Shown piece after piece: positions 1 through 37,974 of a DNA stretch of 37,974 nucleotides. Source of the stretch: an uncultured Lachnospiraceae bacterium (GTDB lineage Bacteria > Bacillota > Clostridia > Lachnospirales > Lachnospiraceae); NCBI GenBank assembly GCA_900317555.1, contig ONHF01000021.1, positions 1 to 37,974 of the forward strand, in the 5' to 3' direction. Numbering within the stretch: position 1 is the stretch's first letter; each line of letters starts with the position of its first letter. Below the pieces are notes generated by a model. It worked only from the letters and a program-made list of their open reading frames with translations, was not told the DNA's origin and searched no databases. The position numbers and the translations under genes were made by a program.

Positions 1-36
1 CGTTCATCAGAAGACGAAGAGCATGTCACTGCTGTG

Positions 37-45
37 ATTATAGCA
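37..45 (-). promoter_or_regulatory. Extended -10 promoter reading left, out of the window
   Basis: On the minus strand a perfect TATAAT (42 to 37) is preceded by TG and one base, an extended -10 arrangement. The -35 match 17-18 bp upstream is poor. It points away from addB, so it probably drives a gene left of the window. Seen in sequence; function inferred. Confidence 0.4.
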
Positions 46-189
46 TAGATGCATCCTATCGGTGAAGAAAATAAGAGCGAGCCGGGCCGAATAAATCAGT
101 CCACGCGGCGGAGCCTACGGAGAGCCAAAGTGAGCACCGCGCGGACAAGTTTTCCCATCCCCGGCCGCCCCGGCTCGATGTACTCGATG

Positions 190-195
190 TATAAT
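190..195 (+). promoter_or_regulatory. Possible -10 box for addB-addA
   Basis: A perfect TATAAT lies 47 bases before the addB start in a leader with no convincing gene of its own. No good -35 lies 16-18 bp upstream, so this is only a candidate. The rest of bases 46-241 shows nothing else I can name. Confidence 0.3.
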
Positions 196-241
196 AAATC
201 ATCGCGACTGGCGATCGCAGTGAAGAGGAGTTTGAAGCAGC

Positions 242-3200
242 ATGAGCTATTCTTTTTATACAGGCGCCTCCGGTGCCGGAAAAAGCAGTGAACTTCATAA
301 AAAAGTCATCGAATATACAAGCGGTTCCTTAGGCCGCTATGCCATGTACATTGTGCCGGAGCAGTATACGATGCAGACGCAGAAGGAGCTTGTCCTGGCA
401 TCACCAAATCATGGGATCATGAACGTCGATGTTTTGTCCTTTGGAAGGCTGGCACACCGAATCTTCGCGGAAGTCGGAACCGACGACAGAACGCCGCTGG
501 ATGATGTAGGAAAAAGTCTGATTCTGCGTAAAGCGGCAGCAGGCTGTTCGAGGGACCTTTCTGTTTTGAAGGGACAGATAGACAAGCTGGGTATGATCAG
601 CGAGATCAAGTCGGTGATTTCCGAGTTCATGCAGTATGGGATCGGGGTGACCGACGTCGACGACCTCATTCGGTATGCCAGAGAGCACGGGCAGGGCGCG
701 CTGGCCGCAAGACTTCAGGATATCCGGCTTCTGTATCAGGCTTTTCTTGCCTATGAGAAAGAGCGTTTTATTACGAATGAGGAGACGATGGACCGGCTTG
801 CACAGGCGATACCGCAGTCCCGCCTGATTCCGCCAAGCATTCTGATTTTCGACGGATTTACGGGGTTTACGCCGGTGCAGTACAGGGTGCTGTCTGCTTT
901 GATGCAGCGGGCAAAAAAGGTGATCTTCAGTCTGACGATCGGTGAGGACGGAGGACCTTCCGCGGCCGAATGTGAGAATCCGCATGTTCTGCTGGACGAA
1001 CAGGATCTCTTTTACCTTCCGCGCAAAACAATCCGTGACATCACAATGCTTGCCGAAAAGGCGGGTGTGCCCCATGACAAGGATGTGACGTTCGGCGAGG
1101 GTACGCCCGGCCGCTTTTCCGGCAGCGCGGCATTCGCACATCTGGAGAAGTCACTGTTCCGCTTCCCGTTAAAGCCCTATGAACCGGAGGAAGACAACCG
1201 CAGAGCGGCTGCCGGAGCCGCTCTGTCCGGCAGCGCCTGCCCCGCAGGCACCGCAGCCGGACAGAGCCCTGCAGGTTCTCGCGCAGGAACTTTTCCTGTC
1301 GAAATCATGCAGGCTGACTCTGTATCAGAAGAAGTCCGTCAGGTCTGCATCCGAATCCGGGAGCTGGTGCGTTCGGAAGGGTATGCTTTCCGCGACTTCG
1401 GCATCGTGGCGGGAGATCTTGCCACCTATGCCGACGAGCTCGAGCTGCAGGCAGCACGCTATGACATTCCGCTTTATGTCGACCGGACGAGGGCTGTGAT
1501 CCAGAATCCCCTGACGGAAGCCGTGCGGAGCGTTCTTCTTGTGATCTCGGAGAGTTTTGCGTACAGTGCTGTTTTCCGGTATCTGCGGAGCGGCCTGTCG
1601 AATCTTCTTCCCGAAGAGACAGACCGGCTGGAAAATTACTGCCTTGCGCGCGGCATCCGTTCCAAGGGGAAATGGATGGAGCCGTTTGAAGGTGATTTCG
1701 AAATACTCCGCCGGAAGTTTCTTTATGAACTGGAGCCTTTGATCAGCGCGGACAAAAGCGCGGCCGCAAGGACAGGGGCTCTGTATGAATTTCTGCTGCG
1801 AATCCATGCGGCAGAGAAGATGCAGGCACTTGCCTCCAAATTCGAAAAAGAAGGTGACCCGGTTCGCGAAAAGGAATATGATCAGATTTACCGCGCGCTG
1901 ATCGCGCTCCTGGATCAGATGTACGAACTATTAGGTGATGAACCGGTTTCCGCTGCGGATTACACGGAACTGGTGGATGCCGGACTGCAGGAGATTAAGC
2001 TTGGTACTTTGCCGCAGAAAGCGGACCGCGTCCTCGCAGGTGATATCGAGAGGACCAGACTTTCTGAGGTGAAGGTGTTGTTTTTCATCGGGGCAAACGA
2101 CGGAAGCATCCCGCGCGCGACATCTAAAGGCGGCCTCATTTCCGATCTGGACCGTGAATTCCTGCAGGAGTCGGGACTCGAGCTTGCGCCGACGCCGCGG
2201 CAGCAGATGTACATTCAGCGTTATTATCTGTATCTGAATCTGACAAAACAAACCGCGCGTCTCATTGTCTCTTTCGCCGCCGCGGCACCGGACGGGTCGG
2301 CACTTCGCCCTTCCTACCTCATCGATCTTCTGCGCCGCATGTTTCCTGCGGTGAAGGTCCGGACACCGCAGCTTCGCCCGATGGAGCAGCAGCTCGTGTC
2401 CGACAAAGATTCCGTGCATTTTCTTGCCGCGGGACTCAGAGAGTTTGCGGACGGACTATATGACAGAAAGCCGGAAGAGAAAGACCGCTTTCTTACCGTT
2501 TACGGCCTTTGCTGCGGCGCGGGAAGGCCGCAGGCGGCTGCGGTAAGGAGGCTTTCCGAAACGGCTTTTGCGCGCTACACGCCGATGCGGCTTTCAGCGG
2601 AAACCGCGGCGCTTGTTTACGGCGATATCATCCGGGGCTCCGTTACAAGACTGGAGACCGCGGCGCAGTGCTACCTGAAACAGTATCTGCAATACGGACT
2701 GCGGCTGAAAAGACGCGGCAATTATACTTTCGAGCCCGCGGATTCCGGCACTATTCTGCATGGCAGCATTGAGAGCTTCGGCCGGAAGCTGCGGGAGCAT
2801 CACCTCTCCTGGAAGGAATTTTCGAAAGAAGAGGGAAGAACACTCATTAGGGAAGCGCTTTCCGAGACGGCAGACCAGTATAATCACGGTCTTGTATATG
2901 CGTCCGCGCGAGATGCGTACAGGCTGGGAAGGATGGAGAAAATACTCGAACGCACGATTGAGACGCTGCAGTATCAGCTGCAGCAAGGGGAGTTTGTGCC
3001 GGCGTATTTTGAGGTCGATTTTGGCTACGGAAGCGCCATGAACTTCAGGCTTTCCGACGGACGCAGCCTTTCTCTGACAGGGCGCATCGACCGCGTTGAC
3101 CTTTGCGGAGACGAGGGAAACCTGTATATCAAGATCATTGATTACAAGTCGGGAAATCCGGACCTGAATAAAGATAAGATGGCCGCGGGCCTGCAGCTGC

Positions 3201-3781
3201 AGCTTCTGCTGTACATGGATGCCGAAAAGGAACTGCTGGAGAAGCTGCACCCGGGCAGAAATGTGATTCCTGCGGCGCTTCTGTACTATCATTTCGGCGA
3301 TCCTCTGATCCGGAGCGAAACCCTTTTGCCGGATGATCCGTGCGTTGACGAAAATACGGCAGAGCAGCTGCGGGAAGCGCACATTCACGCGATACGAAAG
3401 AGCCTGTGCCCGAAAGGCATGGTGAATGCCGATCCGTCAGTCATTCACCTGCTGGACCGTTCGGAAGAAGCGGACAGCGCGGTCATTCCGGTCCGGCTGA
3501 CGAAAAAGGCACCGCAGCAGGTTGCCAGAACATCGGCAGCCAGAACTTTCGACGAAGCGGAGTTTAATGCAATGACAGAAGCGATGAAGCGAAGGATCCT
3601 GGAGCTTGCTCTGCAGATCATGGAAGGAAACATTCAGGCGGATCCGGTGGCGCTCGAAGGCGGAAGAAGCGCCTGCACGTTCTGTGATTATCAGGATGTG
3701 TGCGGCTTTGACAGGAAACTGCCGGGCTGTCGTTACTATCAGGTTTTTGAAAAGATCCCGAAAGAGGACAGGGAGCAGTAA
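242..3781 (+). CDS. addB: AddB, helicase-nuclease subunit B of AddAB
   Basis: Subunit of the AddAB enzyme that resects double-strand breaks for RecA-dependent repair. The 1179-residue length fits the family. The N-terminus has a Walker A-like GASGAGKS (residues 8-15). The C-terminal nuclease domain has the DYK core (D967, K969). Four cysteines at 810, 1145, 1148 and 1154 have the one-far-plus-three-near spacing that binds the AddB 4Fe-4S cluster. The start follows a GAGGAG ribosome site, and the first residues already belong to the conserved core. addA begins 6 bases after the stop, so the two are co-transcribed. An Ala/Gly/Ser-rich stretch near residues 320-350 looks like a lineage-specific linker. 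Motifs are seen; the role follows from the family. Confidence 0.96.
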   Translation: MSYSFYTGASGAGKSSELHKKVIEYTSGSLGRYAMYIVPEQYTMQTQKELVLASPNHGIMNVDVLSFGRLAHRIFAEVGTDDRTPLDDVGKSLILRKAAAGCSRDLSVLKGQIDKLGMISEIKSVISEFMQYGIGVTDVDDLIRYAREHGQGALAARLQDIRLLYQAFLAYEKERFITNEETMDRLAQAIPQSRLIPPSILIFDGFTGFTPVQYRVLSALMQRAKKVIFSLTIGEDGGPSAAECENPHVLLDEQDLFYLPRKTIRDITMLAEKAGVPHDKDVTFGEGTPGRFSGSAAFAHLEKSLFRFPLKPYEPEEDNRRAAAGAALSGSACPAGTAAGQSPAGSRAGTFPVEIMQADSVSEEVRQVCIRIRELVRSEGYAFRDFGIVAGDLATYADELELQAARYDIPLYVDRTRAVIQNPLTEAVRSVLLVISESFAYSAVFRYLRSGLSNLLPEETDRLENYCLARGIRSKGKWMEPFEGDFEILRRKFLYELEPLISADKSAAARTGALYEFLLRIHAAEKMQALASKFEKEGDPVREKEYDQIYRALIALLDQMYELLGDEPVSAADYTELVDAGLQEIKLGTLPQKADRVLAGDIERTRLSEVKVLFFIGANDGSIPRATSKGGLISDLDREFLQESGLELAPTPRQQMYIQRYYLYLNLTKQTARLIVSFAAAAPDGSALRPSYLIDLLRRMFPAVKVRTPQLRPMEQQLVSDKDSVHFLAAGLREFADGLYDRKPEEKDRFLTVYGLCCGAGRPQAAAVRRLSETAFARYTPMRLSAETAALVYGDIIRGSVTRLETAAQCYLKQYLQYGLRLKRRGNYTFEPADSGTILHGSIESFGRKLREHHLSWKEFSKEEGRTLIREALSETADQYNHGLVYASARDAYRLGRMEKILERTIETLQYQLQQGEFVPAYFEVDFGYGSAMNFRLSDGRSLSLTGRIDRVDLCGDEGNLYIKIIDYKSGNPDLNKDKMAAGLQLQLLLYMDAEKELLEKLHPGRNVIPAALLYYHFGDPLIRSETLLPDDPCVDENTAEQLREAHIHAIRKSLCPKGMVNADPSVIHLLDRSEEADSAVIPVRLTKKAPQQVARTSAARTFDEAEFNAMTEAMKRRILELALQIMEGNIQADPVALEGGRSACTFCDYQDVCGFDRKLPGCRYYQVFEKIPKEDREQ

Positions 3782-3787
3782 TCGGAT

Positions 3788-6700
3788 ATGGGATTTCATT
3801 TTACAGAAAATCAGACAAAGGTGCTGAATGCCAGAAATCATAATATTCTGGTCTCGGCGGCGGCGGGCAGCGGCAAAACAGCCGTCCTTGTCGAACGCAT
3901 CATCCGGATGATCAGCGAGGGAGAAAAGCCGCTCGATATCGACCGGCTTCTTGTCGTGACGTTCACGCGGGCAGCCGCGGCGGAAATGCGCGGGAGAATT
4001 GGCAGAGCTATTTCGGACCGCCTTGAAAAAGAACCGGACAACCGGCACCTGCAGCGTCAGGAAACGCTTCTGCACCACGCGCAGATCACGACGATTGACA
4101 GCTTCTGCAGTTTTCTTCTGCGCAACAATTTCAGTGACATCGGCCTGGACCCCGGCTGCAGGCAGATGGATGACACCGAAGAAAAACTGCTGCGCAGCGA
4201 TACGCTGGACAAGTTTGTCGAGCTGCAGCACGAAAAGAATGATCCGGCATTTCTTGCGGCGGCGGACTACTTTTCGGCGGAGGGAGACGGAAAGCTGGAA
4301 GAGCTGATCGGCCGGCTTTATTCGGCTTCCAATTCGCATCCTTCGCAGAAAGACTGGCTGCTTGCGCACCGGGAAGATTACAGCGTGCAGGGGGAGGAAG
4401 ATCTGCTGCATCAGGCGTGGTTCCGGAGTCTTCTTCTGGACGCGCTGGATACGATCGAAGATACGAAAGAAATCTATCGTGCGATCGCCTCCATCTGCGC
4501 GCAGCCTGACGGGCCATATCCGTACGCGGATATTCTGGAACCGGATCAGGAAGCGGTTTTTGCCCCGTTCGGCATAACCGATCCGGAAAAGGGGTTGCAA
4601 CAGGCACGCGGGATTTTGCTTGATGAGAGCGCGGATACAGATGCGCTGCGGGATGTTTTTCAGAAATTTGCGGCCAGCTGCGCGGCTCCCTCATCCTTCG
4701 CAAAACTTCCTTCGATCACAAAGAAAATGACGACCGTCAGCGACGAGAAGAAAAAGCTTGCCGGCGACCTTCGGAAATCGGTGAAAGAGCAGCTGCAGAA
4801 ATACAATACGGAGATTTTCACAGCAGACCTGCGGACGCTCGTTTCACGGATGAACAGGGCAGATGCCGCGCTGCGGGCTCTCGTCGATACGACAATTTCT
4901 TTTATCGATATGTACGCGCAGGTCAAAAAAGACCGCGGCCTTATTGATTTTTCCGATCTTGAGCGTTTTGCACTGCTGGTACTTCTGGAACGCAGGGAGA
5001 ATGCGGACGGAACGGTCAGCTATGTGCCAAGGAGCGGCGCGAAGGCGTATGAGAAGTATTTTGACGAGGTACTGATCGACGAATATCAGGACAGCAACGA
5101 GGTACAGGAGCTTCTCTTATCGACGATTGCGGGTGAGTCGGATGGGCGTTTCGCGCGGTTTATGGTCGGCGATGTCAAACAGAGCATCTACCGTTTCCGG
5201 AATGCCCGCCCGGAGATCTTTGTCCGGAAGTTTGACACCTACAAGCCGGATGATCCGCAGTGTGAACGAATCGACCTTGATCAGAATTTCCGGAGCCGTC
5301 CCGAAGTGCTGGACGCAGTCAATGCTGTTTTCCGGAAGATCATGCGGAGGGAAATCGGCGGCGTCGATTATGATGCGGCCGCCGAACTGAAAGCCGGAGC
5401 TGTCTATCCGCCGCTGCCGGAAGGGATGACGGATACAGCGGAACTGCTGCTGGTTGCCGGTATGCCGGATGAGGATACAGAAGAAGACGCCGGAAAAGAC
5501 ACCGGGAAAACCTCCCCGGACGCCGCGGAATCTGCCGGAGAGACCTCCGCGGATGAGAATGATGTGGCTTCGCTTTCCAGCCATAAGAAAGAGGCGCTTG
5601 CCGTGGCGCAGCGCATCCGCAGGATGGCAGGCTATGAGCTCGTGACCGACAAAGAGACGGGGCAGCTCCGTCCGGTGCGATACAGCGACATTGTGATTCT
5701 GCTGCGTTCGGGCGGAAGCTGGTATGACGCGTTCCGCGAGATTTTCGAGCTGCAGGGAATTCCCCTGTATGTGGACAATAAGACCGGATACTTCGCAGCC
5801 GAGGAAATCCGGGAAGTTCTGCAGCTGCTGCGGGTCATCGACAATCCCAGGCAGGATATTGCGCTTTATGGAACGCTGCGGGGATATTTTGGCGGCTTTT
5901 CGGAAGATGAAATCGGCAGAATCCGTGCCTCCTTCAAGCCCGGCGAAGGCAGCGGGACCGGTGCCGCGGACAAGGGGCAGAGCGGAGAGGATACTTTTAC
6001 TTTCGAGGGAGAGAATCAGTTTCTGCTGGACGCGGTGATTTCGTATGCAGGTGAAAACACCGAAGCCGGCAGAAAATGCGCCGCATTTCTTTGCTTTCTG
6101 GATGCGTGGCGGGAACGCGCGCGAACCATGCCGATTCATACGCTACTGGAGCAGTTGATTACGCAGACCGGGTATGACGACTATGTCACGGCGCTTCCGG
6201 CAGGCGGACAGCGCAGGGCAAATCTGCAGGCGCTCATCGTGCGCGCGCAGGACTTCGAAAAGACGGCGTTCACCGGACTTTTCAATTTCATCCGTTATAT
6301 TGATCAGATGCGGGAGAGAAAAGTTGATTACGGAGAGGCGAATGTCCTGGATGAAAACGCGGATGTCGTCCGCATCATGACCATCCATAAGAGTAAAGGA
6401 CTGGAGTTCCCGGTTTGTTTTGTCTGCGGGACGGCAGGAAGACTGGCGTTTAAAGGCAAAGACTCGCAGGGCTCCGTGATCATTGACAGCGATCTGGGTT
6501 TTGGGATTGACTATATCGACACGGTCTACCGGAGTGAGCTTGTAACGCTCCGGGGCCTTGCCGTGCGGGACAAGATAGAGCGCGACAGCCTCGGAGAAGA
6601 ATTGCGCGTTCTGTATGTCGCGCTCACACGCGCGAAGGAGAAACTGATTATCACCGGCTATGTGCGGCGGCACAGCGCGAGGGAGAAACAGCTGCAGAAA

Positions 6701-7828
6701 GCTGCGGCAGGCATTGCGCCCGGCGCCGGGCCTCTGCCGGTTCCCGTCATCCGAGGCGCCAGCAGTTATCTCGACCTGATCCAGCTGGCCTTCACTGCGA
6801 TGACGCCGGCGCAGCAGCGGGATTTTCGGGTCGAAAAGCAGGATATCACAGATCTTGATCTGCGCGAAGTCGAAGAGAAGCTGACGCTTGGCGTCCGGAA
6901 AGAAACGCTCCGTGCGGCGCGGGAAGGCGGCATTGCGAAGCTGCCGATCCCGGCGCTTGCGATGGAGCTGGACGAGCGTTTTTCTTTCCGCTATCCGCAT
7001 GAAAATTTAAGCAGTCTGTTCACCAAAACAACGGTCACCGAGCTTAAACGCGTTTCGGAGGAAGAAAATGCCGTTGGTACGGAGGAAGGAGCGACTTCCC
7101 TTGACGGTGCGGTGCAGCTGTATCCGGAGAAGGACCCGGATGTTCCGGTACCGCGGTTTGCAGCAGAGAGCGTGACAGCTGCCGGAACGGCAGCTTCCGC
7201 AGCAACAGACGGTCAGTACGCTGGTGCCGTCGATACCGCCACATCGGCTTCCGGAACACCGCCCGCCGCCGGGGCAGGCGGACAGCTGAAAGGCGCGCGC
7301 CGCGGCACCGCGATTCACCGCGCCTTAGAGCTCATCGATTTCAAACGCTGGCCGGTGCCGTCGCAGGTTACGGACGACGAAATCATTGCCTTTGTCAGAG
7401 AAAAAATTGACCGGAAGGAGATGCCGGCGGAGTACGGTGATGTTTTGTCGCCGCAGGTGCTCCGCCCGTTCCTGCATTCGGAGGCAGCCGCGCGGATGGC
7501 AGCCGCGGACGCACGGGGAGAACTTCGAAGAGAGCAGCCGTTTGTCATCGGTGTTCCGGCATCGAGACTGGGGAGTGATTTTCCGGAATCGGAAACGATC
7601 CTGATCCAGGGAATTATCGACGCGTTCTTTCTTGAAGAAGGAACGGACGGAAAGAAAATCATTCTGCTCGATTACAAGACAGATTATGTCCGGGAGCCGG
7701 AGGAGCTGATCAGCAGATACAGGGTTCAGCTGGATTACTATAAAGAAGCGCTGGAGCGCACGAGCGGACTTCCGGTGGCGCAGAAGCTGATCTATTCCTT
7801 CCGGCTGCAGAAATTAATTGAAGTATAA
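3788..7828 (+). CDS. addA: AddA, helicase-nuclease subunit A of AddAB
   Basis: UvrD-type SF1 helicase fused to a RecB-like nuclease; with AddB it unwinds and degrades broken DNA ends. Walker A is AAAGSGKT (K30), and Walker B is the DEYQD box beginning at D431. The VGDVKQSIYRFR motif, the MTIHKSKGLEFP motif and the VALTRAKEKL motif follow in order. The C-terminal nuclease core is LLDYKTDY (D1295, K1297). At 1346 residues it is longer than the roughly 1,230-residue Bacillus protein. The excess sits largely in an acidic, Thr/Ala-rich insert near residues 555-600 and an Ala/Gly/Thr-rich insert near 1130-1165, just before the nuclease domain. It begins 6 bases after addB, and a terminator hairpin follows. 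Confidence 0.97.
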   Translation: MGFHFTENQTKVLNARNHNILVSAAAGSGKTAVLVERIIRMISEGEKPLDIDRLLVVTFTRAAAAEMRGRIGRAISDRLEKEPDNRHLQRQETLLHHAQITTIDSFCSFLLRNNFSDIGLDPGCRQMDDTEEKLLRSDTLDKFVELQHEKNDPAFLAAADYFSAEGDGKLEELIGRLYSASNSHPSQKDWLLAHREDYSVQGEEDLLHQAWFRSLLLDALDTIEDTKEIYRAIASICAQPDGPYPYADILEPDQEAVFAPFGITDPEKGLQQARGILLDESADTDALRDVFQKFAASCAAPSSFAKLPSITKKMTTVSDEKKKLAGDLRKSVKEQLQKYNTEIFTADLRTLVSRMNRADAALRALVDTTISFIDMYAQVKKDRGLIDFSDLERFALLVLLERRENADGTVSYVPRSGAKAYEKYFDEVLIDEYQDSNEVQELLLSTIAGESDGRFARFMVGDVKQSIYRFRNARPEIFVRKFDTYKPDDPQCERIDLDQNFRSRPEVLDAVNAVFRKIMRREIGGVDYDAAAELKAGAVYPPLPEGMTDTAELLLVAGMPDEDTEEDAGKDTGKTSPDAAESAGETSADENDVASLSSHKKEALAVAQRIRRMAGYELVTDKETGQLRPVRYSDIVILLRSGGSWYDAFREIFELQGIPLYVDNKTGYFAAEEIREVLQLLRVIDNPRQDIALYGTLRGYFGGFSEDEIGRIRASFKPGEGSGTGAADKGQSGEDTFTFEGENQFLLDAVISYAGENTEAGRKCAAFLCFLDAWRERARTMPIHTLLEQLITQTGYDDYVTALPAGGQRRANLQALIVRAQDFEKTAFTGLFNFIRYIDQMRERKVDYGEANVLDENADVVRIMTIHKSKGLEFPVCFVCGTAGRLAFKGKDSQGSVIIDSDLGFGIDYIDTVYRSELVTLRGLAVRDKIERDSLGEELRVLYVALTRAKEKLIITGYVRRHSAREKQLQKAAAGIAPGAGPLPVPVIRGASSYLDLIQLAFTAMTPAQQRDFRVEKQDITDLDLREVEEKLTLGVRKETLRAAREGGIAKLPIPALAMELDERFSFRYPHENLSSLFTKTTVTELKRVSEEENAVGTEEGATSLDGAVQLYPEKDPDVPVPRFAAESVTAAGTAASAATDGQYAGAVDTATSASGTPPAAGAGGQLKGARRGTAIHRALELIDFKRWPVPSQVTDDEIIAFVREKIDRKEMPAEYGDVLSPQVLRPFLHSEAAARMAAADARGELRREQPFVIGVPASRLGSDFPESETILIQGIIDAFFLEEGTDGKKIILLDYKTDYVREPEELISRYRVQLDYYKEALERTSGLPVAQKLIYSFRLQKLIEV

Positions 7829-7854
7829 TCAAATTCATCCGGCCAGGCGATGTG

Positions 7855-7892
7855 AAGCGGGTTTGTAAAGTGAAATTTACAAACCCGCTTTT
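7855..7892 (+). terminator. Intrinsic terminator between convergent addA and the peroxidase gene
   Basis: A perfect 15-bp inverted repeat (7855-7869 with 7876-7890, 6-base loop) is followed by a short T run. It lies 27 bases after the addA stop. The minus-strand peroxidase gene ends at 7986, so the hairpin may serve both directions, though the T run favours plus. Confidence 0.85.
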
Positions 7893-7985
7893 CATGTAAT
7901 GTCCCGGCTGCACTTGCACACCCGGGACAGCCGGCCTGCCTGTGCATTTCCGGCCAGACATCTCGTGTATTTCCAAAAAATGTTA

Positions 7986-8567
7986 TCAGAGCAGTCCTGC
8001 GACGAACTTTTCCACCTCACCCATATCTGCTGTCGGCTCGAAACGTCTGACAACATTTCCCTGCCTGTCAACAACAAATTTCGTGAAGTTCCATTTAATG
8101 TTCGAATTATTCTTGAAATCCGGATCGATCTTCTTAAGAAGCGTGTTCATAGTGGCGCAGGTTGCCTTCGCCTTGATCCCTTTCGCATCTTTTTCAAATC
8201 CCTCGAATCCTTTCTGACTCTTGAGGAAAGTATAAAGCGGCTCTTCCTTCTCGCCTGCAGCTTCGTTATTGTTGACAAAGGTTTTGTGCATCTGCGGAAA
8301 CTGCGTCTTGTATTTCAGCTGGCAGAATTCATGGATTTCCTCATCTGTGCCGGGAGTCTGACCCGCAAACTGATTGCAGGGAATATCCAGAATTTCAAGT
8401 CCCTGATCATGATACTTCTCATACATTTCTTCCATAGGAGCGTAGTGTGGTGTGAATCCGCAGCCGGTTGCCGTGTTCACGACAAGAACAACCTTACCCT
8501 GATAGCTGCTCATGGGAACTTCGTTTCCCTTGGAATCTTTTACGGAATAATCATAAAAACCTGCCAT
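7986..8567 (-). CDS. Glutathione peroxidase family thiol peroxidase
   Basis: Reduces hydrogen peroxide or organic peroxides. In anaerobic Bacillota such enzymes usually take electrons from thioredoxin rather than glutathione (family knowledge). The 193-residue protein has the peroxidatic cysteine in NTATGCGFTP (C36), the PCNQF block (C64), a candidate resolving cysteine at C82, and the WNFTKF block that supplies the catalytic Trp and Asn. It has Cys rather than selenocysteine at the active site. The start at 8567 has a GGAGG site 6 bases upstream. The frame stays open to 8651, but that extension contains the promoter, so the internal ATG is right. It is a single gene with its own promoter, and a shared terminator lies beyond its 3' end. 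Confidence 0.93.
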   Translation of the reverse strand: MAGFYDYSVKDSKGNEVPMSSYQGKVVLVVNTATGCGFTPHYAPMEEMYEKYHDQGLEILDIPCNQFAGQTPGTDEEIHEFCQLKYKTQFPQMHKTFVNNNEAAGEKEEPLYTFLKSQKGFEGFEKDAKGIKAKATCATMNTLLKKIDPDFKNNSNIKWNFTKFVVDRQGNVVRRFEPTADMGEVEKFVAGLL

Positions 8568-8619
8568 ATCGTGCCTCCGATCTGTATTGGTGGTAATAAC
8601 CTGTTCCTTTGCTGTCTTA

Positions 8620-8648
8620 AATATATTGCATACAATTAAATTTGTCAA
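8620..8648 (-). promoter_or_regulatory. Sigma-A promoter of the peroxidase gene
   Basis: On the minus strand a perfect TTGACA (8648-8643) is separated by exactly 17 bases from TATATT (8625-8620). This is the best-matched promoter in the window. It implies a transcript start near 8613 and a leader of about 45 bases. Confidence 0.85.
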
Positions 8649-8737
8649 CATGAAATTCCGGATACAGGGAATTTAACCGTGCCTCCGGAGACCGCAGCGC
8701 CTGCTCCATGCAATAACGCGGCGGGGAACGTCCCGCC

Positions 8738-8767
8738 TTGTCTGACGCAGTGCAACAAAGCTATAAT
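8738..8767 (+). promoter_or_regulatory. Promoter of the EFR1 ferredoxin gene
   Basis: TTGTCT (8738-8743), an 18-base spacer and a perfect TATAAT (8762-8767). The expected start leaves a leader of only about 16 bases that begins right at the AGGAGG ribosome site (8775-8780). Confidence 0.6.
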
Positions 8768-8789
8768 GTGCTTCAGGAGGTCTCATACC

Positions 8790-9575
8790 ATGATTTTTTA
8801 CTTTTCTTCTACAGGAAATTCCAAATACGCTGCCGAAAAGATCGCCGAAATGAACGGTGACAGACTTGTTTCCATAGGGAAGGCCATGAAAAGCAATGAA
8901 CTGCACTATAAAATCGGAGAACACGAGGACATCGGTTTTGTCACGCCGGTATACTACTGGGGAATACCGGACATTGTCTATGAATTTCTGAATCATGTCC
9001 GGCTGGACGGGCATGGCACCGACCGGTACATCTACCATGTGGTTACATTCGGCAGCGTCACGGGTGGTGCGAACGCAATGCTGATGAATGCTCTCCGCAA
9101 GAACTTCGGTCTGATGCTGTCTGCGACTTTCGCGATCCGCATGGTGGATAATTACACTCCGCTGTATGACTGTTCCAATCAGAAAAAGAATGCAGAGGTT
9201 CTTGCGGCAGCGGAGCCTGCGATCCGGGAAGCAGCCGAGAAAATCAAAGCAAGAGAGCCGGGAGAACATAATTTTGACAGGGGTGCATGGGCACTCCTCT
9301 GGCCCGCGGCACAGCTTCTGTATGAGCATGAGCGCAGGACAAGGAAATTCTCCGTGACAGACGAGTGCATTTCCTGCGGACTCTGTGAGCGGCAGTGCCC
9401 TCTGAACGCAATACGTATGGAAAACGGAAAACCTGTCTGGGTGAAGGACAAATGTACGCTGTGCCTTGGCTGCCTGCACCGCTGTCCCAAAGCTGCTATC
9501 CATTACGGAACCAGCGAAAAAACAGTGTTGCACGGCCGGTACCTGAATCCGAATACAAAGCCGGATATACTCTGA
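8790..9575 (+). CDS. EFR1 family flavodoxin-ferredoxin fusion
   Basis: A 261-residue cytoplasmic electron-transfer protein. The N-terminus is a flavodoxin-like domain with the FMN phosphate loop FSSTGNSKYAA (residues 5-15). The C-terminus carries two 4Fe-4S ferredoxin motifs: C193, C196, C199, C203 and C222, C225, C228, C232. This layout defines the EFR1 family, common in gut Clostridia. Its specific partners are not known to me. The start at 8790 is preceded by AGGAGG at 9 bases; the longer open frame from 8679 adds 37 residues without homology and crosses the promoter. It appears monocistronic. Confidence 0.9.
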   Translation: MIFYFSSTGNSKYAAEKIAEMNGDRLVSIGKAMKSNELHYKIGEHEDIGFVTPVYYWGIPDIVYEFLNHVRLDGHGTDRYIYHVVTFGSVTGGANAMLMNALRKNFGLMLSATFAIRMVDNYTPLYDCSNQKKNAEVLAAAEPAIREAAEKIKAREPGEHNFDRGAWALLWPAAQLLYEHERRTRKFSVTDECISCGLCERQCPLNAIRMENGKPVWVKDKCTLCLGCLHRCPKAAIHYGTSEKTVLHGRYLNPNTKPDIL

Positions 9576-9583
9576 GCGCGGCT

Positions 9584-9620
9584 GTTTGCGGCGCAGCCGG
9601 CCATGACCCGTGCCGCAAAC
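9584..9620 (+). terminator. Hairpin after the EFR1 gene
   Basis: A perfect 9-bp stem (GTTTGCGGC at 9584-9592 with its complement at 9612-9620) lies 8 bases after the stop. There is no T run, so it may stabilise the 3' end or terminate only weakly. Confidence 0.4.
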
Positions 9621-9650
9621 CCGACCGGCCAATCCGCCAATAGAGCAAAA

Positions 9651-9670
9651 TATGCATTTGCAAACGCATA
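9651..9670 (+). promoter_or_regulatory. Operator-like 20-bp palindrome upstream of the amino-acid importer
   Basis: Nine of ten base pairs match across the dyad of TATGCATTTGCAAACGCATA. TGCATA or GCATAA words recur downstream (around 9684-9692 and 9715-9723) before the promoter. The position upstream of an ABC importer promoter suggests a regulator site. The protein that would bind it is unknown. Confidence 0.4.
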
Positions 9671-9748
9671 AAATACGATAAATTGCATAATGTATTCAAA
9701 CTGACAACATTTAATGCATATAAAACGAATATTTAGTCAGATTTCCAC

Positions 9749-9777
9749 TTGCATTCCCGCGTTAAAGTGCATATTAT
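9749..9777 (+). promoter_or_regulatory. Promoter of the binding-protein gene
   Basis: TTGCAT (9749-9754), a 17-base spacer and TATTAT (9772-9777). The predicted leader is about 85 bases. It contains a possible weak stem (GATCCTT with AAGGATC just before the ribosome site), which I could not assign to any riboswitch class. Confidence 0.6.
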
Positions 9778-9869
9778 TAGGAGCATAACAACGGAAGAAC
9801 GATCCTTACCGAAGGCACCCGCAGGAAATAATGGGGAGCGCCGCTGAAGGATCCGGATTGGAGGATATT

Positions 9870-10814
9870 ATGAAGAAGGTATTGGCAGTATTACTTGCAG
9901 GCAGCATGGCGGCCGCACTCGCGGCATGCGGATCAACAAAGAGTACGGATTCGGCAGCGCAGTCAAGCGCAGCGAATACGATCGCCACCGAAGCGGCAGG
10001 CGCATCCACGGAAGCGGACGGCGCGGCGACCGAGGCTGCTGCGGCGGCAACCGAGGCAGCGGCGCAGACGGATCTTTCCGGTTCGAAGTATCTTTCCGAC
10101 GGCGTCATGACCGTAGCGCTGAACTCGACGTTCCCTCCGTTTGAGTACCTCGGTGACGGATCGGATGACTTCTCCGCGATTACGTCGAACCCGACGCAGG
10201 CGACCGGTTTTGATGTAGCGCTTGTCAATGAAATCGGCACGCGTCTTGGCGTGAAGGTGGAAATCGAAGACATGGACTTTGACGGCATCATTGCCGCAAT
10301 CGGCACGAAGGCAGATGTTGCGGCGACCGGCATGACCATCAATGACGAGCGTAAGAAATCCGTAAACTTTTCTGATCCCTATTATGATGCAACGCAGGCG
10401 GTTCTTTTAACAAAGGATTCTTCCATCGCTACAGAAGATGATCTGAAGAAGGCTTCTTCCATCGGTGTGCAGCAGGGAACTACCGGCGAGAACATCGCGC
10501 GCGGAATCAACGATGCCGCTACCGTTTCTGTGAAGAGCTTTAACCAGGCTGTCGCGGATCTGATGAACGGCAAGAACGACGCGGTGATCGTCGACCAGTC
10601 TACCGGAGAGGCTTTCCTTTCCCAGAATCCGGACAAGCTCAAACTCCTGCCCGGCTCGCAGTTCAAGTTCGATACCGAGCAGTATGGTATTGCGATGCCC
10701 AAGGATGATGAAGTGATGCTTGGAGCCATTAACGGAGCGCTGGAAGCGATGAAGGCGGACGGAACCTATGATTCTCTCGTTGAGAAGTACATCAATAATT
10801 ACGAAGCACAGTAA
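9870..10814 (+). CDS. Polar amino-acid ABC transporter substrate-binding lipoprotein
   Basis: Captures an amino acid outside the membrane for the permease/ATPase encoded downstream. The signal peptide ends in the lipobox LAAC (C20), so the mature protein is lipid-anchored. An Ala/Thr/Glu-rich linker follows (about residues 21-70). The family 3 solute-binding fold then begins with VALNSTFPPFEY and includes MTINDERKKSVNFSDPYY. The length of 314 is a little above typical because of the linker. The start at 9870 has TTGGAGGA just upstream; the longer frame from 9831 would put charged residues before the signal peptide. The substrate (Gln, Cys, His or Arg) cannot be decided from sequence alone. 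Confidence 0.93.
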   Translation: MKKVLAVLLAGSMAAALAACGSTKSTDSAAQSSAANTIATEAAGASTEADGAATEAAAAATEAAAQTDLSGSKYLSDGVMTVALNSTFPPFEYLGDGSDDFSAITSNPTQATGFDVALVNEIGTRLGVKVEIEDMDFDGIIAAIGTKADVAATGMTINDERKKSVNFSDPYYDATQAVLLTKDSSIATEDDLKKASSIGVQQGTTGENIARGINDAATVSVKSFNQAVADLMNGKNDAVIVDQSTGEAFLSQNPDKLKLLPGSQFKFDTEQYGIAMPKDDEVMLGAINGALEAMKADGTYDSLVEKYINNYEAQ

Positions 10815-10846
10815 GTTCTGAACAGTTCTGTTCGGACAGGATCTAC

Positions 10847-10902
10847 CGGGGCTGCCGCTTCCGTGACCATGGATCATGGCCGCGAAGCGCGACAGCCCCG
10901 TT
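10847..10902 (+). terminator. Intercistronic hairpin between binding protein and permease
   Basis: CGGGGCTG and CGCTTC (10847-10861) pair with GAAGCG and CAGCCCCG (10884-10900). The loop holds a smaller CCATG/CATGG hairpin. Only two Ts follow. It probably reduces read-through or protects the upstream message, so the binding protein is made in excess. Confidence 0.6.
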
Positions 10903-10928
10903 GTGATGCATACCGGCGCAATCAGGCG

Positions 10929-10957
10929 TTTTCATTCGGGCCGCTGCGTCGTATAAT
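10929..10957 (+). promoter_or_regulatory. Internal promoter for permease and ATPase genes
   Basis: TTTTCA (10929-10934), 17 bases, then a perfect TATAAT (10952-10957), just after the intercistronic hairpin. It would let the permease and ATPase be expressed separately from the binding protein. Confidence 0.5.
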
Positions 10958-11004
10958 GCAGTCATAAGTGTAACCGCGGATCAACCGCAGAAGAGGAGAG
11001 CGCG

Positions 11005-11691
11005 ATGTCGCTATCAGAGCAGTTTTACTCGGCTTTTATTAAAAACAACAGATGGCAGCTTTACCTGCAGGGCCTTGGCAAGACGATCGAAGTCACGTTT
11101 TTCGCCGCAATGCTGGGCCTTGTTCTCGGTACAGTCGCGTGCCTGCTGAACATGCAGAGAAGCAGGAACGGGAAGCGTACCGTGCTCTCGGGAATTGCGT
11201 ATGTCTATATTGATGTGATTCGCGGGACGCCTACTATGATCCAGCTGCTCATCATGTGGAACGTCATCATGGCTGCCAGCAAGAACAAGATTCTGGTCGC
11301 CAGTCTGGCCTTCGGCATCAACTCCGGCGCCTATGTCGCCGAGATTATCAGAGGCGGTATCCAGTCCGTGGATCCCGGACAGATGGAAGCCGGACGTTCC
11401 CTCGGCCTTACGAGAATCATGACGATGAAGAGCATCATTCTGCCGCAGGCATTCAAGAACTGTTTTCCGTCACTGTTAAACGAGTTTATCACTCTGTTAA
11501 AGGAAACCTCCATTGCCGGCGCGGTCGGGCTGGCAGAGCTGACCCACGCGTCCGATCAGATTTCCAGCGCGACGTTCTCGTACCTGATGCCGCTGCTTGG
11601 AGCCGCTCTGATGTATTTCGCGGTTGTCAAGTTCCTGTCCCTGGTTTTCGGCAAGGTAGAGAAAAAACTACGCGAGAGTGACAACCGTTAA
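11005..11691 (+). CDS. Polar amino-acid ABC transporter permease (HisM family)
   Basis: Integral membrane subunit forming the transport path, 228 residues with several hydrophobic helices. It has the family's EAA loop that contacts the ATPase (EAGRSLGLTRIMTMKSIILPQ, near residues 130-150) and the GTPxxxQL element (RGTPTMIQLL). Only one permease gene is present, so a homodimer is expected. A GAGGAG ribosome site precedes the start at 11005. The ATPase gene follows after 39 bases. Confidence 0.94.
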   Translation: MSLSEQFYSAFIKNNRWQLYLQGLGKTIEVTFFAAMLGLVLGTVACLLNMQRSRNGKRTVLSGIAYVYIDVIRGTPTMIQLLIMWNVIMAASKNKILVASLAFGINSGAYVAEIIRGGIQSVDPGQMEAGRSLGLTRIMTMKSIILPQAFKNCFPSLLNEFITLLKETSIAGAVGLAELTHASDQISSATFSYLMPLLGAALMYFAVVKFLSLVFGKVEKKLRESDNR

Positions 11692-11730
11692 CAGAAAACT
11701 GCCCGTTTAATTTATGGAGGATAGGAAATC

Positions 11731-12471
11731 ATGAGTGATACAGCAATGATCCGCGTCAAGGATCTGCACAAGGATTTCGGGCAGAATCATGTTTTGCGCG
11801 GAATCAATTATGAAATACAGAAAGGGCAGAAGATTGTACTGGTCGGACCTTCCGGCTGCGGCAAGAGTACCTTCCTGCGCTGCCTCGATCTGCTGGAAAC
11901 GCCGACATCGGGCGAGGTATGGCTTGATGATATCAAGGTCAACGACCCGAAGACTGACATCAACAAAGTCCGTCAGCGTATGGGCATGGTTTTCCAGCAC
12001 TTCAACCTGTTCCAGAACCTGAAAATCATTGACAATCTGACACTGGCGCCTGTAAAGCTTGGCTTGATGAATAAAGAAGAGGCCGGTGAAAAGGCACTGG
12101 AGCTGCTCCGGCGTGTCAATCTTGCCGACAAAGCGGATGCCTATCCGCACTCTCTTTCGGGCGGCCAGCAGCAGCGGATCGCAATCGTGCGTTCGCTTGC
12201 GATGAATCCCGAGGTTATGCTCTTTGATGAGCCGACTTCCGCCCTCGATCCGGAGATGGTCGGAGAGGTGCTGCAGGTTATGAAGGAGCTTGCGGAAGAA
12301 GGCATGACGATGGTCGTTGTCACGCATGAGATGGCATTCGCGCGTCAGGTGGCGAGTAAGGTCATCTTCATTGACGGCGGTCTGATTCAGGAGGAAAATA
12401 CGCCGGAAGAATTCTTCGAACATCCGAAGAACCAGAGACTGCAGGATTTCCTGTCCAAGGTTCTGGCGTAG
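11731..12471 (+). CDS. glnQ: Polar amino-acid ABC transporter ATPase (GlnQ/HisP type)
   Basis: ATP-hydrolysing subunit of the importer, 246 residues. Walker A is GPSGCGKST, the Q-loop is MVFQHFNLF, the signature is LSGGQQQR, Walker B is [13 protein letters not shown], and the switch histidine lies in VVTHEM. All elements are intact, so it should be active. A GGAGG site precedes the start. The glnQ symbol reflects family resemblance; the transported amino acid is not proven. Confidence 0.92.
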
Positions 12472-12498
12472 TGAATAGAATGTATTCCGGCGAAGGCA

Positions 12499-12520
12499 CC
12501 CGCCCGGGCGGGCTTGTTTT
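12499..12520 (+). terminator. Terminator-like palindrome after the ABC importer
   Basis: A perfect 14-bp GC palindrome (CCCGCCCGGGCGGG, 12499-12512) is followed by CTTGTTTT. An outer pair, TCCGGCG (12486-12492) with CGCCGGA (12522-12528), can close a second stem around it. It separates the importer from hisC, although hisC starts only 34 bases later. Confidence 0.55.
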
Positions 12521-12553
12521 CCGCCGGATATTTCTGTATAAAGAGGAAAACAT

Positions 12554-13675
12554 ATGTCGTGGGAAAATCTTGTACGTAAAGTGGAGCCTTACACCGCGGG
12601 AGAGCAGCCGAAGGACCGGACGGTCATCAAGCTGAATACAAACGAGTGCCCGTATCCGCCCGCACCTGCCGTCAAAACAGCACTGGATATTCTCCGGAAC
12701 GAAACGCCGGATCTGCGTCTGTATCCGGATATGGACGCGTCGATGCTTGTGGAATCCATCGCGGCCTGCTATCATGTGAATCCGGAACAGGTTTTTACAG
12801 GCGTGGGCTCGGATGATGTCCTTTCCATGAGCTTTCTGACGTTCTTTACAAACGGGCGGAAGATTCTGTTCCCGGATGTCACCTATTCTTTTTATGACGT
12901 ATGGGCGGATCTGTACAGGATTCCGTATGCGCTGGTTCCGCTGCGGGAAGATTTCACGATTGATCCGGAAAATTATATTCCGGGAAGCACGGCTTATGCA
13001 GGAGATGCACCCTGTACCGCAAATGGCGGGTATTTACTGGAGAAAGGCTGCGGCGGAATTGTTTTTCCGAATCCGAATGCGCCGACCGGCGTAGAGCTGC
13101 CGCTCGATGCAATCGAGCGGATTGTCAGCGCAAACAGGGACTGCGTCGTCATTGTCGATGAAGCATACATCGATTTCGGAGCTGCAAGTGCGCAGGCTTT
13201 GATTGACCGGTACGACAACCTGCTGGTTGTGCAGACGTTTTCGAAGTCAAGGGCGATGGCCGGCATGCGGATCGGATTTGCACTTGGTCAGGAAAAGCTG
13301 ATCCGCTGCCTGAAAGACGTGAAGTTTTCGTTTAATTCCTATACGATGAATCTGCCGTCGATCCTTCTTGGTACGGCTGCGGTAAAGGACGACGCGTATT
13401 TCCACGAGACGACGAAGAAGATTGTCCGTACAAGAGAACGCTTTAAAAAGCAGCTGCGGGCGCTCGGCTTCGAATTCCCGGATTCCATGACGAACTTCGT
13501 TTTCGTAAGGCATCCGGAAATGTCAGGGAAAGAGCTGTTTTTAAAGCTGCGGGAGAGAAAGATTATTGTGCGGCGTTTTGACAGGCCGCGCATTGATGAT
13601 TATCTGCGTATCACGATCGGAACCGATGAGCAGATGGATGCGGTGATTACAGCACTTAAGGAGATTTTATGCTGA
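12554..13675 (+). CDS. hisC: Histidinol-phosphate aminotransferase
   Basis: PLP enzyme of fold type I that makes histidinol phosphate in histidine synthesis. The 373-residue protein opens with the LNTNECPYPP block typical of HisC. The PLP lysine is K231 in TFSKSRAMAGMRIG, and the VDEAYIDF and RITIG blocks are present. The start has an AGAGGAAA site. No other his genes are in the window, so a related aminotransferase role (for example on aromatic amino acids) is possible. The downstream gene overlaps its end by 7 bases, which places it first in a five-gene run. Confidence 0.88.
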   Translation: MSWENLVRKVEPYTAGEQPKDRTVIKLNTNECPYPPAPAVKTALDILRNETPDLRLYPDMDASMLVESIAACYHVNPEQVFTGVGSDDVLSMSFLTFFTNGRKILFPDVTYSFYDVWADLYRIPYALVPLREDFTIDPENYIPGSTAYAGDAPCTANGGYLLEKGCGGIVFPNPNAPTGVELPLDAIERIVSANRDCVVIVDEAYIDFGAASAQALIDRYDNLLVVQTFSKSRAMAGMRIGFALGQEKLIRCLKDVKFSFNSYTMNLPSILLGTAAVKDDAYFHETTKKIVRTRERFKKQLRALGFEFPDSMTNFVFVRHPEMSGKELFLKLRERKIIVRRFDRPRIDDYLRITIGTDEQMDAVITALKEILC

Positions 13676-14160
13676 AACATTATCTTTACGTATTTTTCAT
13701 ATCGATGGTGCCGATTGTGGAGCTGCGCGGCGCTGTTCCCATCGCGACGGCATATCATGCGGCGGACCCGTCGTTCAGCCTGCCGCTTGCCTATGTCCTG
13801 ATTGCCATCGGAAACATGCTTCCGGTGCCGTTTATTTTCTTTTTTGCCCGCAAGGTTCTGGAGTGGGGAAAGGACAAACCGGTGATCGGGAAGTTCTTTA
13901 CGTTCTGTCTTGAAAAAGGACATAAAGGCGGCGAAAAGTTAAAGAGTTCCGCCGGGCGCGGACTTTACTGGGCGCTTCTGTTATTTGTCGGTATTCCGCT
14001 GCCCGGAACCGGCGCATGGACCGGAACGCTTGCTTCTTCTTTCCTCGACATGGACTTTAAGAAAAGTGTCGTGGCGGTCATGGGCGGCGTCGCGCTTGCC
14101 GGTGTGATCATGGCAGTGCTCAGCGGCGCAGTGGCGGCAGGAGTCGGTGCTGTCCGGTGA
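13669..14160 (+). CDS. Small multidrug export family membrane protein
   Basis: A 163-residue integral membrane protein resembling COG2426 (Pfam small multi-drug export). The N-terminus FISMVPIVELRGAVPI matches the family's opening signature, and LFVGIPLPGTGAWTG is a second conserved block. About four hydrophobic segments are visible. The family name is historical and I know of no firm transport substrate. The start overlaps the hisC stop by 7 bases, so translation is probably coupled. Confidence 0.85.
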   Translation: MLKHYLYVFFISMVPIVELRGAVPIATAYHAADPSFSLPLAYVLIAIGNMLPVPFIFFFARKVLEWGKDKPVIGKFFTFCLEKGHKGGEKLKSSAGRGLYWALLLFVGIPLPGTGAWTGTLASSFLDMDFKKSVVAVMGGVALAGVIMAVLSGAVAAGVGAVR

Positions 14161-14200
14161 ACGGACATTCCGCGCTGCAGGATAAGGAGAATGGAATTTC

Positions 14201-16129
14201 ATGAAAGACGGATTTATTAAGGCGGCGGCCGCTGTTCCTGTAATCAAGGTTGCGGACCCTGTCTGTAACGCGGAGCGGATCATTGCGCTTTATAAGGAAG
14301 CAGTGGAAAACGGCGCGAAGATTATCGTGTTTCCGGAGCTTTGCATTACCGGTTATACCTGCCACGATCTGTTTTTGCAGGATGAGCTGCTGCGCGGTGC
14401 TGCTGCCGCGCTCGAACAGATCGCCAAGGCAACAGAGGGAGATGACGCGCTGGCTTTCGTGGGCTTTCCGCTCGAATGGGAAGGAAAGCTTTACAATACG
14501 GCGGCGGTTTTGCAGGGAGGAAAGATTCTCGCGTTTATTCCCAAGAGGTTTCTTCCGAATTATGCGGAATTCTACGAGCTGCGGCAGTTCACGCCGGGGC
14601 CTTCCGTGGCGGAGATGATTTCTTATGGCGGCAGACAGATTCCGTTTGGCAGCAGGATCATTCTGGATGTGGATTGCATAAAAGATCTGGAAATCGCAGC
14701 GGAAATCTGTGAGGACGCGTGGGTTGTCAACGCGCCGGATATCGAACACGCGATGGCGGGCGCCAATGTCATTGTCAATCTGTCGGCGTCCAATGAAACG
14801 GTCGGGAAGGATGATTACCGCCGGATGCTCTTTTCTTCGATCAGCGCGCGCACGATGACGGATTACATTTACTGCAGCGCGGGAGACGGGGAGTCCACCC
14901 AGGACATTGTTTTCGGCGGCCGCATCATGATGCTGGAAAACGGCACGATGCTTTCGGAGCGCGGGATTTTCGATAATCCGTATAATTCCGGCAAAATCAC
15001 TTTTGCCGACCTTGACATTTCCCGTCTGAACTTTGAACGGCGCCGGATGACGACATATTTTTCCGTGCAGCCTGAGAACTATCTGCACCTGCCGGTACAT
15101 ATGGAGAGGGTGGAGACGCGGCTGCAGCGCTGTTTTGATCCGCATCCGTTTGTCCCTTCCGACAGAGAAGGCAGAAACAGGCGCTGCGAGGAGATCCTGA
15201 ATATTCAGGCCAGAGGACTTGCGAAAAGGCTGAGTCATATCGGATGCAAAGCCGCGGTCATCGGCGTATCGGGAGGCCTTGATTCGACGCTCGCACTGCT
15301 TGTCACCGCGCGTGCATTTGATCTGCTCGGCATCTCCAGGGAGAATATTCAAGCGGTCACGATGCCGGCTTTCGGGACGACAGACCGCACCTACAACAAT
15401 GCGCTGACGCTTGCGAAGACGCTGCATACAACGCTCATGGAAGTGAATATCCGCGCGAGCGTGACACAGCATTTTCAGGACATCGGACAGGATATGGAGA
15501 ACCACGACGTCACGTACGAGAACGGTCAGGCCAGGGAGCGCACGCAGGTGCTCATGGATCTTGCGAATAAAGCGGGCGGCATCGTTATCGGTACCGGTGA
15601 CCTTTCCGAGCTTGCGCTTGGCTGGGCAACTTATAACGGCGATCATATGTCGATGTACGGCGTTAACTGCGGTGTGCCGAAGACGCTGGTATCGCATCTG
15701 GTGCGGTTTTTCGCGGAGACAACCGGCGACGAACAGCTCTCGAAATGTCTTTTCGATGTTCTGGATACACCGGTCAGCCCGGAGCTTTTGCCGCCGACCG
15801 GCGACGGAACCATTTCGCAGAAGACCGAGGACCTTGTGGGCCCGTATGAGCTGCATGACTTTTTCCTCTACCATGTCCTCCGGGCGGGAGAGCGGCCGCG
15901 CAAGATCTACAGAGAGGCAAAACTCGCGTTCTCGGGCGTGTACAGCGATGAGGTGATTCTGCAGTGGGAGAAGACATTTTACAAGCGTTTTTTCGCGCAG
16001 CAGTTTAAAAGGTCCTGCCTGCCGGACGGCCCGAAAGTCGGTTCGGTCGCGGTCTCGCCAAGAGGAGATCTTCGGATGCCTTCGGACGCTTCGCGGAATT
16101 TGTGGATGAAGGAGTTGGAACAATTATGA
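14201..16129 (+). CDS. nadE: Glutamine-dependent NAD+ synthase
   Basis: Converts deaminated NAD to NAD using ammonia channelled from glutamine. The 642 residues contain an N-terminal nitrilase-type amidase with the E46, K115, C170 triad (VFPELCITGY, PKRFLPNY, EICEDAW). A C-terminal synthetase follows with the PP-loop SGGLDS at 357-362 and the IGTGDLSELALGW block. An AAGGAG site lies 10 bases before the start. The stop overlaps the dapF start as ATGA. The full two-domain length means no separate amidase is needed. Confidence 0.96.
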   Translation: MKDGFIKAAAAVPVIKVADPVCNAERIIALYKEAVENGAKIIVFPELCITGYTCHDLFLQDELLRGAAAALEQIAKATEGDDALAFVGFPLEWEGKLYNTAAVLQGGKILAFIPKRFLPNYAEFYELRQFTPGPSVAEMISYGGRQIPFGSRIILDVDCIKDLEIAAEICEDAWVVNAPDIEHAMAGANVIVNLSASNETVGKDDYRRMLFSSISARTMTDYIYCSAGDGESTQDIVFGGRIMMLENGTMLSERGIFDNPYNSGKITFADLDISRLNFERRRMTTYFSVQPENYLHLPVHMERVETRLQRCFDPHPFVPSDREGRNRRCEEILNIQARGLAKRLSHIGCKAAVIGVSGGLDSTLALLVTARAFDLLGISRENIQAVTMPAFGTTDRTYNNALTLAKTLHTTLMEVNIRASVTQHFQDIGQDMENHDVTYENGQARERTQVLMDLANKAGGIVIGTGDLSELALGWATYNGDHMSMYGVNCGVPKTLVSHLVRFFAETTGDEQLSKCLFDVLDTPVSPELLPPTGDGTISQKTEDLVGPYELHDFFLYHVLRAGERPRKIYREAKLAFSGVYSDEVILQWEKTFYKRFFAQQFKRSCLPDGPKVGSVAVSPRGDLRMPSDASRNLWMKELEQL

Positions 16130-17022
16130 TCCTGCATTTTACGAAGATGCATGGCTGCGGCAATGACTATGTGTACATCAACGGTTTTACCGAACATATT
16201 CCGCAGGAGGAAAAGCCCGCACTGGTGCGCCGCCTGTCTGACCGGCATTTCGGTATCGGCGGCGACGGTGTGATTTTCATCAATCCTGTGAAAGCGCAGG
16301 AGTCTGCCGCGGATTTTGAAATGGAAATGTGGAACGCGGACGGCACGCGAGCGGAGATGTGCGGCAACGGCATCCGGTGCGTCGCGAAGTACGTCTACGA
16401 TCATGGGATGATCAATTCGGAAAATTTTAATATTGTCAGTGCGGGCAAGATCAAGAAGATCGAGCTTACGGTTAAGAACGGGAAAGCGGTCATGGCGAGA
16501 GTTAACATGGGCGCGCCGGTTCTGAACGCGGCGGATATTCCGGTGTCTCTGCCTTCCATTTCCGGCGCGGACAAGGGCAACGCTGCTTTGCCGGAAACGC
16601 TTGTCATTGGCGCGCCGATCACGGTACAGGACAAAACATACCATATGACCTGTGTCTCGATGGGAAACCCGCACGCGGTTGTTTTTGTGGATGATACTGC
16701 TTCTCTGGACATCGACAGGATCGGACCGGACTTCGAGCATCACCCGTATTTCCCGGCGAGGACCAACACGGAATTCGTGCAGGTTGTTTCGAGAGATTAT
16801 GTTAAGATGAGAGTCTATGAACGCGGAACCGGCGAAACGCTTGCCTGCGGAACCGGCTGCTGCGCGACAGCAGTCGCCTGCGTGCTGAACGGCCTTACGG
16901 ACAACACGATCACGGTCGAGGTTCTGGGAGGAAAACTCCGGATTGAATGGGACAAAGAGACGAATGAGGTGTTTATGACCGGTCCGGCGGAAACTGTTTT
17001 TGACGGTACGATGGAAATCTGA
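16126..17022 (+). CDS. dapF: Diaminopimelate epimerase
   Basis: Interconverts LL- and meso-diaminopimelate for lysine and peptidoglycan synthesis. The two catalytic cysteines are C79 (EMCGNGIRC) and C241 (LACGTGCC). The N-terminus FTKMHGCGNDYVYI is typical. I chose the ATG at 16126, which shares ATGA with the nadE stop and follows GGAG; the in-frame ATG at 16102 adds eight residues not expected in the family. At 298 residues it is slightly longer than usual. It is followed after 26 bases by dapL, which supplies its substrate. Confidence 0.96.
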   Translation: MILHFTKMHGCGNDYVYINGFTEHIPQEEKPALVRRLSDRHFGIGGDGVIFINPVKAQESAADFEMEMWNADGTRAEMCGNGIRCVAKYVYDHGMINSENFNIVSAGKIKKIELTVKNGKAVMARVNMGAPVLNAADIPVSLPSISGADKGNAALPETLVIGAPITVQDKTYHMTCVSMGNPHAVVFVDDTASLDIDRIGPDFEHHPYFPARTNTEFVQVVSRDYVKMRVYERGTGETLACGTGCCATAVACVLNGLTDNTITVEVLGGKLRIEWDKETNEVFMTGPAETVFDGTMEI

Positions 17023-17048
17023 TTTAATTACCATTTCAGGAGGAGAAT

Positions 17049-18266
17049 ATGTTTCAGGCGAACAGTGATTATTTGAAGTTACCGGGAAGCTATCTGTTTT
17101 CCACGATTGCGAAGAAGACGAACGCATATATGGCGGAGCATCCGGATGCTTCGCTGATCCGTATGGGAATCGGCGATGTGACGCAGCCGCTGCCGCCCGC
17201 GGTTATTGAGGCATTGCACAAGGCTGTCGATGAAATGGGCAGGGCAGAGACCTTTCGCGGCTACGCGCCCGACCTCGGCTACGAATTTCTGCGTCACGCG
17301 ATTGCGGAGAATGATTACAGAGCAAGAGGCTGTGAAATCGCGGATGATGAGGTCTTTGTTTCCGACGGCGCCAAGAGCGATTCCGGCAATATTCAGGAAA
17401 TTTTCGAGAAGGATAATGTGATCGCGGTCTGCGATCCGGTTTATCCTGTTTATGTGGATTCCAACGTCATGGCAGGCCGTACAGGTGAATATGATGATAA
17501 GACAACGCGCTGGAGCAATGTCGTCTACATGCCCTGCACGGAGAAAAACGGCTTCTGCCCGGCATTTCCGGACAGAACACCGGATATCATCTACATCTGC
17601 TCCCCGAACAACCCGACCGGTACGGCGCTGAACAGGCAGCAGCTCCAGATCTGGGTGGATTATGCGAATGCAAACAAGGCGGTGATCATCTTTGATTCCG
17701 CTTATGAAGCCTATATCTGTGAGGACGATATCCCGCACTCGATCTTCGAGTGTGAAGGCGCGAGGACCTGTGCCATCGAGATCAAGTCCTTCTCCAAGAA
17801 CGCGGCGTTCACAGGCCTTCGCCTTGGCGCGACGATAATCCCGAAGGACCTCAAAGACGGGAACGGACATGACCTGTACAGCCTCTGGGCACGCCGTCAC
17901 GGAACCAAATACAACGGCGCTCCTTATATCGTACAGCGCGCCGGCGAGGCCTGCTATACAGAAGACGGTAAGCAGCAGATCAAAGAGATGGTCGGACGTT
18001 ATATGAAGAATGCGTCTTTCATTAAGACAAGCCTGAAAGACATGGGCTACGAGGTCTATGGCGGTGTGAACAGTCCGTATATCTGGCTGAAGGCGCCGCA
18101 TGATATGACTTCCTGGGAATTCTTTGATTATCTGCTTGATAAGGCGCATGTTGTCGGAACACCCGGTTCCGGATTCGGACCTTCCGGCGAGCACTTCTTC
18201 CGTCTGACGAGCTTCGGCACGTATGAAAACTCGCAGGAAGCGATGCGCAGAATCAAAGAGCTGTAA
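17049..18266 (+). CDS. dapL: LL-diaminopimelate aminotransferase
   Basis: PLP enzyme that makes LL-diaminopimelate directly from tetrahydrodipicolinate and glutamate, bypassing the acylated dapC/D/E route. The 405-residue length fits. It has the family start NSDYLKLPGSYLF, the SDGAKSD block, the CSPNNPTGT loop and the PLP lysine K250 in SFSKNAAFTG. A strong AGGAGG site precedes the start. Being adjacent to dapF, it completes the last two steps to meso-diaminopimelate. Confidence 0.97.
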   Translation: MFQANSDYLKLPGSYLFSTIAKKTNAYMAEHPDASLIRMGIGDVTQPLPPAVIEALHKAVDEMGRAETFRGYAPDLGYEFLRHAIAENDYRARGCEIADDEVFVSDGAKSDSGNIQEIFEKDNVIAVCDPVYPVYVDSNVMAGRTGEYDDKTTRWSNVVYMPCTEKNGFCPAFPDRTPDIIYICSPNNPTGTALNRQQLQIWVDYANANKAVIIFDSAYEAYICEDDIPHSIFECEGARTCAIEIKSFSKNAAFTGLRLGATIIPKDLKDGNGHDLYSLWARRHGTKYNGAPYIVQRAGEACYTEDGKQQIKEMVGRYMKNASFIKTSLKDMGYEVYGGVNSPYIWLKAPHDMTSWEFFDYLLDKAHVVGTPGSGFGPSGEHFFRLTSFGTYENSQEAMRRIKEL

Positions 18267-18282
18267 TTACAGGGCGCAGCAG

Positions 18283-18334
18283 CCGGCCGGCACAGCGCAG
18301 CGGCAGTCCCGCCGCGGACTTGCCCGCCGGCCGG
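18283..18334 (+). terminator. GC-rich hairpin after dapL
   Basis: CCGGCCGGC (18283-18291) pairs with GCCGGCCGG (18326-18334), with a smaller GCGGC/GCCGC stem inside. There is no T run. It overlaps the -35 and spacer of the next promoter. It may be a weak terminator for the hisC-dapL run. Confidence 0.4.
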
Positions 18335-18348
18335 AATTGTACTAAAAT
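18320..18348 (+). promoter_or_regulatory. Promoter of the SEC-C protein gene
   Basis: TTGCCC (18320-18325), 17 bases, TAAAAT (18343-18348). The leader to the start codon is about 60 bases and ends in a GGAGGAACG ribosome site. Confidence 0.5.
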
Positions 18349-18416
18349 ATTTTCGTTGCTGCGGAGCGGTTTGCTTTGCGGTGATGAATTGAGAAATTTT
18401 CGGAGGAACGAGAACA

Positions 18417-18926
18417 ATGGGTTTACTCGAAGAATGGCGCGCGAAAGCCTATAACGAGAAGGCGGATCAGGGGCAGCTCCAGAAGCTCTGGAGTGATTAT
18501 TTCCTGAAGGAGAAGAATATCTACGCGGAGCTTCTGAAGAATCCTGATGAGGAAGTAAAGGGCACGGTCCGCGAGCTCGCGCATAAATACGATAATTCAA
18601 TCGAATTTATGGTCGGTTTCCTTGACGGCATCAACGATTCCTTAAAGACACCGAATCCGATTGAAAATGATCTGACCGAAGATACAGAGGTTTCCCTTGC
18701 GTTTGACAAAGAGAAGCTTTACAAGAACATGGTCGCGGCGGAAGCGGAGTGGCTGTACGGCCTGCCGGAATGGGATTCGATCTTCGACAAGGAGACGCAG
18801 CACAAGCTGTATCTTGAGCAGAAGAAGTCCGGCACGATTGTGAAGGGCAAGAAGATTTATCCGAATGATCCCTGCCCTTGCGGATCAGGCAAAAAGTATA
18901 AGAAATGTCACGGTAGAAACGTCTGA
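18417..18926 (+). CDS. SEC-C zinc-motif protein
   Basis: A 169-residue protein of unknown function. The first 145 residues are charged and mostly helical in character. The C-terminus carries the SEC-C motif [16 protein letters not shown] (about residues 150-165), the zinc-binding tail also found on SecA, where it contacts SecB or ribosomes. Here it is attached to a different body, so a role with the ribosome or protein quality control is only inference. A 42-residue membrane protein gene follows after 30 bases. Confidence 0.8.
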
Positions 18927-18956
18927 GCACCATATCTGTAAAAGGGGGAACGGATT

Positions 18957-19085
18957 ATGCCGGTTGGGGTTATCATTGCGTTGGCTGTATTTGCCGGGAT
19001 GGCGCTTGTGGGAGTTCTGGCTGCTGTAATTTCAGCGGTTGCGACGTCCGCGTTTAATGAAGTTCCGGACAGCAGAGACGAATAA
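18957..19085 (+). CDS. 42-residue single-span membrane protein
   Basis: A short frame from the ATG at 18957 to TAA at 19083-19085. An AGGGGGAA ribosome site sits about 8 bases upstream. The product has one hydrophobic segment (about residues 3-32, rich in Val, Ala, Ile and Gly) and a short acidic tail ending PDSRDE. It lies between the SEC-C gene and a strong terminator, so it is the last gene of that transcript. The function is unknown. The support is ribosome site, hydrophobic pattern and position; no homology was tested. Confidence 0.6.
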   Translation: MPVGVIIALAVFAGMALVGVLAAVISAVATSAFNEVPDSRDE

Positions 19086-19105
19086 TTAAATATACTGCTT
19101 ACATG

Positions 19106-19163
19106 CAAAGGGCTGCGGTGCGGAGAAACCGGAAGGAATCTTCGTGCTGCAGCCTTTGTTTTT
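19106..19163 (+). terminator. Intrinsic terminator after the 42-residue protein gene
   Basis: CAAAGGGCTGCGG (19106-19118) pairs, with a bulged G and one G-A mismatch, with CTGCAGCCTTTG (19147-19158). A run of five Ts follows (19159-19163). Confidence 0.8.
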
Positions 19164-19181
19164 ACGTACCGGAGTTATCGC

Positions 19182-20591
19182 TCAGCGCTTTTTGCTGCCT
19201 GCCTTTTTCCAGACAGCCTTGAGCGTAACGGACGGCAGTTCAACCTTGTAAATACTGGAATATTGTTTTTCATTGGTATTAATGTATGCGGTGCCGTCAA
19301 TGACCGTGATGTCTTCAGCCTCGTAAGGAATATCAATCTGCCAGCAGCCGATATAGGCACCGTCGTGCGTGAAAACGTTGATTCTCTGCTTGCTCTTCCA
19401 TTCATAGGACTTGAAGCTTGCGCTGACTGCGTAGATGAAATTGTCATCGGCCGCAATGCCCTGTGAACTGAATGTATCACCGTAGTAGCCGTCCGCGTCG
19501 CTGATAGACAGGGTCTGCATATTGGTGTTCAGGACACAGAAGGAATTGCGGCTGTTGTCGTTCTTACCGATAACGTAGAAATGTCCGTCATTATACGCGA
19601 TCGCCCAGATGTGGGAGAGCAGCGGAAACTTCCAGTCCTTAACCTTTTTAAGATTCCTGTCCAGTTCCATGACGCCGGACGGGTATTTCTTCAGCGTGCC
19701 GCCCTCTGCAATATAAATATGACCGTTGTCCGGATTGTAACAGATGCCGTTTCCGTGGTCGATTTTGAGATTTCTTGCGCGTGCGACAGCTTTCCCTGTT
19801 TCGAGATCATATTTGGTTACCACAGTTTCGTAGTGGGACAGATCACCTTTATAGTAGGCGCTGTCGTTGATACCGGCCGCGGTCACTGCGTACATGCGCC
19901 CGTTTTCCTTAAAAACAACCGAGCCCTGCGTACTGCGGAACGAATACTTTTTGTTCTTCGGCTTCCCTGCATCCAGCGTGATCATCTTGCGGGAAACGGT
20001 GTCTCCGTCAGAGAGCGTGGGAATCGCTTCCGATATGCCGTACTTGTTTCCCTGCTCGTCCTCCCAGCCGGCAAAATTATAGCCGAAACGCAGGAACATG
20101 TTCTCTCCGGGATCGACGTTGTCATCGTAGAGCGCGTAGGTGTCGGGCATCTTTCCGTAATCCGCGCCGTTTTTATCGAAGTGCACAATGTACATCTTCG
20201 GCTCCCACAGAGCGTAAAGCGTCACCCGGGAAGCGATGCTGACTGATGCGTGATCCTCATATTTATAATCGACGGCGGACGGATCTTCCGCCCATCCCTT
20301 GAAGACATAGCCTTTTTTCGTAAAAACATTCGCAGGCAGTGTCCCTTTACCATCCTTCAGCGTATAGTCTGCCATTGATCCGCTTCCGCCATTGCCGTCG
20401 AAATGAATCACGGCCGCAGCTGCCGAAACGTCAAGAACGGCAACGGGGAGCGAGAGGCATATACCTGCGGCGGGGACGGCAGCAAAGCAGAACGGGAGGA
20501 CAGTAAGCCCTGCAATTCTTTTCAGCTGCTGCAGTATTCTGCGCTGATTTAATTTAAAGTCTTCGCTCTTTCGTTTTTTCTCTGGTATCAA
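19182..20591 (-). CDS. Secreted protein with InlB-type repeats and a propeller-like C-terminus
   Basis: An extracellular protein of 469 residues. A basic N-terminus and hydrophobic segment (about residues 30-65) end in VSAAAA, a plausible signal peptidase site. Two Listeria-Bacteroides (InlB B) repeats follow: VIHFDGNGG through YALWEP, and YIVHFDKNG through FAGWEDEQG. The rest is rich in beta strands and repeated phrases such as IAYNDGHFYVIG and IAADDNFIYAVSA, suggesting a beta-propeller. I chose a TTG start at 20591 because a GGAGG site lies 12 bases upstream. The in-frame ATG at 20639 has no ribosome site and would precede the likely transcript start. There is no obvious LPxTG sorting signal. 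A role at the cell surface is inferred. Confidence 0.75.
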   Translation of the reverse strand: MIPEKKRKSEDFKLNQRRILQQLKRIAGLTVLPFCFAAVPAAGICLSLPVAVLDVSAAAAVIHFDGNGGSGSMADYTLKDGKGTLPANVFTKKGYVFKGWAEDPSAVDYKYEDHASVSIASRVTLYALWEPKMYIVHFDKNGADYGKMPDTYALYDDNVDPGENMFLRFGYNFAGWEDEQGNKYGISEAIPTLSDGDTVSRKMITLDAGKPKNKKYSFRSTQGSVVFKENGRMYAVTAAGINDSAYYKGDLSHYETVVTKYDLETGKAVARARNLKIDHGNGICYNPDNGHIYIAEGGTLKKYPSGVMELDRNLKKVKDWKFPLLSHIWAIAYNDGHFYVIGKNDNSRNSFCVLNTNMQTLSISDADGYYGDTFSSQGIAADDNFIYAVSASFKSYEWKSKQRINVFTHDGAYIGCWQIDIPYEAEDITVIDGTAYINTNEKQYSSIYKVELPSVTLKAVWKKAGSKKR

Positions 20592-20634
20592 AGTGTTCCG
20601 ATTCCTCCGGAAAATGAATTCGTGTATCTTTAAA

Positions 20635-20643
20635 ATCATATCA
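20635..20643 (-). promoter_or_regulatory. Extended -10 promoter of the secreted protein gene
   Basis: TGA directly precedes TATGAT (20640-20635) on the minus strand; no good -35 is visible. A transcript start near 20628 would exclude the ATG at 20639 and so supports the TTG start. Confidence 0.45.
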
Positions 20644-20662
20644 CAAAATGCAGAAGTTTAAA

Positions 20663-20694
20663 GAACCGCCATTCCCATATGGGAATGGCGGTTC
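20663..20694 (-). terminator. 32-bp perfect palindrome terminating glgCD
   Basis: Each 16-base arm matches the other exactly, with CATATG at the centre. It lies 50 bases past the glgD stop and is followed on the minus strand by TTTAAACTT. The T run is weak, but the stem is strong enough to block read-through into the secreted protein gene. Arms this perfect could also form a protein-binding dyad. Confidence 0.7.
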
Positions 20695-20743
20695 CGGAAA
20701 ATCCTGTTCGTGATTTGGCGTGGTTTATACGAAGACAATCCGC

Positions 20744-21859
20744 TTACAGTGTATCTTCCCTTTCGATATATCCCGGATTATCAGGAGAAGCTACAATTTC
20801 CTTTGCGTTGATGATTTTAGCCCATTTGTCGACAACCTGATTTTCAAGGTGAACATCCCTGCCGATGACAGAATGGCTCAGAACAACGCAGTTCTTTACT
20901 ACTGCGCCCTTGCAGATCTTTACATTCCGGCCGATGACGGAATTCTCAATCGAACCCTCGACATCACAGCCGTTGGCCACCATGGAACCCCTGACGGAAG
21001 AGCCGGGGAAGTAGTGCGCCGGGCAGGCATCGGTTGTAACCGTATAGAAAGGCCATTCGGGAACGAACAGATCCTGCACATTATTGTAATCGAGCAGAGA
21101 GAAATTCGCGTCCATATAGCTCTTGAGGTCATAGATCGCTGCGAAATAGCCTCTGTGCTGTACCGCACGTACATCCAGATCATTGATTCTGTCGTTGATA
21201 ATATCTACGAGTCTGTAGATGGAAGAAGTCTTTCTCGCCTGCTGGATCAGTTCTACCAGAAGATCCCGCTTCATGATATAGGTTCCCATGAACAGGTTCG
21301 CGCTGTCGGTCTTGCCCAGATTTGCGAAGAAATTCGTAACACCCTTCTGGCGGTTAATGCTCATCAGAGTCATGTTCCGGTACTGCTCCTTCGCGTTGTC
21401 TACCTTGTGATAAAGAACGGTGATGTCAGCGCCGCTGTCTATATGTTTGTTCAGCAGATCCTCAAAATTCTGGCGGAAAATCATATAACTTGGTGTGATG
21501 ACGACATATTCCTGCAGCATACGCTGAATAATGCTCAGGTTCGAGGCAAATGCTGCGATATCGGTATTGTAGATGTCGTTCAGTTTGCTGTCCTGATTGA
21601 ACAGAAGCTGCAACTTGCCGTGCTTAAGGTTGATATTGAAGTTTGCGCCGTTGCCCAGATGCTCGGCAAGAGAGCGGGGATTCTGTCCTACATAAACCTG
21701 AATACGGTCGATTTCACTGTTTGTGAGATTGGAGAGTGCGAAATCGATCAGCCGGTATCTTCCAAGGAAGGAGAAAGCGCCCAGCGGGCGGTGGTCCTGC
21801 AGCCCCTTGACATAGAAATTGCGGCCGGAAGGGATTACAATTGCAAACGCTTTAGCCAT
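20744..21859 (-). CDS. glgD: Glycogen biosynthesis protein GlgD (ADP-glucose pyrophosphorylase-like subunit)
   Basis: The 371-residue partner of GlgC; in Bacillota, GlgD raises the activity of the GlgC/GlgD complex that makes ADP-glucose. It has the nucleotidyltransferase core (FSFLGRYRLIDFALSNLTNS) and a C-terminal left-handed helix (VIGRNVKICKGAVVKNCVVLSHSVIG). It lacks the intact GGxGxRL pyrophosphorylase loop near its start (it reads VIPSGRNFYVKGL), which identifies GlgD rather than a second GlgC. An AAGGAGG site spans the end of glgC, and the two genes are separated by one base. Confidence 0.93.
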   Translation of the reverse strand: MAKAFAIVIPSGRNFYVKGLQDHRPLGAFSFLGRYRLIDFALSNLTNSEIDRIQVYVGQNPRSLAEHLGNGANFNINLKHGKLQLLFNQDSKLNDIYNTDIAAFASNLSIIQRMLQEYVVITPSYMIFRQNFEDLLNKHIDSGADITVLYHKVDNAKEQYRNMTLMSINRQKGVTNFFANLGKTDSANLFMGTYIMKRDLLVELIQQARKTSSIYRLVDIINDRINDLDVRAVQHRGYFAAIYDLKSYMDANFSLLDYNNVQDLFVPEWPFYTVTTDACPAHYFPGSSVRGSMVANGCDVEGSIENSVIGRNVKICKGAVVKNCVVLSHSVIGRDVHLENQVVDKWAKIINAKEIVASPDNPGYIEREDTL

Positions 21860-21860
21860 C

Positions 21861-23018
21861 TTATTCTTCCTCCTTTACAACTGTTCCGGCAGGAACGTCA
21901 TGCGCGACAAGCAGAATATGCGGACTGTCTGGAGAGCCGACGACAGCTCCTTCACCGATCTTTACACCGTCGGAAACGAGCGCTCTCGTGACACTTGCGC
22001 CTTCGCCGATCACCGCCTCATTCATCAGGACGGTATCTTTTACAACTGCGTTCTTGTGAATAACAGAATTCGTGAACAGAACCGAATGGTGCGCCTCTCC
22101 CTCAATATGGCAGCCCTGAGTAATGTAGGCAACATCAATCGTGGCGTCCGGACCTATGAACTGCGGGAGCGCGGTCACATCTTCGGTATAGATCTTCCAG
22201 TTATCATCATCGAGATTGAGCTTGCTGTCTTTGTTTAAAAGATCCATATTTGCTTCCCAGAGGGAATCAATGGTTCCGACATCTTTCCAGTAGCCGGAGA
22301 ACAGGTAAGCCATCAGCTTTCTTCCGTCGCCGAGCATCGAGGGAATAATATCCTTACCGAAATCGTGGCTGGATGAATTGTTCTTCATGTCCGCAATGAG
22401 GTATCTGCGCAGCGTTTTCCAGGTGAAGATATAGATGCCCATGGAAGCGAGATTGGACTTCGGATGCGCGGGCTTCTCTTCAAATTCGACAATGTGGCCG
22501 GATTCGTCGGTATTCATGATGCCGAAACGCGTCGCCTCCTCCATCGTAACGCCGATGACACCGATCGTCGCGTCTGCCTTGTTGGCCTTATGCTCATCAA
22601 GCATCATGTCATAATTCATCTTGTAAATGTGATCGCCGGAGAGAATCAGAACATATTCGGGATTGAACTGGTCGATGAAATCAATGTTCTGGGAGATCGC
22701 ATCCGCGGTGCCGCGGTATACGTCAAGACCTGTGTCCGCCTTCTCTCTGGGAGAGAGTACATAGACGCCGCTTTCTCTGGTATCGAGACCCCAGCGTCTT
22801 CCTGCCGCTACGTAGCTGTTCAGCAGAACAGATTCATACTGAGTTAAAACACCGACGACATTCACGCCGCTGTTTGCGCAGTTGCTCAGAGGAAAATCAA
22901 TGATTCTGTACTTGCTGCCGAAAGATACCACAGGTTTGGCGACCTTGTTGGTCAGGTCTTTCAGACGGCTTCCGCGCCCTCCGGCCAGAATCATCGCAAG
23001 CATCTCTTGTTGTTTCAT
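21861..23018 (-). CDS. glgC: Glucose-1-phosphate adenylyltransferase
   Basis: Forms ADP-glucose from glucose-1-phosphate and ATP, the first committed step of glycogen synthesis. The 385 residues begin with the catalytic loop [15 protein letters not shown] and [30 protein letters not shown] and the sugar-binding VEFEEKP block follow, then a left-handed beta-helix with hexapeptide repeats. The start has a purine-rich AACGGGGGC site. It is the first gene of glgCD, with a promoter and a dyad operator candidate upstream. Confidence 0.97.
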
Positions 23019-23059
23019 TTTTAGCCCCCGTTATGATTATTTGTATATTCTGCTGAAGT

Positions 23060-23079
23060 ATCACATCCTAACGTGTGAT
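23060..23079 (-). promoter_or_regulatory. Operator-like dyad overlapping the glgC promoter
   Basis: ATCACA (23060-23065) and TGTGAT (23074-23079) form a perfect 6-bp inverted repeat with an 8-base gap. It covers the -10 box and part of the spacer. A repressor bound here would block glgCD. The half-sites resemble CRP-family words but in the opposite arrangement, so the regulator is unknown. Confidence 0.45.
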
Positions 23080-23093
23080 GATGCAATATACAA
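23065..23093 (-). promoter_or_regulatory. Promoter of glgCD
   Basis: On the minus strand TTGTAT (23093-23088), 17 bases, TAGGAT (23070-23065). Both hexamers match four of six consensus bases. Confidence 0.5.
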
Positions 23094-23152
23094 CAATAAT
23101 TTTAGACTGAAAGCAGAGGATATTCAATCAGATATAATGGAAAATATGATGA

Positions 23153-23191
23153 AAAATGCGTTCCGGTCGCTGGAAGACCGGAACGCATTTT
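23153..23191 (-). terminator. Intrinsic terminator after the J-domain gene
   Basis: A perfect 16-bp stem (23153-23168 with 23176-23191, 7-base loop). On the minus strand it ends in a run of five Ts. It starts 1 base after the stop of the J-domain gene and closes the three-gene unit. Confidence 0.9.
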
Positions 23192-23192
23192 G

Positions 23193-23939
23193 TCAGAAAC
23201 GTCCATAGGGCACGCCGCCGCAGAACAGGCCGCCGCCTCCGCAGCAGAGGTTACATACCAGATTCAGAAGACAGATCCGCAGACACCAGTTTGCCGTGCC
23301 GGAGCTGTCCATTGTATAAGTCTGCTGCCTTGAATTGTACATATTGCTGCCGTACTGCAGCCTGCTGACCAGCTCCTGATAGGCACTGTTTCCGGGCTCC
23401 ATGGAAGCTGCCTGCTTCGCGTGGGAAAGCGCGAGCACATTGTTGCCGATGCCGTCATTGGCGATCGCGGAATAGTAATACCACTGCGCACTGCGGTTTT
23501 GAATACTGTTCAATACATTCAGCGCTTCTGTGTAATGTCGGCTGTTCAGATAGTTTGCGGCTGCCTGCAGGCGGATCGAATCTTCATCCTGCCCCTGCGT
23601 CTGCCTCGAGTTCTGCCGGTAGTTGCCGGATCCTCCGAAAATGTCATCCCAGAACTCTCCGAAACTGCCGTAACCTCCTGCATTGCCGTATCCGTAACCT
23701 CCGGCGCCGCCGCTGTAACTGCCGCCTGCGCCGGAAGAAGCGTACGGATGCTGACGCTCATACATGATCTGCTGGTAAGCTGCCTGAACCTCTTTGAATT
23801 TTTCTTCTGCCTGCGCCTTGTTCGGGTTATTGATATTGGCGTCCGGATGATATTTGCGCGCAAGCTCCCGGTATGCCTTTTTCACTTCCTCGTCACTGGC
23901 GTTTCTGTCGACGCCAAGGACCTGATAAGGATCACTCAT
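23193..23939 (-). CDS. J-domain protein with Gly/Tyr-rich linker and Cys-rich hydrophobic tail
   Basis: A DnaJ-type co-chaperone of 248 residues that would stimulate an Hsp70 partner. The J domain occupies about residues 1-65 with the HPD motif at 31-33. A Gly/Ser/Tyr-rich linker follows, then a helical segment (about 130-205) resembling a tetratricopeptide pair ([36 protein letters not shown]). The tail is unusual: hydrophobic with five Cys near [16 protein letters not shown] and a Gly run. There is no DnaJ zinc finger or peptide-binding domain, so it is not DnaJ itself. The ATG at 23939 overlaps the stop of the upstream DUF5685 gene by 8 bases. The tail may insert in the membrane or bind metal; this is inference. 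Confidence 0.85.
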
Positions 23940-24771
23940 TGACTGCCTCTTCCTTCTTCTTTGCCTGAACAGCATTGTACTTGGTCCAGACACCGGAGTA
24001 AAGAATATTCCGCATGACGGATACATTTTCTATGCAGGGAAGCGTCTCGAAGATCTCGCAGCAGCCGGCCATCATCATTGTAAGGATCTGCTTTACATAA
24101 TCTTCAAAGTCTTCCCGGTCTTTCAAAGGCAGCAGAGGATTGTAGCAGCCCTTTTTCTCATCTTTTTCCAGATCTTCATAAGCATCCATGATATAAATGA
24201 ATTTGCCGAGGAAAAAGCCCATTCTCCGCAGGGAAATTTCCCATTCATCTTCATGCACCGCAAAGAGTTCTCCCATGATATCGCCGAAATACCCGCTGAC
24301 CCGGTCGATGTCCGTGTCACCGTTTTTCTCCGCTTCATGGAGTCTGTCCAGCCGGTCTCTGACAACAGCCGCCTTTTTGCCGTAATTTACGGTCGCTTTC
24401 CCGCTGCGCGATTTTAACAGATTCGCGAGCGCCAGCTTGTGCAGTTTTCTCTCATCTGTCCAGTCATCAAGACAGGAGTAGTAGGAGAGGATCAGATTCA
24501 TGTCCGCCGCGTAATCTGTGAATTCGTTGACGCGTGTCGGATGGCTGACAAGAGGATGCGCGGCGCAGCGCGTGCTGCCGGTTATATCTTCGGCGTCGTA
24601 CAGATCGCACAGAAGCATGATCAGAAACGTCATGTCATAGCTTAAGGTCATCTGTCCGGGAAAGCCGTATTTCTCGCGCAGCTTTCTGCAGAAGCCGCAG
24701 TAATAAGACCGGTATAGTTCAAATTCCTTGAATTTAAGCTCGGACTGGTTGATGATCACATAACCGTACAT
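23932..24771 (-). CDS. DUF5685 family protein
   Basis: A 279-residue protein of unknown function that I recognise as DUF5685-like, with moderate certainty. An early CxxC (YYCGFC, C25 and C28) could bind metal or be redox-active. It is strongly helical. Two acidic motifs on helix-like segments, DDWTDE (from D102) and DAYEDLEKD (D196-D204), are spaced about 90 residues apart. They recall the paired Asp-rich motifs of class I isoprenoid synthases, which bind magnesium-diphosphate. That comparison is inference only. It lies between a zinc-ribbon membrane protein gene (11-base gap) and a J-domain gene (8-base overlap), so the three are almost certainly one transcript. Confidence 0.75.
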
Positions 24772-24782
24772 AAAAAGGCGCC

Positions 24783-25211
24783 TCAGCTTTTCTTATGAAA
24801 TTCAAAACCGCACCGCGGGCACCGCACCATGATATGGCCCTTCCCCTTGGGGATACGGATTTTCTGACTGCAGCGGGGGCATTTATAGATATGAAAATCC
24901 TTGTTGCGCTCGTGGTTTTCCTTCAGATGCGTGATGTTGTACCGGAAATCGGTAAAGAACGTTCGCAGCTTCGAGGTAAACTCCATCCACTGCTGGTTTT
25001 CCCTGTAGCGCTTTGCGATATTGCGGGAGAACATCCTGAAGTACATCAGCGCAAGACATGCGAGCGCGAGCCACCACAGGATACGGACCGGCAGGAAAAG
25101 CTGGACCACAATCAAAACAAGGCAGGCCAGAGATAGAAAACGGTTCAGCTGATCAACACCGTACCGCCCCTGCATAAACTGCATGAATTTATACCGTAAT
25201 CTGTCAAACAT
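24783..25211 (-). CDS. Membrane protein with C-terminal zinc ribbon
   Basis: A 142-residue protein of unknown function. Two adjacent hydrophobic segments (about residues 25-60) probably form a membrane hairpin. A charged helical stretch follows, then a zinc ribbon YKCPRCSQKIRIP...VRCPRCGFEF with two CPxC knuckles (about residues 110-137). The start follows a GGTGAT site at 25211. It is the first gene of a three-gene unit with the DUF5685 and J-domain genes, which suggests a membrane-tethered partner of a chaperone-linked process. Confidence 0.75.
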   Translation of the reverse strand: MFDRLRYKFMQFMQGRYGVDQLNRFLSLACLVLIVVQLFLPVRILWWLALACLALMYFRMFSRNIAKRYRENQQWMEFTSKLRTFFTDFRYNITHLKENHERNKDFHIYKCPRCSQKIRIPKGKGHIMVRCPRCGFEFHKKS

Positions 25212-25253
25212 AGAATCACCTGTACTTCTGAAATTTATCCGGTCAATAATTTC

Positions 25254-25281
25254 ATTTTATTGAGCGGGAGAATAATTGCAA
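25254..25281 (-). promoter_or_regulatory. Promoter of the zinc-ribbon/DUF5685/J-domain unit
   Basis: On the minus strand TTGCAA (25281-25276), 16 bases, TAAAAT (25259-25254), giving a leader of about 35 bases to the start at 25211. Confidence 0.5.
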
Positions 25282-25314
25282 TGAAGAACCGATTAAAGAA
25301 TATAAAAAAATCAT

Positions 25315-25352
25315 AAAAATACCGGACAGCCCGCAAGAGAGCCGTCCGGTAT
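25315..25352 (-). terminator. Intrinsic terminator after the ABC exporter genes
   Basis: ATACCGGAC (25319-25327) pairs with GTCCGGTAT (25344-25352), with further partial pairing inside. On the minus strand a T run (25319-25315) follows. It lies about 30 bases after the stop at 25381. Confidence 0.8.
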
Positions 25353-25380
25353 ACAGTTTCACAGATGTTTCTTCACAAAA

Positions 25381-27342
25381 TCAGGCAATTTTATTGCCTG
25401 TATACAGCTGATAATACTTGCCCTTTTCCGCGATCAGCTGATCATGCGTGCCGCGCTCGATGATGCGTCCCTGTTCGAGCACCATGATGCAGTCCGAGTT
25501 GCGGACGGTCGAGAGCCTGTGCGCGATGACAAATGTCGTGCGCCCCTTCATGAGAGCGTCCATTCCCTTCTGGACAAGGGCTTCGGTACGTGTGTCGATC
25601 GAGGATGTCGCTTCGTCGAGAATCAGAGCCGGCGGATCGGCAACAGCTGCCCGCGCGATCGCGATCAGCTGGCGCTGTCCCTGAGAGAGGTTCGCCCCGT
25701 CGCCGCGCAGAACCGTGTCATACCCCTTCGGAAGCCTCCGGATAAAGCTGTCGGCGTTTGCAAGCTTTGCGGCAGCGATGCACTCCTCGTCCGTCGCGTC
25801 AAGCTTTCCGTAGCGGATGTTGTCCATGACAGTGCCTGTGAACAGATGCGTATCCTGCAGAACCATACCGAGCGAGCGGCGCAGATCCGGCTTTTTAATC
25901 TTGTCGATGTTGATATCATCGTACCGGATCTTGCCGTCCTGAATATCGTAAAAACGGTTGATCAGATTGGTAATCGTTGTTTTGCCGGCTCCGGTGGAGC
26001 CGACGAACGCGATTTTTTGTCCGGGCTTCGCGAAAAGCGTTATGTCATGCAGTACAGGCTTGTCCGGCGTATAACCGAAGTCGACGTTGTCGAAGGTGAC
26101 CTTGCCGCGCTGGCGCGCATAAGTTGTCGTTCCGTCTGCCGCGTGATAATGTTTCCACGCCCAGACACCGGTACGTTCCGCACACTCTGTGAGCGTTCCG
26201 TCCGGCGCTTCTTTCGCGCTGACAAGTTCGACATACCCCTCGTCTTTTTCGGGTGCCTCGTCCATCATTTTGAAAATGCGGTCCGCACCGGCGAGGGCCA
26301 TGATGATCGAGTTCATCTGCTGCGCAACCTGTGTGATCGGCATGGAGAAGTTCTTATTCAGCGTAAGGTAGGAGACCAGTGTGCCGAGCGTCAGTGAAGA
26401 GGAACCGTTCAGGGCAAGCGCCGCGCCGATCACTGCGCACAGTACATACGAGATGTTGCCGAGGTTTCCGTTCACCGGCATCATGATCGAAGCGTAGCGG
26501 TTTGCGAGGTTCGCGGAATCACGCAGCTCGTCGTTGTACTTTTTGAATTCTTCAATGGATTTTTCTTCATGGCAGAAAACCTTGATGACCTTCTGCCCGT
26601 TCATCATCTCCTCAATGAAACCGTTTTCCGCGCCCAGATCCTTCTGCTGCTTGACGAAGTATTTGCCGGACAGAGCGCCGATCTTCATCGAGACAAACAG
26701 CGTGACCGCAACCATGCCGACGCTGACCAGTGTCAGAGGCCATGACAGAACCAGCATCGAGATGAACGTGATGATGAGCGTGATCAGAGAGCTGAACAGC
26801 TGCGGGATCGACATGGAAATCAGCTGCCGCAGCGTATCGACGTCGTTCGTGTACACGGACATAATGTCGCCGTGTGCGTGCACGTCAAAATACCGGATGG
26901 GCAGAGACTCCATATGCGTGAACAGATGAACACGGATATCCTTCATCGTGCCTTCGGAAATCGTTACCATCAGGCGCTGATAGCCATACGCGCACACAGC
27001 GCCGATAACATAGATCATGGCAAGCCGGAGCAGCGCAGCGGCGAGCGGGCCGAAATCCCGGCTTCCGGACTGCACCATCGGAAGAATGTAATCATCGATC
27101 AGTGATTTCTGGAACAGCGTTCCGTACAGTGTGGCTCCTGCCTGCACGAGGATCATAACAAGTACAAGTATGAACGCGATACCGTATTTCTTAAAAACAA
27201 TGCCCATCACCCTGCGGATCAGAAGGCCGGGATTATCGACCTTCACTTTTACACGCGCTCCTCTTGGAGCTTTCCGGGTGTCGATTTCACGGTTATCCTG
27301 CATTTCCTGTGCAGAAGCGCCCTGATTTGTATGTTTTCTCAT
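25381..27342 (-). CDS. ABC exporter half-transporter, catalytic subunit
   Basis: A 653-residue ABC exporter subunit with six membrane helices (about residues 50-350) followed by an ATPase domain. Walker A is GSTGAGKTT, the signature LSQGQ, Walker B ALILDEATSSID with the catalytic Glu present, and the switch His lies in VIAHRLSTV. An insert of about 50 residues (YVELVSAKEAPDG through ARQRG) separates the two domains and is longer than usual. The start overlaps the stop of the upstream half-transporter as ATGA, so the two form a heterodimer like BmrCD or LmrCD. The substrate is unknown; drugs or peptides are typical of the family. Confidence 0.92.
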   Translation of the reverse strand: MRKHTNQGASAQEMQDNREIDTRKAPRGARVKVKVDNPGLLIRRVMGIVFKKYGIAFILVLVMILVQAGATLYGTLFQKSLIDDYILPMVQSGSRDFGPLAAALLRLAMIYVIGAVCAYGYQRLMVTISEGTMKDIRVHLFTHMESLPIRYFDVHAHGDIMSVYTNDVDTLRQLISMSIPQLFSSLITLIITFISMLVLSWPLTLVSVGMVAVTLFVSMKIGALSGKYFVKQQKDLGAENGFIEEMMNGQKVIKVFCHEEKSIEEFKKYNDELRDSANLANRYASIMMPVNGNLGNISYVLCAVIGAALALNGSSSLTLGTLVSYLTLNKNFSMPITQVAQQMNSIIMALAGADRIFKMMDEAPEKDEGYVELVSAKEAPDGTLTECAERTGVWAWKHYHAADGTTTYARQRGKVTFDNVDFGYTPDKPVLHDITLFAKPGQKIAFVGSTGAGKTTITNLINRFYDIQDGKIRYDDINIDKIKKPDLRRSLGMVLQDTHLFTGTVMDNIRYGKLDATDEECIAAAKLANADSFIRRLPKGYDTVLRGDGANLSQGQRQLIAIARAAVADPPALILDEATSSIDTRTEALVQKGMDALMKGRTTFVIAHRLSTVRNSDCIMVLEQGRIIERGTHDQLIAEKGKYYQLYTGNKIA

Positions 27343-29231
27343 TCTGCCGCCTCCTTTCTGCCGCTCTGCTGCGCAGGCTTATCCTGCCCTGCGGCAGCCG
27401 GTGTCTTTTCAAAATGATCCGAAAGGGAAGCTTCGTCGAAGTCGCCGCCGCCCTGCACCTGGGATTCATAGATCTCTTTATAAATCGCGTTTGTTTCAAG
27501 CAGGTTCTCATGCGTGTCGAACGCGGTTACAGTGCCTCCGTCGAGTACGATGATACGGTCCGCGTCCTGTACGGACGATACGCGCTGCGCGATGATCAGC
27601 TTCGTGGTTCCGGGGATCTTTGTCGCAAACGCCTTCCGGATCTTCGCATCTGTCGCGGTATCGCAGGCAGAAGTCGAATCGTCGAGGATCAGAACCTTCG
27701 GCTTCTTCAAAAGGGCACGCGCAATGCAAAGCCTCTGCTTCTGTCCGCCGGAGACGTTTGTGCCGCCCTGCGTGATTCTGGTTTCATAACCGTCCGGGAA
27801 ACGGTCGATGAACTCGTCAGCGCAGGCAAGCCTGCAGGCTTCCCTGCATTCTTCGAGCGTCGCGTCCTCTTTACCCCAGCGCAGGTTATCGAGAATCGTT
27901 CCGGAAAAGAGCGTGTTCTGCTGGAGAACGACGCTGACTTCATTTCGAAGAACTTCGAGATCGTATTCGCGCACATCTCTGCCTCCGACACGCACCGTAC
28001 CGTTCACGGGATCATAGAGTCTGGAAATCAGGCTGACCAGCGACGATTTGCCGGAACCTGTCCCGCCGATGATACCGACCGTCTCGCCCGAACGGATATG
28101 GAGATTGATGGCATGCAGTGTTTCGTCCGCCCGGTCTTTTGTAACATCCTCCACCGTGATGATTTCATTGCCGTCGTCATCGTAGGATACGTTTCTGCGC
28201 TTGTAGGCGAAGTCCACATCTTCGAAATCGATCGAACCGTCCTTCACATGCATCACAGGATCCTCCGGATTAACGATATCCGGCTGCTCCTCAAGTACCT
28301 CGCAGATTCTCTGCGCGCTCGCGGTGGACATCGTGATCATAACGAAGATGAACGAGAGCATCATCAGGGAAAACAGAACATTCATGACATACGACAGAAG
28401 AGAGGTCAGTTCGCCGGTTGTCATAGTACCCTGCACGATAAAATGCGCACTCATCCAGGAAACCGCAATGATGCTGAAATCAACGACCAATGTCATCACA
28501 GGCATATTCAGGACGACAAGCTTCTGTGCCTTTGTGAACATCTGATAGAGCTGCTCCGCCGCCTTTGTAAATTTCTGTCCTTCATAATCTTCGCGGACAA
28601 ATGCCTTGACGACCCGGATTGCGGAGACGTTTTCCTGAACGCTGGCGTTTAAGTCATCGTATCTGCGGAATGCTCTCCGGAAAGCCTTGGTCGCGTGCCC
28701 GATGATCAACACAAGCACCACGGCGAGGACGAGAAGAGCCACCAGAAAGACAACCGATACCCGCGGATTGATTTTTACACACATGATGAGAGAAATGATC
28801 ATCATGAACGGCGCCCGTACTGCAATGCGGATAATCATCATGAACGCGTTCTGCACGTTGGTGACATCCGTTGTCATTCTGGTTACGAGGCCGGGCGTCG
28901 AATACTTGTCGATGTTGGAGAAAGAGAATGTCTGGATATTCTCGTACATCGACTGCCGCAGATTCGCTGCGAATCCGGTTGAAGCGTCCGAAGCGAAGGT
29001 GCCGGACATGATGCCGAAGAACAGACTGGCGAAAGCCATGAGCAGCATGATCAGACCGAAATGCAGCACTTTGTCCATGCTGCCGCCCTCGATTCCCTGG
29101 TCGATCAGAGAAGCTGTAATGTATGGGATCAGGATCTCCATCACGACTTCCAGAAGCGTGAATACAGGTGTCAGCAGTGTCGACTTTTTATACTGACGGA
29201 TCTGTCCCATGAGAACTTTGAAAATATGCAT
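27339..29231 (-). CDS. ABC exporter half-transporter, degenerate-site subunit
   Basis: The 630-residue partner of the downstream half-transporter, with six membrane helices and an ATPase domain. Walker A (GGTGSGKSS, K395) and the signature (VSGGQKQR) are intact. Walker B is VLILDDSTSACD, where the catalytic Glu is Asp, and the switch His is Gln (IIAQRVSSV). These two changes mark the non-hydrolysing site of heterodimeric exporters. The C-terminal 35 residues are Ala/Lys-rich and add no domain. A GGAGG site precedes the start, and the leader holds an attenuator-like hairpin. Confidence 0.92.
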   Translation of the reverse strand: MHIFKVLMGQIRQYKKSTLLTPVFTLLEVVMEILIPYITASLIDQGIEGGSMDKVLHFGLIMLLMAFASLFFGIMSGTFASDASTGFAANLRQSMYENIQTFSFSNIDKYSTPGLVTRMTTDVTNVQNAFMMIIRIAVRAPFMMIISLIMCVKINPRVSVVFLVALLVLAVVLVLIIGHATKAFRRAFRRYDDLNASVQENVSAIRVVKAFVREDYEGQKFTKAAEQLYQMFTKAQKLVVLNMPVMTLVVDFSIIAVSWMSAHFIVQGTMTTGELTSLLSYVMNVLFSLMMLSFIFVMITMSTASAQRICEVLEEQPDIVNPEDPVMHVKDGSIDFEDVDFAYKRRNVSYDDDGNEIITVEDVTKDRADETLHAINLHIRSGETVGIIGGTGSGKSSLVSLISRLYDPVNGTVRVGGRDVREYDLEVLRNEVSVVLQQNTLFSGTILDNLRWGKEDATLEECREACRLACADEFIDRFPDGYETRITQGGTNVSGGQKQRLCIARALLKKPKVLILDDSTSACDTATDAKIRKAFATKIPGTTKLIIAQRVSSVQDADRIIVLDGGTVTAFDTHENLLETNAIYKEIYESQVQGGGDFDEASLSDHFEKTPAAAGQDKPAQQSGRKEAAE

Positions 29232-29271
29232 AGATTACCTCCAGATATGGCTGCCGCACTGCAGGCACAGT

Positions 29272-29306
29272 AAAAACAAGGCGAAGATGTGAAATACCGG
29301 ACGCCT
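29272..29306 (-). promoter_or_regulatory. Attenuator-like hairpin in the ABC exporter leader
   Basis: On the minus strand AGGCG (29306-29302) pairs with CGCCT (29283-29279) and is followed by G and TTTTT (29276-29272). It lies between the promoter and the start codon at 29231. The stem is short, so termination may be conditional. Some exporters of this type, such as bmrCD, are controlled in the leader (known); the parallel is inference. Confidence 0.3.
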
Positions 29307-29334
29307 GGTGCATATTGTGCAGTATGGCTTTGTT

Positions 29335-29363
29335 ATTATACGCAAACTGTGCTTCATGGTCTA
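29335..29363 (-). promoter_or_regulatory. Promoter of the ABC exporter operon
   Basis: On the minus strand TAGACC (29363-29358), 17 bases, a perfect TATAAT (29340-29335). It implies a leader of about 95 bases. Confidence 0.55.
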
Positions 29364-29367
29364 TAAT
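29362..29367 (+). promoter_or_regulatory. Possible -10 of the hydrolase gene
   Basis: A perfect TATAAT that overlaps the -35 of the divergent exporter promoter. The -35 in this direction is poor. If used, polymerases for the two directions would compete. Confidence 0.35.
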
Positions 29368-29441
29368 AAGGTTATTGTTTTTAATGAAAAATTAAGAAAC
29401 AGGCATATACAGAAAAATATGCAATCGCAGGAGGAATACAA

Positions 29442-30368
29442 ATGGTCTGGCTTCTTATCATACTCGCAACATTGATTTTTCTATTCAGCCTCGGCGGATT
29501 TCTTGCAAGATACGCGGTTGGAGGTCCCAGATATACACCGGAGGAGACGTTTCAAAATCAGTGCGGTCAGAATCCGGAAATCGGGGGATTAAAAGATGCG
29601 GAAAAAACCGCATACGAGATTGAAGGATACCGCGGGTATACGCTGCATGCGGTTATGTACCCCGCACCTTCCGATGACACGGCACCGGAAGGTTACTCGA
29701 AGAAATTTCTGATTATGGTACACGGATATACGCTGAACAGAAATGGCGAGCTTAAGTATATGCCGATGTACAGAAGACTAGGGTATAACTGTATTGTATA
29801 TGACCATCGGGGGCACGGGGAGAACAGAAGGTTTCCCTGCACGTTCGGCCTGTATGAAGCGAAAGACCTGATGAAAGTGATTGAAGATACCTACCGCCGC
29901 TACGGTAAGGAAATATACCTCGGACTTACGGGAGAGTCTCTGGGAGCCGCGACGGAGATTACGGCCCTGCGTTATCATCCGGATGTCCGTTTCATCGTCA
30001 ATGACTGCGGCTACGCCGACCTGATTCCGGTAGAGAAGGACGGACTCAAGGGCATGCACCTGCCGCAGTGGCTCGTATATCTGGCGGATCTTTCATGCCG
30101 GATCATCTATCACTTCTCCTTTACGGGAAGAAGACCGATCGACAGCCTGAAGGACAACAAAATTCCGATTTGTTTTATCCATGGAGACGCGGACAAGTTC
30201 ATCCGGTGTGAGCACAGCGTACGGATGGACAAGGCAACGGCCGGATATCACGAGCTTCATCTGATACCCGGTGCGGAGCATGCGAAGTCCATCAATACCG
30301 ATCCGGAAGACTACGAAAAGATTGTGGACAACTTTGTACGCGGTGTGGAAACCGGCAGGATCAGATAA
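29442..30368 (+). CDS. Alpha/beta hydrolase, membrane-anchored
   Basis: A 308-residue serine hydrolase-like protein. Residues 2-22 are hydrophobic and give an N-terminal anchor or uncleaved signal. The alpha/beta fold begins at LIMVHGYTLNRNGE; the nucleophile is S166 in GLTGESLGA, an acid lies in IHGDADKF, and the histidine is H280 in PGAEHAKS. The substrate is unknown, with an ester or peptide likely for the family. A GGAGG site precedes the start. Its 3' end overlaps the convergent azlD by 8 bases. Confidence 0.88.
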   Translation: MVWLLIILATLIFLFSLGGFLARYAVGGPRYTPEETFQNQCGQNPEIGGLKDAEKTAYEIEGYRGYTLHAVMYPAPSDDTAPEGYSKKFLIMVHGYTLNRNGELKYMPMYRRLGYNCIVYDHRGHGENRRFPCTFGLYEAKDLMKVIEDTYRRYGKEIYLGLTGESLGAATEITALRYHPDVRFIVNDCGYADLIPVEKDGLKGMHLPQWLVYLADLSCRIIYHFSFTGRRPIDSLKDNKIPICFIHGDADKFIRCEHSVRMDKATAGYHELHLIPGAEHAKSINTDPEDYEKIVDNFVRGVETGRIR

Positions 30369-30666
30369 ACAGTCCGGTGATAAAAACCGCGAGACAGCAG
30401 CCGATGGCAGTCGCAAAAAGATCGCCGCGCACCCACGCGATGACAAGTCCGGTGGCCAGAGCCGCCGCGCCTGCGACAGGATGCGCAGTCGCGGTCAGTA
30501 TCGCGGGAAAGGTCATGACGGCCAGGGTGACATACGGTACGTAATACAGAAACGAGCGGAAGAATACATTCTTTATCGGTTTACGCAGGAACAGAAACGG
30601 CAGCAGGCGGACAAGATAAATCGTAAGGGCCATGGCTGCAAGGGCAAGATATACGTTTCCTTTCAT
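30361..30666 (-). CDS. azlD: AzlD, branched-chain amino-acid export subunit
   Basis: A 101-residue membrane protein with about four hydrophobic helices. It contains the family phrase LVRLLPFLFLRKP and pairs with AzlC to export branched-chain amino acids or analogues (family knowledge). The start overlaps the azlC stop as ATGA, so translation is coupled. Its stop lies inside the 3' end of the convergent hydrolase gene and no terminator is visible. Confidence 0.9.
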   Translation of the reverse strand: MKGNVYLALAAMALTIYLVRLLPFLFLRKPIKNVFFRSFLYYVPYVTLAVMTFPAILTATAHPVAGAAALATGLVIAWVRGDLFATAIGCCLAVFITGLFI

Positions 30667-31433
30667 TGTTCTTCCTCCTCTTCATCGGGATCTGAGGGAA
30701 TCGGCCGGATCAAGGCCGCCGCGCCCGCAAGGACAAGGGTCAGAATGATTACACGGAAGCCGGATGAAACGGAGCGCAGAACCGGCAGAACCGTGAACAG
30801 AAAGCTGCCAAGCATCGAAACCGCGACGAGACCGCCGACAAAGTGATTCTTTTTCGCGGGCGGGATAATGATCGCAAGAAACATGCCATACATGGCGACG
30901 CCCATCGCGTCAGCTGCCGCCGCCGGCAGGATGTTGCCGACGATTACGCCGAGCACCGTTCCGGCGCACCAGCCGGATACCGAAACAAACGTAATGCCGT
31001 ACGTATAGAACGGATGGAGATATCCGTTCACCGAAACGGACAGGCCGAAGATTTCATCGGTGATGCAGTACGCGAGACCGAAGCGGTGCACCGGCTTCAT
31101 CGAAGGATCGAGCTTCTGTGTCAGCGAGCAGCTCATCAGAAAGTACCGCAGGTTGACGATAAGCGTTGTCGTTATCATTTCAATGAAACCGGCGCCGGCA
31201 CCGATCAGACCGATCGCCGCGAACTGACCGGCGGAAGCAACCATGGTAAGCGACATGACGAAGGACTGCAGGGCGTTCATACCGGTGTTTCTCGCGGCAA
31301 TGCCAAGCGCGAACGAAACGGCATAATATCCCATACAGATCGGAATGCCCGCGAGCATTCCTTTCAGGAACCAGCTGCCGGACGATTTGTTTTCCGAAGA
31401 AGCGGCTGCCGGCATTTCGCCTGACTGATTCAT
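30663..31433 (-). CDS. azlC: AzlC, branched-chain amino-acid permease
   Basis: A 256-residue membrane protein, the large subunit of the AzlCD exporter. It has the family blocks FLKGMLAGIPICMGYYAVSF, LNLRYFLMS-like NLRYFLMSCSLTQKL, and AYCITDEIFGL. About seven hydrophobic segments are visible and the C-terminus ends in a run of Glu. The start at 31433 follows an AAAGGAC site. It is transcribed from a promoter that overlaps the start region of the divergent VTT gene. Its leader of about 100 bases can form an AAGGCC/GGCCTT stem. Confidence 0.92.
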   Translation of the reverse strand: MNQSGEMPAAASSENKSSGSWFLKGMLAGIPICMGYYAVSFALGIAARNTGMNALQSFVMSLTMVASAGQFAAIGLIGAGAGFIEMITTTLIVNLRYFLMSCSLTQKLDPSMKPVHRFGLAYCITDEIFGLSVSVNGYLHPFYTYGITFVSVSGWCAGTVLGVIVGNILPAAAADAMGVAMYGMFLAIIIPPAKKNHFVGGLVAVSMLGSFLFTVLPVLRSVSSGFRVIILTLVLAGAAALIRPIPSDPDEEEEEQ

Positions 31434-31539
31434 GGTAAAGTCCTTTCTTATTAATTCGATTAACGAAGAAGGTTATCCGGGAAGGCCATTCTTCCTTGCG
31501 GCGAAGCAGGCCTTCTCAGCTGCTTGAAAATGTCGACAT

Positions 31540-31569
31540 ATTATAACACATGGTTTTTCAAACATACAA
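31540..31569 (-). promoter_or_regulatory. Extended -10 promoter of azlCD
   Basis: On the minus strand TTGTAT (31569-31564), 18 bases, TGT and a perfect TATAAT (31545-31540). The -35 overlaps the ribosome site of the divergent gene at 31582. Confidence 0.6.
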
Positions 31570-31581
31570 AGGATCTGCAGA

Positions 31582-32433
31582 ATGCGGGATAATAAAGAGA
31601 ACGGAAAAGAGAAAACGGGCAGGCCGGAGTCCGGCGGAAAACGGACCATTACCGGTGAAATCAAAGCTGCCGTTGCAAGGAGTTTCCGCGAGGCGGGATT
31701 TCACAGAAGACAGGAGAAACTTACGCGGCAGCAGATCCTGATGATTGTCTGCATGTCTGTCCTTGTGTGCGTGGTCTTCTGTATCTGCTGGTGGTTCGTC
31801 AACCCGATGATCCGGCTGGCAAAAGAGCCGGGGAGCTTCCGGATCTATATGCAATCAAAAGGATCAAAGGGCGTCTTTCTGTTCCTTTTAGCGACATTTC
31901 TGCAGGTTATAGCGGCGTTCATTCCCGGAGGACCTCTCGAAATTGCCGCCGGATATGCCTTCGGTGTTCTGAAGGGCACGCTTCTGTGCGATATCGGCAT
32001 GTCCGCGGGAAGCCTTGCTGTATTCCTGCTCGTTCGGAGATTCGGCATGAAACTTGTCGGCTTTTTCTTCCCGCGCGATCAGATTGATTCGATGAAGTTC
32101 CTGCGGACCAGCGGAAAATCACGCTTCATCCTCTTTATGCTGTTCCTGATTCCGGGCACGCCGAAAGATTTTCTCACATACTTTGTCGGTCTGACGGACA
32201 TGCCGGTCATCTTGTGGTTTCTGATTACTTTTATCGGACGCTTTCCATCCATACTGCTTTCGTCGATGTCCGGAGGAGCGCTCGAGAGCCGTAACTACGC
32301 TGCGGCGGTTATAATTCTGATTCTTCTGTGCGCGGTCTGCGGCGCAGGAGCACTCTGGTACAGGCGGTATCTGATAAGAAAAAATATGGAGGGATCAGAA
32401 AAGGGCAGCCCGGATAAAAATCAGAAAAGATAG
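31582..32433 (+). CDS. VTT (TVP38/TMEM64/DedA-like) membrane protein
   Basis: A 283-residue polytopic membrane protein of the VTT domain family (formerly SNARE-associated), relatives of which include lipid scramblases and DedA proteins. The charged N-terminus (about 50 residues) precedes six or so hydrophobic helices. Key blocks are FIPGGPLEIAAGYAFG, SAGSLAVFLLVRRFG and LFLIPGTPKDFLTYFVGLT. AAAGGA precedes the start. The C-terminus is basic. The function in this organism is not known; lipid or ion handling is the family expectation. Confidence 0.88.
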   Translation: MRDNKENGKEKTGRPESGGKRTITGEIKAAVARSFREAGFHRRQEKLTRQQILMIVCMSVLVCVVFCICWWFVNPMIRLAKEPGSFRIYMQSKGSKGVFLFLLATFLQVIAAFIPGGPLEIAAGYAFGVLKGTLLCDIGMSAGSLAVFLLVRRFGMKLVGFFFPRDQIDSMKFLRTSGKSRFILFMLFLIPGTPKDFLTYFVGLTDMPVILWFLITFIGRFPSILLSSMSGGALESRNYAAAVIILILLCAVCGAGALWYRRYLIRKNMEGSEKGSPDKNQKR

Positions 32434-32476
32434 CATGCATCAATAACTTTACAGTTATAATAATGCCGTTCCGGTG

Positions 32477-32482
32477 TATAAT
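32477..32482 (+). promoter_or_regulatory. -10 box of the symporter gene
   Basis: A perfect TATAAT; a weak TTATAA (32455-32460) lies 16 bases upstream. The leader of about 45 bases has an unusually T-rich stretch before the GAGGAGG ribosome site. Confidence 0.45.
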
Positions 32483-32535
32483 ATCGCTATATTTCTTTAG
32501 ATTCTTTTTATTCTTTTCTTTGAGGAGGATCGCGT

Positions 32536-33807
32536 ATGGATAAGGAACTGCGGCAGGTGAAAGAATCTTTCTGGAAGAACTACGGTTTCGTCGTTTCAAT
32601 GATGATCGCGATCGCGCTTGGAACGATCACCGGACTTGTCTGGCCGGGCGCGACTGTTTTGTCCCCGCTGGGCGATCTCTTCATCAACATGATGTTCTGC
32701 GTCGTCGTACCGATGGTGTTCTGCTCGATCTCGTCGGCTATCGCCAACATGAAGACGCCCGGAAGAGCCGGAAAAGTCATGGGCGTGACAACCGTAACAT
32801 TTCTTGTGACGGCCGCGATCGCCGCGATTGTCATGTATGTCGTCGTCCGTTTCATCAACATTGTGCCGGCCGGCTTCTCGGTTGACAAGATGGTGACCAG
32901 TACCGAAGATATCGCGGATATTACGCCGGGGCAGCTGATCGTGAATTTCTTTACAAAGCCTGATTTCGGCGAGCTGCTTTCGAGGCGCGCGATGCTTCCT
33001 CTTATTGTGGCCGCGATTCTGTTCGGCTTCGGCATTCAGCTTTCGGGAGGCCCTGAAACCAGAACTGCCGCGATGCTGGAAGATCTGACCGCCTGCATCA
33101 TGAAGACGGTGAAAATCATCACATTCTACGCGCCGGTCGGTTTCTTCGGCTTCTTTGCAAATCTTGCAGCAACATACGGGCCGGAGCTGATGGGCGGATA
33201 CGCCAAAACACTGGCCGTCTACTACATCATGTGCTTTGTCTACATGTTCCTTTTCTTCCCGATTTACGCCCGCTTCGGCGGCGGAAAAGGCGGGGCGGGT
33301 GTCATGTGGAGACATCTGTTCAAGCCGGCAGCCGTAGCGTTCGGAACCTGCTCGTCGGTTGCGACGATCCCTACGAATATGGAAGCAGCGCAGGAAACCG
33401 GCATTTCCAAAGATGTTTCGGAAATTGTTCTGCCGCTCGGCGCCACAATGCACATGGACGGTTCCGCGATGAGCGCGATTGTCAAGGTCGCGTTCCTGTT
33501 CGGTATTTCCGGTATGGATTTCGGAACCGGTAGAGCCGTGATCGCGATTATTGTGGCAATTTTCGCTTCGGTCGCCATGTCCGGCATCCCGGGAGGCGGC
33601 GGTGTAGGAGAACTGGTCCTGTGCTCCATTTTCTTCAATAACAGTCCGGAGCAGCTGACCGTTGCGTATACGCTCGCGCTCGCGATCGGGAATCTCGTGG
33701 ATCCCCCGGCGACCATGGTCAACGCGGCGGGAGATTATGTCGTTTCGTTTATTGTCTCCAAATATGTCGACGGAAAGGACTGGCTGCAGAAGCAGCTTTC
33801 AAAGTGA
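32536..33807 (+). CDS. Dicarboxylate/amino-acid:cation symporter (DAACS family)
   Basis: A 423-residue secondary transporter that takes up glutamate, aspartate, C4-dicarboxylates or Ser/Thr with Na+ or H+. Family blocks are the serine-rich loop TCSSVATIPTNMEAAQ, PLGATMHMDGSAM, GGGVGELVL and the NAAGDYVVS segment, in the expected order. About eight hydrophobic helices are visible. GAGGAGG precedes the start. The exact substrate cannot be read from sequence. The stop lies one base from the end of the convergent PP-loop gene. Confidence 0.92.
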   Translation: MDKELRQVKESFWKNYGFVVSMMIAIALGTITGLVWPGATVLSPLGDLFINMMFCVVVPMVFCSISSAIANMKTPGRAGKVMGVTTVTFLVTAAIAAIVMYVVVRFINIVPAGFSVDKMVTSTEDIADITPGQLIVNFFTKPDFGELLSRRAMLPLIVAAILFGFGIQLSGGPETRTAAMLEDLTACIMKTVKIITFYAPVGFFGFFANLAATYGPELMGGYAKTLAVYYIMCFVYMFLFFPIYARFGGGKGGAGVMWRHLFKPAAVAFGTCSSVATIPTNMEAAQETGISKDVSEIVLPLGATMHMDGSAMSAIVKVAFLFGISGMDFGTGRAVIAIIVAIFASVAMSGIPGGGGVGELVLCSIFFNNSPEQLTVAYTLALAIGNLVDPPATMVNAAGDYVVSFIVSKYVDGKDWLQKQLSK

Positions 33808-33808
33808 G

Positions 33809-34966
33809 TCAGTACTCATCAAGGAACGAATGTTTCTTTCCTTTATATTTATAGCCAAGGAGCTGATCCACGGTGACATTCTCGGTCGCGTGGAAGATGT
33901 TCGTTTCAACGTCGGGAATGTCTTTCCTGAGCTGCGCGATCAGCATCTTGGTCATCACGCGCTTTGAGCCGGTGTGAGAGCCGTCCGGATTCACGGCGCA
34001 GGTTGTGCAGGTGTCCGTGAAATGACAGGCACACTGGATAAAGTGCAGTCCGTAATAGTCGCGCCAGCGTTTGATGTCGTCTTCGCGCACGAAGTACAGC
34101 GGTCTTATCAGTTCCATACCGGGATAGCTTGTTGATTTGAGCTTGGGCATCATCGCGTTGAACTGTCCCGAGTTCAGCATTCCCATCAGAGCGGTTTCAA
34201 TCACATCGTCAAAATGATGCCCGAGAGCGATTTTATTGCATCCAAGCTCCCGGGCCTTTTTATACAGATACCCGCGGCGCATTCTCGCGCACAGATAACA
34301 GGGCGAAGTCCGGATATTATAAACCGCGTCAAAGATGGTTGTCTCGAAAAATATAACAGGAATCCCGAGGAGCTTTGCGTTGCTCTCTATGATATGCCGG
34401 TTCGCTTCGTTATATCCCGGGTCCATGCATAGAAAAACGAGATCGAATTTTCTCTGCCCGTGCACCTGAAACTCCTGAAAGAGCTTTGCCATCAGCATGG
34501 AATCTTTGCCGCCGGATATGCAGACGGCAATTTTATCGCCGTCTGCAATCATCTGATACTTCAAAACAGCTCTCGCGAACGGATTCAGCAAAGCCGCGTG
34601 AAATTTTTTCTGAATACCGTTTTCGATTTCCTGTCTCTTCTTATCACCCTGCGCTTCGTTTTTAATGGCGTCGAGCGCCCAGGCACCGTATCCGCCGGAG
34701 AGACAGCAGGCGTCATACCCTTTTTCAATCAGATACTCCGCCAGATCGCGGGTGATTGTTCCGTACTTACAATAAAGAATGATCTTCTTATCCTTCGGCA
34801 GAGGAGTGAGCGCAGCGTCAGCGAAATGCCTGACCTGGTCCGGTGTAAACAAAACGCAGCCCGGAATAAAACCATGCTCATATTCCTCTTGCGTTCTGGT
34901 GTCAATTAACATATACTCTTGCGGGCGCAGGGCGTTCAGCTCCTGCGGTGTGATTTCAGAATTCAT
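33809..34966 (-). CDS. Rhodanese domain fused to TtcA-like PP-loop sulfurtransferase
   Basis: A 385-residue fusion. Residues 1-98 form a rhodanese domain with the persulfide-forming cysteine C66 in YCKYGTI. Residues 140-385 form an ATP-dependent PP-loop domain with SGGKDS (151-156), CYLC (C223, C226), GHHFDDVIET, and more cysteines at 312, 314, 320 and 323. TtcA uses three Cys to hold a 4Fe-4S cluster for 2-thiocytidine formation in tRNA. Here the rhodanese could feed sulfur directly; that is inference. The ATG at 34966 has AAAGGATGG upstream; the longer frame from 35050 crosses the promoter. Confidence 0.85.
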   Translation of the reverse strand: MNSEITPQELNALRPQEYMLIDTRTQEEYEHGFIPGCVLFTPDQVRHFADAALTPLPKDKKIILYCKYGTITRDLAEYLIEKGYDACCLSGGYGAWALDAIKNEAQGDKKRQEIENGIQKKFHAALLNPFARAVLKYQMIADGDKIAVCISGGKDSMLMAKLFQEFQVHGQRKFDLVFLCMDPGYNEANRHIIESNAKLLGIPVIFFETTIFDAVYNIRTSPCYLCARMRRGYLYKKARELGCNKIALGHHFDDVIETALMGMLNSGQFNAMMPKLKSTSYPGMELIRPLYFVREDDIKRWRDYYGLHFIQCACHFTDTCTTCAVNPDGSHTGSKRVMTKMLIAQLRKDIPDVETNIFHATENVTVDQLLGYKYKGKKHSFLDEY

Positions 34967-35038
34967 ATGTCCATCCTTTCCGGATTTACCTGCACAGCTG
35001 GCCTGCGCGATACCCATATCTAGAAAACAATCAGCGAC

Positions 35039-35044
35039 ATTATA
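35039..35044 (-). promoter_or_regulatory. -10 box of the rhodanese-TtcA-like gene
   Basis: A perfect TATAAT on the minus strand, with only a weak -35 18 bases upstream. Its leader is about 65 bases. Confidence 0.35.
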
Positions 35045-35146
35045 CAACATATTGTGACGAAAAGCGAAAAAATCACCAATTGCACCGGACCGATTTGTTC
35101 ATATTACCGACTATGAAAAGCACGGCATCTAGTGTATTATAGCAGA

Positions 35147-35194
35147 GTACAATATCTTGTGTACAGATTGACTGTGCTAGTCTAAATCTTGTAG
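35147..35194 (+). promoter_or_regulatory. Tandem NrdR boxes upstream of nrdD
   Basis: Two 16-bp sites: GTACAATATCTTGTGT (35147-35162) and AGTCTAAATCTTGTAG (35179-35194). Their cores CAATATCTTG and CTAAATCTTG match the NrdR core CWATATATWG at nine and eight of ten positions. The cores are 32 bases apart, the spacing typical of paired NrdR boxes. They lie 150-195 bases before nrdD within the 375-base gap 34967-35341. Other items in that gap are a TATTAT (35135-35140), a TTGACT (35168-35173) and the divergent promoter at 35039. Confidence 0.65.
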
Positions 35195-35341
35195 TAACAA
35201 GTCTAACGAATCCACACGGGAACACGAAGTTTTCTGAAAGAATTCCGGTTGTACATCGTAGTATCTGCGTGCGGCCGCCGGAGGGGTGTTTTTGCGGCAC
35301 GTATCCATTTTGTTATTTGAGAACAAGAGGACGGGAGATCA

Positions 35342-37555
35342 ATGGAAGCGGAAAAGGTAATGGAGAACACAGCAGTAACGGTTCACACAAACGTTATTAA
35401 AAGAAATGGCCAGGAGGTCGGTTTTGACATCGAGAAGATTGTAAACGCAATCGGAAAGGCCAATAAAGAGGTAAGCGGCATTTATCAGCTGAATCAGTAT
35501 CAGATCAGCGCGATCGCGGAGAATATCGCCAGGAAAGTTGCGCAGGCGCCGCACGCGGTCAACGTGGAAGACATTCAGGACATGGTCGAGAAGGGGATCA
35601 TGGAGATGCGCGGCTACGAAGTCGCGCAGAAGTATGTCCGTTACCGCTACAAGAGAGAGCTGTCCCGGAAATCGAACACGACGGACAACGGGATACTTGC
35701 GCTCATCAATCAGGAGAACGAAGAGGTAAAGCAGGAGAATTCCAATAAGAATCCTGTCATCAATTCTACGCAGCGTGATTATATGGCCGGCGAGGTCTCC
35801 AAGGATCTGACCAAGAGAATCCTCCTTCCGGAAGATATTGTCCGCGCGCATGAAGAGGGCATCATTCACTTCCACGATTCGGATTATTACGCGCAGAAGG
35901 AGCACAACTGCGACCTGATCAATCTGGAGGATATGCTGCAGAACGGCACGGTCATCAGCCAGACCATGATCGAGAAGCCGCACAGCTTCTTCACTGCCTG
36001 CAATGTAACAACGCAGATTGTCGCACAGGTGGCTTCCAATCAGTACGGCGGCCAGTCGTTTACGCTTTCGCATCTGGCTCCGTTTGTCGATATATCCAGA
36101 CAGAAGATCCGCCAGAATGTTATTGACGAGCGTACTGCCTGCGGCGAGCCGCTCGATGAGGAAATCATCGACAAGGTTGTGACCGCAAGACTGAAGGAAG
36201 AGATCAAGTCCGGCATCCAGACGATTCAGTATCAGCTGATCACGCTGATGACCTGCAACGGACAGGCACCGTTCGTAACCATGTTCATGTATCTGGACGA
36301 GGTTCCGGATGGCCGCACAAGAGAGGATCTCGCGCTTGTGATTGAAGAGGCGCTCAAGCAGCGCATGCAGGGTGTCAAGAACGAAAAGGGCGTCTGGATT
36401 ACGCCGGCATTCCCGAAGATCATCTATGTGCTTGATGAGGATAACATTTATCCGGACTCCAAGTATTATTATCTGACCGAACTGGCCGCGAAATGCACTG
36501 CCAAGAGGATGGTTCCGGATTATATTTCCGCGAAAATCATGAAGAGAGACAAGGGCGACGTATATCCCTGCATGGGATGCCGCAGCTTCCTGACACCGGA
36601 TAAGGCTGGCCTTGGAGAAAACGGGAAGCATAAGTATTACGGACGTTTCAATCAGGGCGTTGTAACCATCAATCTTGTAGATGTTGCCTGCAGCTCAAAC
36701 GGCGATATGGATAAGTTCTGGGATATTCTCGAAGACAGACTGGAACTCTGCCACAGAGCTCTGCGCTGCCGTCACGAGAGACTTCTCGGGACGCCTTCGG
36801 ATGTCGCTCCGATTCTCTGGCAGTACGGCGCTCTCGCGAGACTGAAAAAAGGCGAGAAGATCGATCGCCTGCTGTACAATAACTATTCAACCATCAGCCT
36901 CGGTTATGCCGGCCTGTATGAGATGTGCATGAGAATGCTGGGCGTATCGCATACGGACCCCAAGGGCAAAGAGTTTGCGCTGAAGGTTATGCAGAAGCTC
37001 AATGACAAGTGTGCGGAGTGGAGAGAAGCCGAGAATATCAGCTATTCTCTGTACGGCACTCCGATGGAATCCACGACGTATAAGTTCGCGAAGTGCCTGC
37101 AGAAGAGATTCGGTATTATCAAGAACGTGACGGATCATAACTACATCACGAATTCGTATCATGTAAATGTCCGCGAAAACATTGACGCGTTCACCAAGCT
37201 CCGTTTCGAGTCCGATTTCCAGAGACTCTCTCCGGGCGGTGCGATTTCGTATGTGGAAGTGCCGAACATGCAGAACAACATTCCGGCTGTTTTGTCTGTC
37301 ATGAAGTACATTTATGACAACATCATGTACGCGGAGCTCAATACGAAGAGCGATTACTGTGAAGTCTGCGGTTATGACGGCGAGATCAAAATTGTCGAGG
37401 ACAAGAACGGCAAGCTTGTCTGGGAGTGCCCGAACTGCGGCAACCGTGATCAGTCCAAGATGAGCGTGGCGCGGCGTACATGCGGCTATATCGGAACACA
37501 GTTCTGGAATCAGGGCCGTACGCAGGAGATTAAGGACAGGGTGCTGCACCTGTAA
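35342..37555 (+). CDS. nrdD: Anaerobic ribonucleoside-triphosphate reductase (class III)
   Basis: Makes deoxynucleotides without oxygen using a glycyl radical. The 737 residues start with an ATP-cone (VIKRNGQEVGFDIEKIVNAI to about residue 95) that senses ATP/dATP. The HFHDSDYYAQKEHNCDLINLEDML block and the PCMGCRSFL region follow. A zinc site is formed by CEVCG and CPNCG. The radical glycine is G715 in RRTCGYIGTQF, 23 residues from the end. A GGGAG site precedes the start. Its activase NrdG is usually encoded next to it, but no nrdG begins before the window ends; a TniQ-like frame appears instead. Confidence 0.97.
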   Translation: MEAEKVMENTAVTVHTNVIKRNGQEVGFDIEKIVNAIGKANKEVSGIYQLNQYQISAIAENIARKVAQAPHAVNVEDIQDMVEKGIMEMRGYEVAQKYVRYRYKRELSRKSNTTDNGILALINQENEEVKQENSNKNPVINSTQRDYMAGEVSKDLTKRILLPEDIVRAHEEGIIHFHDSDYYAQKEHNCDLINLEDMLQNGTVISQTMIEKPHSFFTACNVTTQIVAQVASNQYGGQSFTLSHLAPFVDISRQKIRQNVIDERTACGEPLDEEIIDKVVTARLKEEIKSGIQTIQYQLITLMTCNGQAPFVTMFMYLDEVPDGRTREDLALVIEEALKQRMQGVKNEKGVWITPAFPKIIYVLDEDNIYPDSKYYYLTELAAKCTAKRMVPDYISAKIMKRDKGDVYPCMGCRSFLTPDKAGLGENGKHKYYGRFNQGVVTINLVDVACSSNGDMDKFWDILEDRLELCHRALRCRHERLLGTPSDVAPILWQYGALARLKKGEKIDRLLYNNYSTISLGYAGLYEMCMRMLGVSHTDPKGKEFALKVMQKLNDKCAEWREAENISYSLYGTPMESTTYKFAKCLQKRFGIIKNVTDHNYITNSYHVNVRENIDAFTKLRFESDFQRLSPGGAISYVEVPNMQNNIPAVLSVMKYIYDNIMYAELNTKSDYCEVCGYDGEIKIVEDKNGKLVWECPNCGNRDQSKMSVARRTCGYIGTQFWNQGRTQEIKDRVLHL

Positions 37556-37560
37556 AAATA

Positions 37561-37685
37561 TAATTTGATTGAAAACATAATAATTTGATCGGAAATAAGT
37601 GCGATTAAATGTTATGCCAGAAGCCATACAGTCAGCAACTGTATGGCTTTTTTGTTAACTAATTATAAATTGATCGAAAATAAAA
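37561..37685 (+). repeat. Three 20-bp repeats in an AT-rich segment, possible transposon end
   Basis: Copies at 37561-37580, 37581-37600 and 37666-37685 share the pattern TAAWTTGATYGRAAAYA. The first two are directly adjacent in tandem. The second and third are each followed by TTATGCC. They sit between the nrdD stop and a TniQ-like gene. Short repeats in this position are what TnsB-binding sites at a Tn7-like end would look like. A TGT (37551-37553) overlapping the nrdD stop could be the terminal trinucleotide of such an end; that part is speculative. Confidence 0.6.
37622..37653 (+). terminator. Strong intrinsic terminator after nrdD
   Basis: AGCCATACAGT (37622-37632) pairs perfectly with 37638-37648 around a 5-base loop and runs into six Ts. 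It lies between repeat copies two and three. It could end nrdD transcription or insulate an inserted element from the outside. Confidence 0.92.
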
Positions 37686-37689
37686 CCTT

Positions 37690-37974
37690 ATGCCGAGTGT
37701 TCCTGTTGTGATACCCATTGAAACTGATGAGCTTTTATACAGCTGGCTGATACGCATGTCCGAAGCTAATGGTTTTTCAAGTTTCCGTTCGTTTATTAAT
37801 TCGTATATCACCCACTATCAGCAGGTATTGACAATGTTTGTCGGACCGACTGAACTATTTATCAGCGGGGATACTCTCCAGTTGAAGGATTACAGCAAAA
37901 CAGACTGGCCTTGGTATTTTGACGGGGAGGCGAAGCTGAAACGGCATGAGACGGTCTTTCCGCAGGAATGCAGG
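37690..37974 (+). CDS. TniQ-like protein, N-terminal fragment cut by the window edge
   Basis: The frame is open from the ATG at 37690 to the last base (95 codons, no stop). The N-terminus PSVPVVIPIETDEL followed by LYSWLIRMSEANGF matches the opening of TniQ/TnsD proteins, where a proline-rich lead and an ET-x-LYSWL-x-R-x-A-x-x-NG signature precede zinc-binding residues. A Cys is present near the cut (residue 94). TniQ directs target choice in Tn7-like transposition. No clear ribosome site precedes the ATG, so initiation may be weak. Codon use is more AT-rich than in upstream genes. The zinc fingers and the rest of the protein are outside the window. Confidence 0.7.
   Translation, partial: MPSVPVVIPIETDELLYSWLIRMSEANGFSSFRSFINSYITHYQQVLTMFVGPTELFISGDTLQLKDYSKTDWPWYFDGEAKLKRHETVFPQECR

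Follow-up and report, generated by a model that had tools for sequence, protein, structure and literature searches.

In the stretch of DNA that was analyzed (hereafter the window), a Tn7-like transposon has very probably inserted at the stop codon of nrdD, the gene for an anaerobic ribonucleoside-triphosphate reductase, and its left end occupies 37551-37814. The window is the entire contig C13, 37974 bases long, of the home assembly G000 (32 contigs, 2.29 Mb, 87% complete). This reading is based on an insertion-like divergence from the closest relative, on the layout of the end, on TniQ homology and on the presence of complete sister elements in nrdD genes of the same genus, and it supports the proposal of the first-pass annotation that the edge of a Tn7-like element lies at the 3' end of nrdD. 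From this end we infer both a 5-bp target duplication, GCACC, and the rest of the element; C13 terminates at 37974, so that it holds no sequence to the right of the last open reading frame (ORF). The features of the region are as follows; G203, G209 and G236 are genomes of the same genus, and G025 belongs to a wider family sample.

35342..37555, + strand: nrdD, anaerobic ribonucleoside-triphosphate reductase (737 aa), the attachment gene; Pfam NRDD, Gly_radical and ATP-cone; 94.5% identical to the G203 gene.
37546..37550, no strand: GCACC, expected left copy of the 5-bp target duplication, deduced from the TGT terminus; G203 reads GCACC and then TGTAATTACC.
37551..37559, + strand: element terminus, TGT plus six bases; TGT-N6-site spacing as at the G209 element end; divergence from G203 at 37556.
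37560..37579, + strand: putative TnsB-binding site 1, ATAATTTGATTGAAAACATA; repeat search, shuffles, offset 9.
37580..37599, + strand: putative TnsB-binding site 2, ATAATTTGATCGGAAATAAG; repeat search, shuffles, offset 29.
37621..37653, + strand: hairpin and T run resembling an intrinsic terminator; perfect 12-nt inverted repeat with a 5-nt loop, then TTTTTT.
37665..37684, + strand: putative TnsB-binding site 3, ATAAATTGATCGAAAATAAA; repeat search, shuffles, offset 114.
37690..37814, + strand: 5' part of a tniQ/tnsD-like gene, codons 1 to ~41; Pfam TniQ; homology to TniQ of G025 and of G209/G236.
37815..37974, + strand: C-terminal piece of an FMN-reductase/flavodoxin-like gene that continues the frame of the TniQ start yet is a separate gene; its full-length relative L023 is Pfam FMN_red.

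The nrdD gene encodes a full-length, ordinary class III ribonucleotide reductase in which the glycyl radical domain is present (Pfam PF13597, 647.6 bits) and the Pfam NRDD match extends to residue 736 of 737. The AT-rich shift that had been noticed right after its stop at 37555 is real, the GC content falling from 0.51 in nrdD to 0.27 across 37556-37689 (51% to 27%). At the same place the window departs from G203, the closest relative found, which matches positions 33405-37555 at 93.7% and whose match ends at 37555/37556. Downstream of nrdD, G203 has what looks like a terminator, then an 83-aa ORF and genes that were read by eye as a polyamine-type ABC transporter. G203 thus lacks the sequence and diverges at the stop, and the nrdD-nrdG junction that the first-pass annotation proposed to compare was not seen in it.

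The downstream flank of G203 is present in G000 from +60 after the stop (98.3% over 525 bp), on a separate contig, C16, and the locus is therefore broken in G000 between C13 and C16; the interruption of the nrdD locus coincides with an assembly break. The first 59 bases of that flank were absent among the 25 genome-search matches listed (40 of 90 candidates scored) and had no meaningful match in the contig-terminus stretches of G000 that were examined. The first 135 bases of C16 are largely common to the starts of C6 (99 bases exact) and C3 (96% over 124 bases), which identifies them as a multi-copy repeat, and the start of C16 was for this reason rejected as the right end of the element. The motif that ends this repeat is one we take to resemble group II introns; an Rfam search of the C16 start gave no group II intron match.

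The AT-rich spacer contains three copies of a 16-nt repeat, starting at 37560, 37580 and 37665, that is, at offsets 9, 29 and 114 counted from the TGT at 37551; copies 2 and 3 are each 88% identical to copy 1. When the spacer was shuffled 500 times with its dinucleotides preserved, three copies arose in 0/500 shuffles and two copies in 5/500, which confirms the three repeats reported earlier past nrdD and sets their length at 16 nt. The putative TnsB sites of the window are of the ATAATTTGATCGAAAA type. The TGT terminus provides the final two bases of the last nrdD Leu codon plus the TAA stop (CAC C/TG TAA, the slash marking the element boundary). By recreating CTG TAA it keeps NrdD at full length and leaves nrdD whole after the insertion, so that the earlier suggestion of a TGT overlapping the stop of an intact nrdD was borne out. 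The hairpin at 37621-37653 could be a replacement for nrdD's own terminator.

Searches for the remainder of the element gave no counterpart in the material covered. Neither an inverse nor any other copy of the three repeats was found with up to 2 mismatches in the stretches at the other 62 contig termini (C17 partly masked), and with 3 mismatches nine contig termini of G000 showed single matches or pairs. The right end and the right copy of the target duplication were not found in the G000 assembly, and one TnsB and one TnsC query, both from G025, had no match in the G000 bin (87% complete; search run without a positive control). Viral contigs, searched for exact copies of the junction, the repeat and the tail, had none, and plasmid searches were likewise without a match.

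The ORF that enters the element starts at 37690, 134 bases past the nrdD stop and 139 bases inside the element end. Its residues 7-55 match Pfam TniQ with 27.2 bits against a cut-off of 27, and in the genome scan the same family scored 26.9 bits, slightly below the cut-off. The start of the protein is 44% identical over 39 aa to an 814-aa TniQ that adjoins TnsA, TnsB and TnsC in G025, and 41% identical over 37 aa to the TniQ of G209/G236. When its first 40 aa were compared with a family sample of 397 genomes (E <= 0.05), matches were obtained in 7, including G000 itself; leaving G000 aside, the stop-free matches were three TniQ genes, found in G025 and G117 and adjoining TnsA/B/C or TnsC, and the matches in the other four genomes, all containing stops, were taken as chance. 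Among the 62 genomes of the genus (E <= 0.01) only G000, G209 and G236 matched. The predicted TniQ identity extends over ~40 residues and lies at the Pfam cut-off, which counts against the transposon reading. As to the TniQ-like gene announced 134 bases past the stop, its start at 37690 and TniQ codons 1 to ~41 stand, but the remainder belongs to another gene.

Complete sister elements occur in the two other genomes of the genus that matched the TniQ start: G209 (locus L139) and G236 (L140 and L141) carry, within a second nrdD, complete Tn7-like elements with TniQ, TnsA, TnsB and TnsC. A search of the genus for this second nrdD gave 36 rows from 34 of the 62 genomes, and 30 loci among them were fetched. 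The G209 element encodes a TniQ of 821 aa, a second TniQ of 626, a TnsA of 231, a TnsB of 725 and a TnsC of 544, together with a 929-aa type IIG restriction enzyme that resembles MmeI; that of G236 has one TniQ and a TnsA, TnsB and TnsC, 94-100% identical to their G209 counterparts, and a 919-aa MmeI-like protein recognized by eye. By the same kind of inspection, no Cas gene or CRISPR array was recognized among the ORFs of G209 and G236. Identity jumps and 5-bp duplications fixed the boundaries of the two elements, whose lengths are 15,622 bp (G209) and 12,450 bp (G236). Along nrdD, the two genomes are 78-97% identical per 60-base interval (from position 898 of L139), and identity rises to 98-100% at the left end, which opens with TGTTACGCAACAATTT in G209 and with TATTACGC in G236, where the terminus is TAT, not TGT; the right end closes with GTAGGGAAACA in both. 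The first two repeated sites of the left end lie at offsets 9 and 29, and the right-end sites at 9 and 63. The target duplications that bound each element are CAAAC in G209 and CAAGC in G236, and this difference points to two separate insertions.

The host gene of both sister elements is an nrdD of another type, 24% identical to that of the window and with a C-terminal glutaredoxin-like domain. The G209 insertion follows residue 711, the Pfam NRDD match ending at 704. In the sister elements the nrdD frame runs 153 codons through the left end to close in a glutaredoxin-like domain borne by the element, so that nrdD stays in one reading frame. The host's own domain in G209, left stranded past the right end, shares 59% identity with this element-borne domain over 73 aa. 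The gene is uninterrupted in six close relatives with a readable site (NrdD 93-96% identical). The exact left-end string occurred in 2 of the 30 fetched loci; 26 were without it, including L277, whose nrdD stops at the site, and two of the other 28 (L252 and L279) leave the contig before the site.

At the 3' ends of nrdD genes like that of the window, no TniQ was found in the 23 relatives' loci fetched (of 24 long matches, five short partial rows being left out), with 198 to ~14,850 bases available, and hence the site is rarely occupied. Five spacers (L105, L106, L111, L113 and L114) were inspected more closely as possible occupied sites in the genus, two of them looking repeat-rich, and the idea was rejected except for L114; in L111 the gene after nrdD resembles the gene after nrdD in L131, whereas L114, whose contig runs out ~198 bp on, may still be such a site.

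The origin of the last part of the window has to be weighed separately. From residue ~40 to 95 the ORF matches the C-terminal part of a ~210-aa protein of the FMN-reductase/flavodoxin-like kind, with identities of up to 85%. Nucleotide identity to these reductases in 6-base bins, computed with 30 of 78 reductase matches, was 0.02-0.28 until 37814, 0.84 from 37815 and then 0.38-0.96 in full bins. This sharp jump led us to reject the ORF as an intact TniQ gene and indicates that 37815-37974 is another gene; as the ORF turns into a different gene after 125 bases, the end of the contig is suspect. The reductase was likewise rejected as a gene linked to the element, being widespread (178 relatives, of which the best 80 were kept) and having no second copy in the bin; its ORF was seen in 6 of the 7 loci inspected by eye, with differing neighbors.

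According to our judgement, which is not a computed value, the last 160 bases are rather likely a wrong join at the contig end, and a genuine deletion joining the element to an FMN-reductase-like gene is a serious possibility, somewhat short of an even chance. The terminal overlaps between G000 contigs (63 termini, C17 masked) are exactly 99 bases long in 10 of 11 cases and 92 in the other, which suggests a k=99 assembly graph. Because C13 continues for 160 bases beyond the junction before it stops, more than these 99, there was probably no competing path into an intact reductase at the join; this favors a real junction or else a pruned branch. On the other hand, that the contig stops even though the reductase is single-copy in the bin speaks for a wrong join.

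These observations also bear on a version of the main reading in which the element has decayed, a deletion having joined tniQ codon 41 to reductase codon ~145 and left a dead, truncated element. The fusion is in frame and free of stops, no other or intact copy of the reductase exists in the G000 bin, and, had the join led into an intact gene of equal abundance, one would expect a branch after ~99 bases and not a run of 160. An in-frame fusion, however, arises by chance in one case out of three, the contig breaks off shortly after the junction in a gene that is unrepeated in the bin, and the reductase piece has no DNA match in G203, so that we regard decay as possible but on the whole doubtful. 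The 264 bases ahead of the junction (37551-37814) keep their meaning as a transposon end under either origin of the tail.

A more radical alternative is that the assembly wrongly joined everything from 37551 to 37974, a tail that would then never have adjoined nrdD. The terminal 160 bases indeed do not belong to the TniQ gene; moreover, over its final 164 bases nrdD shares 98.8% identity with G203, compared with 94.5% over its whole length, as could result from an admixture of reads of a sister strain. Nevertheless, the high identity can be explained by the conserved radical domain encoded in this part of the gene, and one would not expect a random join to coincide exactly with a TGT, with sites at 9 and 29 and with a rebuilt stop codon; we consider this explanation very unlikely. 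Less likely still is that there is no transposon and that the TniQ-like ORF is an orphan which, with the AT-rich spacer, is native downstream of nrdD, for, although the sequence downstream of nrdD varies widely among the 23 relatives' loci, G203 has its own terminator-like sequence and flank there, that flank survives on C16 in G000, and the TGT terminus, the site spacing and the restored stop match the ends of bounded elements.

A Tn7-like left end at this position would operate as follows. TnsB would bind the three repeats and pair the ends, and TnsC would link the paired ends to the target. TnsD recognizes glmS as its target (PMC2918618), and, by analogy, a TniQ/TnsD-type protein may pick the conserved 3' coding end of nrdD. 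The insertion would leave nrdD whole, the TGT end rebuilding the last codon plus TAA and the hairpin acting as a terminator.

Tn7-like elements are well known. A word search of the literature, which is a weak test, did not find nrdD named as a Tn7-like attachment gene among the papers listed, and the string 'nrd' does not occur in the main texts of two surveys, PMC10293859 and PMC8649781. Those of the listed papers that contain both nrdD and Tn7 deal with other subjects, judging by their titles. A word search, again a weak test, found no description of a Tn7-like replacement of a gene end. Taking the window and the sister elements together, it seems fairly likely that class III ribonucleotide reductase genes are a recurrent Tn7-like attachment site in this genus, located at or just past the end of the NRDD catalytic domain, where the gene is repaired either by rebuilding the stop alone, in the window, or by an element-borne glutaredoxin-like domain with the end repeats as translated linker, in G209 and G236. 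nrdD, a core gene of anaerobic metabolism, would thus join the possible safe harbors of Tn7-like elements. The sister elements, which land within coding sequence and supply a replacement gene ending, make it possible to test concretely in what way large TniQ/TnsD proteins read coding DNA, and such positions are candidate safe insertion sites for anaerobes with scarce genetic tools.

The element of the window resembles those of G209 and G236 in the identical left-end offsets of 9 and 29, in a TniQ gene that reads inward from the left end and in a target close to where the NRDD catalytic domain ends. With G209 it also shares the TGT-N6-site spacing and the codon phase of the insertion, one base into the codon, an agreement expected by chance in one case out of three. 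In contrast, the sister elements sit inside an nrdD with a glutaredoxin-like domain and bring a replacement 3' end, their TniQ has the limited identity to that of the window given above (41% over 37 aa), and their repeat sequences are different; the repeats of the window were not found at the G209/G236 ends within 3 mismatches, and we therefore assign the two to different lineages. Unlike the TniQ of CRISPR-associated transposons (CAST), to which this family also belongs (PMC9876797), the TniQ proteins of G209 and G236 are large (626 and 821 aa). The window agrees with Tn7 and other elements guided by TnsD/TniQ in its TGT terminus, in ~20-bp sites from offset 9 and in a TniQ gene near the end. 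In Tn7 itself, as in the window, the terminus is TGT and the first TnsB site lies at offset 9. Like Tn7, too, the element sits at the 3' end of a conserved gene and leaves it intact, a site specificity that in the window rests on one insertion. The element of the window differs from Tn7, which inserts in the spacer and not on the stop codon, in having nrdD as its attachment gene, in its insertion on the stop codon and in having the TniQ gene nearest to the left end.

In two genomes of the same genus, G209 and G236, a complete Tn7-like element was found inside an nrdD gene, as listed with two genes of the G209 element:

L139:2793-18414, complete Tn7-like element inside an nrdD gene of G209
L139:3561-5441, second TniQ gene (626 aa) of G209, adjoining the left end
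L139:15070-17856, type IIG MmeI-like restriction enzyme of G209, cargo adjoining TnsC
L140+L141, reverse complement, 7796-20245, complete Tn7-like element inside an nrdD gene of G236

Both elements bear a glutaredoxin-like replacement 3' end of nrdD. Because the 5-bp duplications are CAAAC in G209 and CAAGC in G236, these data point to separate insertions. The element cores share ~96% identity across 8.8 kb although no counterpart of the 626-aa TniQ gene of G209 was seen in G236, a difference that would represent a target selector gained, lost or swapped. The MmeI-like enzyme also has a counterpart beside TnsC in G236, and the first part of the two copies is more divergent than the flanking genes. 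Towards their C-terminus (query residues ~600-800), the large TniQ proteins are similar to many family ORFs of roughly 200-240 aa (L223-L249); this part may be an AbiEi-like DNA-binding domain.

Relatives of the FMN-reductase-like protein encoded at the window's right end (L083, L088 and L094) showed 63% identity to this fragment across the matched part. Their contigs are titled Methanobrevibacter as well as Clostridia, which could reflect archaea-bacteria transfer or binning errors.

A multi-copy element end lies at the start of three other contigs of the window's own genome:

L152:1-135, start of C16; also at the starts of C3 and C6

In C16 it adjoins a flank that begins 60 bp past the nrdD stop in G203, the closest relative found, which lacks the insertion. 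This end resembles a group II intron 3' end, but Rfam gave no match for the C16 copy.
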